Position numbers and translations under genes: made by a program
Shown here: positions 1-64,000 of the stretch, piece after piece
Position numbering within the stretch: the stretch's first letter is position 1
Layout of the letters: every line of letters starts with the position of its first letter
Notes under the pieces: generated by a model
Database searches by the model: none
What the model was told of the DNA's origin: nothing
The model's input: the letters and a program-made list of their open reading frames with translations, nothing else
Source: an uncultured Acetatifactor sp.
GTDB taxonomy: Bacteria > Bacillota > Clostridia > Lachnospirales > Lachnospiraceae
Length of the DNA stretch: 64,000 bases
Assembly (NCBI GenBank): GCA_944384205.1
Contig: CALWSL010000003.1
Span: 147,279-211,278, forward strand
Direction: 5' to 3'

Positions 1-1
1 T

Positions 2-2488
2 ATTGACCCTGTTGGCGTGCATACCGGCGACAGTATTGTTGTGGCGCCTTCCCAGACATTGAGCGATAAAGAATACCAGATGCTGCGTACCTCTGCTCTG
101 AATATTATTAATGAATTACAGGTAACCGGTGGATGTAACGTACAGTTTGCACTGCATCCCACCAGCTTTGAATATTGTGTAATCGAGGTAAATCCCCGTG
201 TAAGCCGTTCTTCTGCTTTGGCATCCAAGGCTACCGGATATCCCATCGCGAAAGTAACTGCAAAGATTGCGCTGGGCTATACGCTGGATGAAATCAAGAA
301 TGCCATTACCCAGAAGACCTATGCAAGCTTTGAGCCTGCACTGGATTACTGCGTGGTCAAGATTCCTCGTCTGCCTTTCGATAAATTTATTACGGCAAAA
401 CGTACTCTGACGACACAGATGAAGGCTACCGGAGAGGTTATGAGTATCTGCAATAATTTTGAGGGTGCGCTGATGAAGGCAATCCGCTCCCTGGAGCAGC
501 ATGTGGACTGTCTGTTAAGCTATGATTTCAGCGCTTTGTCCGCAGAGGAATTGAAGGAACGTCTGAAAATTGTGGATGACCAGCGTATCTATGTGATTGC
601 CGAGGCAATCCGCAAGGGTGTCAGCTATGAGGAAATCCATGATATCACTATGATTGACGTCTGGTTTATTGATAAGATTGCGGTTCTGGTTGAGATGGAG
701 CAGGCGTTACAGAAGGGACCTCTTACGGCAGAGCTGTTAAAGGAAGCGAAGAGAATTGAGTTCCCCGATAATGTGATTGCAAGACTGACCGGAAAGAGTG
801 AAGCTGAGATTAAAAAGATGCGTTACGATAACGGTATCACCGCTGTATATAAGATGGTAGATACCTGCGCGGCAGAATTTGCTGCTTCCACGCCTTATTA
901 CTACTCCGTGTACGGCGGTGAAAATGAAGCGGTGAAGACAGAAGGACGTAAGAAAGTGCTGGTGCTTGGTTCCGGTCCCATCCGTATCGGTCAGGGTATC
1001 GAGTTTGACTATTGTTCCGTACATGCGACCTGGGCATTTTCCAAGGCGGGTTATGAGACTATTATTATTAACAACAACCCTGAGACGGTAAGTACGGACT
1101 TTGATATTGCGGATAAGCTGTATTTTGAGCCGCTGACGCCTGAGGATGTGGAATCCATTGTCAACATTGAGAAGCCGGACGGCGCAGTGGTACAGTTCGG
1201 CGGACAGACCGCGATTAAGCTGACGGAGAGCCTGATGAAGATGGGCGTGCCTATCTTGGGAACTAAGGCTGAGGATGTGGATGCGGCAGAGGATAGAGAA
1301 TTGTTTGACCAGATTCTCGAACAGACACAGATTCCCCGTGCGGCGGGCGGTACCGTTTACACCGCAGAGGAGGCGAAGGAGGTAGCCAACAGATTAGGCT
1401 ATCCCGTACTGGTAAGACCCTCTTATGTATTGGGCGGTCAGGGTATGCAGATTGCGATTTCCGATGAAGAGATTGAAGAATTTATGGAAATCATAAACAG
1501 AATTGCACAGGACCATCCGATTTTGGTTGATAAGTACCTGCAGGGTAAGGAAATTGAGGTTGATGCCGTATGCGACGGCGAGGATATTCTGATTCCCGGT
1601 ATTATGGAGCATATTGAGAGAACCGGTGTCCATTCCGGCGACAGTATTTCCGTGTATCCCGCATACACTATCGGAAAGCTTGTGAAAGATAAAATTGCGG
1701 ACTATACCAAGAGACTGGCAACCGCTCTGCATGTAAAGGGTCTGATTAATATTCAGTTCATTGCCATCGGCGAGGATGTATATGTTATTGAGGTAAATCC
1801 CCGTTCCTCCCGTACCGTTCCTTATATCAGCAAGGTGACAGGTATTCCGATTGTGGACTTGGCAACAGAGGTAATTCTTGGAAAGACCATTAAGGAGCTG
1901 GGTTATAAGCCGGGACTGCAGCCTGAGGCGGAATACTATGCGATTAAGATGCCTGTATTCTCTTTTGAAAAGATTCACGGCGCGGAAATCAGTCTTGGAC
2001 CGGAAATGAAATCCACCGGTGAATGCCTTGGTATTGCAAAAACCTTCCATGAGGCATTGTATAAGGCGTTCCTTGGCGCCGGTGTAAACATTCCGAAGTA
2101 CAAGAATATGATTATCACCGTGAAGGATTCCGATAAAGGCGAGGCGATTGAAATCGGCAGACGTTTTGAAAAACTGGGCTATACCATTTATGCCACCAGA
2201 AGTACTGCGGCGGCGCTGAATGAGGCGGGCGTGAAAGCGAGAAAGGTAAATAAGATTTCCCAGGAATCACCGACTGTTATGGATTTGATTCTCGGTCATA
2301 AGATTGACCTTGTGATTGATACGCCCACCCAGGGACGTGACAAGTCAAGGGATGGTTTCCTGATTCGCCGTACCGCCATCGAGACGGGTATCAACTGTAT
2401 TACTGCGATGGATACGGCAAGAGCGTTGGTTACCAGTCTGGAGAATGCAAGCCAGAGTTTAAGTCTGGTGGATATTGCTACATTATAA
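2..2488 (+). CDS. carB: Carbamoyl-phosphate synthase large subunit, 5' end cut by the window
   Basis: This subunit makes carbamoyl phosphate from bicarbonate, ATP and glutamine-derived ammonia for pyrimidine and arginine synthesis. The frame is open from base 2, and the first residues, IDPVGVHTGDS, match the interior of the first ATP-grasp half. By comparison with the roughly 1070-residue family, about 240 N-terminal residues lie upstream of the window. The second synthetase half begins near GSGPIRIGQGIEFDY, and its ATP-grasp core follows (RPSYVLGGQGM, then IEVNPRSSRT). The last 130 residues form the MGS-like allosteric domain (ATRSTAAAL ... VIDTPTQGRDKSRDG). The gene ends at a strong terminator. 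No frameshift is visible, and the GTG at position 17 is not a true start. Confidence 0.97.
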   Translation: MDPVGVHTGDSIVVAPSQTLSDKEYQMLRTSALNIINELQVTGGCNVQFALHPTSFEYCVIEVNPRVSRSSALASKATGYPIAKVTAKIALGYTLDEIKNAITQKTYASFEPALDYCVVKIPRLPFDKFITAKRTLTTQMKATGEVMSICNNFEGALMKAIRSLEQHVDCLLSYDFSALSAEELKERLKIVDDQRIYVIAEAIRKGVSYEEIHDITMIDVWFIDKIAVLVEMEQALQKGPLTAELLKEAKRIEFPDNVIARLTGKSEAEIKKMRYDNGITAVYKMVDTCAAEFAASTPYYYSVYGGENEAVKTEGRKKVLVLGSGPIRIGQGIEFDYCSVHATWAFSKAGYETIIINNNPETVSTDFDIADKLYFEPLTPEDVESIVNIEKPDGAVVQFGGQTAIKLTESLMKMGVPILGTKAEDVDAAEDRELFDQILEQTQIPRAAGGTVYTAEEAKEVANRLGYPVLVRPSYVLGGQGMQIAISDEEIEEFMEIINRIAQDHPILVDKYLQGKEIEVDAVCDGEDILIPGIMEHIERTGVHSGDSISVYPAYTIGKLVKDKIADYTKRLATALHVKGLINIQFIAIGEDVYVIEVNPRSSRTVPYISKVTGIPIVDLATEVILGKTIKELGYKPGLQPEAEYYAIKMPVFSFEKIHGAEISLGPEMKSTGECLGIAKTFHEALYKAFLGAGVNIPKYKNMIITVKDSDKGEAIEIGRRFEKLGYTIYATRSTAAALNEAGVKARKVNKISQESPTVMDLILGHKIDLVIDTPTQGRDKSRDGFLIRRTAIETGINCITAMDTARALVTSLENASQSLSLVDIATL

Positions 2489-2507
2489 AAAGCGTTAAAT
2501 TAAGAAA

Positions 2508-2552
2508 AATCTGCATATACTACAGAATGAGTAGTTGTGCAGATTCTTTTTT
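2508..2552 (+). terminator. Rho-independent terminator of carB
   Basis: AATCTGCA (2508-2515) pairs with TGCAGATT (2538-2545), with an inner ACTAC/GTAGT pairing, and a run of six T follows. It separates carB from the superoxide dismutase gene. Confidence 0.9.
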
Positions 2553-2572
2553 GAGTTAGAAAGGAAACAGAT

Positions 2573-3211
2573 ATGAATCATGAAATGAACAAAGAAACGT
2601 ACCCCTTTGTAATGCGCCCGCTGCCTTATGAATATGATGCTTTGCTGCCCGTAATTGACGAGGAGACTTTGCATTTTCACCACGATAAGCACTACAAGAC
2701 TTACGTGGATAATCTAAACAATACGCTGGCGGATTACCCCGGACTACAGCAGATGAGCCTGAAAGAGCTTTTAATCGGATTAGAGCAGTTACCTGCCGCG
2801 GCACAGAAGCCAATCCGCAACAATGGCGGCGGTGTGTTTAATCATGAGTTATACTTTGACGCTATGAAAAGTCCTGTGGGGCAGGAGCCTGTGGGGACGT
2901 TGGCGGAGGCAATCAACAGGGATTTCGGTTCCTATAAGCAGTGGCAGGAGAAAATGAAGCAGGCGGCAATGGGACAGTTCGGCTCCGGCTGGGCATGGCT
3001 TGTTACGGACTGTGCCGGGAAGCTTTCCATTGTGCAGACAGCGAATCAGGAGGTTCCGGATTTGGCAATTTATACTCCGCTTTTCCTGGTGGATGTGTGG
3101 GAACATGCTTACTATCTGCAATACCAGAACCGCCGCGCAGATTATGTGGATGGGTGGTTTGGTCTGATTAACTGGCGTAAGGCGCAGAAACGTTATGAGG
3201 AGAGATGCTGA
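2573..3211 (+). CDS. sodA: Superoxide dismutase, Mn-type signature
   Basis: This 212-residue cytosolic enzyme converts superoxide to oxygen and hydrogen peroxide. The four metal ligands of the Fe/Mn family are visible: H36 in the HFHHDKHY motif, H91 in GGGVFNHELYF, and D174 and H178 in VDVWEHAYYLQYQNRR. The triple glycine at 85-87 and the glutamine in TANQEVP (Q159) are features of manganese enzymes. Iron enzymes carry the outer-sphere glutamine elsewhere, so Mn or cambialistic use is likely. The N-terminus is about 9-10 residues longer than usual; an alternative ATG lies at 2585. It stands between the carB terminator and a GH13 gene. Finding it in a likely anaerobe fits occasional oxygen exposure. 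Confidence 0.95.
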   Translation: MNHEMNKETYPFVMRPLPYEYDALLPVIDEETLHFHHDKHYKTYVDNLNNTLADYPGLQQMSLKELLIGLEQLPAAAQKPIRNNGGGVFNHELYFDAMKSPVGQEPVGTLAEAINRDFGSYKQWQEKMKQAAMGQFGSGWAWLVTDCAGKLSIVQTANQEVPDLAIYTPLFLVDVWEHAYYLQYQNRRADYVDGWFGLINWRKAQKRYEERC

Positions 3212-3254
3212 AAGTCTTGCGAATAGATGTAAACTGTGCTATGGTAAAACTATA

Positions 3255-3267
3255 TTAAAGCGCTTAA
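3255..3267. promoter_or_regulatory. Possible LacI-type operator before the GH13 gene
   Basis: The palindrome AAGCGCTT with A/T flanks (TTAAAGCGCTTAA) has the central CG typical of LacI/CcpA-family operators. It lies 20-32 bases before the glucosidase start and just after a possible TATATT -10 box. Control by sugar is an inference from this pattern and from the gene it precedes. Confidence 0.3.
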
Positions 3268-3286
3268 CGAAAGAGAGGAATGTAAG

Positions 3287-4825
3287 ATGGCACAGTGGCT
3301 TGATAACGCAATTTTTTATGAAATTTATCCCCAGTCCTTTCGGGATACCAACGGTGACGGTATCGGAGATTTTCAGGGCATTATTGAGAAATTGGACTAC
3401 ATCAAAGAACTTGGATGTAATGCAATTTGGCTGAATCCCTGCTTTGAGTCACCCTTTGGAGATGCGGGATACGATGTGTCTGACTATTACAGTGCAGCAC
3501 CGAGATATGGAACGAATGAGGATTTGAGAAGATTGTTTACGGAGGCGCACAACAGAGGGATGCACGTACTGCTGGATTTGGTTCCGGGGCATACCTCTGT
3601 GGAGCATCCTTGGTTTAAAGAGTCCATGAAGGCGGAGAAAAATGAATTTACAGACCGTTATGTATGGACGGACGATGTGTGGGAAATCCCGGAGAATATG
3701 GGGCATATCGGCGGTATTTCGGAAAGAAACGGCGCCTGCGTGGTGAATTTCTTTTCCCATCAGCCGGCATTGAACTATGGTTTTTACAAGCCGGAAAAGT
3801 CGTGGCAGCAGTCTATGGAGGATGAGGGACCGAAAGCTACCCTTGAGGCGATGAAGGACGTAATGCGTTTCTGGCTGGGAATGGGCTGTGACGGATTCCG
3901 TGTTGACATGGCAGGGTCTTTGGTAAAAAATGATGAGGAGGGCAAAGGAACCATTAAGCTGTGGCAGAATGTAAGAGAATTTTTAAATGAAGAATTTCCT
4001 GATGCCGCAATGGTTTCCGAATGGGGCGAGCCTGACAAATCCATTCAGGGCGGTTTCCATATGGATTTCCTGCTCCATTTTGGTCCCTCTCATTATAACG
4101 ACCTGTTCCGCTGTGCGGAGCCTTATTTCTCAGGGCGCGGAAAAGGGGATATCTCTGCATTCGTGCAGAAATATATGGAAAACTATGAGAAGTCGGAGAA
4201 AAAAGGCTTGATTTGCATTCCTTCCGGCAATCATGATATGGACAGGCTGGCAAGGCGTCTGCACGGGGATGAGTTAAAGGTTGCTTTTGCATTCCTGTTG
4301 TCCATGCCGGGTGCGCCGTTCATTTATTATGGTGATGAAATCGGTATGCGCTATGTGGAGGGGCTCAAATCCGTGGAAGGTGGTTATAACAGAACCGGAT
4401 CCCGTTCTCCGATGCAGTGGGACGCCACCACCAATGCGGGCTTTAGCTCCGCACCCAAGGAAAAGCTGTATATCAAACAGGATGAGAGTGCAGACAGACC
4501 TACCGTGGAAGCGCAGCTTGCAGATAAGGATTCCCTATATTATGAGGTGAAAAAGATGATTCAGATCAGGCAGTCCACCCCGGCATTGCAGAGTAAGGGA
4601 GAAATTACATTTGTGTATGCGGAAAAGAACGCATATCCTTTTGCCTATATCAGAAAGAGCGGTGACGATAGGATTTTGGTTATCATCAATCCGTCTGAGA
4701 AGGAGGCTTCCTTTGCAGGGGATTTTACGGTAAAAGAAGTGCTTTACAGCTTCGGCAAAGAAGCGGAATTTGCAGACGGCAAAGTAACCGTTTCAGGTGG
4801 AACCGCGGGCTTTTACCGGATTTAA
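3287..4825 (+). CDS. GH13 alpha-glucosidase / alpha-amylase family enzyme
   Basis: This 512-residue enzyme probably cleaves alpha-glucosidic bonds in oligosaccharides in the cytoplasm, as no signal peptide is seen. The (beta/alpha)8 barrel begins at YEIYPQSFRDTNGDGIGD. The catalytic triad is clear: nucleophile D207 in GFRVDMA, acid/base E245 in VSEWGEP and D317 in PSGNHDMDR. The NGDGIGD calcium-type loop resembles oligo-1,6-glucosidases and trehalose-hydrolase-like enzymes, but the exact substrate cannot be read from sequence. A C-terminal beta-sandwich domain starts near residue 440. A ribosome site (gagg) precedes the ATG. queH follows after 17 bases and may be co-transcribed. Confidence 0.92.
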   Translation: MAQWLDNAIFYEIYPQSFRDTNGDGIGDFQGIIEKLDYIKELGCNAIWLNPCFESPFGDAGYDVSDYYSAAPRYGTNEDLRRLFTEAHNRGMHVLLDLVPGHTSVEHPWFKESMKAEKNEFTDRYVWTDDVWEIPENMGHIGGISERNGACVVNFFSHQPALNYGFYKPEKSWQQSMEDEGPKATLEAMKDVMRFWLGMGCDGFRVDMAGSLVKNDEEGKGTIKLWQNVREFLNEEFPDAAMVSEWGEPDKSIQGGFHMDFLLHFGPSHYNDLFRCAEPYFSGRGKGDISAFVQKYMENYEKSEKKGLICIPSGNHDMDRLARRLHGDELKVAFAFLLSMPGAPFIYYGDEIGMRYVEGLKSVEGGYNRTGSRSPMQWDATTNAGFSSAPKEKLYIKQDESADRPTVEAQLADKDSLYYEVKKMIQIRQSTPALQSKGEITFVYAEKNAYPFAYIRKSGDDRILVIINPSEKEASFAGDFTVKEVLYSFGKEAEFADGKVTVSGGTAGFYRI

Positions 4826-4842
4826 GAATTGGAAGAAAGAAC

Positions 4843-5475
4843 ATGAATCAGACGAATTATCAGAAAGAGCTGGAGAAAATACTGGACAAGCTTTCCGAAG
4901 AACCGAAAAAACTGTTTTTGCATAGCTGCTGCGCCCCTTGCAGCAGCTATTGTTTGGAGTATTTGTGCAAGTATTTTGCCATTACGGTATTTTATTATAA
5001 CCCCAATATTTCTGCAGAAAGCGAATATCGAAAAAGGGTAGAGGAGCAAAAAAGGCTGATTGCCGCCTATAACGAGGAAAAAAAAGGTTACCCAATTGAG
5101 GTAATCGAGGGAGACTATGAGCCTGCCCGCTTTTTTGAAATCGCCAAGGGTTATGAAAGCTGTCCTGAGGGCGGAGAACGCTGCGAAAGATGCTTTGACC
5201 TGCGCCTGCGGGAGACGGCGGTGCGTGCCAGGGAAGGAAGGTACGACTATTTTGGTACGACACTGACCATCAGTCCTTTAAAAAATGCGGCGAAGCTGAA
5301 CGAAATCGGGCAGGCATTGGGCGCGGAATACGGCGTTGAGTGGCTTCCCTCAGATTTTAAGAAAAAGAACGGCTATCAGCGTTCCATAGAGTTGTCCGCC
5401 CGGTATGATTTGTACAGACAGGATTATTGCGGCTGCGCATTTTCCAAGGCGGAGAGAAGAGGGGAACAGGTATAA
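4843..5475 (+). CDS. queH: Epoxyqueuosine reductase QueH
   Basis: QueH catalyses the last step of queuosine synthesis in tRNA, reducing epoxyqueuosine without cobalamin. It is the non-orthologous replacement of QueG found mainly in anaerobes. The 210-residue protein has the family's cysteine set: C29-C30-x-x-C33 in HSCCAPCS, two cysteines in CERCFDLRL and the pair in DYCGCAFS. These are the expected ligands of its iron-sulfur cluster and iron site. Also typical are YYNPNI and TTLTISPLKN. The gene lies directly behind the GH13 gene, a link with no obvious functional meaning, and ends inside its own terminator. Confidence 0.95.
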   Translation: MNQTNYQKELEKILDKLSEEPKKLFLHSCCAPCSSYCLEYLCKYFAITVFYYNPNISAESEYRKRVEEQKRLIAAYNEEKKGYPIEVIEGDYEPARFFEIAKGYESCPEGGERCERCFDLRLRETAVRAREGRYDYFGTTLTISPLKNAAKLNEIGQALGAEYGVEWLPSDFKKKNGYQRSIELSARYDLYRQDYCGCAFSKAERRGEQV

Positions 5476-5498
5476 ATTTACCTGCAAACCTCTTTTTT
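5458..5498 (+). terminator. Terminator overlapping the queH stop codon
   Basis: The outer arms AGAGG (5458-5462) and CCTCT (5489-5493) enclose CAGGTA (5467-5472) pairing with TACCTG (5479-5484). A T run follows. The stem includes the last codons of queH. Confidence 0.75.
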
Positions 5499-5503
5499 AT
5501 GTG

Positions 5504-5532
5504 TTGCGATATTTAGGGAAATACGTTATAGT
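5504..5532 (+). promoter_or_regulatory. argS promoter
   Basis: TTGCGA (5504-5509) and TATAGT (5527-5532) are separated by exactly 17 bases. The site lies between the queH terminator and the argS start, giving a leader of about 35 bases. Confidence 0.75.
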
Positions 5533-5575
5533 AAAGGATAGCTGTTGGAAGAATACGGAAAGGTATGGTTTAGAA

Positions 5576-7357
5576 ATGAAAAAACTTTTAGATATGTTGA
5601 CGGAGGAGATGCAGAAGGCTTTTGAGGCGGCTGGGTATGACGGTGCGCTGGGAAGAGTGACTGTATCGAATCGTCCTGATTTATGCGAGTACCAGTGTAA
5701 CGGCGCCATGGCAGGGGCAAAGCAGTACAAAAAGGCTCCGATTATGATTGCAAATGAGGTAGCTGAGAAGCTTGCGGACAGCAAGGTATTTAAAGAGGCT
5801 GCGGCGGTAGCTCCCGGTTTTTTGAACCTGAAGGTGACAAAAGAATTCCTGTTAGATTACGTGAAGGGTATGAAAGCGGATGCAAAATTTGGTCTTGATA
5901 TGCCCGCACAGCCTAAGAAAATCATTATTGATTACGGCGGACCTAACGTGGCGAAGGCGCTGCATGTAGGGCATCTGCGTTCTGCAATCATTGGCGAAAG
6001 TGTAAAGAGAATTGCCCGTTATGTGGGACATGAGGTGATTAGCGATATTCATCTTGGCGACTGGGGACAGCCCATGGGACTCATTATCCATGAGTTAGAG
6101 CTGCGTTATCCCGATTTGCCTTATTTTGATGAAAGCTATACAGGCGAGTATCCGACGGAGCCTCCCTTTACCATTGCGGAGCTGGAGGAGATTTACCCTA
6201 CTGCCAGCGGGAAGTCTAAGGAGGATGCAGAATACAAGGAAAAAGCCATGGAGGCAACCTTCAAACTGCAAAGCGGTGTGAGAGGTCATCGTGCCCTTTG
6301 GAATCACATTATCTCCGTGTCTGTGGCAGACCTTAAGAGAAATTATGCGAATCTGAATGTGGAGTTTGATTTGTGGAAGGGTGAGTCCGATGCCCACGAT
6401 GCAATTCCCGGCATGGTGCAATATATGAAGGATGAGGGCTATGCTTACGTAAGCGACGGCGCTCTTGTAGTGGATGTAAAGGAAGAGACCGATACCAAGG
6501 AAATTCCGCCCTGTATGATTTTGAAATCAGACGGCGCGTCCCTGTATAATACCACGGATTTAGCAACCATTCAGTTACGAATGGAAGAGTACCAGCCTGA
6601 TAAACTGATTTATCTGACGGACAAGCGTCAGGATCTTTATTTTGAGCAGATATTCCGCTGTGCAAAAAAGACGAAGCTGGTGAAACCTGAAACGGAGCTT
6701 CTGCATATTGGCTTCGGCACCATGAATGGTAAGGATGGAAAACCCTACAAGACCCGTCAGGGCGGCGTGCCCAGACTGGAAAATCTGATTGCCGAGATTA
6801 ACGAGGAGATGCTTCGCAAGATTAAGGAAAATGGTGAGACCAAGGGTTATCATGTGGACGAGGAGGAAGCTGCCAAAACAGCGAAGATTGTAGGACTTGC
6901 GGCTATCAAGTACGGCGATTTGTCCAATCAGCCTGCTAAGGATTATGTGTTTGATATAGACCGCTTTACCTCGTTTGAAGGAGATACCGGTCCTTACATT
7001 TTGTATACCATCGTGCGTATCAAGTCTATTCTTGCAAAATATAAGGAGCAGGGCGGCGATTTAGAGGCGGCACAGTTGCAGGCGGTTCAGAATGAATCCG
7101 AGAAAGCGCTTGTTATGGAGCTGACGAAATTCAATTCCGTTATGGAAGCGGCATATGAGGAGAGCGCACCGAACAAGATTTGTGCATACATCTATGATTT
7201 GGCAAACGAGTTCAACCGTTTCTATCATGAAACCCCGATTCTGGTAGAGGCTGATGAAGCGAAGAAGGCAGGCTGGGTTGCGCTGCTTGAGCTGACCAGA
7301 GATATTTTGGAGAGTTGTATTGATGTGCTGGGCTTCGGTGCACCGGAACGGATGTAG
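5576..7357 (+). CDS. argS: Arginyl-tRNA synthetase
   Basis: This class I synthetase charges tRNA-Arg with arginine using ATP. The protein is 593 residues from the ATG at 5576. The same frame is open further upstream, but that stretch overlaps queH and its terminator and does not resemble ArgS. From M-K-K-L-L onward the sequence shows the N-terminal Add-1 domain. The HIGH signature appears as HVGHL in GGPNVAKALHVGHLRSAI, followed by GDWGQPMG. The KMSKS region is replaced by KTRQGG, which is normal for many ArgS proteins. The anticodon-binding helical domain ends in LGFGAPERM. It is transcribed from its own promoter. Confidence 0.97.
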   Translation: MKKLLDMLTEEMQKAFEAAGYDGALGRVTVSNRPDLCEYQCNGAMAGAKQYKKAPIMIANEVAEKLADSKVFKEAAAVAPGFLNLKVTKEFLLDYVKGMKADAKFGLDMPAQPKKIIIDYGGPNVAKALHVGHLRSAIIGESVKRIARYVGHEVISDIHLGDWGQPMGLIIHELELRYPDLPYFDESYTGEYPTEPPFTIAELEEIYPTASGKSKEDAEYKEKAMEATFKLQSGVRGHRALWNHIISVSVADLKRNYANLNVEFDLWKGESDAHDAIPGMVQYMKDEGYAYVSDGALVVDVKEETDTKEIPPCMILKSDGASLYNTTDLATIQLRMEEYQPDKLIYLTDKRQDLYFEQIFRCAKKTKLVKPETELLHIGFGTMNGKDGKPYKTRQGGVPRLENLIAEINEEMLRKIKENGETKGYHVDEEEAAKTAKIVGLAAIKYGDLSNQPAKDYVFDIDRFTSFEGDTGPYILYTIVRIKSILAKYKEQGGDLEAAQLQAVQNESEKALVMELTKFNSVMEAAYEESAPNKICAYIYDLANEFNRFYHETPILVEADEAKKAGWVALLELTRDILESCIDVLGFGAPERM

Positions 7358-7391
7358 TGACAAAAATTGTTTAAATTGTTTGAAAAATCTG

Positions 7392-7420
7392 TTGACAAAA
7401 GTTGTTTCCCATTGTATACT
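7392..7420 (+). promoter_or_regulatory. Promoter of the tRNA-Val/tRNA-Met operon
   Basis: TTGACA (7392-7397), a 17-base spacer and TATACT (7415-7420) make an almost perfect sigma-A promoter 26 bases before the first tRNA. Confidence 0.92.
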
Positions 7421-7446
7421 AACAAAGTCGGTTGTGACTGACAAAT

Positions 7447-7519
7447 GGAATCTTAGCTCAGCTGGGAGAGCATCTGCCTTACAAGCAGAGGGTCATAGGT
7501 TCGAGCCCTATAGGTTCCA
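7447..7519 (+). tRNA. tRNA-Val (anticodon TAC)
   Basis: The acceptor arms GGAATCT (7447-7453) and AGGTTCC (7512-7518) pair, and A7519 is the discriminator. The anticodon loop CTTACAA carries TAC, which reads valine GTA/GTG codons. The T-loop TTCGAGC is canonical. CCA is not encoded. Confidence 0.97.
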
Positions 7520-7544
7520 TTCCAACAAAAGTTGGTTTATAAAT

Positions 7545-7618
7545 GGCGAGATAGCTCAGTTGGCTAGAGCATACGGTTCATACCCGTAGTGTCGAGGGTT
7601 CAAATCCCCCTCTCGCTA
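7545..7618 (+). tRNA. Elongator tRNA-Met (anticodon CAT)
   Basis: The cloverleaf starts GGCGAGA and ends TCTCGCT-A, with anticodon CAT in the loop TTCATAC. The anticodon stem TACGG/CCGTA lacks the three consecutive G-C pairs of initiator tRNA. The sequence closely resembles Bacillus elongator tRNA-Met rather than the lysidine-modified tRNA-Ile2. It sits 25 bases behind tRNA-Val in the same transcript. Confidence 0.93.
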
Positions 7619-7635
7619 TTACAGAAAAATTCGTG

Positions 7636-7680
7636 AAAAGCCGTGAAATCGTTGATTTTACAGGCTTTTCTTATGTTTGA
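7636..7680 (+). terminator. Terminator of the tRNA-Val/Met operon
   Basis: A 15-base arm (7636-7650, starting AAAAGCC) pairs with 7654-7669 (ending GGCTTTT) across a 3-base loop with one bulged A. A T-rich tail follows. Confidence 0.8.
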
Positions 7681-7861
7681 AATTAATGATTTTTAGAAAG
7701 AAAAACATAAACTAAAAATACACAGGAAAGGAGAGTCCTGCACAAGTGCTACTAAAGATAAATCGACCACAAATCGGTTTATTTTTTTGCAAAAATTCCT
7801 TTCAAAAAATCTTGGTAAATGATTTTGATACCCTCTACCCCCAAAATTCTGGCGGAGCAAC

Positions 7862-8060
7862 AAAGAAAGAGTACTGCAGATTATAGACGATATACCAGAA
7901 AGCAAATTGATTTTTGTTTTTGATATGCTTAACAGTATTAAAGGATTGCTTATTGATGAAGTTGAACCGGACGAATGGGACTTAGAAATGATAGCGGAAG
8001 CCCAAAACGAAAATGACGGTAAAAAAATCATTAGATGAAATGTTAAAGAAAGACGATTGA
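7862..8060 (+). pseudogene. Relic of a type II antitoxin gene, frameshifted
   Basis: No intact gene exists between the tRNA terminator and the efflux operon at 8260, but this stretch has coding character. One frame reads VLQIIDDIPESKL ... DEVEPDEWDLEMIAEAQNENDG and then stops. After the A-run near 8021-8027 a second frame continues with SLDEMLKKDD and stops at 8058-8060. DE.DL.MI.EA.....SLDEML is the typical C-terminal pattern of RelB/DinJ or Phd-like antitoxins. The simplest reading is a single-base indel in the poly-A run. No start codon or ribosome site is convincing. It is followed after 3 bases by the toxin relic. Confidence 0.55.
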
Positions 8061-8063
8061 CAT

Positions 8064-8183
8064 ATGCAGACTTACAAGATTGAGTTTGAAAAGGCGGCGC
8101 AAAAGTTTCTTGATTGTTTTGGAGTGAAAAAATTTATCTTTTTTTTATATTTTGGATTCTGTAGTTTACTTTCAGTTTTTTAA
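8064..8183 (+). pseudogene. Truncated RelE/ParE-family toxin remnant
   Basis: An ATG at 8064 opens a 39-codon frame beginning MQTYKIEFEKAAQKFLD, which resembles the first strand and helix of RelE/ParE-type mRNA interferases (Y-K-I-E-F-x-K-x-A-x-K-x-L). About 20 residues in, the similarity ends and the reading becomes low-complexity (FIFFLYFGFCSLL) before a stop. The usual length is about 90 residues, so the active-site half is missing. With the antitoxin relic just upstream this looks like a decayed toxin-antitoxin cassette next to tRNA genes. Confidence 0.5.
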
Positions 8184-8259
8184 AGTGTTGTAAACTCGCC
8201 AAAGAATATAAGTATCTGGGGTAATTTACGAATATCAAAAGAAATTTTTGGAGGAAATA

Positions 8260-9843
8260 ATGAAAGTAAGAAAATTTATCTCACAGCACAAAAAGTCAGC
8301 AACAGCAGTCGTTGTTATCATAGCATTGATTGTTGTTTTCATGATGAAGGGATCCGGCAGAACATCAAATCTGGTGGAAGAAACGCCAGCATTCAGGGAT
8401 ATCTATACATACAAAAGTTTTGTAGGCAATGTGGAGCCGTCTGAAGATACTTCTGTTATTTCCAAGGTGTCACAGCAGGTAACGCAGCTGTTGGTTGAAG
8501 AAGGGGATACGGTCAAGACAGGCGATGTTATTGCGGTAATTGACAGCTCTTCCGTGGAGCAGAATATTACAAAGACAGAGATTGCGTTGTCATCCAGCGA
8601 AACCAGCAATTCCTATAATATCAGCGATGCGCAGCGCAATTATGATAATTATAAGGAAGCATTGGACAACGGGCTCAACAGCAGTCTGAATTCAGCGCAG
8701 AATACTTTGGACAATGCTTATAATTCTTTGGAGCAGGCAAAGGAGGATTATGATACTACAATCTGGCGTGTGGATAATGGAGTAGATACCAGTACGCAGG
8801 CTCAGTATAGTGCAAGGGAAACAGCGCAGGCAGCTTATAATGCGGCAGAGGAAAAAGCAAAAAGTCTGCAGGAGGCATACGATGCGGCGAAGAAAGCGTA
8901 TGAAGATGCACAGACGGGAGCTTCCGGAGGAGATGCAGTATCCCTGGAGAATCTGCAGGAGACGTATCGGCAGGCAGAGTCTGCCCTGAATACGGGAAAG
9001 GCTGAATTAGAAAGTGCAAAAGAAGCGTTGGAGAAGGCTCAGTCAGACTTTGCCTGGGCAAAACAGAATATCATAGAAACAAAGCAGGCTGCGATTGACA
9101 ACGCACAGACAAGTTATGATACGGCATTGAAAAACTATGAGGTAACAAAGTTATCTGTAGAGCAGCAGTTGGAATCCTATAAGGCTGCTTTGGATAAGAC
9201 GAAGTCCACGGCAAGCACGGCAAGTACAGAATTAGAGCTGCAGCAATTAAAGGATTCTTTGGCAGATTATACGATTTATGCACCCTGTGACGGTACTGTC
9301 ACGGAGTTGAACATCACAGAAGGCGGCATGGTAACCAATGGCGCCAGTGTTGCGACAATATCCAATTTGTCTGCCATGAAGGTGGCGATTAATGTAGATG
9401 AGTATTCCATTTTGGATACCGGCGCCGGAAGCTCTGTAAAAATTATGATTGATTCTATTGGAAAAAGTTATGAAAGTACCATTACAAGGGTTTCAGATAC
9501 GGCCTCATTGAACAACGGCGTGTCCTATTTTGAGGCAACTGTAGATTTTACTGCGGATGAGTATGTAAAGAGCGGTATGAGCGTTGAGGTACGTCTGACC
9601 AGTACGGATAAGAAAGATGTACTCACCATTTCTGCGGACGCCCTGCATTACAATGACGATAATACAGCATATGTACTTGTCAAGAACGGTGATACGCAGG
9701 AGATCAGAAACATTGAGACAGGAGTGACAGACGGTAATTATGTGGAAATTCTCTCCGGTCTGGAACCGGAGGACATTGTATTGGTTGCTCCATCCGCAGG
9801 CAGTATGTTTCCTGAGCCGGGATTTGGGATAGGAGGAGAATAA
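8260..9843 (+). CDS. Membrane-fusion / HlyD-family adaptor of an ABC efflux system
   Basis: This 527-residue protein is the extracytoplasmic adaptor of a MacAB-like exporter. A signal anchor (residues about 15-30, ATAVVVIIALIVVFMM) is followed by a first lipoyl half (QLLVEEGDTVKTGDVIAVID). Next comes a long coiled coil (about 100-325) with many A-x-x-A-Y-x-x-A heptads, then the second lipoyl half (YAPCDGTVTELNITEGGMV) and the beta-barrel and membrane-proximal domains. The start is the ATG at 8260, which has GGAGG five bases upstream. A TTG four codons earlier overlaps that ribosome site and is unlikely. The gene is followed after 2 bases by the ATPase and then the permease. The substrate is unknown. 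Confidence 0.9.
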   Translation: MKVRKFISQHKKSATAVVVIIALIVVFMMKGSGRTSNLVEETPAFRDIYTYKSFVGNVEPSEDTSVISKVSQQVTQLLVEEGDTVKTGDVIAVIDSSSVEQNITKTEIALSSSETSNSYNISDAQRNYDNYKEALDNGLNSSLNSAQNTLDNAYNSLEQAKEDYDTTIWRVDNGVDTSTQAQYSARETAQAAYNAAEEKAKSLQEAYDAAKKAYEDAQTGASGGDAVSLENLQETYRQAESALNTGKAELESAKEALEKAQSDFAWAKQNIIETKQAAIDNAQTSYDTALKNYEVTKLSVEQQLESYKAALDKTKSTASTASTELELQQLKDSLADYTIYAPCDGTVTELNITEGGMVTNGASVATISNLSAMKVAINVDEYSILDTGAGSSVKIMIDSIGKSYESTITRVSDTASLNNGVSYFEATVDFTADEYVKSGMSVEVRLTSTDKKDVLTISADALHYNDDNTAYVLVKNGDTQEIRNIETGVTDGNYVEILSGLEPEDIVLVAPSAGSMFPEPGFGIGGE

Positions 9844-9845
9844 GT

Positions 9846-10586
9846 ATGAGAGCAGGCAAAAGGCATGACAGACTTAAGCAATTTACTGCAGCCCCCGGTG
9901 AAGATATCTTAGTAATGAAAAATATAGTCAAGGAGTATCATATGGGCGGAGAAACCTCTACCGTATTAAAAGGAATTGACTTTTCCGTAAAAAAAGGAGA
10001 ATTTGTAGCCATACTGGGTCCTTCCGGAAGCGGAAAATCTACTTTGATGAACATCATTGGCTGTCTGGATGTTCCTACTTCCGGCGAATATTATCTTTCG
10101 GGAGAAAAAATTGCAGATCAGAGCGAAAAAGTACTGGCACATATCCGCAACAAAGAGATAGGATTTATTTTTCAGTCTTTTCAGCTATTGCAAAAACAAA
10201 ATGCCCTTGAAAACGTACAGCTTGCGTTAATTTATGCTGATTTGCCGGAGAAGGAAAGAATAAGCCGCGCAAAGGAAATGCTGGCAAAGGTAGGTCTGGA
10301 GGATAAAATGTATCACTATCCGAACCAAATGTCAGGAGGGCAGCAGCAGAGAGTAGCCATTGCCCGTGCCATAGCAGCAAACCCGACGATACTGCTTGCC
10401 GACGAACCTACGGGGGCGCTTGACCAGAAGACCGGCAGACAGGTAATGGAAATTTTCCATAGTCTGAATGAGGAAGGTCGTACAATTATTATGATTACCC
10501 ATGACGCGAATATTGCAGGTCATGCGGGCAGAATTGTGCGTATTTTAGATGGGGAAATGGACGAAGGAGGTCTTGAGGATGCTTAA
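9846..10586 (+). CDS. MacB-like ABC transporter ATPase
   Basis: This 246-residue nucleotide-binding subunit powers the adjacent FtsX-type permease. Walker A is GPSGSGKST, the signature is MSGGQQQRVAIARAI and Walker B is ILLADEPTGALD, followed by the H-loop MITHD. These are typical of the LolD/MacB group. A leader of about 20 residues precedes the ABC core. The gene starts two bases after the adaptor and overlaps the permease start by 8 bases, so the three genes form one translationally coupled operon. Confidence 0.95.
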   Translation: MRAGKRHDRLKQFTAAPGEDILVMKNIVKEYHMGGETSTVLKGIDFSVKKGEFVAILGPSGSGKSTLMNIIGCLDVPTSGEYYLSGEKIADQSEKVLAHIRNKEIGFIFQSFQLLQKQNALENVQLALIYADLPEKERISRAKEMLAKVGLEDKMYHYPNQMSGGQQQRVAIARAIAANPTILLADEPTGALDQKTGRQVMEIFHSLNEEGRTIIMITHDANIAGHAGRIVRILDGEMDEGGLEDA

Positions 10587-11775
10587 AACCGGGCTTTTAA
10601 AGCAGAGTGTGCGCATGGCAGTCCAGAATATTGTAAGCAATAAAATGCGATCCTTTTTGACGACGCTGGGTATTATTATCGGTGTTACAGCCGTTATTGC
10701 ATTGATAACCATTGTGTCCGGCGTTACCGGATATATGATGAATGCCTTTTCGTCGATGGGTGCAGGAAAGCTTATTGTGACTGCCAACGGGACATATCTG
10801 AAGCAGGGCTTGTCGGAAAGTGATATTGCAGATCTGGAAGCATTGGATAATATTGCAGGACTCTCACCCTCTGTCAGTGTAAATACTAACGTAGTATATG
10901 ACAGAAATGTTTTTGACAACATTTCTGTTTCCGGAAAAAATACAACTTACTTTGAAAAGAACGATATTGTGACGCTGGGTCGCGGCTTAAGGCAGACGGA
11001 TATGGCTGGTGATGTGTATGTCTGTGTCATTGATGAAAATGCTGCGCGGACCATGTTTGCGGGAACGAATCCGTTAGGGCAGATAATCAGGATTGGCGGG
11101 ATATCCTATACGATTGTAGGTCTGGCCGGCGAGGACGGGAATCTGATGACCGCCATAATGGGAGGAGGCGTTGACGGCAGCATATATATCCCTTTCCAGA
11201 ATGCGTTAGCCTTAAACGGAAAAAGTAACGTGACAAGTCTGGAGGTATATATAGAAGATACGGACAAAACGGATGAGCTGATAGAAGAGATGGAACTGCT
11301 TTTGGATAATACCTTTAATGATACGGACGGAGCTTATTCCATCATGAATATGGACAGTATGCTCGATACAATGAGTACGCTGGAAGATATGATGACCTAT
11401 CTGTTGGCTGGTATTGCATCCATAGCGTTATTGGTAGGCGGTATTGGAATTATGAATATGATGCTTGTCAGCGTAACGGAGCGAACAAAGGAAATCGGTC
11501 TGCGTAAGGCAATGGGAGCGGAACCGGGGCTGATTCAGATACAGTTTTTGGCGGAGTCGATTGTGCTGTCAGTAATGGGTGGAATCATAGGGATACTGCT
11601 GGGTGAATTCATATCTTATGTGGCATCAATCGTGATTGGCACGGAATTCGTAATCGAATGGTCTGCAGTCGGACTGGGATTTGGTTTTGCGCTGGCAATC
11701 GGCGTGATTTTCGGCTGGGCGCCTGCAAGGAGGGCAAGTATGTTAAATCCAATTGATGCGCTGAGGAGTGAGTAG
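10579..11775 (+). CDS. MacB-like ABC transporter permease (FtsX family)
   Basis: The 398-residue permease begins at the ATG at 10579, preceded by GGAGG and overlapping the end of the ATPase gene. The N-terminal membrane helix lies near residues 22-50 (MRSFLTTLGIIIGVTAVIALI). A large extracellular MacB-type core covers about 50-275. Three further helices follow, with the FtsX hallmark GGIGIMNMMLVSVTERTKEIG and the end ARRASMLNPIDALRSE. Such transporters use mechanotransmission rather than classical substrate channels. Together with the adaptor it should export a small molecule or peptide that cannot be identified here. Confidence 0.93.
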   Translation: MLKTGLLKQSVRMAVQNIVSNKMRSFLTTLGIIIGVTAVIALITIVSGVTGYMMNAFSSMGAGKLIVTANGTYLKQGLSESDIADLEALDNIAGLSPSVSVNTNVVYDRNVFDNISVSGKNTTYFEKNDIVTLGRGLRQTDMAGDVYVCVIDENAARTMFAGTNPLGQIIRIGGISYTIVGLAGEDGNLMTAIMGGGVDGSIYIPFQNALALNGKSNVTSLEVYIEDTDKTDELIEEMELLLDNTFNDTDGAYSIMNMDSMLDTMSTLEDMMTYLLAGIASIALLVGGIGIMNMMLVSVTERTKEIGLRKAMGAEPGLIQIQFLAESIVLSVMGGIIGILLGEFISYVASIVIGTEFVIEWSAVGLGFGFALAIGVIFGWAPARRASMLNPIDALRSE

Positions 11776-11817
11776 ATAAAACGGTACGGCGATGCAGGAG
11801 TGTAAATAGTTTGATTT

Positions 11818-11848
11818 ACGTCCGACCGTATTCCAGTCGGACGTTTTG
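11818..11848. terminator. Terminator after the efflux operon
   Basis: ACGTCCGAC (11818-11826) and GTCGGACGT (11836-11844) form a 9-bp stem with a 9-base loop followed by TTTT. The small minus-strand gene converges on it and may share it. Confidence 0.85.
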
Positions 11849-11851
11849 TCA

Positions 11852-11998
11852 TTACTTTCCGGATTCTCCGCCGGGACCATCTTTTCTTGGCACTTCATCG
11901 GGGATGATATCCTGTGGGAGATCTACTTTGGGAATGTTATCATCATCGTAATCATCCATAGGTTTGTTGTCGGTAGTTTTTAAGTTTTTTGGTTCCAT
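11852..11998 (-). CDS. Small acidic, proline-rich 48-residue protein, unknown
   Basis: I do not recognise this family. On the minus strand an ATG at 11998 is preceded by GGAAGG with six bases of spacing, a strong ribosome site. The peptide starts MEPKNLKTTDNKPMDDYDDD and ends DEVPRKDGPGGESGK. It is rich in Asp, Pro and Lys, has no membrane segment, and is probably disordered. It converges with the efflux permease and is divergent from the HAD phosphatase, with an inverted repeat between the two starts. Candidate roles include a small regulatory or precursor peptide, but nothing supports a specific one. A chance frame remains possible, although the start signal argues against it. Confidence 0.5.
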   Translation of the reverse strand: MEPKNLKTTDNKPMDDYDDDNIPKVDLPQDIIPDEVPRKDGPGGESGK

Positions 11999-12015
11999 GC
12001 AGCACCTTCCTTTCT

Positions 12016-12046
12016 CGAACAACAATTGCTTCATATTTGTTGTTCG
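12016..12046. promoter_or_regulatory. Inverted repeat between divergent genes, possible operator
   Basis: CGAACAACAA (12016-12025) and TTGTTGTTCG (12037-12046) are perfect 10-base inverted arms around an 11-base spacer. The repeat lies between the start of the small minus-strand gene and the HAD gene. It could bind a regulator or fold as a hairpin in either leader. Confidence 0.45.
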
Positions 12047-12081
12047 GTGGTAGCGTGTGCAAAATGAAAGGAGATTATACT

Positions 12082-12873
12082 TTGATTATATTTTTTGATA
12101 TCGACGGAACTTTGATAAGCGGGGGAAGTCAATTGATGTCGGAGAGCACGAAGGCTGCAATCCGGAAAGCAAGGGAAAACGGTCACATCTGTGTTATTAA
12201 TACAGGCAGAACAAAGAAAATAGTGGGTCCTGAGATAACAGATCAGGCAGAGTTTGACGGTTATCTTCTGGGATGCGGTACGATGGCGGTTTATCGCGGC
12301 AAGGTACTGATGCACTATACTTTTCCGATGGAATTATCCCTGCGTATTATGGAAGGGCTGAAGCGTCATGGAATAGACGCTATTCTGGAAGGCTGTGAGG
12401 ATAATTTTTGCGAAGACCCTGAGAATATGTTTACAGAGACGTTTAGCAGGTATATCAGACATTTTGAACGAACACTGGGGAAGAATTATTATACAAAATG
12501 GGAGCTGGCGCCGGGAAAATTTGATAAATTTTTTGCCTATGTGGATGAGAAGGAGCGGATGGACGCTTTTGGGGCGGAATTTGCACAGGAGTTGGACTTC
12601 GTGGATAGGGAACATGGTTTTTATGAAATTATGCCCAATGGATATTCCAAGGCAACCGCCATACGGTTTCTTGCGGATGCTTTACAGATATCCATGGAGG
12701 ACACGGTTGCCATCGGTGACAGCAACAATGACCTTCCTATGCTGGAATGTGCAGGAAAAAGTATTGCCATGGGAAATTCCACGCAGGCTGTACGGGGTAT
12801 GGCGGATTATGTTACGACAGATGTGGACAAGGATGGCATCTGGAATGCTTTAAAATGGCTGGAGGTATTATAA
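12082..12873 (+). CDS. HAD-superfamily phosphatase, Cof type
   Basis: This 263-residue enzyme probably dephosphorylates a sugar phosphate or similar small molecule. Motif I is FFDIDGTL, with the nucleophile and acid aspartates at residues 6 and 8 of the proposed product. Motif IV is GDSNNDLPML, and a Cof-type C2 cap sits between them. The start is taken as TTG at 12082 because AGGAG lies eight bases upstream and the protein then opens directly with the beta-strand MIIFFDID. An ATG six codons earlier (12064) overlaps that ribosome site. A 78-residue gene follows after one base. Confidence 0.88.
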   Translation: MIIFFDIDGTLISGGSQLMSESTKAAIRKARENGHICVINTGRTKKIVGPEITDQAEFDGYLLGCGTMAVYRGKVLMHYTFPMELSLRIMEGLKRHGIDAILEGCEDNFCEDPENMFTETFSRYIRHFERTLGKNYYTKWELAPGKFDKFFAYVDEKERMDAFGAEFAQELDFVDREHGFYEIMPNGYSKATAIRFLADALQISMEDTVAIGDSNNDLPMLECAGKSIAMGNSTQAVRGMADYVTTDVDKDGIWNALKWLEVL

Positions 12874-12874
12874 T

Positions 12875-13111
12875 ATGATGAATCCGAATATGCTAATGAA
12901 ATTAATGAGTGCAAAAAATAAATTTACACAGAATCACCCCAAATTTGAGGCATTTGTGAAAACAGTGTTTCTTGGGAATAACGCAGTACCGGAGGGGACG
13001 ATTATAGAAGTTACCGTCACAAAGCCGGGGGAGGCACCGGTTTCTGCCAATCTGCGGGTGCAGCAGTCAGATTTGGAGCTGGTAGAGGAATTGCGTAATC
13101 TGGCAAAATAA
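12875..13111 (+). CDS. Conserved small protein, unknown function
   Basis: The 78-residue product opens MMNPNMLMKLMSAKNKF and continues with an amphipathic helix, a short beta-strand pair (GTIIEVTVTKPGEAPV) and a C-terminal helix ending ELRNLAK. It has no signal peptide or membrane helix. The start has GGAGG upstream and lies one base after the HAD stop, so the two genes are coupled. I recognise no family. Its clean start and composition suggest a real, translated protein. Confidence 0.75.
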   Translation: MMNPNMLMKLMSAKNKFTQNHPKFEAFVKTVFLGNNAVPEGTIIEVTVTKPGEAPVSANLRVQQSDLELVEELRNLAK

Positions 13112-13158
13112 TTTGTCAGGTGAGGCATAAAATTCCATATCAGATAGTATAATAGCTA

Positions 13159-13187
13159 TTGACAGGGAAACGATAAGTTACTATACT
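13159..13187 (+). promoter_or_regulatory. tRNA-Asn promoter
   Basis: TTGACA (13159-13164), 17 bases, TATACT (13182-13187); the tRNA begins 18 bases further on. Confidence 0.92.
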
Positions 13188-13205
13188 GTTAATTGTTGGG
13201 AATAT

Positions 13206-13277
13206 TCCTCGATAGCTCAATGGTAGAGCACTCGGCTGTTAACCGAGTTGTTGTAGGTTCGAGCCCTACTCGGGGAG
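13206..13277 (+). tRNA. tRNA-Asn (anticodon GTT)
   Basis: Acceptor TCCTCGA pairs with TCGGGGA and G13277 is the discriminator. The anticodon loop CTGTTAA carries GTT. The T-arm TAGGTTCGAGCCCTA is canonical. CCA is not encoded. Confidence 0.96.
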
Positions 13278-13284
13278 GTACAGA

Positions 13285-13306
13285 GGAGCTTTCGGGCTCC
13301 TTTTTT
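13285..13306 (+). terminator. tRNA-Asn terminator
   Basis: GGAGC (13285-13289) pairs with GCTCC (13296-13300) around a TTTCGG loop, and six T follow. It lies between the tRNA and the peptidase gene; partial read-through into the peptidase is possible. Confidence 0.8.
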
Positions 13307-13336
13307 GATATTTCTGTTATAAAAATGGAGGCTGTT

Positions 13337-14788
13337 ATGGGAGTTTTGTCAAATATAGAACCCAGGAAGGTATTTTATTATTTTGAGGAGATTACAAAGA
13401 TTCCTCGCGGTTCCGGAAATGTGGACCGTATCAGTAACTATCTGGTGGACTTTGCAAAAGAAAGAAAACTGTTTTATATTCAGGATGCGTGGAAGAATGT
13501 TATTATTGTAAAAGAAGCAACGCCGGGCTATGAAAAGGAACCGACCGTGATTTTGCAGGGGCATATGGATATGGTAGCAGTGAAAAAGCCCGATTGTGAT
13601 ATTGACCTGAAAAACGATGCCCTGCGTGTGGCAGTGGACGGCGATAAAATTTATGCGGAAGGTACCAGTCTTGGCGGCGATGATGGAATTGCGATAGCTT
13701 ATGCACTGGCAATTCTGGACTCCGATACTATCAGGCACCCCCGTCTTGAGGTGATAATCACGGTGGATGAGGAAGTGGGGATGGACGGTGCGAGAGAAAT
13801 CGACCTGTCCATGCTGCAGGGACACAGGATGTTAAATCTGGACTCTGAGGAGGAAGGAATTTTCCTGACCAGCTGTGCAGGCGGTGCGAGGGTAGATTGC
13901 AAAATGCCTTTGCAGAAGACTGTTATGGAGGGAATTGCCTATGAGGTGATTGTAAGCGGTTTGTTGGGCGGTCATTCCGGCGTGGAGATTCATAAAGAGA
14001 GAGGAAATTCTAATTGTCTGTTTGGAAGACTGTTGTGGAAGCTTGTAAAGGAAATGCCGGTTGGCTTGGCGACTGTAAACGGCGGAGTGGCAGACAATGC
14101 GATTCCGCGGGAGACAAAGGCGGTGTTGGTGGTAAATGGGGAGAACAGCGCGGTATTTACAGAAACCGTTGATGCTGCAGCGGCTGGGATTGCAGCGGAG
14201 CTGGCTACCAGAGACCCCGATTTCAAGCTTACGGTAAAGGAAAGAATGAAGGGAAGCTTTAACTGTGTGAAGCCGGAAGATACGGCAAAGGCTGCGGCTT
14301 TTCTTTTGGCGCTTCCAAACGGTGTGCAGGGAATGAGTGCAGATATGCCGGGACTGGTGGAGACTTCATTGAATCTGGGAATTTTGAAGTACGATGAAGA
14401 GGGACTGTCGGCATACTTTTCTGTGCGAAGCAGTGTAGAGAGTGCAAAGGAGGCAGTAATTGACCGGGTAAAGGCGGCGGCGGAGCTGGCAGGCGCCGGT
14501 TGCCGGATTTCGGGAGATTATCCCGGCTGGAAATACCGTGTGGATTCTCCGTTGCGTGAAAAGATGGTGGCACTGTATGAGAAAATGTATGGTGAGAAAC
14601 CTAAGGTAGAGGCAATCCATGCAGGACTGGAATGCGGTATTCTGGGAAGCAAGATTGCGGATTTGGACTGCGTTTCTCTCGGACCGCAGATGAATGATAT
14701 TCATACAACGGAGGAAACCTTAAGCATTTCATCTACCGTGAGAGTGTGGGAATATCTGATAAAATTATTGGAGGAAAAAGACTGTTAA
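13337..14788 (+). CDS. pepD: Beta-Ala-His (Xaa-His) dipeptidase, PepD type, M20 family
   Basis: This 483-residue cytosolic dizinc peptidase hydrolyses dipeptides such as carnosine-like Xaa-His. Metal-site motifs are visible in order: LQGHMDMV (His), LGGDDGIA (bridging Asp), TVDEEVGMDGA (catalytic and ligand Glu), NLDSEEEG and a late AIHAGLECG. The lid domain inserted between them contains GLLGGHSGVEIHKERGN, characteristic of PepD. The start is the ATG at 13337 with GGAGG five bases upstream. An ATG at 13325 overlaps that site, and the open frame running back through tRNA-Asn is not coding. Confidence 0.94.
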   Translation: MGVLSNIEPRKVFYYFEEITKIPRGSGNVDRISNYLVDFAKERKLFYIQDAWKNVIIVKEATPGYEKEPTVILQGHMDMVAVKKPDCDIDLKNDALRVAVDGDKIYAEGTSLGGDDGIAIAYALAILDSDTIRHPRLEVIITVDEEVGMDGAREIDLSMLQGHRMLNLDSEEEGIFLTSCAGGARVDCKMPLQKTVMEGIAYEVIVSGLLGGHSGVEIHKERGNSNCLFGRLLWKLVKEMPVGLATVNGGVADNAIPRETKAVLVVNGENSAVFTETVDAAAAGIAAELATRDPDFKLTVKERMKGSFNCVKPEDTAKAAAFLLALPNGVQGMSADMPGLVETSLNLGILKYDEEGLSAYFSVRSSVESAKEAVIDRVKAAAELAGAGCRISGDYPGWKYRVDSPLREKMVALYEKMYGEKPKVEAIHAGLECGILGSKIADLDCVSLGPQMNDIHTTEETLSISSTVRVWEYLIKLLEEKDC

Positions 14789-14828
14789 GATTGAAATCGA
14801 AACTTTAAAAAAAAATTTAAAAAAATAC

Positions 14829-14857
14829 TTGCTTTTTTAGATGAGCCGCGTTATAAT
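14829..14857 (+). promoter_or_regulatory. tRNA-Pro promoter
   Basis: TTGCTT (14829-14834), 17 bases, TATAAT (14852-14857), with the tRNA starting 13 bases later. Confidence 0.9.
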
Positions 14858-14870
14858 ATTGCTTGTGTTT

Positions 14871-14945
14871 CGGGGTGTGGCTCAGCTTGGTTAGAGCGCC
14901 GTCTTAGGGAGGCGGAGGTCGCGAGTTCGAATCCCGCCACTCCGA
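14871..14945 (+). tRNA. tRNA-Pro (anticodon AGG)
   Basis: Acceptor CGGGGTG pairs with CACTCCG and the discriminator is A14945. The anticodon stem CCGTC/GGCGG encloses the loop TTAGGGA, placing AGG at positions 34-36 after the invariant T33, so it reads CCU (and CCC/CCA if A34 is deaminated to inosine). The CGG start and A discriminator are typical of bacterial tRNA-Pro. A34 is unusual in bacteria outside tRNA-Arg. CCA is not encoded. Confidence 0.9.
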
Positions 14946-14951
14946 TGAATC

Positions 14952-15001
14952 AGGAAGTGTTAAAACTTTGATTTTGCCAAGGTTTTGCACTTCCTTTTTT
15001 T
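14952..15001 (+). terminator. tRNA-Pro terminator
   Basis: AGGAAGTG (14952-14959) pairs with CACTTCCT (14988-14995), and a long T run follows. Confidence 0.9.
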
Positions 15002-15257
15002 GCGGTATTTATAAGGTAATCAACTAATAAAAGGATGACTTCGTCAAAATATATTAAATCTTTATTAAATCTTATTTTTTTCATTTTAGATATTGTAAAA
15101 TTAATAAATTTCTGTTAAAATCATAATCAGATAAAACAGTACGATGTAAAAAAGATAAATACATAATATTATAGCTGTAATATAATTTTTGATGTAATAA
15201 TATAGAAATTCTAAAATGAATATGTAATCTGGTTATGCGTATGAAAAGCTTGCATGA
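15002..15257. other. AT-rich intergenic region, no gene seen
   Basis: These 256 bases contain no convincing reading frame. The only structure noticed is a short tandem repeat, ATTAAATCTT at 15053-15062 and 15064-15073, with an 11-base period. Such helical-turn spacing is seen in some activator binding sites, but no adjacent promoter is clear. Confidence 0.4.
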
Positions 15258-15500
15258 GGAAGGAAAAAGGAATCTAAACCGGCTTCCGTTTGCAAGAAGA
15301 CTGTCAGGGAATTTGATTATCTACTGGAACGGTATAGGGTACCCGTTACAGTTTTAGATAATAAAAAAGTTGTTACAAACAGCTTGTGTGAGAAGCTTCC
15401 GGAGGCACAGAAAAATCACACGGACAAAAGGGATAAGATTTTAACCGTTGCAAGTGGAATTACAGCGGTGCTTAAAAATCAAGCGGTAACAAAGTGGTAA
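15258..15500 (+). pseudogene. Open 80-codon frame without a start codon, possible gene remnant
   Basis: A frame opens after TGA at 15255 and runs to TAA at 15498-15500. It reads EFDYLLERYRVPVTVLDNK ... ACQ-free and soluble in character, ending NQAVTKW. Its composition looks protein-like, but no ATG, GTG or TTG with a ribosome site was found, so it may be the 3' remnant of a lost gene or a chance frame. I recognise no family. It lies just upstream of another small unknown gene. Confidence 0.25.
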
Positions 15501-15560
15501 CTAAGAAAAAATAGTGCAGGTACCGGTAAAGTGGTACTTGAGCTAAAAAGGGAGAAAGAC

Positions 15561-15788
15561 ATGAGAAAAGTAATTAATAAACTAAAAGATTTTTGGGCAA
15601 AACAGAAGAGAAAGATGGAGCTGCGTGCACTTGATGCGCAGTGGGAGATGATGTTTGGTTATTGTTTTGACGCGTTTCCACCGTCATTTCGTTTAACACA
15701 TACTCAGGAAGAAATTAAGCAATGTACGGAAGAATATTGTAGTAACTTGAGAATTATAGCAGAGAATTATAAACAGAATGGTTGCTAA
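15561..15788 (+). CDS. Small hypothetical protein, 75 residues
   Basis: The product begins MRKVINKLKDFWAKQKRKM, a strongly basic amphipathic helix. A more acidic half follows with four cysteines (one in GYCFDAFP, then QCTEEYC and the C-terminal NGC). No membrane segment, signal peptide or known domain is recognised. The ATG at 15561 has GGGAG upstream; an alternative GTG ten codons earlier is less well supported. It ends just before a strong terminator, so it is a complete transcription unit. Confidence 0.6.
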   Translation: MRKVINKLKDFWAKQKRKMELRALDAQWEMMFGYCFDAFPPSFRLTHTQEEIKQCTEEYCSNLRIIAENYKQNGC

Positions 15789-15797
15789 TTTGAAAAG

Positions 15798-15826
15798 GAT
15801 TCGCTTTTGTGGCGAATCTTTTTTTT
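15798..15826 (+). terminator. Terminator after the 75-residue gene
   Basis: GATTCGC (15798-15804) pairs with GCGAATC (15812-15818) around TTTTGTG, and eight T follow. Confidence 0.9.
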
Positions 15827-15847
15827 CTTAAGAATCTGTAACAAACA

Positions 15848-15876
15848 TTGTGTCCTTAGTAAAAATATGATAAATT
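15848..15876 (+). promoter_or_regulatory. Candidate promoter of the MotAB-like operon
   Basis: TTGTGT (15848-15853), 17 bases, TAAATT (15871-15876). It lies between the preceding terminator and the MotA-like start. Confidence 0.5.
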
Positions 15877-15923
15877 TAGAGCGTAACAAAAGAAATCTGA
15901 GTTTACGGAAGATAGGAGAACGA

Positions 15924-17087
15924 ATGAAAAACAAGTTATATTACGGATTATTTGTTGTGTACGCTTTTGTGTTTGTTTTTATCTTGTATATTAATGGCAT
16001 TTTTACAGGAACGGATACTTCCATGGTGAATCTGCTTATTAATGTAGGATTTCTTGCGATTATTGGAGTCTTGTTCGTGGTATCTGCGGTAAGCTTCGGC
16101 AGACTGAACCGCTGCACCGACGAATTGGTTGCAATGACCGGACAGATGCAGAAGGAATACAAGGAGGCAAACGGAAAGAATCTCTGGACAGCCTATCAGG
16201 ACCGCAAGGACGTATTTGTGAATGAGGAACTACGTGTTGCATTCAATAAGTATCGTATGCGCATGAACAATTACAGAACCAAACGCGGTTACAGGAATAC
16301 CTGTGATTTGGAGGAATTTATAAATGAGGACCTCCTGGACAGAATCGGCATGAACTATTTTAACTCCGGTATGTCCGGCACACTTACCGGTCTGGGTATT
16401 CTGGGAACCTTCTTAGGTTTGTCCATGGGTCTGGGTTCCTTTAACGGCAATGATATTTTTACCATTTCAGACAATGTGGGACCGCTTTTATCAGGTATGA
16501 AAGTGGCTTTCCATACCTCTGTTTATGGTATTTTCTTTTCACTGATATTTAATTATGTTTACAGAAGCATTATGGCGGATGCCTATGAGAAGCTGGAACA
16601 TTTTCTGAATGCTTTCCGGCAGTTTGCCATGCCTGTTGCGGCGACAGAGGATGAAAACTCTGCGGCAATGCTGGTATACCAAGCAAATATGGCGAATTCC
16701 ATGAAACAGATGCTTGATTTGTTAAAGAGAGAAGCAGCGGAGCAGACAGAAGGGCTTGAACACATTGTAAATCAGTTTGTGGAACAGATGGGAGATGCCC
16801 TGGGCGTGCAGCTTGGAAAGCTGGGTACTGCACTGAAAAATACCGGTGACGCACAGTTGGTTTATACGAACAACTGCAGGGATTTAATAGACGAGGTAAC
16901 AGCGCTTGTGGAGGTCAACAAAAAGCTGCAGGATTCTCTGGAAAAAGTGATGGAAAGGCAGGTGCATTTTTCCCAGGAGCTGAATGAGCAGAAGGACAAG
17001 CTTGCTGTAACCTGTGATGAATTGAGTGATGAAATCAGTAACCAACTGTATGCTTTTGATCAAATGAGGAGCTTGTATGAGAAATAA
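15924..17087 (+). CDS. MotA/TolQ/ExbB-family proton channel subunit
   Basis: This 387-residue inner-membrane protein probably forms the pentameric ring of a proton-driven motor with the next gene product. Four membrane helices are visible: about 4-25 (YYGLFVVYAFVFVFILY), 36-58 (LINVGFLAIIGVLFVVSAV), then, after an 80-residue cytoplasmic loop, TGLGILGTFLGLSMGLG and VAFHTSVYGIFFSLIF. The last two carry the pattern of the TolQ/ExbB channel core. The C-terminal 150 residues are a soluble, mostly helical tail with coiled-coil character. The start is the ATG at 15924 with AGGAG upstream; the longer open frame has no ribosome site. The end overlaps the MotB-like gene by 11 bases. No flagellar genes are nearby, and the architecture recalls ZorA more than flagellar MotA. 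Confidence 0.85.
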   Translation: MKNKLYYGLFVVYAFVFVFILYINGIFTGTDTSMVNLLINVGFLAIIGVLFVVSAVSFGRLNRCTDELVAMTGQMQKEYKEANGKNLWTAYQDRKDVFVNEELRVAFNKYRMRMNNYRTKRGYRNTCDLEEFINEDLLDRIGMNYFNSGMSGTLTGLGILGTFLGLSMGLGSFNGNDIFTISDNVGPLLSGMKVAFHTSVYGIFFSLIFNYVYRSIMADAYEKLEHFLNAFRQFAMPVAATEDENSAAMLVYQANMANSMKQMLDLLKREAAEQTEGLEHIVNQFVEQMGDALGVQLGKLGTALKNTGDAQLVYTNNCRDLIDEVTALVEVNKKLQDSLEKVMERQVHFSQELNEQKDKLAVTCDELSDEISNQLYAFDQMRSLYEK

Positions 17088-18021
17088 CAGAAAAAAACGA
17101 GAGGCATTTGCCGAGCATAGTTTCTGGCAGTCCTATTCGGATATGATGGCAGCCCTGCTGTTAATTTTTATTTTGATAATCGCTATTACACTGGCTATCT
17201 ATAAACAGAAGACAAATGATTTGGAGCAGACCAGACTGGATTTGAGTGCGGCGCAGGAGCAGCTTGATGCCACAAGAGAGGATTTGGAAAACTCAAAAGC
17301 AGACCTTGAGTTGTCTAATCAGGAGCTGGAGGAATCGCTTAAGGAGCTTCAACAGGCATATGATCAGGCCGCTCTGACAGAGGAAGAATTAAATAAGGCA
17401 TATCAGGAGATTGCGGACGCCAGACAGGAGCTGGCAGTTACCAGAAGTGAGCTGCAGGATATTGTGGGAATCCGGACGGATATTATTGCGGCTTTACAGA
17501 CCACCTTTAATCATTCCGGTATGTCTGTGGATGCGCAGACAGGCTCCATCACCTTTTCCTCAGACGTACTGTTTCGATATAACAGTGCGACTCTGACCTC
17601 CGACAGCAGGGAATCCCTAAAGGAAGTTATCCCCATGTATCTGCGCGTGCTGCTTCAGGACGAGTATCGTGAGTACATAGCGGAAATTATTATTGAGGGA
17701 CATACGGATACGGACGGAGGATATAAGGGAAATATGGAATTATCCTATAATCGTGCCAAGGCAGTGGCAGATTTCTGCCTGGATGGGAAAAACGGTCTGA
17801 CAGAAACGGAAATTGAACAGTTGCAGCAGCTTCTTACTGTAAACGGGAAGTCCTGCAGTGATCCCATTTATCAGAAGGATGCTTCGGGAGCAGATACCAT
17901 GGCATCAGAGGCGGATGCCAGGGAAATTGATATGGCGGCGTCCAGACGAGTGGAGATTAAATTCCGCTTAAAGGAGGACGAAATGATAGAAAAGATTTCC
18001 GAGATTTTGTCTCAGGAGTAA
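17077..18021 (+). CDS. MotB/OmpA-family stator protein with coiled-coil stalk
   Basis: This 314-residue partner anchors the motor to peptidoglycan. A single membrane helix (about 21-42) begins YSDMMAALLLIFILIIAI; its aspartate matches the proton-carrying Asp of MotB/ZorB. A coiled coil of about 80-90 residues follows (LEQTRLDLSAAQEQLDATRE ... ITRSEL-like heptads). The C-terminal OmpA-like domain contains ITFSSDVLFRYNSATLT, IIIEGHTDTDGG and NMELSYNRAKAVADF, the peptidoglycan-binding signature, and ends MAASRRVEIKF. The long stalk between membrane and OmpA domain is longer than in ordinary MotB. It overlaps the MotA-like gene and ends at a terminator, so these two genes form the whole operon. 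Confidence 0.88.
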   Translation: MRNNRKKREAFAEHSFWQSYSDMMAALLLIFILIIAITLAIYKQKTNDLEQTRLDLSAAQEQLDATREDLENSKADLELSNQELEESLKELQQAYDQAALTEEELNKAYQEIADARQELAVTRSELQDIVGIRTDIIAALQTTFNHSGMSVDAQTGSITFSSDVLFRYNSATLTSDSRESLKEVIPMYLRVLLQDEYREYIAEIIIEGHTDTDGGYKGNMELSYNRAKAVADFCLDGKNGLTETEIEQLQQLLTVNGKSCSDPIYQKDASGADTMASEADAREIDMAASRRVEIKFRLKEDEMIEKISEILSQE

Positions 18022-18027
18022 AGAATG

Positions 18028-18057
18028 CCGCGCCTTTGTATACAGGCGCGGTTTTTT
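18028..18057 (+). terminator. Terminator of the MotAB-like operon
   Basis: CCGCGCCT (18028-18035) pairs with AGGCGCGG (18044-18051), and six T follow. It isolates the motor pair from clpB. Confidence 0.93.
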
Positions 18058-18080
18058 AGATAAAATTTATAAATTCTTTA

Positions 18081-18108
18081 TTGATTTCTGCTATACTTAT
18101 GTTATAGT
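18081..18108 (+). promoter_or_regulatory. clpB promoter
   Basis: TTGATT (18081-18086), 16 bases, TATAGT (18103-18108). I see no CtsR heptad repeats or CIRCE element. An imperfect inverted repeat, TAACGGACG / CGTGCGTTA, lies downstream in the leader. Confidence 0.6.
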
Positions 18109-18189
18109 TACAATAGAACAAGCATAACGGACGCAGTAATAAATCGTGCGTTACAGGCAAATATTAAGAAGGATGAGGAGGCGTGCTGT

Positions 18190-20781
18190 ATGAATATTCA
18201 GAAATTTACACAAAAGTCAATGCAGGCGGTTGAAGGCTGCGAAAAACTGGCATATGAATATGGTAATCAGGAAATTGAGCAGGAACATCTGCTTTACAGT
18301 CTTTTGACCATAGATGACAGTCTGATTTTGAAGCTGATTGAAAAAATGGAGATACAGAAGGAGCATTTTTGCAACCGTGTCAGACAGGCACTTGAGAAAA
18401 GAGTTAAGGTACAGGGCGGACAGGTTTATATCGGTCAGTATTTGAATAAAGTACTGACCTATGCCGAGGATGAGGCAAAGCAGTTGGGGGACGAATATGT
18501 ATCGGTGGAGCATTTGTTCCTTGCCATGCTGAAAAATCCCAATAAGGAAATCGCGCAGATATGGAAGGAATACGGAATTACCAGAGAGCGTTTTTTGCAG
18601 GCATTGTCCACTGTCAGAGGGAATCAGCGTGTGACCAGTGATAATCCGGAGGCAACCTATGACACATTGGAAAAGTACGGTCAGGATTTGGTAGAAAAAG
18701 CAAGAAACCAGAAGCTTGACCCTGTGATCGGGCGTGACAATGAAATCCGGAACATTATCAGAATTCTTTCTCGCAAGACCAAGAACAATCCGGTGCTTAT
18801 CGGCGAACCCGGCGTTGGTAAAACTGCAGTCGTGGAAGGGCTTGCGCAGCGTATTGTCAGAGGAGATGTTCCTCAGGGATTAAAGGATAAGAAGATTTTT
18901 GCACTGGATATGGGCGCGCTGGTTGCGGGAGCCAAATACCGGGGTGAATTTGAGGAGCGTCTGAAAGCCGTACTGGATGATGTAAAGAACAGTGACGGAC
19001 AGATTATTCTGTTTATCGATGAGCTGCATACGATTGTGGGCGCGGGAAAGACAGATGGCGCACTGGATGCCGGAAATATGTTAAAGCCCATGCTGGCGAG
19101 AGGCGAGCTGCACTGTATCGGCGCCACTACGCTGGATGAATACAGACAGTATATTGAGAAGGATGCGGCATTGGAGCGTCGTTTCCAGCCCGTGCAGGTG
19201 GACGAACCCACCGTGGAGGATACGATTTCCATTCTGCGTGGTCTGAAAGAGCGTTATGAGGTTTACCACGGCGTCAAAATCATGGATAATGCCCTTGTCA
19301 GCGCGGCAGTGCTTTCCAACCGCTATATTTCAGACAGATTTCTGCCGGATAAGGCGATTGATTTAGTGGATGAAGCGTGTGCGCTGATTAAGACGGAGCT
19401 GGACAGTATGCCGACAGAGCTTGACGAGCTGCAGCGTAAGATTATGCAGATGGAGATAGAGGAGACTGCCCTGAAAAAGGAGGATGACCGCCTCAGCAGG
19501 GAGCGTCTTGCCGATTTGCAAAAGGAACTGGCAGAGTTGAAGGAAGAGTTTGCGGGCAAGAAGGCACAGTGGGATAATGAAAAGGCTTCCGTGGATAAGC
19601 TTTCCAAACTGCGCGAGGAAATTGATCAGGTAAACAGCGAGATTCAGATTGCCCAGAGAGAAGGAAATCTGGAAAGAGCCGCAGAATTAAGCTATGGAAA
19701 GCTGCCTGCGCTGAAGAAACAGTTAGAGCAGGAGGAAGCAAGTACCGGCGCGGCAGAGTTATCTCTTGTGCACGAGAAAGTCTCTGAGGATGAAATTGCC
19801 AGAATTATTTCCCGCTGGACAGGTATTCCGGTGGCGAAGCTGACGGAGAGTGAACGCAACAAGACCCTGCATCTTGATGAAGAGCTGCACAAGCGCGTGG
19901 TAGGACAGGATGAGGGTGTCACCAAAGTAACGGAGGCGATTATCCGTTCCAAGGCGGGGATTAAAGACCCTTCCAAGCCCATCGGTTCTTTCTTATTCCT
20001 GGGACCTACCGGCGTAGGAAAGACGGAGCTTGCCAAATCTTTAGCAGCAGCGCTGTTTGATGATGAAAACAATATGGTGCGTATCGATATGAGCGAGTAT
20101 ATGGAGAAATATTCCGTATCCCGTCTGATTGGAGCGCCTCCCGGATATGTGGGCTATGAAGAGGGCGGTCAGCTGACGGAGGCGGTGCGCAGAAAACCGT
20201 ACAGTGTAGTGCTGTTTGATGAGATTGAGAAGGCTCACCCCGATGTATTTAATGTTCTTTTGCAGGTATTGGACGACGGACGTATCACGGATTCCCAGGG
20301 CAGGACTGTGGACTTCAAGAACACGATTCTGATTATGACCTCTAATATCGGCGCGGGATATCTGCTAGACGGCATCTGTGATGACGGCAGCATTAAACCG
20401 GAAGCAGAGGAAATGGTAATGAACGAACTGCGTGCCCATTTCAGACCGGAATTTTTAAACAGACTGGATGAAACGATTTTGTTCAAGCCGTTGACCAGAG
20501 AGAATATTGGCGGTATCATACACCTGATTGTAGCAGATTTGAATAAGAGACTTGCCGACAGGGATTTGTCCATTGAGCTGACGGAGGAAGCGTTAAAATT
20601 TGTGGTGGACAATGCTTATGATCCGGTGTACGGTGCGCGTCCCCTGAAGCGGTATATTCAAAAATATGTGGAGACATTGGCGGCGAAGCTGATACTGGCG
20701 GATAGAGTGACTTCGGGAGACACCATTTTAATCACTGTGGAAAATGGCGCTTTACAGGCAGGCGTGAAGGAAATAAAATAA
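18190..20781 (+). CDS. clpB: ClpB disaggregase, AAA+ chaperone
   Basis: ClpB is a cytoplasmic hexameric chaperone that threads aggregated proteins through its pore, working with DnaK. The 863-residue length is typical. It has the N domain (repeats around [10 protein letters not shown] and [10 protein letters not shown]), AAA-1 with [15 protein letters not shown] and [13 protein letters not shown], and the long middle coiled coil (about 410-525) that distinguishes ClpB from ClpC. AAA-2 follows with [27 protein letters not shown] and a Pore-2 segment near GYVGYEEGG. The start has GAGGAGG eight bases upstream. A DUF4250 gene follows 15 bases after the stop. Confidence 0.97.
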
Positions 20782-20796
20782 AAGGAGAAAAGATCT

Positions 20797-20970
20797 ATGA
20801 TACCAAAGGATCCCGTGATGCTGTTAAGCTTTGTAAACCTGAAGCTGCGTGACTATTATGGAAATTTGGAACAAATGTGTGAGGATTTGGAGCTTGACAA
20901 AGCGGAACTGGTTGCTAAGTTACAGAGCATTGACTACCGGTATGATGCAGAGAAGAACCAGTTTGTGTAG
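20797..20970 (+). CDS. DUF4250 domain protein, 57 residues
   Basis: This short gene starts with AAGGAG upstream of the ATG at 20797. The product opens MIPKDPVMLLSFVNLKLRDY and ends SIDYRYDAEKNQFV, a pattern I recognise as DUF4250, a small family of unknown function common in Clostridia. It is predicted to be soluble and helical with a helix-turn-helix-like central segment. It lies 15 bases behind clpB and 47 bases before the ASKHA gene, so it is probably in their transcript. Confidence 0.85.
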   Translation: MIPKDPVMLLSFVNLKLRDYYGNLEQMCEDLELDKAELVAKLQSIDYRYDAEKNQFV

Positions 20971-21017
20971 GAAAAGCCGTCATTTGTGCAGGCTGGAAAA
21001 GAGAGGTGTGACAGACG

Positions 21018-22265
21018 ATGAAAAAAGGACAAACGGAAAACAGGATGGGAAATCGCTGTCACATCTGTATCGGCTGTGGTCACTGTATGGGTGAGAACCG
21101 GGGTATCCATGTGCTGACGGAGACTGCGAAGGAAGACGGCAGAACGGAAACGGCGGTTGAAGAGGCTTCCTTGGCGAATGACAGAGGAGAACGTCTGGTG
21201 ACGGTTGATATCGGAACCACCACCATTGCCATGCAGTTATACGGAGTGGACGGCACGCTGCAGGATACCTTTGCGGTAGTAAATCCACAGACGGTTTATG
21301 GCGCGGATGTATTGTCAAGGATACAGGCAGCGGAGAATCCGGCGGATGCGGACAGATTAAAAATACTGGTGCGAGAAGTTCTGCATCAGGGAATAGAGCG
21401 TTTTCGGGCTCAGATTGGAGAAACGGAAAGTCTTCGGATGGTCATTGCGGCGAATACCACAATGGTCTATCTGCTGATGGGCTGGGATACCGCTGAGCTT
21501 GGAAAGGCTCCTTTTCATGCAACCCATCTGCAGGCGGTGGAAACGGTGATAGAAGGAGTAAACTGTTATATCTTTCCGGGATTATCCGCTTTTGTGGGCG
21601 GGGATATCACGGCAGGCATTTTTGCCTGCGGCATGTTAGAGAGGAAAGAAAATACCCTGTTAATTGATTTGGGAACCAATGGCGAAATGGTGCTTGGAAA
21701 TAACGAAAAAATGATTGCCTGTTCCACTGCGGCAGGTCCTGCGTTTGAGGGCGGTGTAAATCGCGGCGTGTGGGGCGCGGATATGATAAGTCTGCTGGCG
21801 AGACTTAGAAAGGAAGGCATTCTGGATGAGACGGGACTTTTGGCGGAGCCTTACTTTGAAGATGGGATACGGATTGGAGATGTCTGTGTGACACAACAGT
21901 CAGTTCGGGCAATTCAGCTTGCAAAAGGAGCCGTTTTAGCGGGAATAAAAATACTTGCGCGTGAATATGGTATTACCGTGGAGCAGATTGACCGTGTGGT
22001 ACTGGCAGGAGGCTTTGGGTATTATTTAAGCCCTGAGGCCGCGACAGATATCGGTCTGTTTCCGAAGGGACTTGAGGCAAAGTGCAGAAGCGGCGGCAAT
22101 ACGGCTCTGGCGGGGGCGTTAAAGCTGGGACGGCATATGCTTCTTTCTGAATGCGGAAGGGTATCTTCTGTATTCTCAACGGATATGTTTTCTCCTCAAA
22201 TTCTGAATCTGGCAGAGACGGAAGGGTTTCAGGATATCTTTATCGTTTCCATGGAGTTTTTTTAG
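21018..22265 (+). CDS. ASKHA-fold ATPase related to RACo/RamA activators, with N-terminal four-Cys motif
   Basis: This 415-residue protein matches the C-terminal ASKHA part (DUF4445) of proteins such as RACo, which use ATP to reduce and reactivate corrinoid proteins. ATPase motifs are VTVDIGTTTIAMQLYG (phosphate 1), LLIDLGTNGEMVLG (phosphate 2) and VVLAGGFGYYL (adenosine). Typical relatives carry an N-terminal [2Fe-2S] ferredoxin domain and a linker. Here that region is reduced to C14-x2-C17-x2-C20-x2-C23 within the first 30 residues, a spacing closer to [4Fe-4S] sites. No corrinoid protein or methyltransferase is nearby, so the partner is unknown. It is probably co-transcribed with clpB and the DUF4250 gene. 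Confidence 0.82.
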   Translation: MKKGQTENRMGNRCHICIGCGHCMGENRGIHVLTETAKEDGRTETAVEEASLANDRGERLVTVDIGTTTIAMQLYGVDGTLQDTFAVVNPQTVYGADVLSRIQAAENPADADRLKILVREVLHQGIERFRAQIGETESLRMVIAANTTMVYLLMGWDTAELGKAPFHATHLQAVETVIEGVNCYIFPGLSAFVGGDITAGIFACGMLERKENTLLIDLGTNGEMVLGNNEKMIACSTAAGPAFEGGVNRGVWGADMISLLARLRKEGILDETGLLAEPYFEDGIRIGDVCVTQQSVRAIQLAKGAVLAGIKILAREYGITVEQIDRVVLAGGFGYYLSPEAATDIGLFPKGLEAKCRSGGNTALAGALKLGRHMLLSECGRVSSVFSTDMFSPQILNLAETEGFQDIFIVSMEFF

Positions 22266-22399
22266 AGCGTGTTTTGCGGATTTAACCAGAAAATACAAAA
22301 AAAACCAAAATATCCATTTTAAAAAGTCGAGAAATGTTATATACTGTAAAAAGATAACATATAAACATTTGAAAAAGATTTGGGAGAGAGGGTCATTGT

Positions 22400-24565
22400 A
22401 TGGGTGCAAGAAGCAAAAAAGCGAGTGAGGTGGATAAGACAATAAAAACGTTTTTATTACAAAAAAACGGGAAGAAAAAATCTTTTAAGAAAAAGGAAAC
22501 AGAAGATAATTTTGGAACGAAAAGCAGTCTTTTCAGCATTCGGAACAAAATCGTGGCATGTTTCCTTGTTCCTGTTGTTTTCATGATTATTATTGGTATT
22601 TCTGCTTATCAGAAATCCGCTGACGGTATGAGTGAGAAGTTTAAGGATTCTACCATTCAGACACTTCAGATGGGTGTGGAATACATAGATTTGGGGTGCA
22701 GCTTTGTCGAGTCGGAAGCGCTCAAATACGCTTCGGATTCCGAGCTTGCCCAACTGATGCTGGGGCTTTATGCAAATGATCCCAAACAGCAGTTAAATAT
22801 AACGACAAGTATCAAGCAGTCCGTGTTAGCGGCGCAGGCGTCGAACGATTTTATCAAGGATATCCATATTGTACCGAAGAACGGAAAGGATATTATTTCC
22901 ACTGCATCTAAGGCAACTGTCACAGGGGTTTTGGAAGAATATCTGGAATCTCTGGATATGGATAAGAGTTCAGTGGATAAATGGATTGACAGGCATACGC
23001 TGCTGGATGAGCATATAGGAAACAGTGAGGAGAATTACATTCTTTCCTGCCAGAATATGTCGTCCAATAACGGATTTCTTGTTGTCATTGATGTTCAGAC
23101 GAAAGCAATCCAGAACTTTTTGGAAGAATTGGATCTGGGTGACGGAAGTATTGTAGGATTTGTCACAGAAAACGGACGGGAGGTTGTCTGTGAGAAGCTT
23201 GGCGCCGGTCAGGAAAGCAATCTTGCTGAGGCAGAAACCGTATTTTTTGATCAGGATTTTTATAAGGAAGCCATAAACAGTACAGAAAAACAGGGTGCAA
23301 CCAATGTAAAATATAATGGGAAGGATTATTTCTTTATCTATAGTGTGAGCGATAAGGTAGATTCCTATATATGTGCGCTGGTTCCCGCAAAGATTGTTAC
23401 AGGACAGGCTGATGACATTAAGACTTTGACCATCGGTCTGGTTATTCTTGCAGTCGTAATTGTATTGGCAATCGGTATTATGATTGTAGCGGGCATTCAG
23501 ACAAATATGAAGCGTATTTCCGGTAAACTGGAGGAGGTTGCCAAGGGTGATTTGACGGTTCAGGTAAAAGCGAAGGGACGTGACGAGTTCAGGGATCTGG
23601 CAGGTTCTGCTACCCATATGGTTTCCAATACCAAAAAGCTGGTACATAAGGTGACAGCTGCAACAAAGCAGCTTGAAGCATCGGCAAAGCAGGTGGAAGA
23701 GGCGTCCGGCGTAATTGATGACTACTCAAGAGATATTACACAGGCAATCAGTGAAATTAATGAAGGTATGAGCAGACAGTCCAGCCATGCGCAGGAATGT
23801 GTTACCAAGACGGATATTTTGTCCAATGAGATTCAGGGCGTAAGCAGAATCATAGAGACAGTGGAAGAACTGGTAGATGAGACGGAAGGTATGATTAACC
23901 GTGGTATGGAAATCGTACAACTGTTGGGTGAGAGGGCACAGGAGACCACCCAGATTACGGAGAAGGTAGGCGACAGTATTGAAAACCTGCGGCAGGAATC
24001 CGAGATTATCAATACCTTTGTCAGCACGATTACCGATATCACAGAGCAGACCAATCTGCTTTCCCTGAATGCTTCCATCGAGGCGGCAAGAGCCGGTGAG
24101 GCAGGCAGAGGATTTGCGGTAGTTGCAGAGGAAATCCGCAAGCTTGCGGATGATTCGGCAAAGGCAGCGGGAGAAATCGGTCATAATGTAGAGCATATTA
24201 CTGCACAGACGATGAACAGCGTAAAGAGTGCAAAGCAGGCGCAGGATATGGTTGCATTGCAGACGGAAGCAGTAGAGCAGGTAATCGGCGTGTTCCGTGA
24301 TATGCAGAGCCGTATGAACCAGTTGGTTGACGGTCTGAAGGAGATTGTTATTGCGATGGAGCGTGCAGACCGTGAGCGTGGCGACGCCGTGGTTGCAGTT
24401 AAAAATATCTCTGATATTATTGAGGAAACTGCGAGCAGTGCAGAAACGGTAAACGATGTAGCAATCAAGCTCTTACAGAATGTGGAGAATCTGAGCAGCA
24501 CAGCAGAAGCTTTGAGTGAAAATATGGATGACTTGAAGACGGAAATTTCTGTATTCAAAATTTAG
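22400..24565 (+). CDS. Methyl-accepting chemotaxis protein
   Basis: This 721-residue membrane chemoreceptor has an unusually long, lysine-rich cytoplasmic leader (residues 1-50). TM1 follows (about 54-70, [16 protein letters not shown]). The extracellular sensor of about 240 residues has a Cache-like pattern, including a [10 protein letters not shown] strand. TM2 is at about 335-360 ([23 protein letters not shown]). Then come HAMP and a signalling coiled coil with the conserved hairpin tip [20 protein letters not shown]. The ligand is unknown. It should couple to CheA/CheW, none of which lies in this window. The end is one short spacer from an ABC exporter pair. Confidence 0.95.
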
Positions 24566-24575
24566 GAGCATTTAG

Positions 24576-26300
24576 GTGAAATTTTTAATAATACGTTATT
24601 TGAAACCCTACTACCCGAGAATGGGGGTAGGGTTTCTCATTAAATTTATCGGAACGATCATGGATTTATGTATTCCTTATATTCTGGCATACATTATCGA
24701 TACGGTTATTCCCTTGGGGCAGAAAACTTTGATTTTTTTGTGGGGCATGCTTATGATTGCATGTTCCATTTTTGCGGTTTCCTTTAATGTGATTGCCAAC
24801 AGAATGGCGTCAAGGGTTTCCTGTGATGCAACGGAGATAATCAGACATGACTTGTTTGAAAAGACAATCTATCTGTCCAACAGACAGACGGACCAATTTA
24901 CCAAGCCGTCTCTGATCTCAAGAATGACTACGGATACCTATAATATCAATCAGATGCTGGGACGCATTCAGCGCCTTGGAGTGAGGGCTCCGATTTTGTT
25001 AATCGGAGGTATCTGCGTAACTTTTACACTGGATGTCGCTATGGCATGTGTATTATTGGCAACACTCCCGTTATTGGGGGCGATAACGATTATGGTATCA
25101 CGCAAAAGCATTCCCATGTATGACGGGGTACAGCAGGCGACGGACCGATTTGTGCGTAAGATGCGCGAGGATATTTCGGGAATTCGTGTTATCAAGGCAT
25201 TGTCAAAGACGGAGTATGAAGTGGAAAAATTTCGTGGAATTAACAGGGAAGTGACAGAGCGGGAGCAAAAAAACGGAATGCTGATGTCAGTCATAAATCC
25301 GTCCATGAATCTGCTTTTGAATCTGGGATTGGTTTGTGTCATTATGGTAGGAGCCGTCAGGGTAAACTCCGGCGCCACTGAAGTGGGAAAAATTCTGGCG
25401 TTTACGACTTATTTCACAATCATTATGAATGCCTGTATGTCTGTTTCCAAAATGTTTGAGATTCTTTCCAAAGCGATTGCATCAGGCAATCGTATCCGGC
25501 AGGTGCTGGAGAGCAGGGAGGATATGGAGATTTGGGCATTGTACGAAGCTGCACCACAGGAAAAGGATAATGCAGAAATTGAGTTTGAACATGTTTCCTT
25601 TTCGTATCATAAGAATGAGGGTGCAAATTTGAAGGATGTTTCTTTCTGCATTCACAAAGGGGAGATGCTGGGAATCATCGGCGGAACCGGAGCAGGAAAA
25701 TCCACGCTGATTCATCTGCTGATGCGCTTGTATGATGTGGATGAAGGCAGAATTTTGATATCGGGAAAGGATGTCCGCTGTTACCCTCCCGAGGAGCTTA
25801 AGCGCAAATTCGGAGTGGTGTTTCAGAATGATACGCTTTTTGAGGACACCATTGCAGGAAATGTGACGCTGGGAAGAAAGCTTACGGAAGAGGATGTAAA
25901 GGAGGCATTATTTTATGCGCAGGCAAGCGGATTTGTGGAGGAACGTTCTGAAAAAGAGGAGGAAAGCCTGAATATTAAAGGAGCCAACTTAAGCGGCGGT
26001 CAGAAACAGAGAGTGCTGATTGCCCGCGCGCTGGCGGCAAAACCTGAAATCTTAATTCTGGATGATTCCTCCAGCGCATTGGATTACCGTACGGATGCCG
26101 CTCTGCGTAAGGGAATCAGGGAGAATTATAAAGATACCACACTGGTTATTGTGGCACAGAGAGTAAGCTCCATTCGCAATGCAGATCACATTCTTGTGCT
26201 GGAGGACGGAGAGGTCAAAGGATACGGAACCCATGAGGAGCTGCTTGCGACCTGTGAATTGTACGGCGAAATCGCCAGAACACAGGAGGTGGCGATATGA
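24576..26300 (+). CDS. ABC exporter half-transporter with degenerate catalytic site
   Basis: This 574-residue subunit has a six-helix transmembrane domain (about 1-310) and an ATPase domain. Walker A is GGTGAGKST and the signature is LSGGQKQRVLIARAL. Walker B reads ILILDDSSSALD, with aspartate replacing the catalytic glutamate. It starts at GTG 24576 with AGGAG seven bases upstream, 10 bases after the chemoreceptor stop. Its stop overlaps the next subunit's start by 4 bases. Its pattern and that of the partner make a heterodimer like BmrCD or TM287/288, exporting drugs, lipids or peptides. Confidence 0.93.
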   Translation: MKFLIIRYLKPYYPRMGVGFLIKFIGTIMDLCIPYILAYIIDTVIPLGQKTLIFLWGMLMIACSIFAVSFNVIANRMASRVSCDATEIIRHDLFEKTIYLSNRQTDQFTKPSLISRMTTDTYNINQMLGRIQRLGVRAPILLIGGICVTFTLDVAMACVLLATLPLLGAITIMVSRKSIPMYDGVQQATDRFVRKMREDISGIRVIKALSKTEYEVEKFRGINREVTEREQKNGMLMSVINPSMNLLLNLGLVCVIMVGAVRVNSGATEVGKILAFTTYFTIIMNACMSVSKMFEILSKAIASGNRIRQVLESREDMEIWALYEAAPQEKDNAEIEFEHVSFSYHKNEGANLKDVSFCIHKGEMLGIIGGTGAGKSTLIHLLMRLYDVDEGRILISGKDVRCYPPEELKRKFGVVFQNDTLFEDTIAGNVTLGRKLTEEDVKEALFYAQASGFVEERSEKEEESLNIKGANLSGGQKQRVLIARALAAKPEILILDDSSSALDYRTDAALRKGIRENYKDTTLVIVAQRVSSIRNADHILVLEDGEVKGYGTHEELLATCELYGEIARTQEVAI

Positions 26301-28066
26301 AAAAGAAAGAATCTTTTGAGAAAAAGAAGCGTTATGGCAGAGGAACCATTCTGCGCCTCGGAAGCTATTTGCTGCGTTATAAATGGCTTCTGCTTTTGGC
26401 GCTTATCTGCACCTTTGGCAGCAATCTGTTTTCGCTGATAGGACCGAGACTGACAGGCTATGCCATCGGCGCCATAGAACCGGGAGCAGGCGCAGTGGAT
26501 TTCGAGAAGGTGTTTTATTATGCGGCATGGATGGCAGGCTTTTATCTGCTGTCCGCTGTCATGTCATACGGCTTGCAGGTATTGATGATAACACTGAGCC
26601 GCAAGGTGGTTTTCTGTATGCGGCAGGATGTGTTTGAAAAGCTGATGACCTTGCCGGTGGGGTATTTTGATACCCACCAGACGGGAGATATCATCAGCCG
26701 TATTTCCTATGATATTGATACGGTTAATGCTTCCTTATCCAACGATTTGGTGCAGCTTCTGACGACGGTGATTACGGTTGTGGGCGCATTGTCCATGATG
26801 CTGGCAATCTCCCCGAAGCTGGTGCTTGTATTTGCATTTACGGTACCGCTCTCCGTATTGCTTACAAAGTATATTACAGGCAGGACAAAGCCGCTGTTCC
26901 GTCAGCGTTCTGCAAAGCTGGGTGAGCTGAACGGTTATGTGGAGGAAAAGATATCCGGTCAGAAGACCCTCAAGGCATATGCAAGAGAAGCGTATACGAT
27001 TGAACATTTTGACAGGAAAAATGAAGAGGCGGTTGAGGCTTACTATCGTGCAGAATATTATGGCAGTATTGTGGGTCCCTGTGTAAACTTTGTAAACAAT
27101 CTGTCCTTGTCCCTTATCAGCGTGTTTGGTGCATTGCTGTATCTGGCGGGCAGTATGAGCATCGGGGATATTTCCTCTTTTGTACTGTATTCCCGCAAAT
27201 TTTCGGGTCCCATCAATGAGGCTGCGAATATCGTGAGTGAATTGCAGTCGGCACTGGCGGCTGCGGAGAGGGTGTTCCGTCTGCTGGAGGAGACGCCGGA
27301 AGCTTTGGACAGGGAGGATGCAGAGGAGCTTACTGCGGTTTGCGGCGATGTGAAGGTGGAACATATCCGCTTTGGATACACAAAGGAGAAAACGATTATC
27401 CATGATTTGAGTTTTCACGCCGAACCGGGTAAATTGATAGCCATTGTGGGACCTACGGGAGCGGGCAAAACCACTTTGATTAATCTGCTGATGCGGTTTT
27501 ATGACCCGGATGCCGGTGAAATTCTGGTGGACGGCAAGCGGACGGATGCGGTTACCCGAGAGAGTCTGCGGAAAGCCTATGCCATGGTGCTGCAGGATAC
27601 GTGGCTTTTTCACGGAACCATTTACGAAAATCTGGCATATGGCAAAAGCGGGGCTACTAGAGAAGAGGTCATGGAAGCGGCGAAGGCTGCGCATGTGCAT
27701 TCCTTTATTATGCGTCTGCCCCAGGGGTATGATACCATTTTGACAGACGAGGGCACCAATATTTCCAAGGGGCAGAAACAGCTTTTGACGATTGCCCGCG
27801 CTATGCTTTTGGATGCGGGAATGTTGATTCTGGACGAGGCAACCTCCAATGTGGATACCCGCACGGAACAGCGGATTCAGAAGGCGATGCGCAAGCTGAT
27901 GGAAAATAAGACCTGCTTTGTCATTGCCCACAGGCTGTCCACCATTCAGAATGCGGATTTGATTCTTGTGGTGAATGAAGGCGAAGTGGTGGAGCAGGGC
28001 ACACACAGAGAGCTGATGGAACAGGACGGGATGTACCGGAGGCTTTACGAGGCGCAGTTTGAGTGA
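26297..28066 (+). CDS. ABC exporter half-transporter, catalytic partner
   Basis: The 589-residue partner has an N-terminal lysine-rich segment, six membrane helices (about 20-320) and an ATPase domain. Walker A is GPTGAGKTT and Walker B is MLILDEATSNVD with the catalytic glutamate. The signature is altered to ISKGQKQLLTIARAM. Thus the composite site made of its Walker motifs and the other subunit's normal LSGGQ is catalytic, and the second site is degenerate on both sides. Start ATGA overlaps the previous stop. Confidence 0.95.
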   Translation: MKKKESFEKKKRYGRGTILRLGSYLLRYKWLLLLALICTFGSNLFSLIGPRLTGYAIGAIEPGAGAVDFEKVFYYAAWMAGFYLLSAVMSYGLQVLMITLSRKVVFCMRQDVFEKLMTLPVGYFDTHQTGDIISRISYDIDTVNASLSNDLVQLLTTVITVVGALSMMLAISPKLVLVFAFTVPLSVLLTKYITGRTKPLFRQRSAKLGELNGYVEEKISGQKTLKAYAREAYTIEHFDRKNEEAVEAYYRAEYYGSIVGPCVNFVNNLSLSLISVFGALLYLAGSMSIGDISSFVLYSRKFSGPINEAANIVSELQSALAAAERVFRLLEETPEALDREDAEELTAVCGDVKVEHIRFGYTKEKTIIHDLSFHAEPGKLIAIVGPTGAGKTTLINLLMRFYDPDAGEILVDGKRTDAVTRESLRKAYAMVLQDTWLFHGTIYENLAYGKSGATREEVMEAAKAAHVHSFIMRLPQGYDTILTDEGTNISKGQKQLLTIARAMLLDAGMLILDEATSNVDTRTEQRIQKAMRKLMENKTCFVIAHRLSTIQNADLILVVNEGEVVEQGTHRELMEQDGMYRRLYEAQFE

Positions 28067-28069
28067 GTG

Positions 28070-28095
28070 GAGAGCTGCAAGTGACGGCAGCTCTC
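28070..28095. terminator. Hairpin between convergent genes
   Basis: GAGAGCTGC (28070-28078) and GCAGCTCTC (28087-28095) form a perfect 9-bp stem with an 8-base loop. No long T run follows on either strand, so its efficiency as a terminator is uncertain. Confidence 0.4.
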
Positions 28096-28114
28096 TTCCG
28101 GTCATGTGCGTGCA

Positions 28115-29089
28115 TTAATTTTGCATTTTTATTTGCTCCCCCTGAATCAGAGGATATCGCACCAGATGCCTGTCATCCAGATTTTCCCTGTGCATATTTA
28201 CCGCCGTAATCTGATGATTGTCATAGGTGGTATAGTAATAAATTCCTTTGTCGGTGTTGCAGCAGGAGGTATAGATTGTAATTTCATATTTCCCATCACC
28301 CACATCGCAGCAACCTCTTTGCTGGTCCACAGAACCCAATATATGAAAAAACTGGCTGACACTTTCTGCTTCCGAATCACCGGAAACGGAATTCATTTTT
28401 GTAAAAGCCACTCTGACAAAGCGGGATTGTGAGGATAAATCTCCCGGAAGTCCGAGGGCGCCCATGCCCCGGCTGTAGGTGTGCAGCGGAAGTCGGGCGG
28501 AAAAATGATTCTGAGGAGCTTTCGGAGACAAATTCATATAATTATTCAACTGAAACATCTGCTCGTCAAAGGGAGGATTATTTGTCAAAACGCCTGCCGG
28601 ATTAGGATAAATCCGAATACCCTCCCGAACGGACTCCACTGTAATAGTTTCGCTGTGGTCGGCAATCATCCAATGCAGTTCTGCCGGAGGAAGTTCCCGA
28701 CTGAAAGCCGTATCCACCAGATTTATTTTCGCAAGCAGAACCTTCGCCTCTTTTACGGTAGCGCACTGACCGAGAATCCATGGAATCAATTCAAATTGTG
28801 CCACATTGTCCCTGTCGGGCGCGTTTTCCGTATAATGTGCATTTCCCACGAAATTTAAGCCGGCCATTCCGAGTCCGGCTTCGTTTATCGCGTCATAGTA
28901 GAGCGGATAATCCTGCGTAACATATGCCATACCTATGATTGCATAATGCGTTTCCATCGTTTTCCTGTTGCGAAAGCAAAAAGGATAATTGCGCGGTGTT
29001 ATCGTAACCTCGTCGCCATAGGAAAACTCGTAATCCAGCGTTCTGCCAAAATAGAAATCTTTTGTCTGATAAGTTGCTGCTGTGCACAT
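28115..29089 (-). CDS. bsh: Bile salt hydrolase (choloylglycine hydrolase, Ntn family)
   Basis: The enzyme deconjugates glycine- or taurine-linked bile acids. From the ATG at 29089 the 324-residue protein begins M-C, and removal of Met exposes the nucleophilic Cys2, as required for Ntn hydrolases. Other active-site motifs match bile salt hydrolases rather than penicillin V acylases: FGRTLDYEFS, GLGMAGLNF, GVLTNNPPFD and LPGDLSSQSRFVRVAF with the conserved arginine. The C-terminal strand motif TDKGIYYYTTYDNHQI also fits. An upstream TTG two codons earlier would hide Cys2 and is rejected. There is no signal peptide. It is divergent from a polysaccharide deacetylase. Confidence 0.94.
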   Translation of the reverse strand: MCTAATYQTKDFYFGRTLDYEFSYGDEVTITPRNYPFCFRNRKTMETHYAIIGMAYVTQDYPLYYDAINEAGLGMAGLNFVGNAHYTENAPDRDNVAQFELIPWILGQCATVKEAKVLLAKINLVDTAFSRELPPAELHWMIADHSETITVESVREGIRIYPNPAGVLTNNPPFDEQMFQLNNYMNLSPKAPQNHFSARLPLHTYSRGMGALGLPGDLSSQSRFVRVAFTKMNSVSGDSEAESVSQFFHILGSVDQQRGCCDVGDGKYEITIYTSCCNTDKGIYYYTTYDNHQITAVNMHRENLDDRHLVRYPLIQGEQIKMQN

Positions 29090-29185
29090 AAACAATTTTC
29101 CTTTCCATTTGTATTGCGTTTAGGGTTTATAATTCCCTTGTCTGGGGCATATAATACTGTAAGAGTTCCAAAATGAGAGATTAAT

Positions 29186-29902
29186 ATGAAAAAAATTACG
29201 GCAGGGATTCTCGCGATTGATTTGGTGATGGGATTGCTGCTTTGCTGTGTGTATGGGAGCAGGAAGTTGGAGAGTATACGAAATGGGGAACAGGGAGAGT
29301 ATATACAGACAGTGTCGCAGGAAGTATCTGCCTGTCAGGATATGGATTGTAAGAAAATAGCGCTGACCTTTGATGACGGTCCCCATCCCTATTACACGGA
29401 ACAGCTTTTGGACGGCTTAAAGGAGCGGGGCGTCAGGGCAACCTTTTTTGTAACGGGAGAACATGCGGAGCTGCATCCGGATATTATTAAGCGGATGCAG
29501 GAGGAAGGACATCTTATCGGCAACCATACATACAGTCATATCCAGTTGACGGGTAAAAACCGGGAGACGTTTAAGAATGAACTGATTAAGACCAATGAGA
29601 TTATCAAGGAAATTACCGGTGAGGAGGTGGAATATGTCCGCCCGCCTTATGGCACATGGGACAAGAAATTTGAGCAGGAGTTAAATATGTTTCCGGTGTT
29701 ATGGACGGTGGACCCATTGGACTGGAGCAGCCAGAATGTGTCCACGATTACGAAGAGCGTGGAAGAAAAGGTGGAGGAAAACGACATTATTTTGATGCAC
29801 GATTATTATGATACGACGGTGACGGCGGCGCTGCAAATCATTGATGATTTGCAGAAGGAGGGGTATACCTTTGTGACGGTGGATGAGATATTGTTTGATT
29901 AA
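29186..29902 (+). CDS. Polysaccharide deacetylase, NodB domain (CE4)
   Basis: This 238-residue cell-surface enzyme probably removes N-acetyl groups from peptidoglycan or another amino-sugar polymer, often giving lysozyme resistance. A membrane anchor occupies residues 4-24 (ITAGILAIDLVMGLLLCCVYG). CE4 motifs follow in order: LTFDDGPH (catalytic base Asp and metal Asp), GNHTYSH (metal His pair), RPPYGTWD, DPLDW and ILMHDYYDTT, in which the catalytic His lies in LMHD. The closest functional types are PdaA/PgdA-like proteins. The ribosome site is weak (GAGAG). Confidence 0.93.
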   Translation: MKKITAGILAIDLVMGLLLCCVYGSRKLESIRNGEQGEYIQTVSQEVSACQDMDCKKIALTFDDGPHPYYTEQLLDGLKERGVRATFFVTGEHAELHPDIIKRMQEEGHLIGNHTYSHIQLTGKNRETFKNELIKTNEIIKEITGEEVEYVRPPYGTWDKKFEQELNMFPVLWTVDPLDWSSQNVSTITKSVEEKVEENDIILMHDYYDTTVTAALQIIDDLQKEGYTFVTVDEILFD

Positions 29903-29931
29903 TTGACGCGGTTTTGGGGTTATGATACAAT
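29903..29931 (+). promoter_or_regulatory. Promoter of the methyltransferase/HNH defence operon
   Basis: TTGACG (29903-29908), 17 bases, TACAAT (29926-29931), starting directly after the deacetylase stop. Confidence 0.8.
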
Positions 29932-29985
29932 ACAGTGAGTAATGTAGTATAGAGGAATTTACAAAAAAGGAAGGCAAATGCCATT

Positions 29986-31416
29986 ATGTCAAAACAGGAT
30001 AAAAATTGTCAGGTTCCTACTCCAATTAAGTATGTAGAACAGATGCTTGATTATGTTGGATACAAACACGATTTATGGGGACGCAAAGTATTGGAAAATT
30101 CCTGTGGAGAGGGTAATATACTTGTAGAAATTGTGAGAAGGTATATCGCTGATACTAAAAGGAATCGATATACTTCAGAAGAAATCGTCAAAGGATTGCA
30201 GACTGATATTGTAGCATACGAAGTGGATCGGAAAAAAATAGACATTTGTATAATGCGTTTGAATGATTTGCTTTCCTCGGAAAATTTACCGGAAGTCAGG
30301 TGGAATATAAAACATCAGGATTTTTTGAAAAGTGAAGAACAAAATGTAGAATTTATAATCGGTAATCCACCGTACATTACATACCATGATCTCTCGCAGG
30401 AAGAAAGGGAATTTCTGCAAAAGAAATTTGGGGTCTGTCAAAAAGGTAGATTTGATTATTGCTATGCTTTTATAGAAGCCAGTGTCAGGGCATTGGCAGA
30501 TAATGGAAAGATGATATACTTGATACCGTTTAGTATCTTTCGCAACCGGTTTGCAGCGGGATTAAGAGGCTTTCTCAGGAACTATATTACAAAGATTATT
30601 GATTATAGGAGTATCAATGTATTTCCGGGAATAACATGTTCCACATCATTAATTTTGTGTGAGAATGGAAGTGTTACAGGCAAAGTGGAATATGAAGATA
30701 TTTTGACACGGAATAAATTTATTGTGGAACGTTCTGAATTGAGCGAAGATGGACAAAAGTGGATTTTTCATAGAACTCTTTGCGGAAACAGGAGATTCGG
30801 CGATTATTTTAGTATTCATAATAGTGTGGCGACATTATGTAATAAAGCTTTTTTGTTTTTGACAGAAGAGGAAAAGGGTAAATATTATATTATTGACGGA
30901 GAGTCTGTTGAAAAGGAAGTAACGTTACCTGCGGTAAGTACTAAAAGTAGCAGAACGCTAAAAAATGGAGGAAGAGAAACCAAAATAATTTTTCCATATA
31001 AAATGGTGGATGGAAAAGTTGTTCATTATTCGGAAGAGGAATTTAGAAATCAATATCCGTGCGCATGGAATTATCTTTATCGATTTTATGGTGATTTAGG
31101 TAAAAGGAAAGCAGATGAAAAAGCAAAATGGTTTGAATATGGCAGAAGTCAGGCATTATCAGAGGTTTTCGGGAAGAAGCTTGTAATACCGATGGTTATA
31201 ACAAATTCTACGAAAACATATATTGCCGAAAAAAATGCAATTCCGTATGCGGGTTACTTTATTAAGGTAAATCCTGGTAGTGGTATGACTTTGCAGGATG
31301 CTAAGAAGGTGCTTGAGAGCGCCCAATTTTATCAGTATGTGAAAGAGGTTGGGACTCCCACAACAATTTCTTCTTACAGAGTTTCTGTACATGATATCAG
31401 TGAATTCCTGTTTTAG
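29986..31416 (+). CDS. N6-adenine DNA methyltransferase
   Basis: This 476-residue enzyme should methylate adenine in DNA using S-adenosylmethionine. The SAM-binding motif I is LENSCGEGN (about 36-44), and the catalytic motif IV is N127-P-P-Y130. The order is that of Eco57I/TaqI-like enzymes. The C-terminal half (about 230-476) probably holds the target recognition domain. No nuclease motif is present, so cleavage would have to come from the HNH protein three genes downstream. The gene is first in a tight four-gene operon and visibly AT-richer than the flanking chromosomal genes, consistent with transfer. The sequence specificity cannot be read. Confidence 0.9.
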   Translation: MSKQDKNCQVPTPIKYVEQMLDYVGYKHDLWGRKVLENSCGEGNILVEIVRRYIADTKRNRYTSEEIVKGLQTDIVAYEVDRKKIDICIMRLNDLLSSENLPEVRWNIKHQDFLKSEEQNVEFIIGNPPYITYHDLSQEEREFLQKKFGVCQKGRFDYCYAFIEASVRALADNGKMIYLIPFSIFRNRFAAGLRGFLRNYITKIIDYRSINVFPGITCSTSLILCENGSVTGKVEYEDILTRNKFIVERSELSEDGQKWIFHRTLCGNRRFGDYFSIHNSVATLCNKAFLFLTEEEKGKYYIIDGESVEKEVTLPAVSTKSSRTLKNGGRETKIIFPYKMVDGKVVHYSEEEFRNQYPCAWNYLYRFYGDLGKRKADEKAKWFEYGRSQALSEVFGKKLVIPMVITNSTKTYIAEKNAIPYAGYFIKVNPGSGMTLQDAKKVLESAQFYQYVKEVGTPTTISSYRVSVHDISEFLF

Positions 31417-31428
31417 CGAGGCGTATAA

Positions 31429-33858
31429 ATGGCAAAAAAACTTTATTTCAGGACTAATTCAAGGCATATTGGACAATTGGGCAGAGAACTTGTAACGGAT
31501 TTTGTTACTGCCTTGGTTGAGCTTGTAAAAAATTCTTATGACGCAGATGCAGGGAGTGTACAAATTAAGATTGAGAATGCCAATACGCCACACAGTCGGA
31601 TTACTGTTACAGACACAGGCAGTGGTATGACGCAGGAAGAATTTGAGAAGAAATGGATGGTTATCGGAACCAGTAATAAGGTCAGTGAACCATATACTGC
31701 AAATGGCAGGAAGCGGACGGGTAAAAAAGGAATCGGACGTTTTTCTGTTGAAAGACTTGCTGAAAGGGCAACCATTTATTCTTTTACGAATCAGGAGGAT
31801 TTTAAGGTATCCATCAATTGGAATCAGTATGAAGAGATTTCAGTAGACGCGCTGAGACAAAGAATTAAAATCCTGCGGGAAGGGAAGGATGTCTCCGCAG
31901 CGAAGTTTATTGCGAATCAAATAGAATACTATCTATTGTTATCTGATGTTGATGAACAGGATAGAAAGATTGTAGAAAAATATGCAGGGGTTGTAGATAA
32001 TTACGAGATTCTCTTTCGAAAAGATGTTTTATCTGATATCGAGCGACTGATACTTCCGATGTTGGAGAAAAAGGAAGGCACGGAATATGGAATCGAGGAA
32101 ATCGGTAATCCGCTGGAACGGATAGAAAACAGAAGCCGAGAAGAGAATTATAAACTTTTGGAAGAACTGAAAGGAAGAGAAACAAAGACAGAAAAAGACA
32201 ATAAGATAACCGGAATGGTATTGGTGTTGGAACGCTTGCGGGATAATTGGCGCCAGAAGGATATTGATAAGCTTCAGAAGGAACTGAGGCTTCTTGTTGC
32301 GCCTGAATTTATTGAGAAAGACCCTTTTTATATTGAACTTGTGGCAGACCAGTTCAAGATACCGGAAGAAATGTCAGTGAATGATATTTTGCACATGCGG
32401 TATGCCAAATTGGATGCAAGCATTACGGATGAAGGGAAAAGGTCTGTAATTTTCTATCAGGATAATGACGGAAATCATAAAGAAATTGCGGAGCAATATG
32501 AATTTCCGTTGCTTTGCGGGGATATTTCCTTTGAACTGTACTATTTCCTGAGAGATGCTGTACACATGAAGAATGAAACGTATGACTATCGTTTTGCATT
32601 GCGGATTCTTGATACATATTGCGGAATTAAGATTTACAGGGATAATTTCAGAGTAAAGCCATACGGTGAAACTGGTAATGACTGGCTGGAGTTGGATAAA
32701 GATAAGGTAAAAGATACGCATGGCTACAGGGTAGGTAATAATCAGACGGTTGGAGTAATCAAGATTTCTGATGCGACCAATCCGTTTTTGATTGATGCAA
32801 CAAACAGAGAAGGAATCATTGAAAATCAGGCATATGAGCAGTTAAAAGAGTTTGTACTCAGGTGTATTAATATTATTTCCGAAATAAGGCGGGAAGCATT
32901 TGAAAAATCTAAATCTGAGTTAGAGAAGGCGAAAGAAGCAAAGAAGAAACATCAGCAAAAGGAAGAAAAGTATAGGCGCGAGCAGGATAAACGCTTTCAG
33001 GATACAATGAATCTGATGAAAAGCGGAGCGTCTGTAAAGGTTGTGCAGAGTGCATTTGAACAATGGAAACAGGATGAAGAACGATATCAGAAAGAAAAAG
33101 AAGAGAAATATGAGCAGACGGAGAGTGCATATCAGAAAGTATTGGATTACCAGGAAAATGAATTGTCCATGTATAAAAATCTCGCTACATTGGGAATTTT
33201 GACAGGTAACTTTGGACATGAGACGCAGGATATTATTTCAAGGATTGGTAATAGTATTGCATATTTTGAGGCTTTAACGCCAACAATAGAAAACAGGCAT
33301 TTTGGAAATATCACAGGTATATTGAAGTCTGATTTTGCGCGGATAGAAGGTTATAGTTCTATGATTGTGGAGTTTCTGCGCAAGCATAAGAGAGATGTCA
33401 AGGAAAATCTGGATTTTGGAGTGGTTTTAAATGACATCTGTAATTTGTATATTGGTATGTTACAGGAGTTTCAGATTGATTTTTCCTGGAATTCGCAGGA
33501 TGAAATCTGTTTTACCATGCGGCAGATTGATTTGGAATCCATTATAATTAATATGATAACAAATGCTTTTGAACAATTAAAAGGAAAACCGCAGAGAGCT
33601 ATTCATATTCAATTCAGTCAGGATGATGAAAATATTTACCTGGAATTTGAAGACAGTGGAAATGGAGTACCGATAGACAAACGTGAAAAGATATTTCAGG
33701 CATTTGTGACTACAAAAGAGGACGGAATTGGTCTGGGACTTAATATTGTCATGGATATTGTGAAAAGCTATGGTGGAACAATAAAGATATTAGACTCAGA
33801 AAAATTAGGCGGTGCCAGGTTCCTGATTCATTTTGAGAAAAAGGAGACAGAACAATGA
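31429..33858 (+). CDS. Double GHKL ATPase: MORC/MutL-like N-domain fused to histidine-kinase-like C-domain
   Basis: This 809-residue soluble protein has two GHKL-fold ATPase domains. The first has E31 and N35 in LVELVKNSYDAD, D62 in DTGSGM, GTSNK (80-84) and the lid glycines in GKKGIGRFS (98-106), the pattern of MORC/MutL/Hsp90-type ATPases. A middle region of about 350 residues leads to a charged coiled coil (about 490-580). Then comes an H-box-like segment with H597 in NFGHETQD, and a second ATPase with N712 in MITNAFEQL, D742 in EDSGNG and GIGLGLN at 766. This is a histidine-kinase core. No membrane segment is present. It sits 12 bases behind the methyltransferase and overlaps the receiver gene by 4 bases. 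Confidence 0.85.
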   Translation: MAKKLYFRTNSRHIGQLGRELVTDFVTALVELVKNSYDADAGSVQIKIENANTPHSRITVTDTGSGMTQEEFEKKWMVIGTSNKVSEPYTANGRKRTGKKGIGRFSVERLAERATIYSFTNQEDFKVSINWNQYEEISVDALRQRIKILREGKDVSAAKFIANQIEYYLLLSDVDEQDRKIVEKYAGVVDNYEILFRKDVLSDIERLILPMLEKKEGTEYGIEEIGNPLERIENRSREENYKLLEELKGRETKTEKDNKITGMVLVLERLRDNWRQKDIDKLQKELRLLVAPEFIEKDPFYIELVADQFKIPEEMSVNDILHMRYAKLDASITDEGKRSVIFYQDNDGNHKEIAEQYEFPLLCGDISFELYYFLRDAVHMKNETYDYRFALRILDTYCGIKIYRDNFRVKPYGETGNDWLELDKDKVKDTHGYRVGNNQTVGVIKISDATNPFLIDATNREGIIENQAYEQLKEFVLRCINIISEIRREAFEKSKSELEKAKEAKKKHQQKEEKYRREQDKRFQDTMNLMKSGASVKVVQSAFEQWKQDEERYQKEKEEKYEQTESAYQKVLDYQENELSMYKNLATLGILTGNFGHETQDIISRIGNSIAYFEALTPTIENRHFGNITGILKSDFARIEGYSSMIVEFLRKHKRDVKENLDFGVVLNDICNLYIGMLQEFQIDFSWNSQDEICFTMRQIDLESIIINMITNAFEQLKGKPQRAIHIQFSQDDENIYLEFEDSGNGVPIDKREKIFQAFVTTKEDGIGLGLNIVMDIVKSYGGTIKILDSEKLGGARFLIHFEKKETEQ

Positions 33859-34358
33859 AAGAATTATTGGGATTATATATTGAAGATGATATAAGTAATG
33901 TGATGGTGCAGCAGGCGAGATTTGACTTGTTTGAAGGAATCAGTTTAAAAGGTTTGGAGACATTGCCAAGTAAGGTTGAAGAATTTTATCCAATTATTAT
34001 AAGAGAGCATATTGATTTTTTGATAATTGATCACGAGTTGGACAAACAAATGGTATCTTATAAAGGCAGTGACGCATTAAATGAAATCCGTAAACATGAT
34101 AGTACCATATATGCGATTTTGCTGACCAATTATCCCTTAGAGGATTATAAGGAGGAATTAGGGGCTTATGATTATCAACTCACAAAAAGTGAGATGAAGG
34201 AAGCCGGAAAAATCGAGGAGGTTGTTCAAAAGATAAAAAGAGCCTGTGAGTTAAGGCGTGATAATAAAATGTTGGCTGAAATGGAGCAGCGACAGAAGGA
34301 AAAAGAAGAATTGATTAATGAGTTAAAACGTTTTACAGAAGCCGGAAAGAAAGGGTAA
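33855..34358 (+). CDS. Stand-alone response-regulator receiver domain
   Basis: The 167-residue protein shows the receiver fold: acidic pair in YIEDD (D11/D12), candidate phospho-acceptor D59 in FLIIDHELD, switch threonine T91 in LLTNYP and conserved K111 in QLTKSEM. There is no DNA-binding or enzymatic output domain; residues 125-167 form a charged coiled coil. AGGAG precedes the start, and ATGA overlaps the kinase-like gene, so equal expression is expected. It is the natural phosphoryl partner of H597 in the upstream protein, and through its coiled coil it may contact another operon product. Phosphotransfer is inferred, not shown. Confidence 0.8.
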   Translation: MKELLGLYIEDDISNVMVQQARFDLFEGISLKGLETLPSKVEEFYPIIIREHIDFLIIDHELDKQMVSYKGSDALNEIRKHDSTIYAILLTNYPLEDYKEELGAYDYQLTKSEMKEAGKIEEVVQKIKRACELRRDNKMLAEMEQRQKEKEELINELKRFTEAGKKG

Positions 34359-34361
34359 TAG

Positions 34362-35273
34362 ATGGATTACAGAAGAAAGAAGCGCTGGGTAAGATACAAT
34401 CATATAAAATGCAAAATGTACTTACGCAACGATTTTCGTTTTGAATGTGCATATTGCCGGATGAGGGAACAGGACACTGGTGTTTTGGGGGAAGACAATT
34501 TTGAAAAAGATCATTTTGTTGCAAGGGCTTCGGGAGCAGACATTGATCTTGATTCCTATGATAATATGATTTATTCATGTTCAAAGTGTAATGGAAATAA
34601 GTCGAATAAAAGTGTTGAATTGCTGTTAAATCCATGTATAGACAATATTTATCTGGGAGCTAATCCACATGTTAAAAATCTGGGTAAGGATGGGCAATAT
34701 CAACTTATTGCCAATACAGTGGAAGGACAGCAATACATAGATGCTTTACAGCTAAATTCAAAATTTTACAGAGAGATGAGAGAAAAACAGGAGCAGGCGG
34801 ATAAAGGCAATAGCGAATTGGAAAAGATTATAAATGAAATTTCTAATCTGACGGATATGCCGGATGCTCTGATACAAAAATGTAAGCTGTTGGTGAGCAA
34901 TAACTTTTTGCTTCAGACAAGCAATCAACAGGATTCCGCGTTTAAATGTGGTCATTCAAGGGCGGGATGTGCATTTCAGGACGTGTTAGAAATTTTAGAG
35001 AAGCGGGCTGTTCCACACGAATTACTATTTGCAGACAAAGATATTGATATAAAAATTGAATATGATGGCAAGGAATACTTGTGCGAGATTGTATTGAACG
35101 ATAGTGCACAGAAGCCAGTCAGATGTATTCATATGAAGAAGGAACAGAGAGAAAGTTGGATAGCATCGGGCGCTAATTATGGAGTTTTATATTATTATAT
35201 GAAGACAGGAAGATTGGAATTCTATGGCGTTGATGAAGATAATGAGTTGATGGCTTGTTTGAATGATTGTTGA
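34362..35273 (+). CDS. HNH endonuclease with extra C-terminal domain
   Basis: The 303-residue protein starts 3 bases after the receiver gene. The N-terminal part is a zinc-finger HNH nuclease: C29-x2-C32 (CAYC), D50-H51 in FEKDHF, N68 and C73-x2-C76 followed by NGNKSNK. These are the zinc and metal/catalytic residues expected for DNA cleavage. A helical linker follows (about 130-190). The last 100 residues form an alpha/beta domain (DIDIKIEYDGKEYLCEIVLND ending GRLEFYGVDEDNE) that I do not recognise. It may be a recognition domain or a degenerate nuclease. It is the only obvious cleaving activity in the operon. Confidence 0.87.
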   Translation: MDYRRKKRWVRYNHIKCKMYLRNDFRFECAYCRMREQDTGVLGEDNFEKDHFVARASGADIDLDSYDNMIYSCSKCNGNKSNKSVELLLNPCIDNIYLGANPHVKNLGKDGQYQLIANTVEGQQYIDALQLNSKFYREMREKQEQADKGNSELEKIINEISNLTDMPDALIQKCKLLVSNNFLLQTSNQQDSAFKCGHSRAGCAFQDVLEILEKRAVPHELLFADKDIDIKIEYDGKEYLCEIVLNDSAQKPVRCIHMKKEQRESWIASGANYGVLYYYMKTGRLEFYGVDEDNELMACLNDC

Positions 35274-35285
35274 AATCAGTTAGAA

Positions 35286-35314
35286 TTGCAACTCAAATAT
35301 GACTTTGTTATAAT
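35286..35314 (+). promoter_or_regulatory. Wadjet operon promoter
   Basis: TTGCAA (35286-35291), 17 bases, TATAAT (35309-35314), with jetA starting about 50 bases later. Confidence 0.85.
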
Positions 35315-35366
35315 GTCAATAACAGTAATATAATCTTAAAAAAGCACAAAGCGAAAGAGTAAAGTT

Positions 35367-36746
35367 ATGTTTCACATACTGCCTGATAATTTCTTTGCGC
35401 CACTTGCAGCACCGGGAAAAATTGTATACTGGGAATGTATTTGCAAGCTGTTTACCGTAATGGACAATCAGCTTTCTTTTGGTGTGGAAAGAGAGGTTCT
35501 GGTGGATGAGCTGCAATACTATTTTGAACAGACAAACGCGGCGGATCTGACGGAAGAAGAATTGAAGGATACAGACAGCAGAGGAAAAGCGAATTGGATG
35601 CTGCGCAGGTTGGAATTTTACGGCTGGATAGAAGTGGAAACGGATAAAAGTTATGTCCAGCGAGTGAATTTTCAGGAATATGCGGTAAAAATCATCAAGA
35701 CGCTGCTGGAGATAGCGGAAGGGAAACAGATTGAATATCAGGGCTATATTTATACGATATACAGCTTAGTGAGGAGCCATACAGACAATCCCGGAGTGGT
35801 GCTTCTGCAGACCCTGGAAAATACAGATATGCTGATTACCGGATTGAAAAATCTGAATTCCAATATTAAACATTACATAGATGAATTGACGAAACACAAA
35901 ACGGTAGCTGAGATTATGAATGTGCTGTTTAACGATTACATTACCAATATTGTGGATAAGGCGTATCATAGATTGCTGACATCTGATAATGTATCAAAAT
36001 TCCGCCCTGAAATTATTGAGAGACTGGAAGGGAAAAGCAAAAATCATGGATATATCGAAAAAGCGGCGTCCGAAATCAGCGAGATGAAAGAAATTTCCGT
36101 GGAAGAAGCCAGAGAGCTGGTTTACCGTTATTTGCACGAAATTATTGAAGCCTTCCGGAATATGGATGATATTCTCATGGAAATCAATCAAAAGAATGCA
36201 CAGTATCAGAAGGCGGCAATCAACAGGGCAAAGTTTCTTTTGACCGGCAGTGAAGATGTGCGCGGGCAGATAAAAGAACTCCTGATAGGTTTGAATGAGA
36301 AAATCAACCGTGAGCAGATGGACCTGGGCGGCATTTACGAGATTGATTTTTTGAGCGGTCTGGTGCGTATTTACAGTGCTTCTTTTTTGGATGAAAACTC
36401 GTTTTATTCACCCAGTGAAGGAAGAAAGGAATTTCGCCCGGCGGCATTGGCGGGAAAAGAGCCGGACGAAGTGTTACGCCGGGAAAAGCTTCAGAAAATG
36501 ATGGAGAAAATGCAGCGGATATTAAGTCCTGAAAAGATTGACAGCTATGTGAAGGAACAGATGGGGGCGGGGAAAGAAATGCTGGCAACCAAATTCCCCT
36601 TAGAAACAATAGAGGACTTTGTGAAAATTATTTATGTAAGGTTATACGGGCAAAGAAAAAACATGAGTTATACTGTTGCGGTGCAGGAAGAGAAAGAGAA
36701 GAACGGCTTTGTTTTTCACGATTTTCTGATTCAGAGAAAGGGCTGA
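35367..36746 (+). CDS. jetA: Wadjet JetA, kleisin-like subunit (DUF5716 type)
   Basis: Wadjet is a plasmid-defence SMC complex in which JetA is the MukF-like kleisin bridging the motor heads. This 459-residue protein opens MFHILPDNFFAPLAAPGKIVY, which I recognise as the DUF5716 family. A winged-helix-like N-domain is followed by a long helical middle (about 150-320) and a C-terminal domain ending VFHDFLIQRKG. DUF5716-type JetA differs from the DUF3375 JetA of type I systems, so a type III-like variant is likely; I am less sure of the type than of the family. The ribosome site is weak. jetB starts 8 bases after the stop. Confidence 0.85.
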   Translation: MFHILPDNFFAPLAAPGKIVYWECICKLFTVMDNQLSFGVEREVLVDELQYYFEQTNAADLTEEELKDTDSRGKANWMLRRLEFYGWIEVETDKSYVQRVNFQEYAVKIIKTLLEIAEGKQIEYQGYIYTIYSLVRSHTDNPGVVLLQTLENTDMLITGLKNLNSNIKHYIDELTKHKTVAEIMNVLFNDYITNIVDKAYHRLLTSDNVSKFRPEIIERLEGKSKNHGYIEKAASEISEMKEISVEEARELVYRYLHEIIEAFRNMDDILMEINQKNAQYQKAAINRAKFLLTGSEDVRGQIKELLIGLNEKINREQMDLGGIYEIDFLSGLVRIYSASFLDENSFYSPSEGRKEFRPAALAGKEPDEVLRREKLQKMMEKMQRILSPEKIDSYVKEQMGAGKEMLATKFPLETIEDFVKIIYVRLYGQRKNMSYTVAVQEEKEKNGFVFHDFLIQRKG

Positions 36747-36754
36747 TTTGTGAC

Positions 36755-37369
36755 ATGGAATTATTGGAAGGAATGCTTCAAAGAGATAAAGATGAATTTA
36801 AAAGAATCTGTAATCGTTTGCTGAGTGTATGTTTTTTATGCAAGGGAAATGCCACAAACAAGTCCGATTATTATTTTGTACTAAAGTATCGGGAGAAATT
36901 TGCGGACTATCTTGGGATTCTGGGATACCGTCTTGACATAAATGAAGAATACGGCGTAATACAGTTGACGAATATGCAGAATTATAATCGCTTAAACCTG
37001 AAGTTGTATGAATCTATTATTTTATTGATTCTGCGGATATTGTTTGATGAGAAAAAGCGGGAGTTATCGGCGAGTGATGAGGTGATTGTCAATCTGGGAG
37101 ATATTCATGATAAGTTTTTAAGCTTGAAAATCCGGGAAAAGATGTTGGACAAGACAACACTGCGAAATGCGCTTAGCCTGTTCCGGCGTTTTCAACTGAT
37201 TGAGACTTTGGACAAGGATTTGAACAATGAAGAATCCCGCATACTGATTTTTGATTCCATTTTGATGGCAGTCAAAGTGGAGGATATCAAGCAGGCTTAT
37301 GAAAAGCTTGAGATTTACAGGAAAGGGGCAAGGAGTGATGAAGAAGCTGACGAGAATGAAGCTGGTTAA
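36755..37369 (+). CDS. jetB: Wadjet JetB, KITE-like subunit (DUF4194)
   Basis: This 204-residue MukE-like protein binds the kleisin and DNA in the Wadjet motor. It is mainly two winged-helix-like units: an early helical part with FVLKYREKFADYLGILGYRL and a beta-wing YGVIQLTN, then IILLILRILFDEKKRELS and the second unit up to RILIFDSILMAV. The last 20 residues (GARSDEEADENEAG) are acidic. It overlaps the start of jetC by 32 bases, which implies translational coupling. Confidence 0.87.
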   Translation: MELLEGMLQRDKDEFKRICNRLLSVCFLCKGNATNKSDYYFVLKYREKFADYLGILGYRLDINEEYGVIQLTNMQNYNRLNLKLYESIILLILRILFDEKKRELSASDEVIVNLGDIHDKFLSLKIREKMLDKTTLRNALSLFRRFQLIETLDKDLNNEESRILIFDSILMAVKVEDIKQAYEKLEIYRKGARSDEEADENEAG

Positions 37370-40300
37370 CTGGCATCGTTTTACAGATACGACCATAGAA
37401 TTTGGAAGCTCCACCCTGCTTTCCGGCGAAAACGGTGCAGGAAAATCCACACTGTTGGATGCAATACAGTTTGTGGTTACCTGCTCTACAAATTATTTCA
37501 ACAAAGCTGCCCATGAGAATGGAAAGAGAAAGCTGACAGGATACATTCGCTGTAAAACAGGAAGAGAAAACAAACCTTACGAAAGAACCGGGGAAATCAG
37601 TGCTCATGTGGCGTTGGAATTTTACGAGGAGAGTAAAAAGCAGTATTTTATAGTGGGTGCAGTCATTGATTCTGCTTCTGAAGGACAGGAAACAGTTGTG
37701 AGATATTTGATAGACAATGCGCGGCTTACGGATGACATGTTTTTTCAGGGGAATACACCCAGATCTATTACGCAATTTCGCAATGCGAATCCTAAGATTA
37801 AGCAATGGTGCAAGACGCAGGCGGATGCAAAGCGGGTAATGAAATCCCGTTTCGGCAGAATCGAGGACAAGTTTTTTTCATTAATACCGAAGGCAATGGC
37901 ATTTAAACCCATTGATGATATTAAGGATTTTGTCTATTCCTATGTTCTGGATGAAAAGGAGGTCAACATTGATATTTTGCGTGAAAATGTCAGGACCTAT
38001 CAGGAATTGGAAAAAACCTTAGAGAGTGTAAAAAAGAAAATAGACAAGCTGGAGAGAATCGAGCAATTTCACACTGAGGTCGTGGATGGTCTTAGGAAGG
38101 ATAAGATGTATGAGTTCTTTCTGGCACATGCAGAGGTTGATATCATAAAAGAAACGATTCAGAGTTTGGAAAATCAGATTCGGACAGATGCTTTTCGTTT
38201 GGAGGAGAGAGGAAAGGAACTGGCGGCTCTCACAGAGGAAAGAACTGAAAAGCAGGAGATAGAGACCTCTCTGCGTGTGGAATTAAAACAGAATAAGGAT
38301 TTTCTGGCGCTGGAAGAGCAGGAAAAGGAATTGCATCGTCTGGAGGAGGAAAAGAAAGAGCGGGAAACAGAAAAGAGGGATTTGCTGAAAAGTGTGAAAA
38401 GGGCGCTGGAACAGTGCTATAAATTGCTGGAAGTGAAGGATGTTGCTGAGTGTATCAAGGAGTATCAGATAAAGCTGGAGCGCATGGAGGCAGTCAGGGA
38501 TATTGCGGAATTAAAGCAACTGGTTCAGACTGTGATTACATACAAGAATCAAATGCACGAGAAAATACAGCGAAAGATGCTGGAGGTGCAACTGGAACAG
38601 CAGCGTCTGGCTCAGGAAAAGCAGGAACTGGAGCAGAAAATAGAAAAATTGAACAAAAAGAGACTGACATATTCGGATGCGGTAACTTTGGTAGTGGATC
38701 AGATAAGAGAGGAATTTGCCCGAATTGGCAGAAAACCGGAACCGAGAATATTGTGTGAGCTGTTGGAAATCAAAAATGAGGAGTGGCGCAATGCAGTAGA
38801 GGGTTATTTGAATACACAGCGTTTCTATATTCTTGTGGAACCGGAGCATTTTGATATTGCGCTTGGAATCTATGACCGCTTGAGGAAAGAGAGGAAAGCC
38901 TATGGAGTAGGTTTGATTAATGCCCGCAAGCTGGAAGCATATGATACGGCGCCGGAGGGGACGCTTGCCACACAGGTTACCTCATCCAATAAGTATGCAA
39001 GACAGTATATCAACATGATTCTTGGTAAAGTACAGATGTGTGAGAAATATGACCAGTTAAAAAATTATCCCATATCTATCACAAAGGAGTGTATGAGATA
39101 CCAGAATCATGTGGCGAGTGCCATTCATCCCGGTATTTTTGAAACGCCGTTTATCGGACAAAATGCGTTCCGGGTCCAGTTGACGCAGGCAGAGGCAAAG
39201 CGTAAACGCTTAAGGGAAGCTTTAGAGAATTGTGCTAAAAAACAGAAAAACCTGGAATTTGTGCTGGAGCCCCTCACTACAGAGCATGATGTGGATATTA
39301 AGTACAGACTGGATGTACTGTCTTCCATAAGAACTTTACAGGATGCAATACAAAAATGTAAGACGAATATTGATACCCTGAAGAAAAATGCCACCATGAT
39401 ACAGAAGCAGATTCAACTGAGTACGTTGGAGGAGCTGATTAAGGAACTTGAGGGAAAAATCAACAGCATAAACAAAGAGATGGGAAAACTGGAGGAGAAA
39501 ATCCGTTCCACAAAGGAGCAGCAGGAAAATGCCAGAGGCAGCCAGATAGAACAACAGTCTTTGCTTGCCAGACTGGCAGAGGAAGCAGGCGATTCTCTTC
39601 CTGCATGGAAGCAGGAATATGAAAAGCAGACGACTCAGAAGATGTTTACACAGTTTCGGGATAATTTTGCAAGAAGAAGGAAAGCAAACGAGACTACTAC
39701 AAATGCGGCTAAAGATAAAATGACAAATGCCATGATTCAGTATAAAACGGAGCATGATTTCGGTGCGGCGCCCAGCATGGAAGGGTACCCGGATTTTGCA
39801 GCGGTATATGACCGTCTCAAAAATTCGGAGCTTTTAAGCTATGAGGGCAAGGTACAGTCGGCAAGACAGGCGGCGGAGGAGGAATTCAGGGAGCAGTTTC
39901 TCGCAAAGCTTCAGGAAAACATGAAGCAGGCACAGAGTGAATTTAAGGAATTGAATAAGGCGTTGCAGGATATTGTTTTCAGCAATGAGAAGTATGAATT
40001 TTTGTATCTGCCCAGCAAGCGTTACCGCCAATATTATGAAATGATTATGGATGATTTTAATGCTATGCAGGGTGAGTCCATATTCAGCGGTATTTTCCAT
40101 GAAAATCATAAGGAAGTCATAGATGAATTGTTTGAAAAGCTGGCATTGGATAGTGAGAACAATGTGAAGGCATTGGATGAATTTACAGACTACCGGACTT
40201 ATATGGATTATGATATCCGCATTGTACACAGTGACAACAGCTATTCCTTCTATTCCAAGGTTTGCGAAGAAAAGAGCGGCGGCGAGACACAGACTCCTTT

Positions 40301-40577
40301 TTATGTGACGGTTGCAGCGTCCTTCGTGCAGCTGTACAGCAACAATATAGGCGGTGAAGCCATAGGGCTGGTTATGTTTGATGAGGCGTTTAACAATATG
40401 GATGATGAGAGAATCGGCGGGGTGTTGGAATTCCTAAGACGCCTTCCTCTTCAGATTATTATCGCGGCGCCTCCCGATAAGATACAGTATATCAGTCCTG
40501 CAGTGGAGGAGACGCTTCTGGTGATGACGGATGAAAAGGTGAGTTTTGCAGAGAGGTATTACAATGGCGCGATATGA
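37338..40577 (+). CDS. jetC: Wadjet JetC, SMC-like ATPase motor
   Basis: JetC is the SMC/MukB-like ATPase that extrudes DNA loops in Wadjet. The protein is 1079 residues from the ATG at 37338, which has AAGGAG two bases upstream; an in-frame ATG at 37356 lacks a ribosome site. Walker A is GENGAGKST with K36. Two long coiled-coil arms (about 210-420 and 620-860) flank a hinge region near residues 450-600. The ABC signature appears as KSGGETQTPFYV and Walker B as VMFDEAFNNMD with D1015-E1016. No signal of truncation is seen. The end overlaps jetD by 14 bases. Confidence 0.92.
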   Translation: MKKLTRMKLVNWHRFTDTTIEFGSSTLLSGENGAGKSTLLDAIQFVVTCSTNYFNKAAHENGKRKLTGYIRCKTGRENKPYERTGEISAHVALEFYEESKKQYFIVGAVIDSASEGQETVVRYLIDNARLTDDMFFQGNTPRSITQFRNANPKIKQWCKTQADAKRVMKSRFGRIEDKFFSLIPKAMAFKPIDDIKDFVYSYVLDEKEVNIDILRENVRTYQELEKTLESVKKKIDKLERIEQFHTEVVDGLRKDKMYEFFLAHAEVDIIKETIQSLENQIRTDAFRLEERGKELAALTEERTEKQEIETSLRVELKQNKDFLALEEQEKELHRLEEEKKERETEKRDLLKSVKRALEQCYKLLEVKDVAECIKEYQIKLERMEAVRDIAELKQLVQTVITYKNQMHEKIQRKMLEVQLEQQRLAQEKQELEQKIEKLNKKRLTYSDAVTLVVDQIREEFARIGRKPEPRILCELLEIKNEEWRNAVEGYLNTQRFYILVEPEHFDIALGIYDRLRKERKAYGVGLINARKLEAYDTAPEGTLATQVTSSNKYARQYINMILGKVQMCEKYDQLKNYPISITKECMRYQNHVASAIHPGIFETPFIGQNAFRVQLTQAEAKRKRLREALENCAKKQKNLEFVLEPLTTEHDVDIKYRLDVLSSIRTLQDAIQKCKTNIDTLKKNATMIQKQIQLSTLEELIKELEGKINSINKEMGKLEEKIRSTKEQQENARGSQIEQQSLLARLAEEAGDSLPAWKQEYEKQTTQKMFTQFRDNFARRRKANETTTNAAKDKMTNAMIQYKTEHDFGAAPSMEGYPDFAAVYDRLKNSELLSYEGKVQSARQAAEEEFREQFLAKLQENMKQAQSEFKELNKALQDIVFSNEKYEFLYLPSKRYRQYYEMIMDDFNAMQGESIFSGIFHENHKEVIDELFEKLALDSENNVKALDEFTDYRTYMDYDIRIVHSDNSYSFYSKVCEEKSGGETQTPFYVTVAASFVQLYSNNIGGEAIGLVMFDEAFNNMDDERIGGVLEFLRRLPLQIIIAAPPDKIQYISPAVEETLLVMTDEKVSFAERYYNGAI

Positions 40578-41775
40578 TAGAATTCTGTTGAATGCGCTGA
40601 TTGATTCCTATGAGAGAAGTCTGCTTTTTACAGGGGAAAACAAGGTAAATATAAGAATCTCTTTTCCCTTTACACAGAAGACATTGCCGGATTATTTTGA
40701 GGAGAGTTCATTAGCCTACGAGGAAATTCACGCCTGTGTGGAGGAATTGGAACACAGGGAGTTTATTTCCGTTGAATGGAAAAGCGGGAAAGCAGGTCAT
40801 ATTATTACCAGGATTTTTTTGAGAGAAGAAAAGCTTCAGGAGATATACGAATATCTGCACAGAACCTCCCGGTATCAATTGCAGGAGCAGGCAAAGATGC
40901 TGCTGAAACAGGCGGAGCAGGAATATGAGTCACCTGTCTGTGCGAAGTTTATTTTCTATTTGCGGGAGCGTTTGGAAGCAAATAAATCCGTCAGGGAATA
41001 CCTGGAGTTATCAGACTTAGAAGGAATGAAGCGGATAATCAGAACCATTTATTTAATAGAGAGGAATGAGCAGCCTTGTTATATCCGTGAATTCTCTATT
41101 CGCCATTTTTCGGATTCCAAGGTAGTTGAGGGAATGTTCGGCAATGTTACGAAAATTATGTACAATTTCGGTGACGGCTTCAAAGGTATGGAGCTTTCGG
41201 ATATTCTGGCGGAATATAATATTTATCACACACCAAACTATGTGTATTTCAAAGGGAATGTTGTTTTGAAGGTGGGCGAAAATTTATTGCCCATCGGTTC
41301 GATGCGGCAGGGAATCGGAGTGTCCGGAGAAGACCTCCCTAAGATACGCTTGCAGGATGCCCATAGGATTCAGAAGGTTATCACAATAGAAAATCTTACT
41401 ACCTTTTTCCGCTGGCAGGAGGAAAATAGCCTAATTCTCTATCTGGGAGGCTATCATAATTCTGTGAGACGTTCGCTGTTGAAAATGATTTATAAGCAGC
41501 TTCCCAATGTGGTTTATTATCATTTCGGAGACATTGATGTGGGCGGTTTTGAGATATATGAGGATTTATGCGCGAAAACCGGAATTCCCTTTCAATTGTA
41601 TCGGATGGACATAGACACGTTGGAAAAGTATGTGGAATTCGGAAGAAAACTCACAGAGAATGATAAAAAGCGTATTCAAAAAATTTTGGAAAAAGGTCAG
41701 GTTCCATACGGTCAGGTGCTTCAATATATGCTGACGAAGGATGTAAAGCTGGAGCAGGAGTGTGTGGAGATATAG
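40564..41775 (+). CDS. jetD: Wadjet JetD, Toprim nuclease subunit
   Basis: JetD cleaves small circular DNA captured by the JetABC motor. The start is the ATG at 40564, giving 403 residues; a TTG six codons earlier is less likely. The N-terminal half is an elongated winged-helix arm (DUF3322-like). The C-terminal half is a Topo VI-like Toprim domain (DUF2220) with the conserved glutamate in TIENLTTFF and the metal-binding aspartates in FGDIDVGGFEIY. All residues expected for an active nuclease are visible. It closes the Wadjet operon. Confidence 0.9.
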   Translation: MARYDRILLNALIDSYERSLLFTGENKVNIRISFPFTQKTLPDYFEESSLAYEEIHACVEELEHREFISVEWKSGKAGHIITRIFLREEKLQEIYEYLHRTSRYQLQEQAKMLLKQAEQEYESPVCAKFIFYLRERLEANKSVREYLELSDLEGMKRIIRTIYLIERNEQPCYIREFSIRHFSDSKVVEGMFGNVTKIMYNFGDGFKGMELSDILAEYNIYHTPNYVYFKGNVVLKVGENLLPIGSMRQGIGVSGEDLPKIRLQDAHRIQKVITIENLTTFFRWQEENSLILYLGGYHNSVRRSLLKMIYKQLPNVVYYHFGDIDVGGFEIYEDLCAKTGIPFQLYRMDIDTLEKYVEFGRKLTENDKKRIQKILEKGQVPYGQVLQYMLTKDVKLEQECVEI

Positions 41776-41787
41776 AGGAATAACCTC

Positions 41788-41833
41788 TTGACAAACCTGT
41801 TTACTGGCGATAAACTATAATTAGTTTATTGCC
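41788..41833 (+). promoter_or_regulatory. Promoter with palindromic BlaI-type operator
   Basis: TTGACA (41788-41793) is followed 17 bases later by TAAACT (41811-41816). Over the -10 box lies a near-perfect palindrome: GGCGATAAACTA (41806-41817), a TAAT centre and TAGTTTATTGCC (41822-41833), 11 of 12 arm bases matching. The repressor gene starts 23 bases downstream, so autorepression is expected. Confidence 0.8.
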
Positions 41834-41856
41834 AATAAACAGAAAGGGCGTTTTTT

Positions 41857-42219
41857 ATGGAAGACATTAAATTAGGAGTTGTGGAGTCCCATTTTGCAGA
41901 CATTATCTGGAAAAACGAACCCATACAGTCAAGAGAGCTTGCGAAAATCTGTGAGAAGGAGTTGAGTTGGAAAAGACCGACAACATACACAGTTCTGAGA
42001 AAGCTTTGTGAAAGAGGCTTATTTCAAAATCAGAACGGAATTGTGAGTTCCGTTATTTCAAAGCAGGAGTTTCATGCCATGCAGAGCGAGAAGTTTGTGG
42101 AGGAGACCTTTGAAGGTTCCCTGCCGGCATTTTTAAGTGCGTTTACCACACGCAAAACACTGACTTCGGAGGAAATTGCGCAAATCAGACAGATGATTGA
42201 TTCTTATGGGGAGGGCTGA
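41857..42219 (+). CDS. BlaI/MecI-family repressor
   Basis: This 120-residue winged-helix repressor (CopY/BlaI family) binds palindromic operators as a dimer and is inactivated by proteolysis after a membrane sensor is triggered. The DNA-binding part is residues 1-70 with the recognition helix around RPTTYTVLRKLCERGLF. The dimerisation helices follow (AFTTRKTLTSEEIAQIRQMID). A palindrome over its own promoter fits autoregulation. The BlaR1-like sensor gene starts 2 bases after the stop. The N-terminal ESHFADIIWKNEP matches the family. Confidence 0.93.
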   Translation: MEDIKLGVVESHFADIIWKNEPIQSRELAKICEKELSWKRPTTYTVLRKLCERGLFQNQNGIVSSVISKQEFHAMQSEKFVEETFEGSLPAFLSAFTTRKTLTSEEIAQIRQMIDSYGEG

Positions 42220-42221
42220 GC

Positions 42222-43676
42222 ATGGAAGTTGTATTTCTGAACCTGTTAAACAGGAGTATTACGGCAGGCTGGCTGATATTGGCGGTGTCAGTACTTCGTG
42301 TGATACTGAAAAAAGCCCCGAAAACCATCAGGTGCGTATTATGGGCGCTGGTGGGTGTCCGTCTTATCTGTCCTTTTTCCTTTGAGAGCGTTCTGAGTCT
42401 GATACCAAGTGCAGAAACGATTCCGCAGGAAATTTTGTATGTGCAGGAGCCTGCGATAGAAAGCGGGGTCAGCACATTAAATCAGGTTATAAATCCAATC
42501 ATATCAAAGAGCTTTGCACCGAATGAAGGGGACAGTGTGAATCCTTTGCAGACTGTTGTCTATATTTCGTCTGTTATCTGGCTGGTGGGTCTGCTCGCCA
42601 TGATAATATACGCCGGGGTGAGTTTTCTGCGTATTCATGGAAAAGTAGCGGCATCCATGCAGCTGACAGACAACATATTTATTTGCGACTATATTGATAC
42701 TCCATTTATTTTCGGAATACTGCGACCAGGGATTTATTTACCCTCTGTTTTGGTCGGGGAGAAAGCAGTCTATGTGATTGCCCACGAAAAAGCCCATCTA
42801 AAGAGGCATGACCACTGGTGGAAGCCGTTAGGTTTTGTGCTGCTTTCCGTATATTGGTTCAATCCCGTCATATGGGTGGCTTATATTCTGCTTTGCAGGG
42901 ATATCGAGCTTGCCTGCGATGAAAGAGTTGTCAGAGAACTGGGAGAGTCAGACAAGAAAGCCTATTCAGATGCCTTGCTTTTTTGCAGCGTATCCCGCAA
43001 AATGATTGCTGCGTGTCCGCTGGCTTTCGGAGAAGTCGGAGTGAAAGAAAGAGTAAGGTCTGTATTGAATTATAAAAAGCCCACATTTTGGATGTTAGCG
43101 GTTGCCGCTGGGGCATGTATTATCGTGGCAGTGTGTTTTTTAACCAACCCCAAGAAAGAGGAGCAGGGAGAAAACATATCTGTTATGTCGGAAGAAATGG
43201 TTGGAGAGACAGACGATACCGATGCGGCAGCAGAGGATATCAATGCGGTAGAAGACAGTGATACCGTCCAAACAGAAAGCATTGATGCAGAAATTGCTGA
43301 ATTACTGGACACCATTGCCGCTCCACCAGAGCCCTATATGTCGGCTCCCGGTGACTATATTGCATTATATCGGGACGAGTATGATAAGCTGACAGAATAC
43401 GGCGAATTTACTTTGCGTTATTGCTTTACACAGTTTTTAATGGGAGAGCAGACGGATTTGCGGGGACATATCATGAAAAGCGCCTGTGAGGATATCATGG
43501 AAAGCTTGGGAGAACCCCGGTTGGAGGATAGTGTTTTTGCAACCGGTCAGGATTGGTTTGATGCGTTCCGGGCAAATGCAGAAAGTCTGGAAAGGCGGTA
43601 TGACAGGGAGGAATTAGAAAAAAATTATCCTGCATCCTGGCAGTTGATACAGACACTTCAAAAGATAAGGCAGTAG
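42222..43676 (+). CDS. BlaR1/MecR1-type M56 membrane metallopeptidase sensor
   Basis: This 484-residue integral membrane protease should cleave the co-encoded repressor. Helices lie at the N-terminus, around 110-130 and 200-225, plus one at about 285-305 (FWMLAVAAGACIIVAVCFL). The zinc site is H188-E-K-A-H192 in IAHEKAHLKRHDHWW, with the distal ELACDERV motif. The extracellular C-terminal part (about 305-484) is only 180 residues, has an acidic linker, and lacks the serine penicillin-binding domain of true BlaR1. The signal is therefore probably not a beta-lactam. It is the last gene under the BlaI-type operator. Confidence 0.88.
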   Translation: MEVVFLNLLNRSITAGWLILAVSVLRVILKKAPKTIRCVLWALVGVRLICPFSFESVLSLIPSAETIPQEILYVQEPAIESGVSTLNQVINPIISKSFAPNEGDSVNPLQTVVYISSVIWLVGLLAMIIYAGVSFLRIHGKVAASMQLTDNIFICDYIDTPFIFGILRPGIYLPSVLVGEKAVYVIAHEKAHLKRHDHWWKPLGFVLLSVYWFNPVIWVAYILLCRDIELACDERVVRELGESDKKAYSDALLFCSVSRKMIAACPLAFGEVGVKERVRSVLNYKKPTFWMLAVAAGACIIVAVCFLTNPKKEEQGENISVMSEEMVGETDDTDAAAEDINAVEDSDTVQTESIDAEIAELLDTIAAPPEPYMSAPGDYIALYRDEYDKLTEYGEFTLRYCFTQFLMGEQTDLRGHIMKSACEDIMESLGEPRLEDSVFATGQDWFDAFRANAESLERRYDREELEKNYPASWQLIQTLQKIRQ

Positions 43677-43761
43677 TATTTTACGAATCGACAGGCAACA
43701 CCCTTTCCCTCACCTTTTCATATATTAGAAAGAAGAATAATATATAAAGGTATGAAACTTG

Positions 43762-44664
43762 ATGGAAAATTATGTAGTATTATCCCTGGAAACCCATTTA
43801 TTTTTTGCAAGAATTATGAAGGAGCACAGTCTTTTTCTGGAAGCAGGCTTTATGTGCGCGGATAAGGCGTGGATTGAGCGGGTGGATTTATTCAGGAAAC
43901 GATTTGAAGACTTGCTGAGGGAAGTGGTAGAAATCAGCAATGGAAGAGTGGGCAGGAGGATTTTGGAATCCGACGAATTATTGACGGAGTTTACGATACC
44001 GGCGGAACGGCGCACGGAACAGTTAAGCGGAGTTGCTATTGACAGCAATATCTCCAGACAGACGGAGAAGTTGCGGGCAGGCTTTTGTAAGCAGGAGAAT
44101 GAGGAGCTTGTCAGAACTGTCCACAGATTAAATCAGAGAGCGATGCAGTTGTTGGACGGACTGATTCGTTTCAAAGAAAATATTTTAGATGAGGTGAGCA
44201 AAGGAAGGCTTTTTACTGCCAATTATCCTTTGCTCATTCAGCATATTTTAAGGGAAGCAAAGCTGTATCGCGCTACCGTCAATGAACTGATGAATCATAA
44301 AGAACTTTCCTATAAAAACCTGAGAAAAACGGAAGAATTCTGGAATCAGATTATGATGGAACACGCCCTGTTTATCAGAGGATTGTTGGACCCTACGGAG
44401 GAAGCTTTGATTGAGACGGCAGATAAGTTTGCCATGGACTATAAAAAACTTTTGGAGAAAGCAAGAAGACAGGACGACAGAGCTTTGGGACTTACGGAAG
44501 AAACCCTGAAGGAAACATTAAAGTACCGGGATTTTAAAGCCGCGGGAACAGAAGGCATTCTGGACACGAAAATTGCCTCCATTATAATGCCCCTGTTGGC
44601 GGATCATGTGCTGCGGGAAGCCAATCATTATATCCGCCTGTTGGAATCCGAATGTGAGGATTAA
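43762..44664 (+). CDS. DUF2935 protein, hemerythrin/ferritin-like
   Basis: This 300-residue cytosolic protein has two homologous four-helix bundles. Each has conserved His/Glu pairs, for example HLFFARIMKEHSLFLE near the start and FWNQIMMEHALFIRGLLD in the second half, plus ADHVLREANHYIRL near the end. Members of DUF2935 adopt a ferritin-like fold with a metal site; the function is unknown. The start is uncertain: ATG 43762 and the adjacent TTG 43759 differ by one residue, and the AAAGG site fits TTG slightly better. It lies 12 bases before the multicopper oxidase gene, so the two probably form an operon. Confidence 0.85.
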   Translation: MENYVVLSLETHLFFARIMKEHSLFLEAGFMCADKAWIERVDLFRKRFEDLLREVVEISNGRVGRRILESDELLTEFTIPAERRTEQLSGVAIDSNISRQTEKLRAGFCKQENEELVRTVHRLNQRAMQLLDGLIRFKENILDEVSKGRLFTANYPLLIQHILREAKLYRATVNELMNHKELSYKNLRKTEEFWNQIMMEHALFIRGLLDPTEEALIETADKFAMDYKKLLEKARRQDDRALGLTEETLKETLKYRDFKAAGTEGILDTKIASIIMPLLADHVLREANHYIRLLESECED

Positions 44665-44676
44665 GGGGGGATATAG

Positions 44677-47600
44677 ATGGAATTAGGAAATTATCCAAAG
44701 GAACAAAAAACCCGTTTCTACGAGATTGAGGCAATCGAGCTTCCGATTGTTTACAATAAATACGGCGACCATGACCCCAATGGTCTGATGTATGTGTTAA
44801 AGAAAGATGCGGACAGAATCAGGAAAGCGGCGCTGCAAAAATTTGCACTGGAGCCGCCGCAGCCCTGTGAGGAGGTAAAACCGCTGGTAATTCGTGCCAA
44901 TGTGGGGGATAAAATAGAAATTTCCTTTACCCATTTCTTAAAGCGTGCCTTGTCCATCCATGTACAGGGACTTCGCTATGATGTGCAGACCTCTGACGGA
45001 ACGAGCGTCGGGTGGAATCAGGATTCCACGACACAGAAAAAAGCCCTGTATACCTGGTATGCTGACGAGGAAGGGGTATTTTCCTTTCAGGATATGGGAG
45101 ATACGAGAAGCGGGGAAAACGGAACCAATGTGCACGGATTGTTTGGAGCCATTATTGTGGAGAAAGCAGAATCCGTCTGGCTTGACCCACAGACCGGAGC
45201 AGAATTGGAAAGCGGACTGTTTGCGGACATTTACCATCCGGTAAATCCGGCGTTTCGGGAGTATGCGGTCTTCTTTCATGATGAATTGGAGATAAAAGAT
45301 AAAGAGAGAAATCAGCCGGTAGACCCCCATACCGGACTGCCCTCTTCCACAACAGCCATCAGTTATCGTTCCGAGCCGATGCGGAACAGAATGCCTCTTA
45401 CGGGGGAACACAGCGACAGCGGAGAGGATATCTCCATGAGCTCCTGGGTCTACGGAGACCCGGCGCCGCCCATTTTGCGCGCCTATGTAGGGGACCCTTC
45501 AAAAATCCGTCTGATTCATGGCGGCGTGAAGGAGACTCATGTATTTCATTTGCACAACCATCAGTGGCGGTTGGAAGCTGACAATCCCAATTCCACCATT
45601 GTGGATTCGGTTTCCATCAGTCCTCAGGAATGCTATACGCTGGACATTCTGCACGGAGCGGGAAGCCTGAACGGAACCATAGGAGATGTGATTTTCCATT
45701 GTCATTTGTATCCGCATTTTCACGAGGGGATGTGGACTCTCTGGCGGATACATGACAGGCTTGAGGATGGAACGGGAACGCTGCCGGACGGAACCCCCAT
45801 ACCGCCGCTTTTGCCGTTAAAGGACCGCAGGATGCCGCCGAAAAAGGATAAACTTCATCCGGGATATCCCGGGTTTATCAACGGAACAGTGGGCGAGGCG
45901 CCTTTGCAGCCGCCGTTTGGAATTTTGAACCCTGACGGAAGCAATAAGATAGTTCCGACAGAAATGGAACGCGCAAATTTTGCGAAAGGCTTTAAGCCGG
46001 GCGCTCTTTACTGTGATACCTGTCCCTGTCATACCCAAGGGTGCTGCGATGAAAAGGTGAAAATTTTTGAAATCGCTCTGATACAGGCAAAGGTTATTTA
46101 TAACCGCTACGGGTGGAATGACCCTCAGGGAAGATTTTTCGTCATGAAGGAGGAACTTAAGAAGCACGGAGGCTTGGATGCTTATATCAAAAAGATAGAA
46201 AACGGCAGCATTTGTGCGGAACCTCTTGTAATCCGGGCAAACGCAGGAGACTGTGTGGAAATCCGCCTGACGAATTTACTTCCGGAATATATAGAGGAAA
46301 GTCCCTTTCAGATGAAAACCAGAACCGATATCGCAGGATTTCATATCCATCTGGTAAAATTTGACACCATAGTGTCGGACGGCGCAGCAAACGGCTGGAA
46401 CAATATCGCAGGGGCAAGACAGTATGAAACACTGATTGAACGCTTTTTTCTGAATACGGAGCTTAACACGGTATTTTTCCATGACCACCTGTTTGCCAAT
46501 TCCCATCAGCAGCACGGTGTTTTCGGTGCGCTTCTGGTAGAAGAAGCGGGGGCTACCTTCCATGACGTCCGTACGGGGGAGAAAATCAATTATGGAACCA
46601 AAGCCGTCATAAAAAGAAGGGATGGAACTTCCTTCCGGGAGTTTGCACTGTTTGTCCATGATTTTGCATTGTTGTTTGATAAGGACGGAAATCCGTTGAA
46701 TCCTCCTGCGGTTCCCGGCTCTCACGATGATCCCGGTGCAATGGGCATTAATTACCGCTCGGAGCCTATGAGGGAGCGTCTGAAAGGAAACAGTGACCCT
46801 GCATATGTTTTCAGCTCCATTGTGCATAAGGATCCTGCAACGCCGATTCTGGAAACCTATCCCAGTGATGAAATGATGATTCGTCTGTTGGATGGAGCAC
46901 ATGAAGAACAGCATGCTTTTAATCTCACCGGAATGAGCTGGAAACGGGAGATTGGCGAAGCGGCATCCCCTGATGTGGCAGCCCAGACACTGGGAATATC
47001 GGAAGCTTTCAATATTCATATTACGAAGCGGTATGAGCCGGGGGATTATCTTTATTATTTTGGTGGAATTGACGATGTGTGGCTGGGACTATGGGGAATT
47101 ATCAGGGCGTATGACCATCCGAGGAAACGGTTAAAGCCCCTCTGTAAGGCTTCAGGGCACTTGCTGCCGCTTCCGGCATGTCCGGGAAAAGGGGCGGTGA
47201 TCCGGAAATATGAGATTGCGGCAATTCAGAGCAGGATTTCCTATAACCGGTATGGGGATCATGACCCGGACGGACTTCTGTTTGTGCCGATGGAGGACGC
47301 TGAAGCGGTACTGTGCGGGAAAAAAGAGCCCAAACCTCTGATTTTACGGGCAAATGCGGGAGACTGGATAGAAGTTACGCTGCACAATCTCTTTGACAGA
47401 GAAAAGCCTGTCCCCTATTTTGATTATCCGAGCGTACCTCTTGATATGCCCCACAAGCCATCCATGCGCGTGTCCCTGAATCCCCAGTTTTTACAATATG
47501 ATGTAATTTGCGATTCCGGCATCAATGTGGGCTATAACAATCGGGAACAGACAGTGGGACCGGGAGAAAGCAAAAAATACCTGTGGCATGCGGATCGGGA

Positions 47601-48342
47601 ATACGGATGCTGTATTCTGCAATCCTTCGGCGACATGCGCAATCACCGATACCATGGTCTGTTTGGGGCGATTATCATCGAACCGCCGGGGGCAAAGTGG
47701 TATCAGAGCTGTTGCTTGGAAAAGGCATCTCATGAGGAGGAGGCTGTGATTACCGCAAGCGGAACAGAAAGCTTCCGGGAGTGTGTGGTGTTTGTTCAGA
47801 ACGGAATCCGCCTGCTGGATAAGGAAGGCAATCTGATTAAGACGACTGTCACGGAGGACGGGGAAGCGCCGGATGCGGAGGATACGGGAGAAAAAGGCTA
47901 TAATTATCGTTCCGAGCGGTTTGCCAATCGGTTAAAAAAGGATAACAGAATTTCCAAAGTGTTCAGCAGCCGTATCCATGGCGACCCTGCAACGCCCCTT
48001 TTTAAGGCATATGCGGGAGAGCGGGTGATTTTCCGAACCATGATGCCTGCGGATAAGCCGCGAAATACAAGCTTTGTGATTCACGGAAATCGGTGGAAGG
48101 AACAGCCCGATAATCCGTACTCCCGAATCATTCCCATGCAGGGAGCGGTCAGCATCGGAAATACCTTCAATATGGAGTTAAAGGATGGAGCAGGCTGTCC
48201 GGGGGATTACCTATACCGTTCGGGAGGTCTGAAATGGGATTTGGAATCCGGCATGTGGGGCATTTTCAGAGTGCTGAAGAAGGGAATCGGATGTAAATGC
48301 AGAAATATCTGCAGAAAAGTTATGGATTGTGTAGGGAAATAA
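44677..48342 (+). CDS. Six-domain multicopper oxidase, MnxG-like
   Basis: The 1221-residue protein consists of three tandem units, each with two cupredoxin domains and beginning Y-E-I or F-E-I-A-x-I-x (near residues 15, 460 and 845). A complete copper site is visible: H288-x2-H291-x-H293 and H341-C342-H343-x3-H347 with axial M352 (domain 2), plus H556-x-H558 and H602-x-H604 (domain 3). The other units keep the fold but have lost most ligands. Length and six-domain layout match MnxG of manganese-oxidising Bacillus and ceruloplasmin. The protein has no signal peptide. A cysteine cluster CDTCPCHTQGCC (about 447-458) links units 1 and 2. The substrate is unknown. Confidence 0.85.
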   Translation: MELGNYPKEQKTRFYEIEAIELPIVYNKYGDHDPNGLMYVLKKDADRIRKAALQKFALEPPQPCEEVKPLVIRANVGDKIEISFTHFLKRALSIHVQGLRYDVQTSDGTSVGWNQDSTTQKKALYTWYADEEGVFSFQDMGDTRSGENGTNVHGLFGAIIVEKAESVWLDPQTGAELESGLFADIYHPVNPAFREYAVFFHDELEIKDKERNQPVDPHTGLPSSTTAISYRSEPMRNRMPLTGEHSDSGEDISMSSWVYGDPAPPILRAYVGDPSKIRLIHGGVKETHVFHLHNHQWRLEADNPNSTIVDSVSISPQECYTLDILHGAGSLNGTIGDVIFHCHLYPHFHEGMWTLWRIHDRLEDGTGTLPDGTPIPPLLPLKDRRMPPKKDKLHPGYPGFINGTVGEAPLQPPFGILNPDGSNKIVPTEMERANFAKGFKPGALYCDTCPCHTQGCCDEKVKIFEIALIQAKVIYNRYGWNDPQGRFFVMKEELKKHGGLDAYIKKIENGSICAEPLVIRANAGDCVEIRLTNLLPEYIEESPFQMKTRTDIAGFHIHLVKFDTIVSDGAANGWNNIAGARQYETLIERFFLNTELNTVFFHDHLFANSHQQHGVFGALLVEEAGATFHDVRTGEKINYGTKAVIKRRDGTSFREFALFVHDFALLFDKDGNPLNPPAVPGSHDDPGAMGINYRSEPMRERLKGNSDPAYVFSSIVHKDPATPILETYPSDEMMIRLLDGAHEEQHAFNLTGMSWKREIGEAASPDVAAQTLGISEAFNIHITKRYEPGDYLYYFGGIDDVWLGLWGIIRAYDHPRKRLKPLCKASGHLLPLPACPGKGAVIRKYEIAAIQSRISYNRYGDHDPDGLLFVPMEDAEAVLCGKKEPKPLILRANAGDWIEVTLHNLFDREKPVPYFDYPSVPLDMPHKPSMRVSLNPQFLQYDVICDSGINVGYNNREQTVGPGESKKYLWHADREYGCCILQSFGDMRNHRYHGLFGAIIIEPPGAKWYQSCCLEKASHEEEAVITASGTESFRECVVFVQNGIRLLDKEGNLIKTTVTEDGEAPDAEDTGEKGYNYRSERFANRLKKDNRISKVFSSRIHGDPATPLFKAYAGERVIFRTMMPADKPRNTSFVIHGNRWKEQPDNPYSRIIPMQGAVSIGNTFNMELKDGAGCPGDYLYRSGGLKWDLESGMWGIFRVLKKGIGCKCRNICRKVMDCVGK

Positions 48343-48404
48343 GTCCCCTTTATGATATACTTTAAATACTGGAGAAAAATAAGGATAGGGAAAGAGGAGT
48401 ACCA

Positions 48405-49154
48405 ATGAGAAAGGAAAACCGGTATTTATATCTTGACAGTCTGCGGGGGCTTACTTTAATTAGTATGATACTGTATCACACCATATGGGATTTGGTTCAT
48501 ATCGCAGGAGTAAAGCTTGACTGGTTTGGCACGGATGCGGCATATATCTGGCAGCAGAGTATTTGCTGGACATTTATTCTGCTGTCAGGTTTTTGCTGGT
48601 CTATGGGCAGGAGGAAAGCGAAGAGAGGTTGCATTGTATTCGGAGCCGGAATCCTTGTTATGGCGGTGACATGGATTGTTCTTCCAACACAGCGGGTCAT
48701 ATTTGGAATCTTAACGCTGCTTGGCACCTGTATGCTGCTTATGATTCCCATGGAAAAAATAATGCGCAGAATTCCCCCAACGATTGGGGTTCTTTCGTCT
48801 ATGGTCTTTTTTCTGCTGACGAAGAATCTGAACAGCGGATATCTTGGAATTGGCGGGATGAATCTGATTGCGCTGCCAAAATCCTTATATGATTGCGGAT
48901 ATGTTATGACCTTTCTGGGATTTATGGACAAGGATTTTTATTCCACGGATTATTTTTCATTGTTTCCCTGGATATTTTTGTTCCTGGCAGGATACTTTTT
49001 GTACCGCATTGCGAAGGACAATGGCGTTCTTGACCATGCAGGCTTAAACCGTCTGGGAAACAAGCCTCTCGCCTGTCTGGGAAGGCATTCGCTGCTTATT
49101 TATCTGCTGCACCAGCCCATTATTTATTTTGTCGTTATCGTTTGCTTTGAATAG
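48405..49154 (+). CDS. DUF1624/HGSNAT-like membrane protein
   Basis: The 249-residue protein has about seven membrane helices and starts RYLYLDSLRGLTLISMILYHTIWDL, the signature of the heparan-alpha-glucosaminide N-acetyltransferase-like family (DUF1624). The conserved histidine in YHTIWD is the likely acetyl carrier or catalytic residue. The C-terminal GRHSLLIYLLHQPIIYF matches acyltransferase-3-like ends. It probably transfers acyl groups across the membrane to a sugar or lipid, but the acceptor is unknown. The ribosome site GAGGAG precedes the ATG. Confidence 0.85.
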   Translation: MRKENRYLYLDSLRGLTLISMILYHTIWDLVHIAGVKLDWFGTDAAYIWQQSICWTFILLSGFCWSMGRRKAKRGCIVFGAGILVMAVTWIVLPTQRVIFGILTLLGTCMLLMIPMEKIMRRIPPTIGVLSSMVFFLLTKNLNSGYLGIGGMNLIALPKSLYDCGYVMTFLGFMDKDFYSTDYFSLFPWIFLFLAGYFLYRIAKDNGVLDHAGLNRLGNKPLACLGRHSLLIYLLHQPIIYFVVIVCFE

Positions 49155-49244
49155 TGAAACACAGTTTTTTCACATTTTTATCAATTATCCGAAACATTTT
49201 TCTCTTATACTTGGGATACAGAATAACATTTAGGAGGTCCCGAG

Positions 49245-50786
49245 GTGAAGATAAGAGATTTTTGCACAACACATAAAAAGAGGATTGTCGTCATCGCAAT
49301 AGCATTAGTGACTGTACTGGTCATCGCGGGAGGCGCAGTCTTCTTTTTTCTGTGGAAAAACGGCGGGAGCGGCGTTTCGTTTGGAACAGGTGATTTCATG
49401 ATGGGAGACGTCGCTGTCGGTGAAAATATGGTAAGTGCGTCCGGTGTCACAAGTGTGGGAATTACACAGGAGAATTTGGAAGTGGAGGGACTTAGTGAAG
49501 GACTTCTGATAGAGGAAGTCTATGTTTCGTCTGGTGATGAGCTTCAGGAGGGCGACAAAATTCTGAAGCTGTCCGAGGAGTCTGTTGCGCAGGCAAGGGA
49601 AGAACTGGAGGAGACCCTTCGGGATGCCGAACTGGCTTATCGCGCAGGCGTGATAGAGTATGAGCAGAACAAGATTACCATTGCGTATGACAGGGATATG
49701 GCAGTGCTGGCAGGACAGCAGGCACAGGAGGTCTACAATGAAACCATAGAAACTCTGTCCGACAGTGTAGAGAGGGCACAGGAGGAGCTTGACGAGACTA
49801 ATGAGCAGATAGCCGGGTATCGGGAGATGGTAAACGGTGACGATTACGAAACGACGTTTAAGGTGGCAGAATATAAAGAGCTGTATGATGAAAATCTGAA
49901 CCTCCTTACAACCAGAATGGAGGAATGGGGTGTTAGCTGGTCTCAGGTAGTATCGGGAGCAGGACAGACCGGAGGCGGCAATGGCAGCATGACCGAAATG
50001 GGAAATGTAAGAGCGGAAGGAAGCGTATCAGGATCCGATGCGGCGGCGCAGGTATCGTCAGATGTGTACTCTCAGTATGTGACGGTATTGCAGTCATTAT
50101 ATCGCGTGTTAGAGCAGAATCTGACGGATTATGAACAGGCGCTTTCGGATTACGAGGATGCGGTGGCAAATGCCAGGCTGAATTTACAGACTCTGGAGCT
50201 GAGTGTCAGCTCTTTAGAGGAAGCTTTAAATCAGGCAAAGTCCAATTATGAGACACAGGTGTTGCAGGCAAAGCTTACGTTAGAGCAGACGCTGGCAGCC
50301 GCAGAAAGGGCGGAGAGCGATTACGAGACTGCTATGGAAAAGGCGGAGAGTGATTATGAGACCTTAAAAGACGCCAAAGAAGATGCGGAAGAGAATTTAG
50401 CGTTGTTTGAGAGCAGCGTGGGAGACGGATATTATTATGCAGCCCAAAGCGGAAGTATTCTGCGTGTGATGGTGCAGCAGAATCAGTATCTTGCCAGCGA
50501 CGGGACCATTTTCATGTATACGGACCCTGAGACAATGACCGTTACGGTGTCTGTGGACCAGTCGGACATTGCACGGGTAGAGGTTGGCGATGAGGCATAC
50601 ATAGAATCTTCTGAGTATGGAAGCTTCAGGGGAAATGTGACGGAGATGAATCCTGTATCCCAGTCTGACAGCAGAACCAATGTTACCTATAATGTGACGG
50701 TTGCGTTGACAGGAGATATCGGTAATTTAGCCACGAATGAGACGGTTACGGTTATTTTCGGGAAAGGAGCTGCCAATGAAGAATAA
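49245..50786 (+). CDS. Efflux adaptor 1 of a tripartite-type ABC operon
   Basis: This 513-residue HlyD/MFP-family protein has a signal anchor (about 14-38) and a first lipoyl half near VYVSSGDELQEGDKILKLSE. A long coiled coil with a Gly/Ser-rich break (GGGNGSMTEMG, about 246) follows, then a second lipoyl/beta-barrel part ending in NETVTVIFGKG. It starts at GTG 49245 with AGGAGG seven bases upstream. It lacks the usual membrane-proximal domain of longer adaptors. It overlaps the next adaptor gene by 11 bases. Confidence 0.88.
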   Translation: MKIRDFCTTHKKRIVVIAIALVTVLVIAGGAVFFFLWKNGGSGVSFGTGDFMMGDVAVGENMVSASGVTSVGITQENLEVEGLSEGLLIEEVYVSSGDELQEGDKILKLSEESVAQAREELEETLRDAELAYRAGVIEYEQNKITIAYDRDMAVLAGQQAQEVYNETIETLSDSVERAQEELDETNEQIAGYREMVNGDDYETTFKVAEYKELYDENLNLLTTRMEEWGVSWSQVVSGAGQTGGGNGSMTEMGNVRAEGSVSGSDAAAQVSSDVYSQYVTVLQSLYRVLEQNLTDYEQALSDYEDAVANARLNLQTLELSVSSLEEALNQAKSNYETQVLQAKLTLEQTLAAAERAESDYETAMEKAESDYETLKDAKEDAEENLALFESSVGDGYYYAAQSGSILRVMVQQNQYLASDGTIFMYTDPETMTVTVSVDQSDIARVEVGDEAYIESSEYGSFRGNVTEMNPVSQSDSRTNVTYNVTVALTGDIGNLATNETVTVIFGKGAANEE

Positions 50787-52536
50787 ACGTAAGCGGATTA
50801 GTATTGCGGCAGGCGCTGCAATTCTGGTGCTGGGCGCGACATACACTGTTTTTATCGCCCCCAGACTGAATCAGGAACAATGGGTATATATCGAAAGTGA
50901 AGTGGAAAGAGGCGCTCTCACCGTGGGAGTGACGGAAAGCGGTTCTCTGGAATATGGAATTACTTCTATATTGTATGATTTGGATTTGACAGTCAGCGAC
51001 GGAGAGGAGGACGGCGAGGACACAGACGAAGAGGAGGAAACTGCCCAGAAGTATTTGAAGGTGGAAGAGGTCTATGTGGCGCCGGGACAGCGGGTGCAGG
51101 AGGGCGACGCCCTGATAAAGTTTACGGACGACAGTGTGGAAAGTGTCAGAAAGCTTTTGGAAAGCGCCCTTGTGGATGCCAGATCCTCCTACAATGAGGC
51201 GGAAAGCGAGTATGAACTGGCGGTTCTGGAAGCACAGACCGATTATGAGATAAAGGAAATTTCCGGTAAGTATGCCGGAGAGATATATAATGCGGCAAGC
51301 AGCGCTGTGGACGATGAGATTGCTTCCATGCAGATAGAGATTCAGATGCGTACTGCCAATATTGCTTCTCTGGAAGAAAAGGTGGCGGAAGCGACAGAGG
51401 ACTATAACGAAGCCTATGAGGTGTATGAAAGTGCAAAAGAAACCATGTCCTGCACCGATACGGGAAATGCTTCTAATTTTATGACGATACAGACGGAATA
51501 TCTGAATGCGCAGACGGCTTTCCGCAATGCGGAAACTGCTTTGAATCAGGCAAAGGAAAATCTGGAGGAGAATGCTTCACAGATTGCTTCTCTGGAATTA
51601 CAGGTGGCAGACGCCACAGCGAGACGAAGTATTGACAAGCTGGAGGTACAGGAGACATATCTGGAGAGCGTAATCAACGGAGAGAATGCACAGATTGCCT
51701 ACGATGCAAAGGTGGAGAGCCTGAAAGAAGATTTGCAGGAGGAAGAGGAAGAACTGGAAACGGTTGAAGAACAGTTGGAAGCCTTTGTGACCTTTGTGGG
51801 AGAAGACGGCATTCTTTATGCGGATGGAGAGGGCATTGTCACGGAAGTAGGCTATGAAGCAGGAGACAGTTTGGTAAATGCCGGTACGGTGGTGGCATAT
51901 GCGGAACCCGGAAATATGACGATTTCCGTGGATGTGACCCAGGAGGATATCGTTACTATGTCCGTGGACGACAGTGTGGAAATTCATTTCAGCGCATATC
52001 CGGATACCGTTTATGAAGGAACCATTCTTTCGATTAATACCACAGCTACTTCAAGAGAGTCCGCTACTATCAGCTACGAGGTCGTGATAGGCGTGGAAGG
52101 AGATACCGGGGCGCTTTACGGCGGAATGACGGCGGACGTCACTTTTGTGACGGAGGAAAAAGAGGATGTACTCTACATATCGAGAAGAGCAATCGTTGAG
52201 CAGAACGATAAGACCTATGTTTACGTGCAGACTGCCATGGGAGGCAGAGAATTGAAGGAAGTGCAGACAGGTATCAGTAACAGCACGAGCATTGAAATTG
52301 TTTCAGGTCTGGAGGAAGGCGATACCGTCTATATTGCCAGCAAGGTAAGCGACGAGGCGGCTGTGGAAGAAACGGCGGCGGAGGATGCGGATGGTACCGG
52401 AGAAACATCTGATTTTTCAGGAGAAATGCCGGATATGTCCGATTTTGAAGGGGAAATGCCAGATATGTCCGGTTTCGGAGGCGGAATGCCTGATATGGGA
52501 AACGGTAATGCGCCGGGAATGGAGGGAAGACCGTGA
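50776..52536 (+). CDS. Efflux adaptor 2 with methionine-rich C-terminal repeats
   Basis: The 586-residue adaptor starts at ATG 50776 (AAAGGAG six bases upstream), inside the end of adaptor 1. A signal anchor (about 5-25) is followed by an acidic insertion (GEEDGEDTDEEEET). Next come the lipoyl half VYVAPGQRVQEGDALIKF, a coiled coil with ATARR, and a second lipoyl half (ADGEGIVTEVGYEAGDSLV). The beta-barrel and membrane-proximal domain contain VLYISRRAIVEQNDKTYVYV. The C-terminal tail carries three 10-residue repeats with the core MPDM. Whether these methionines bind Cu(I) or similar metals is unknown. Confidence 0.87.
   Translation: MKNKRKRISIAAGAAILVLGATYTVFIAPRLNQEQWVYIESEVERGALTVGVTESGSLEYGITSILYDLDLTVSDGEEDGEDTDEEEETAQKYLKVEEVYVAPGQRVQEGDALIKFTDDSVESVRKLLESALVDARSSYNEAESEYELAVLEAQTDYEIKEISGKYAGEIYNAASSAVDDEIASMQIEIQMRTANIASLEEKVAEATEDYNEAYEVYESAKETMSCTDTGNASNFMTIQTEYLNAQTAFRNAETALNQAKENLEENASQIASLELQVADATARRSIDKLEVQETYLESVINGENAQIAYDAKVESLKEDLQEEEEELETVEEQLEAFVTFVGEDGILYADGEGIVTEVGYEAGDSLVNAGTVVAYAEPGNMTISVDVTQEDIVTMSVDDSVEIHFSAYPDTVYEGTILSINTTATSRESATISYEVVIGVEGDTGALYGGMTADVTFVTEEKEDVLYISRRAIVEQNDKTYVYVQTAMGGRELKEVQTGISNSTSIEIVSGLEEGDTVYIASKVSDEAAVEETAAEDADGTGETSDFSGEMPDMSDFEGEMPDMSGFGGGMPDMGNGNAPGMEGRP
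52417..52506 (+). repeat. Three in-frame 30-base repeats encoding MPDM motifs
   Basis: Units at 52417-52446, 52447-52476 and 52477-52506 each encode ten residues of the form (S/E/G)-G-(E/G)-M-P-D-M-(S/G)-x-(F/G). They form the tail of adaptor 2. Confidence 0.8.
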
Positions 52537-54224
52537 AAAAACTGACAAAAAAGGTCATAACGATTATAATCGCAGTACTGCTTGTGGTGGCGATTGGCAC
52601 GATAGCCGTCGTGAGCGGAGGTTCCGAAGAGGAAGTCACTTATCGGGAGACGGAGGTGGTTCGTGGCGATTTGGTAGTGGGAATCTCCGAGAGCGGTTCT
52701 GTGGATGTGGGGACGGTGGAGCAGGTTTTTGAACTGGATATGAGCGCCCTGCAGAGAGCTGAAACAGACAGCGGACAATCGGAAAGCGCTTCCGGTCAAG
52801 GAATGGGCGGCGGTGATATGCTCGGCGCTTCCGCAGGCGGCAGCGGCGGACTGGATATGTTCAGTCAGATATTCAGTATGGCGGGCTCAGGCAGCGGTTC
52901 CGGCAGCGGAACAATCGGAAATTTAACGGTTGCAGAGGTTTGTGTGTCCGTCGGGCAACAGGTGCAGGAGGGAGATATCCTGTATCTGCTGGAGGAAGAG
53001 TCGGTGGCAGAGCTTCAGGAGGAACTGCAGGGCAATGTGGAAAAAGCGGAAGCGGATTTGAACGCCGTATATGCGGATCAGACACTTTCCAAACAGACCG
53101 CGCAGTATACCTATGACAGCAGTGTGGCGTATGGAAGCTATGCTTCTACAGAATATAACACCACCGTCAATGAACTTCAAAATGCTGTGACAGAAGCGGA
53201 AAAAGCGTTGGAGACAGCCAGGAGCCTGTTAAGCTCCTACAGGGAACAGCTTGAACTGATCGAGGCGGACTATGCAGCGGCGTGTGAAGTGCTGGAAGGG
53301 TGCGAATGGAGCCGCGACAATACAGATAAGTGGACCAGCACCTACGATTACGTAACTTATTTCCAGATGGCTGAAACCGCTCAGAGCAATGTAGATTCTC
53401 TGGAACAGAAGAAAGAACAGCTGGAACAAAATGTGGAACAGGCGGAGCAGAACGTGACGACATGCACCAGGCAGTTAAACACTGCCAAAAGAAATCTGGA
53501 GTCCGGCAAGCTGGATGCTCAGGAGACCTTATCCCTGCGTCAGCTTGCATACGATACGGCACAGGAGACTTATGATATCGCGATTGGATATTTGGAGGAC
53601 AGCGCAGCAGAGCAGGAGCAGACCTATGCCGATGCAAAGGAAAAATGGGAGGAATTCGGCTCTCATATTGACGGAAACGCAGTAAAGGCAAATTATAACG
53701 GCGTTATCACAGAGGTAAGTTTAGAGGAAGGCGACACCATTCAGACCAACGATGTGCTTGTCACTTTGTATGATATGGATGAGGTAAGCATGACGGTAAG
53801 TGTGGATGAGGAAGATATAAGCGATATTGCGGTGGGAAGTGCGGCGAATGTAAGCTTTACCGCATATCCGGATGATATCTTTGAAGCAGCCGTTACGGAG
53901 ATTTCCGATGCAGAGACAGACGGAAACGGTAACATCACTTATGAAGTGACAATTACCCTTCAGGGCGATGTGTCTGGACTTTATCAGGGAATGACGGGAG
54001 AAATTACTTTTATTACGAAGGAATCAAAAGAGGTGCTTTATGTTTCTAACCGTGCCATTATCCGGGAGGGAACAACATCCTATGTCAAGATAAAGGATGA
54101 AAACGGAAAAGTTCGCCAGCAGGAGGTTACGACAGGATTTTCCGACGGCATTAATGTAGAAATAGTGGAAGGACTTTCAGAAGGGGACGTGGTTCTCATT
54201 GAAAGTAAGGTGAGTGAATCTTGA
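52533..54224 (+). CDS. Efflux adaptor 3 with glycine-rich insertion
   Basis: This third adaptor in a row has 563 residues. It starts at GTG 52533, overlapping the previous stop as GTGA, with GGAGGGAAG upstream. After a signal anchor (about 8-28) and the first beta-strands, a Gly/Ser/Met-rich insertion (about 88-130, with GQGMGGGDML and GSGSGSGSG) precedes the lipoyl half VCVSVGQQVQEGDILYLLEE. A coiled coil (about 165-370) leads to the second lipoyl half and the beta-barrel/membrane-proximal domain ending in VLIESKVSES. It overlaps the permease start by 4 bases. Confidence 0.87.
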   Translation: MKKLTKKVITIIIAVLLVVAIGTIAVVSGGSEEEVTYRETEVVRGDLVVGISESGSVDVGTVEQVFELDMSALQRAETDSGQSESASGQGMGGGDMLGASAGGSGGLDMFSQIFSMAGSGSGSGSGTIGNLTVAEVCVSVGQQVQEGDILYLLEEESVAELQEELQGNVEKAEADLNAVYADQTLSKQTAQYTYDSSVAYGSYASTEYNTTVNELQNAVTEAEKALETARSLLSSYREQLELIEADYAAACEVLEGCEWSRDNTDKWTSTYDYVTYFQMAETAQSNVDSLEQKKEQLEQNVEQAEQNVTTCTRQLNTAKRNLESGKLDAQETLSLRQLAYDTAQETYDIAIGYLEDSAAEQEQTYADAKEKWEEFGSHIDGNAVKANYNGVITEVSLEEGDTIQTNDVLVTLYDMDEVSMTVSVDEEDISDIAVGSAANVSFTAYPDDIFEAAVTEISDAETDGNGNITYEVTITLQGDVSGLYQGMTGEITFITKESKEVLYVSNRAIIREGTTSYVKIKDENGKVRQQEVTTGFSDGINVEIVEGLSEGDVVLIESKVSES

Positions 54225-55585
54225 GACTATCCGAAATTTTAAGACTGGTTTATCTGAATCTGATACAGAATAAATTTAAAGTAATACTGACATCAATCGG
54301 AATTGTAGTCGGTTCCGCCACTATCATGATGGTTATTGCCATCGGAACCGGCGGCAGGGAAGAGGTTGCCGAACAGTTCAAAAATCTGAATGCGGGAGCG
54401 ATTGATATTACCTATGAAAATGCAGCCTCTTTTTCCGGCATGTTTGTAGCGGGAGATTCCGGCGGGGGTTCCTCTTCGGTTACGGCAGCCTTCAATGAAA
54501 TGCCCTCCGGCGGTGGCGGATACGGCGGCGGAAGAGGTATGGGCGGTGATTTCGGCGGTTTTTCTTTTTTCGGCAGCGGACAGAGCGGCGCTGACGACAG
54601 AATCAATCAGGAGGATGTAACGCTGACAACGGACGATATGGAGGATTTGCAGGTATTTGTACCCGGAGTGTCCGATGTGACGATATCCTATTCTGCCAAT
54701 GCCTCTGTGGAAGGCGGCACCATGGAAGCGGCGTCCTACTATACGATTGCCGGAGTACAGAGCAATTATGCGGAAATGAGCAATCTGGAGCTGGCAATCG
54801 GCGACTTTCTGACAGATGAGGAAAATGAAAGCAAGGAAAAGGTATGCGTGCTGGGTATGACCGCAGCGAAAGCCATCTTTGGAAGCGCCTATGACGCTTA
54901 TGACAGTGTGCTGTACATAGATGACAGACCCTATGTTGTGACAGGCGTCTTAAGCGAGATGGGAACGGTGGCGTCCGGTATCAGTCCCGATACGGCGATT
55001 TTCATTCCTTATGAAACGGGAATTAAATATATTACCGGGGATTCCATCAGTCCGACAATTACCGTGATAGCGGAGGACGTAAATTTGGTGGATCAGGTTA
55101 TTGCCAATGTGGAGACGGTTCTTGCAGACAGCTATCCCAATACGGAATTTACCGTTTCGGATGCAGGAAGCAAGATGGAGGCGGCGTCCGCCTCCAATGA
55201 AACGCTGACATTATTACTGATTGCTATGGCGATTATCGTATTTATTGTAGGCGGTATCGGTATTATGAACGTACTTTTTGTATCGGTGAAGGAACATACC
55301 AATGAAATCGGTATTCTGAAAGCGATTGGCTGTTCGCGAAGAGATATTTTGCTGGAATTTTTGCTGGAAGCAAGCTGTATCAGTCTCATTGGCGCCGTTA
55401 TCGGCGTGCTGCTTGCTCTGGGAATTACACCGTTGGTAGAACTCTTTTCCGTAAGAGTATCCCTTTCGGTAATCGGCGCCGTTTTATCGTTGCTGTTCGG
55501 AGTGATTACGGGCAGCGTATTCGGATTTTATCCGGCATATAAAGCGTCGCGTCTGATTCCGGTAGTAGCGCTGAATCAGGAATAA
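54221..55585 (+). CDS. MacB/FtsX-type ABC permease
   Basis: The 454-residue permease starts at TTG 54221, overlapping the previous stop as TTGA. The first helix is NKFKVILTSIGIVVGSATIMMVIAIGTGG. The extracellular core contains a glycine-rich stretch (GGGGYGGGRGMGGDFGG, about 90-106) similar in composition to the adaptor insertions. Three C-terminal helices include IVFIVGGIGIMNVLFVSVKEHTNEIG, the FtsX hallmark, and the end is KASRLIPVVALNQE. It works with the ATPase two genes downstream. Confidence 0.93.
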   Translation: MRLSEILRLVYLNLIQNKFKVILTSIGIVVGSATIMMVIAIGTGGREEVAEQFKNLNAGAIDITYENAASFSGMFVAGDSGGGSSSVTAAFNEMPSGGGGYGGGRGMGGDFGGFSFFGSGQSGADDRINQEDVTLTTDDMEDLQVFVPGVSDVTISYSANASVEGGTMEAASYYTIAGVQSNYAEMSNLELAIGDFLTDEENESKEKVCVLGMTAAKAIFGSAYDAYDSVLYIDDRPYVVTGVLSEMGTVASGISPDTAIFIPYETGIKYITGDSISPTITVIAEDVNLVDQVIANVETVLADSYPNTEFTVSDAGSKMEAASASNETLTLLLIAMAIIVFIVGGIGIMNVLFVSVKEHTNEIGILKAIGCSRRDILLEFLLEASCISLIGAVIGVLLALGITPLVELFSVRVSLSVIGAVLSLLFGVITGSVFGFYPAYKASRLIPVVALNQE

Positions 55586-55612
55586 AAGTATGTGGTCGAA
55601 TAGGAGAGCAAA

Positions 55613-56239
55613 ATGGACGAGAAATTTATGGTGATGGAGCAGGAACGCCTTTCCAAAGAGAGAAAGAGAAAGAAAAACCGTAAAAAATTTGGCGTCGGGG
55701 CGGCTGTCTGCCTTGCGGCGGTAATCGGAGGCATCTGGTATCTCGGATGGGGGAGTTATCCGGGCGACGGAGAGGAAAACACTGTAAAGATTACAGCCGA
55801 TGCGGGTCAGGAAATTATTTATGCTTCGCTTAGCGATGTGAAAGGAAATGAAATTACTTATGTGGTGGCTCAGGAGGCGCAGACTGCGGAAGAAGAAATA
55901 TCACAGGAGAAGCCGGACGGCGAGATGCCGCAGATGGAAGGCGGAGAGCTGCTCCGGGACGGTGAACGTTTCGGGATGGGCGATATGTCCGGTTTCATGA
56001 ATCAAAATTCCCGAAACAGGGAGATGACTGATTCAACAGACAGCTTTACTTATAATAATGTGACATATGAGCTGACGGACGAGGCTGTGACAACAATAAT
56101 ACCTGTGGGCACCGATGTGACAACGAAGCTGGGAACCGTGACTACCTTTTCCAGACTGGCGGCAGGTGACAAGGTTGCGTTGGTTGCGGAGGAACAGGAT
56201 GGCAAGCAGATTATCGTGGCTGTTTACATTATTGATTAG
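55613..56239 (+). CDS. Membrane-anchored small protein of the efflux operon, unknown
   Basis: The 208-residue product has a charged N-terminus (RKRKKNRKK), one membrane helix (about 25-46, FGVGAAVCLAAVIGGIWYLGWG) and an extracellular region. It contains a Met/Gly-rich segment (GEMPQMEGG, then RFGMGDMSGFMNQ) like the tails of the adaptors. A C-terminal beta-domain has FTYNNVTYELTDEA and ends GKQIIVAVYIID. I recognise no family. Its place between permease and ATPase implies a role in the same transporter, perhaps as an accessory sensor or substrate-binding piece. Confidence 0.75.
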   Translation: MDEKFMVMEQERLSKERKRKKNRKKFGVGAAVCLAAVIGGIWYLGWGSYPGDGEENTVKITADAGQEIIYASLSDVKGNEITYVVAQEAQTAEEEISQEKPDGEMPQMEGGELLRDGERFGMGDMSGFMNQNSRNREMTDSTDSFTYNNVTYELTDEAVTTIIPVGTDVTTKLGTVTTFSRLAAGDKVALVAEEQDGKQIIVAVYIID

Positions 56240-56260
56240 AGTAGGAAGAGGACAGATACC

Positions 56261-56923
56261 ATGATTACAATGAAAAACATCAACAAAGGTTACATGTTAG
56301 GGGAAGAGAAGCTTCCTATATTAAAGAATATTGACTTTCATGTAGAACGGGGTGAGTATGTAGCCATTCTGGGACCGTCCGGTTCCGGCAAGACAACGCT
56401 TATGAATATCATCGGCTGTATGGACGTGATGGACAGCGGGGAATATTATCTGGACGGAATGGCGATTCATGATACGAGCGAGGATAGGCTGACCGATGTG
56501 CGGAATAATAAAATAGGGTTTATTTTTCAGAATTATCAGCTGATTCCCACCTATAATGTAATGCAGAATATTATTATGCCCCTGCTGATGCGGGGAATGA
56601 ATCATAAGGAGGCGGAGGAACAGTGCAGCGAGACAATCCGGCTGCTGGGACTGGATCACCGAATCGGACACCGTCCCAGTGAATTATCAGGTGGACAGAA
56701 ACAGCGTGTTTCCATAGCAAGGGCGCTGGTGGGGAAACCGGCAATTCTGCTGGCGGATGAGCCCACGGGTGCGCTGGACCAAAGCTCCGGCAAGGATGTG
56801 TTAAAGCTGTTTCAGGAGTTAAACGAAATGGGTAATACTATCGTTATGATTACCCATGATTTGAATGTGGCACAGTCAGCGAAGCGCATTGTGCGCATTG
56901 TTGACGGACAGTTATTTGAATAA
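56261..56923 (+). CDS. LolD/MacB-type ABC ATPase
   Basis: This 220-residue ATPase completes the operon. Walker A is GPSGSGKTT, the signature LSGGQKQRVSIARAL, Walker B ILLADEPTGALD and the H-loop MITHD. The sequence is closely related to the ATPase at 9846-10586, so the two efflux operons in this window are paralogous systems. It pairs with the FtsX-type permease at 54221. The gene is followed immediately by a strong terminator. Confidence 0.95.
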   Translation: MITMKNINKGYMLGEEKLPILKNIDFHVERGEYVAILGPSGSGKTTLMNIIGCMDVMDSGEYYLDGMAIHDTSEDRLTDVRNNKIGFIFQNYQLIPTYNVMQNIIMPLLMRGMNHKEAEEQCSETIRLLGLDHRIGHRPSELSGGQKQRVSIARALVGKPAILLADEPTGALDQSSGKDVLKLFQELNEMGNTIVMITHDLNVAQSAKRIVRIVDGQLFE

Positions 56924-56931
56924 AGTAAACG

Positions 56932-56974
56932 AAACAAACACTTATGTCTGATTTTCGCAGGTGTTTGTTTTTTT
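56932..56974 (+). terminator. Terminator of the three-adaptor efflux operon
   Basis: AAACAAACAC (56932-56941) pairs with GTGTTTGTTT (56961-56970), and further T follow. Confidence 0.88.
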
Positions 56975-57020
56975 GTATAGAAATCTTTTAAGAAACTGCC
57001 TGCTGGTGAAGAGGTTTTCT

Positions 57021-57112
57021 AAAAACGTTTTTGAAAAAATGCACTAAAATAAAAAAACAATACTTATATTTTTGTTCGGTTTGTTCTATCATTTTCTTAT
57101 CATAACGTTTTT
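57021..57112. promoter_or_regulatory. LacI/CcpA-like palindromes before the GH16 gene
   Basis: AAAAACGTTTTT (57021-57032) is a perfect 12-base palindrome with a central CG. A second AACGTT core with A/T flanks lies at 57104-57109. Both precede the glucanase start at 57157. Repression by a sugar-responsive LacI-family regulator is plausible but not shown. No convincing -35/-10 pair was identified. Confidence 0.4.
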
Positions 57113-57156
57113 ATTATAAAAGTATGTATCAAATGTGCTAAATGAGGAGGTATATT

Positions 57157-60100
57157 ATGGCAAAGAAGCGTAAGGCTTGGTTGAAACGGCTATTGGGTGT
57201 AACACTTGCTGCGGCGCTCATTGTACAGCCAATGCCCACACAACTTGGTTCTGTCAGTGTAGTACATGCAGAAGAAGCAGAAATGACGGAACTGATTACG
57301 AACGGTGACTTTTCGGATATCGCGACGGACGGCAGCAGCGCGACAAACTGGGAGCTTCGTGCAGAGGGAACTACTACGGCAAAATTTGAGAGTGGAAAAG
57401 CTGTCTTTGAGATTCAGACAATGGGAGATGACTGGGCGAATTATCTGAAATATACGCCGGGTATTGATTTGGTAAGCGGACAGGAGTACGCTATTTCCTT
57501 TACGGTAAAATCTTCTGTTGCTCGTACCGTTCAGTTCGGTTTTGACGGAGGAAGAATAGGGATAACGACGCAGGCGTTGAATGCCGGGGAAGAAACACAG
57601 GTAAGCTATACCTTCACTGCTTCCCAGGACTATGCCGCAAATCCGTATATGTTTTATCTGGGAAATATTACCGGTGCAGATAATCCTACAGAAGCGCATA
57701 CGATTGAGATTTCCAATGTCAGCATCAAGACGTCAGGAAGTACGGGCAGCGGAAGCCAGGGCGGAGAAGAGACTCCTGCCGTTGTAAAACCTGCAGCACC
57801 TGTGGGCTTGGTAGCTGATTATTGGACAAACAGTGATGAAAACAATGGAAAAATCTGGGTTTCCTGGAGCGCGGATATTGGAGCCGGAGGAGCTCCTGAC
57901 AGTTGGACGATTTCCATTGATGGAAAAACAGTTGGAACAGTAACGACTGCGGCTGCTTGTTTCTTTGATAATACATATGCAGAAGGAACACACACTGTTA
58001 CCTTGAAAGCAACCAATACGGCAGGAAGCAGTACGGCGACAACCACCTTTACCCTTACGGAAGAACAGGCAGGCGGAACCGATGCACCGGGCAGCGACTA
58101 TGTTGCGCCTGTAGAGGGCAATCTTCTGACAAACGGTAACTTTGAAGAGGCGGACGGAGCGGGCTGGAGCATATATTCCACCACGAATCTGGATGTTTCC
58201 TTTGAGGCATATAAAGCCGTGCTTGCTATTAAAGCGGATGCGGCAGACTATTTCCATGCTCTTTACCAGCAGGTAAGCGTGGAAGCCGGTGCAACCTACA
58301 AAGTAAGCTTTGATGTGGAATCCACAGTGGCACGTTCTGTTGCTGCGGGGTTTGATCCGTCCCGCGACCATACAGAAGAAATTAAAGCGAATACCAAAAC
58401 GACAGTTTCTTATGAAGTGACGCCGAATGTAACGGGCACTACAAGCTTTTTCCTTTACATGGGAACAGGCGATAATTCCGGCATTGGCGCTCATACAGTA
58501 ACCATCAGCAACGTAAGTATCGTGAAAATAGCAGATGCTCCTTCCGGCGGCGGAGAAACCGGAGGTGAGACCGGCGATACCGGTGAAGCAGATACGGAGG
58601 ACGGCGACTATGTTGCACCTGTAGAGGGAAACCTTCTGACAAACGGTAACTTTGAGAATAAAAATGAAGGCTGGTCCGATTTCAGAGATGCTGCCAATGT
58701 TTATTATAATCAATATCGGACTGTATTTGAGATAAACGGTGAAGCAGCAGACTGGGGACAGAGTTTATATCAGGAAATTCAGTTGGAAGCCGGTTTAAAT
58801 TATCGAGTAACCTTTTATGTTGAAACATCGGTTGCAAGAACTGTTACGGTGGATATGAACGACAGGAACCCGCGTCAGTTTACTTCTGATGTGATTCCGG
58901 CAGGTGAAAAGACAAAAGTAACCTTCGATACAACAAATGTAAATGACGGAACAAACAAATTTTTCATTTACTTAGGTGGTGTTACAGGTTTAGGCAAGCA
59001 TAAGGTAGTAATCAGCGATGTAAGCGTTGTGGAGATTCCTTTAGAACTTCCCAACGATGAGAATGACGAGCCTTATACCGCAATCACCAGCATTGGCGAT
59101 TTAAACGCTGATGATGCAATCGCACTGCAGGACGGTAACTTTACCAATGGGCTGGGCAAATGGGAAACCTGGTGCGAAAACTGGATGCAGCAGTATAACG
59201 TGGTGCAGTATACGCCGATAGAAAATGGTATGCAGGTTTACATTACCAATGTCGGTGACGGAGAGGGTAATAAGCCCTATGATGTTCAGTTAAATCAGTA
59301 CATTGATTTAAAGTCAGGTTTGGAATATACCCTTTCCTTTGATGTAACCACAGAAAAAGCAAGAGCAATCAATGTGGTAATCAATGAGCTTGGAACCGGA
59401 GAATTTGTAAAAACCATCGGTCTGCAGAAAAATGAGACCAGACATGTTGTATTCCGAATCCCTGTGCAGTCGGAGGACGCCATGAACAAGCTGTTCTCCA
59501 TTCAGATGGGTAAAGTAACAGGAGATGTACTGGGGAACACCCTGACCTTTTCCAATATGAAGCTTGAAGTGAACGGCTATGAAGATTTGGCGGTCCTTAT
59601 CGATGACGGTGAATTTACGGAAGGTTTGGGCAGCTTTACGACAAATCATGCAGGAACTACCTCTTTTACTACCGATGGAAAGAGCGTTCAGGCTGATATT
59701 ACAACAGCTACAAATGCAGGCGATGATACGCTTACCAGAGGCGGACTTAATTTGGAAGCAGGCGTCACCTACGCGGTAAGCTTTGTTGCAGGTGCGGTTT
59801 CCGGAGACAGAACCATTACCGTACAGCTTCCGGATGGAACAAGCAGAGAAGTTGCGTTGACAGATGATGCGGCAGTGAAAACGATTGACTTTACTCCCGC
59901 AGCGAACGTTACAAACGGAAGTCTGGTATTCCAACTGGGCGGTGAAGCAGATACTATCTGTCTTGATACGGTTCGTCTGGACGTGAAAGGATTTGCGGAG
60001 GCGAAAGGATTAAATATTGCAAAACATGATATTACAAGACTTACCAAGAATGCCGCTCCTGTTATCAGTGAGCATGTGAATGCTGTTGCAGGCAATGCCA

Positions 60101-63100
60101 TTGCGCTTACTTTTACAGATGCTGACGGTGCATATACAGCAGCTATCCAGGAGGCAATCGACAAAGGGATGTCAGCCGTTTTAATCGACGGTGTTGCTGT
60201 GGATACCAACAAGTATACGGTAGAGCAGGGCAAAATTACCCTTGACAGTTCACTCTTTACGATTGATGACGGCAGTGACAGGAAGACTTTCTATATTCAG
60301 GTAAATGCCTACTGGTATGAACCTGCTGCTGCAATTCAGATTGTGTATGCGACGAAGCAGTGGGAGTCCACATGGGCGGATGAGTTTGAAGGTACAGAGC
60401 TGGATATGAATAACTGGTCTTATCAGAACGGTACCGGCGCAGAGTATGGTCTTGACGGCTGGGGCAACAACGAGCAGCAGTATTATACCGATGAAAACCT
60501 GAAGGTGGAAAACGGTGAGCTGGTGATTACCGCTACCGCTGATTCCAAGGGTGGAAAACCCTATAGCTCCGCAAGAATCTGGACAATGAATGACGATCAG
60601 GAGACGGCAAAGTTCTCTCAGACCTACGGACGTTTTGAAGCGAAAATGAAGCTGCCCGCAGGGGAAGGCTGTCAGGGATTATGGCCTGCATTCTGGCTCC
60701 TTCCTGTAGACAGTCCTTACGGCGGATGGCCCGTATCCGGTGAGATTGATATCATGGAGGCGAGAGGACGTCAGGCTGACAGAATTGACAGTACCCTGCA
60801 TTTTGGCAGAAATTATCCGAATGAGGCAACTGCCGGTTCCCACTATGGCGATGATGAAGGCGAGGAATTGGATATTACCGAATGGCATATCTATAGTGTA
60901 GACTGGACGCCCGAATATATGAGCTTCCAGGTTGACGGTATTGAGTTCTATCGTGTTGAAAACTGGTACTGTCAGGATGAGAGTGAACCTCAGCAGTATG
61001 CGTTCCCGGCGCCTTTTGATCAGGAATTTTATATCGTTCTGAATCTGGCTGTAGGCGGAATGTATGATAATTATTTGAACCCCTCCGATTCTGCGCTTCC
61101 CGCAGAGATGAAGGTGGATTATGTGCGTGTATATCAGTCCACTGACCCTGATGTGTCAAGTGACAGTTATATTGCTCCGGACCCTGAAATGGAGAAGGAT
61201 GAAAGCAGTACTTTAGTGATTGGTGAAAATCAGTTTATTGATCCGGAGTTTGAAAATGTACTTCATGTTACTACTGATGAAGAAAATGTAGTATATGACG
61301 GATGGAAATTGCTGACTCTTCCCGATTACGGCGGATCTGCTGAACTGGAAACGGTTGAGATTGACGGAGAAACCTTTGCCAAGATTAATATTAACAATGC
61401 GGGTACCGTGGATTATGCTATTCAGATGACACAGAATTTGTCCGTATATAAGGGACATTGGTACACCTTAAGCTTTGATGCCTGTGCCGATTCTGCAAGA
61501 AGTCTGATCAGCAAGATTGGTACGGACGGCTCCATTACCGGTAAATGGTCTACTTTCAATGCGATTACAACAAAGCTTGGTACAGAGGTGAAGCATTACG
61601 AGTATACCTTCCAGATGTTAAATGATACCGATGAAATCAGCCGTGTGGAACTGAACATGGGTGCAGACGGTACGGCAGCGATTTATCTTGCAAATATAGA
61701 GTTTAAGGAAGTGGAAGGGTATGTGATTAATCCCGACGTAACCAAAACTCCTCTGGATAACGGCAATCATATCTGGAATGGTGCGTTTGCGCTGGGAAAC
61801 ACTTCCAGAATGGCATATTGGCAGGTTTCCGATGCGGTAAGCGGCGTTGTCAGAAACGGAAATGAATACTACTTCCGTTCACAGAATACCACTGATTTGT
61901 ATCAGACCGGATTAGAATTGTTACAGTCTGATACTTACAAGCTGACCTTCGATGTGAAAGCGGATTCCGAACAGGAAATTACGGTAGTATTCTCTGACAG
62001 GGAAGGAAATAATACTTATTCCTCTCAGACGGTTTCAGCAGGAACTGCTGCAGAGGAAAAAGAAGTAACCTTTACCATGCCGGAAGGAGTTACCGATACG
62101 GATGGTGTTGTAACCTTTAAGCTGGGAAGCGGTGTAGAGCTTGATAATATTGTGCTGAAGAGAACTACCTACAACAATGTGGATTATACCGGATTAAACT
62201 GTTATCCCTTACCGAACGGTGACTTTGAAATGGGTGACTACGGATGGTCGACATGGCAGACTACTCTGGCCATTGTGGAAGAAAACGGCAACAAGATTGG
62301 GCGTGCAGGCGGTACTACCGCTGTAAATCGTTATGATGCGGTATTAAGCTATGGCGGTCTGCAATTTTACGGCGGATATGACTATGAGTTAACCTTTGAG
62401 GCAAAGGCAAGCGCAGAGGCGGAAGTCGATGTTGCATTGGAAACGGAGGACGGTACTTATACCAGACATTTTGATGAAACCATTTCCGTGGGAACAGATT
62501 GGGATACTTACACTTTTGACTTCAAATTGTCCGGTGACATGACGCTTGCGCTGAAATTCCTGACAGGCGCAGCAGCGGCAGAATATAACTTGGACCTTGA
62601 TAATATCGTGTTGAAAATGAAGGGTGCGCCGCTGGCGGGAGGAATCTTCATGCCTGACGACTATAATGTGCTCGGTGAGGATTTGGTAATTCCTCACAAT
62701 GGTTCAAGCGCATGGTGCGAGGCAGCGGAAGTGAAGCTGGATGGCGAAGTTCTGGACAGCAGTATGTATTCTCTTAAAGAGGGTCAGATTACTTTGGATA
62801 GTCTTCTGTTTACAGAGTCAAGAGAATATACGATAAGTGCAACCGCTGAAGGATATGCGGATTCAACGGCAATGACCTTTAAGATGTATCCTGCAAACGG
62901 TGACAGAATCTGCAATGGTGATTTCGTTGGCGGAGCTTCGGCATGGAAGCAGTATATTCACGGCAGCGACAGTGCAACCTTAGATTATGCCAAGGGGTAT
63001 GTTGACGGAAGATATCTCCACGCAGAAGGCGATGAGTATGGCAATCCTTCCGTACCCTGGTCCATTCAGGTAAATCAGGATGTGACAATTACGGAAGCGG

Positions 63101-64000
63101 GCAGCTATGATATTTCCTTTGTGGCACGTTCCGAAGTAGAACGTTATATTATGGTAGTAATAGCGGAACAGATAACAAAAGTGAAGCTGACGGAAGATGC
63201 GCAGGTTTATACGGTTACCGTAAATATTGGAACTCCAGGCTCTTATGAATTACAGTTCCAGATGGGTACGGTAGATCCAGACGTGGGAAATGGTTACTTC
63301 CCGGTGGAAGGATTTGAAGATTTTGCACCGCATAGCTTCTGTTTAGACAGTGTAAGTATGCTGCCTTCCGGTACTGCTGTTGATAAATCAGACAGTGAAG
63401 TGTATGATGTTGTTTTTCATACGCACAGCGGCGGGACGGCAACCTGTATATCTCCGGCAGTCTGCAGCGGATGCGGCGAATCCTATGGAGACAAAGACGA
63501 AACGAACCATGTTGGCGGAACAGAAATCCGTAATGCAGTAGCCGCAACGACCACCAGTCAGGGGTATACCGGAGACACCTACTGTAAGGGATGTGGTGCG
63601 AAGCTTGCTACCGGTCAGCCAATCGATAAGCTTCACGTCCACAGCGGCGGGACGGCAACCTGTACATCCCCGGCAGTCTGCAGCGGATGCGGCGAATCTT
63701 ATGGAAGCAAAAACAGTTACAATCATACGGGCGGTACGGAAGTCCGTAACAGAGTAGAAGCAACCGCTACAACAAATGGATATACCGGAGACACCTACTG
63801 TAAAGGATGCGGTGCGAAGCTTGCTGCCGGCACAACCATTCCTGCAACGGGAAGCGGCGATGGCGGAAATACCGGAGACAGCGGTAACACCGGAAATACC
63901 GGAAATACCGGAGACAGCGGCAGCGCACCGGTACAGAACGGCTGGTATGAGGAAAACGGCGCTAAGTACTGGTACGAGAACGGTGTCAGACAGGGATATG
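57157..64000 (+). CDS. Giant secreted GH16 beta-glucanase, 3' end beyond the window
   Basis: The frame is open from the ATG at 57157 (GAGGAGG upstream) to the window edge, at least 2281 residues. A signal peptide ends near VHA-38. Carbohydrate-binding-like beta-sandwich modules with N-G-x-F starts begin near residues 45, 322, 494, 660 and 818, with an Fn3-like domain at about 208-305. Then follow a DUF1533-like domain (about 965-1065) and the GH16 catalytic domain (about 1069-1327) with E1196-I-D1198-I-M-E1201. Behind it are more such modules from about 1349 to 2080, including a second DUF1533-like domain near 1829. Two Cys-rich repeats, a Gly/Thr linker and a choline-binding-like repeat (GWYEENGAKYWYENG) end the visible part. 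It probably degrades beta-1,3- or mixed-linkage glucans at the cell surface. Confidence 0.92.
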   Translation, partial: MAKKRKAWLKRLLGVTLAAALIVQPMPTQLGSVSVVHAEEAEMTELITNGDFSDIATDGSSATNWELRAEGTTTAKFESGKAVFEIQTMGDDWANYLKYTPGIDLVSGQEYAISFTVKSSVARTVQFGFDGGRIGITTQALNAGEETQVSYTFTASQDYAANPYMFYLGNITGADNPTEAHTIEISNVSIKTSGSTGSGSQGGEETPAVVKPAAPVGLVADYWTNSDENNGKIWVSWSADIGAGGAPDSWTISIDGKTVGTVTTAAACFFDNTYAEGTHTVTLKATNTAGSSTATTTFTLTEEQAGGTDAPGSDYVAPVEGNLLTNGNFEEADGAGWSIYSTTNLDVSFEAYKAVLAIKADAADYFHALYQQVSVEAGATYKVSFDVESTVARSVAAGFDPSRDHTEEIKANTKTTVSYEVTPNVTGTTSFFLYMGTGDNSGIGAHTVTISNVSIVKIADAPSGGGETGGETGDTGEADTEDGDYVAPVEGNLLTNGNFENKNEGWSDFRDAANVYYNQYRTVFEINGEAADWGQSLYQEIQLEAGLNYRVTFYVETSVARTVTVDMNDRNPRQFTSDVIPAGEKTKVTFDTTNVNDGTNKFFIYLGGVTGLGKHKVVISDVSVVEIPLELPNDENDEPYTAITSIGDLNADDAIALQDGNFTNGLGKWETWCENWMQQYNVVQYTPIENGMQVYITNVGDGEGNKPYDVQLNQYIDLKSGLEYTLSFDVTTEKARAINVVINELGTGEFVKTIGLQKNETRHVVFRIPVQSEDAMNKLFSIQMGKVTGDVLGNTLTFSNMKLEVNGYEDLAVLIDDGEFTEGLGSFTTNHAGTTSFTTDGKSVQADITTATNAGDDTLTRGGLNLEAGVTYAVSFVAGAVSGDRTITVQLPDGTSREVALTDDAAVKTIDFTPAANVTNGSLVFQLGGEADTICLDTVRLDVKGFAEAKGLNIAKHDITRLTKNAAPVISEHVNAVAGNAIALTFTDADGAYTAAIQEAIDKGMSAVLIDGVAVDTNKYTVEQGKITLDSSLFTIDDGSDRKTFYIQVNAYWYEPAAAIQIVYATKQWESTWADEFEGTELDMNNWSYQNGTGAEYGLDGWGNNEQQYYTDENLKVENGELVITATADSKGGKPYSSARIWTMNDDQETAKFSQTYGRFEAKMKLPAGEGCQGLWPAFWLLPVDSPYGGWPVSGEIDIMEARGRQADRIDSTLHFGRNYPNEATAGSHYGDDEGEELDITEWHIYSVDWTPEYMSFQVDGIEFYRVENWYCQDESEPQQYAFPAPFDQEFYIVLNLAVGGMYDNYLNPSDSALPAEMKVDYVRVYQSTDPDVSSDSYIAPDPEMEKDESSTLVIGENQFIDPEFENVLHVTTDEENVVYDGWKLLTLPDYGGSAELETVEIDGETFAKININNAGTVDYAIQMTQNLSVYKGHWYTLSFDACADSARSLISKIGTDGSITGKWSTFNAITTKLGTEVKHYEYTFQMLNDTDEISRVELNMGADGTAAIYLANIEFKEVEGYVINPDVTKTPLDNGNHIWNGAFALGNTSRMAYWQVSDAVSGVVRNGNEYYFRSQNTTDLYQTGLELLQSDTYKLTFDVKADSEQEITVVFSDREGNNTYSSQTVSAGTAAEEKEVTFTMPEGVTDTDGVVTFKLGSGVELDNIVLKRTTYNNVDYTGLNCYPLPNGDFEMGDYGWSTWQTTLAIVEENGNKIGRAGGTTAVNRYDAVLSYGGLQFYGGYDYELTFEAKASAEAEVDVALETEDGTYTRHFDETISVGTDWDTYTFDFKLSGDMTLALKFLTGAAAAEYNLDLDNIVLKMKGAPLAGGIFMPDDYNVLGEDLVIPHNGSSAWCEAAEVKLDGEVLDSSMYSLKEGQITLDSLLFTESREYTISATAEGYADSTAMTFKMYPANGDRICNGDFVGGASAWKQYIHGSDSATLDYAKGYVDGRYLHAEGDEYGNPSVPWSIQVNQDVTITEAGSYDISFVARSEVERYIMVVIAEQITKVKLTEDAQVYTVTVNIGTPGSYELQFQMGTVDPDVGNGYFPVEGFEDFAPHSFCLDSVSMLPSGTAVDKSDSEVYDVVFHTHSGGTATCISPAVCSGCGESYGDKDETNHVGGTEIRNAVAATTTSQGYTGDTYCKGCGAKLATGQPIDKLHVHSGGTATCTSPAVCSGCGESYGSKNSYNHTGGTEVRNRVEATATTNGYTGDTYCKGCGAKLAAGTTIPATGSGDGGNTGDSGNTGNTGNTGDSGSAPVQNGWYEENGAKYWYENGVRQGY
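63424..63855 (+). repeat. Two tandem 72-residue Cys-rich repeats in the glucanase
   Basis: Units begin at 63424 and 63640 (216-base period). Each runs from HSGGTATC through SPAVCSGCGESYG to GYTGDTYCKGCGAKLA, with five or six cysteines in CxxC-like pairs suggesting metal binding or disulfides. DNA identity between the two copies is high, indicating recent duplication. Confidence 0.85.

Follow-up and report, generated by a model that had tools for sequence, protein, structure and literature searches.

A conserved cassette of DNA methyltransferase, paraMORC-histidine kinase, receiver and HNH nuclease in an uncultured Acetatifactor sp., a probable defence locus

The four genes and their products

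Four linked genes of an uncultured gut bacterium, Acetatifactor sp., lie at 29986–35273 on the (+) strand of the window, by which we mean the whole stretch of 64,000 nucleotides that was analysed (Table 1). The intergenic distances are 12, -4 and 3 bases, the genes for the kinase and the receiver overlapping by 4 bases, and the tight coupling described in the initial annotation was confirmed on verification of the open reading frames (ORFs) and their spacing. The identities that it had given to the products (a methyltransferase, a kinase with two ATPase domains, a receiver and an HNH protein) were borne out by Pfam and NCBIfam, and the residues E31, H597, D59 and H51 are located where it had placed them. 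It had also credited the operon with its own promoter; a consensus match is indeed found upstream of the first gene, but such matches are common in the whole stretch (29 observed vs 20.0 expected).

Table 1. Features of the cassette, in window coordinates
Feature	Coordinates	Strand	Basis
N6-adenine DNA methyltransferase, Eco57I/N6_Mtase type	29986..31416	+	Pfam, NPPY motif
paraMORC-histidine kinase	31429..33858	+	Pfam, profile matches, AlphaFold2 model, invariant residues
Single-domain receiver, phospho-acceptor D59	33855..34358	+	NCBIfam NF052378, D59 conservation
PtuB-like HNH nuclease with C-terminal domain	34362..35273	+	Pfam, PADLOC, profiles, alignment, model/Foldseek
Possible cassette promoter, TTGACG-17-TACAAT with extended -10	29903..29931	+	Consensus match only

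The first protein matches the Pfam families Eco57I (1.5e-19) and N6_Mtase (5.7e-7) and carries the catalytic motif NPPY at residue 127. Judging from its family, it is probably the self-marking enzyme for host DNA.

The second protein is composed of an N-terminal GHKL ATPase (about 11–131), an S5-like middle part (about 260–446), a helical stretch (467–616) carrying the phospho-acceptor H597 and a catalytic ATPase (about 659–803), with the Pfam domains HATPase_c_3 at residues 25–136 and HATPase_c at 699–804. In its AlphaFold2 model (mean pLDDT 80.8) the middle part is alpha/beta, and helices 467–531 and 536–616 run up to the phospho-histidine. Among solved structures, the N-terminal half gave profile matches to MutL, MORC3 and TRAP1, and the C-terminal half, in a profile search with the whole protein, to sensor kinases; kinase cores were also among the matches listed by Foldseek. 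Residues of about 139–250 form a helical insertion that is present in close relatives and absent from four distant kinases that were aligned.

The third protein belongs to the LM5578_1851 family of response regulators (NCBIfam NF052378), with 257.3 bits (4.5e-77) against a cut-off of 150 bits. Its match to Pfam Response_reg is weak and below the cut-off (0.0016); in fact, only 18 of the 72 proteins encoded directly after related kinases (locus L042 left out) are recognised as receivers by Pfam. The C-terminus is a short helical tail, and neither a known output domain nor a DNA-binding domain was found by Pfam and NCBIfam. The initial annotation held that all residues for phosphotransfer are present, and the alignments agree. 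An equivalent of D59 occurs in all 72 downstream proteins; all 77 aligned kinases have E31, N35, D62, H597, N708 and N712, together with the glycines of the two ATPase sites, and E598 and D742 are conserved in 66 and 72 of these, respectively. Because the residues of kinase and receiver remain invariant at large divergence, both ATPase sites and the His-Asp phosphotransfer are very probably in use.

The fourth protein matches Pfam HNH (2.5e-6), with zinc cysteines C29, C32, C73 and C76 and the catalytic residues H51 and N77; H51 is conserved in 17 of 17 aligned homologues. PtuB is its best PADLOC family (3e-11), and its profile matches rank from the HNH protein of retron Ec78 (2.8e-7) through PtuB (6.9e-7 to 1.2e-6) to PacI (7.7e-4). 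By these profiles the HNH protein resembles PtuB, which serves Septu and retrons as an effector, more than it does a type II restriction enzyme, and this ranking argues against a simple type II restriction-modification (R-M) system; effectors of the PtuB type need not act site-specifically. Thus, the reading of the two enzymes as a restriction-modification pair holds in so far as a methyltransferase, recognised by its sequence, and an intact HNH nuclease accompany each other, but the label is too simple for an HNH protein closest to PtuB.

The nuclease model (mean pLDDT 74.4) consists of the HNH part and a further C-terminal alpha/beta domain, which the initial annotation had omitted from its description. 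In the Foldseek search the SPARDA complex and the Hjc resolvases ranked first (top E 1.9e-4), and no more than 2 matches reached 0.001 or lower. The C-terminal domain (about 200–301), on which we infer that this match falls, is probably of the restriction-endonuclease fold. Its residues D227, D229 and E242 are invariant in 7 close homologues, yet a lysine is absent from the usual catalytic place, so that the domain may bind rather than cut. Residues 200–301 form a domain in close relatives and are missing from shorter HNH homologues.

Relatives and neighbourhood of the cassette

Receivers of NF052378 exceeded the cut-off in 7 of the 196 nearest genomes, own genome included, and sampling of the phylum (398 genomes) and of the family (397 genomes) turned up none besides that of the own genome; the receiver had no match in plasmids. 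A one-sequence receiver scan of genome contigs gave only 3 loci, all close, 2 of them on contigs of relatives already found. The nearest-genome search and the contig scan combined yielded a close set of 7 other loci, whose named hosts are uncultured Acetatifactor and Eisenbergiella. The order of methyltransferase, kinase, receiver and HNH nuclease recurs in all 7, one contig (L038) ending inside the nuclease gene. Since the gene set and its order are found again in these loci and in the distant bacteria described below, the association of the four genes exceeds chance, and the initial view of them as one unit stands.

The cassette is directly followed, after 93 bases, by a complete Wadjet set (JetABCD, 35367–41775), with promoter-like sites in the gap at 35286–35334 (consensus only). 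This neighbour had been taken as support for a defence role. The adjacency is real but was found in the own genome only among the 8 close loci, and we rejected it as an argument: no Jet genes were found in the available flanks of the 7 other loci, L038 not being assessable. In the window and in 3 other close loci the cassette is bordered by a deacetylase gene, and different genes are found elsewhere. Variation of the flanking genes and the failure to find Jet genes elsewhere suggest that the cassette is mobile and that Wadjet is a chance or local neighbour.

A wider survey of the flanks, covering 69 of 92 proteins from 11 of 12 chosen loci (the 2 proteins of L038 and some others excluded), gave 9 PADLOC families at E<=1e-15, one protein each. 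The control of 31 other window genes gave 16 families, look-alikes included (motor proteins as ZorAB; 4 mad3), and the comparison cannot tell defence genes from such look-alikes. The window proteins outside the cassette and Wadjet that match the ZorA/ZorB models (best 4.9e-62) may be ordinary MotA/MotB motor proteins. Farther along, an open frame at 57142–63999 encodes 2286 residues and continues past the window end; by eye it resembles a putative secreted glycoside hydrolase built of several modules, one part being laminarinase-like.

For distant relatives, plasmids were searched by tblastn with the kinase, and viral contigs were scanned with its N-terminal half only. The cassette of Deinococcus gobiensis has the four genes ordered as in the window, and so does that of Klebsiella variicola, where the kinase gene is split; no near match of the latter was found in E. 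coli genomes, nor its receiver in other plasmids. Bacteroides finegoldii has the order kinase, receiver, HNH, methyltransferase; in Hymenobacter volaticus the methyltransferase, kinase and receiver are followed by a metallo-beta-lactamase-fold (MBL) protein, and Enterobacter mori carries a reduced cassette. A Burkholderia plasmid has been independently annotated with a methyltransferase, an ATP-binding protein, a response regulator and an MBL hydrolase.

The viral-contig scan gave 70 loci, and dropping 3 identical kinases left 78 loci in all (70 - 3 viral, 5 plasmid and 6 close). The kinase ORF has at least 600 residues in 76 of these, and a same-strand gene follows within 150 bases in 73. We called the receiver short when the gene after the kinase encodes at most 240 residues, as it does in 27 of the 73 loci; in L042 that gene is the last piece of the kinase, and a receiver of 168 residues comes next. 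A nuclease follows the short receiver in 27 of 27 loci, 23 of them HNH and 4 of the metallo-beta-lactamase fold. These calls rest on the HNH motif in 21 cases, on motif and Pfam one gene further in L042, on alignment in L082 (catalytic histidine conserved, one zinc cysteine pair changed) and on HxDxDH in 4. An adjacent methyltransferase is present in 26 of the 27 loci, upstream in 19 and downstream in 7, the sequence of L100 stopping at the nuclease. All 26 carry NPP[YF] in one or more copies, and 25 belong to one similarity group, the last (L044) being annotated as Eco57I. In the viral subset, for whose collection neighbours played no part, the nuclease is present in 17 of 17 loci and the methyltransferase in 16 of 17. 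At 40% identity the kinases of the 27 loci form 11 groups, and the composition counts are those of related sequences rather than of independent events.

A longer receiver is found in the other 46 of the 73 loci, and none of the 46 has HNH/MBL motifs downstream; Pfam recognised 2 Vsr proteins and 1 HNH_2 protein in this set, assigned by eye to L065, L099 and L098. In several of these loci an adjacent methyltransferase was not seen in the locus sequence available. As long-receiver loci can go without them, a PtuB-like HNH or MBL enzyme and a methyltransferase are not required in every branch. Two longer receiver classes (L063–L124) are possibly further output types. In the class of about 340–410 residues the next gene often encodes about 220–260 residues with the pattern 'hPxfHxq...PR', mostly of no Pfam family; receivers of the class of about 440–465 residues have a 'CDxxq' motif near the end, and their gene is often the last. 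The long-receiver type, with either a C5 or an N6 methyltransferase, is seen in Campylobacter and on a second Hymenobacter plasmid, and a Stenotrophomonas plasmid has a C5 methyltransferase and a kinase, an annotated receiver being absent. A related kinase occurs on 41 Campylobacter plasmid records; in Campylobacter L125 it is accompanied by a 340-residue response regulator and, on the opposite strand, a C5 methyltransferase.

Relation to described systems

The initial annotation could name no defence system for the kinase/receiver pair, and PADLOC-DB 2.0.0 (2023) gives the same picture: the kinase has N-terminal partial matches only (REase_II 3.6e-10, TmtA 7.4e-7) and the receiver has none. 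The claim that the pair has no known counterpart, and with it the idea of a cassette wholly without precedent, had to be given up in view of two papers (PMC8011034, PMC2834635), as far as their cited passages go, and of the NCBIfam receiver model itself.

Kinases of the paraMORC type with receivers in R-M neighbourhoods were described by Bellieny-Rabelo et al. 2021 (PMC8011034), where the cited text speculates that signalling cascades control R-M systems directly or indirectly. Their HEF_HK/Response_reg_2 set shares with the cassette the succession of HATPase_c_3, phospho-histidine region and HATPase_c, the adjacent receiver and the R-M context, and by this architecture (HATPase_c_3 + DHp + HATPase_c) the window cassette falls within the description. 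According to the same passages, C-5 cytosine methylases and Vsr are the foremost partners of that set, with HNH_2 also a neighbour, whereas the cassette has a methyltransferase of the N6-adenine type and a nuclease as a fixed fourth gene. At E<=10, the window kinase does not match PF19191 (HEF_HK) and the window receiver does not match PF19192 (Response_reg_2), and the latter is not among the families matched by the 72 related receivers at E<=0.01. PF19191 gave no match in the whole own genome, where the control was silent too. It matched 8 of the 77 related kinases weakly (best 3.7e-4), and among related viral records HEF_HK was found weakly in 7 of 50 (E<=0.001) and over the cut-off in 0 of 50, so that the two sets touch.

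The second precedent is Listeria genomic island 1 (Gilmour et al. 2010, PMC2834635), with the sensor kinase LM5578_1852 and the response regulator LM5578_1851, from which NF052378, the model matched by the window receiver, takes its name. The kinase and receiver are flanked by LM5578_1850 and LM5578_1853, which the cited part of that paper lists as restriction-modification components, their function not being given there. LM5578_1850–1853 is probably the same operon type as the cassette, with 1850 and 1853 as the presumed nuclease and methyltransferase. Moreover, paraMORC ATPases had been predicted in R-M systems in 2008, some with HNH enzymes, the receiver being absent from the account as cited (PMC2292703), and HATPase and REC appear in a legend of predicted, unvalidated systems in the DefensePredictor paper (PMC13092281).

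Control of a nuclease by a GHKL paraMORC module also has a described example in VcSduA (Shedu type I-D/paraMORC3), in which a GHKL ATPase of the paraMORC3 type is joined to a Shedu nuclease. This fusion protects against phages and requires its ATPase residue (PMC12137116). In the text cited, VcSduA differs from the cassette in being a single protein with a DUF4263 nuclease and no phosphorelay; the Pfam scan found no DUF4263 in the window kinase. Septu and retron PtuB effectors are likened to the cassette nuclease by their HNH sequence profile, yet the cassette has neither a PtuA ATPase nor a reverse transcriptase, and control would lie with the receiver and the kinase. PtuA models of PADLOC did not match the window kinase at E<=0.1. 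Detocs, the 'defensive two-component system', consists of three genes and, to our knowledge, has no methyltransferase and no paraMORC module. Its likeness to the cassette is defence via a kinase/receiver relay, and its effector is described as a receiver-linked, ATP-cleaving PNP in the cited text (PMC11249213), a domain that Pfam and NCBIfam did not find in the four cassette proteins.

In the openly licensed literature that was searched, which takes in neither subscription journals nor preprints, no experiment on such a cassette was found. What is likely novel here is the fixed four-part composition, the interchangeable nucleases, the HNH closest to PtuB and the likely restriction-endonuclease-like C-terminal domain.

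A proposed phosphorelay between detection and cleavage

The cassette is real and conserved, as its gene content and order, the retained residues and the exchange of nucleases show; it is probably defensive and may protect against phages or plasmids. We read it, with slightly better than even confidence, as a restriction-modification-like defence cassette in which the nuclease is under phosphorelay control. The methyltransferase would mark host DNA, and the paraMORC half of the kinase, presumably a MutL/MORC-like ATP-driven clamp, would close on DNA that is unmarked or otherwise abnormal. The long helix may then carry the clamp movement on to the kinase core, leading to phosphorylation of H597 within the kinase dimer, and the phosphate would move from H597 to the receiver residue D59, both of which are invariant. 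The phosphorylated receiver, having no output domain of its own, would license the separate HNH nuclease to cut invading DNA or another nucleic acid. The nuclease is taken as the output because of its constant place after short receivers and its exchange there for an unrelated enzyme of the metallo-beta-lactamase fold.

The same invariant residues of kinase and receiver would also be required if the relay worked as a brake, the kinase of a healthy cell keeping the receiver phosphorylated and the nuclease inactive, until ATP was lost, the sensor damaged or DNA marking abolished and the nuclease set free, with an abortive or addiction-like outcome. PtuB-like effectors are under the control of a large ATPase partner, which counts in favour of this brake. 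Nevertheless, the sequence sets no sign of control, and the presence of the methyltransferase is just as compatible with a mark-and-sense scheme; we consider the brake, and likewise its release by these events, unlikely.

Less probable still is that kinase and receiver regulate the synthesis or activity of an ordinary R-M system in answer to cellular signals. This is the reading published for the related HEF_HK family, in the cited passages of PMC8011034, yet it sits poorly with a receiver lacking a DNA-binding domain, with a sensor half that resembles a MutL/MORC-like ATPase and not a known small-molecule sensor, and with an HNH of the PtuB-like kind. Finally, the kinase and receiver might be an ordinary two-component system or stress module that just happens to lie among restriction genes. 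This would account for the general two-component fold shared by the receiver and the kinase core, but it is very improbable given a composition that is constant over 11 kinase groups, kinase-receiver distances that are negative in 12 of 26 loci, and a background of HNH/MBL motifs of only 3 in 458 other ORFs of similar size from the loci, one of the 3 being the L042 cassette nuclease.

Returning to the nuclease licensed by a phosphorelay, we tentatively extend it to a widespread immune type in its own right. There, a MORC-like clamp would read the methyl mark of the cell and pass its signal through a His-Asp relay to a plug-in receiver and on to interchangeable nucleases, giving a graded and reversible immunity. 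Long-receiver loci would then carry their output as a domain fused to the receiver or as another partner.

In the usual view, a restriction system is a pair of enzymes that owes its specificity to the recognition of DNA. If the phosphorelay reading is true, reversible signalling would gate the DNA-cutting response, with a phosphorelay sitting between detection and cleavage. The small receiver would offer a handle for testing, where one histidine and one aspartate should be decisive. The modular layout of methyltransferase, sensor kinase, receiver and exchangeable nuclease would also give a search rule for loci missed by current defence models, and the cassette would provide a concrete readout for the bacterial relatives of eukaryotic MORC proteins.
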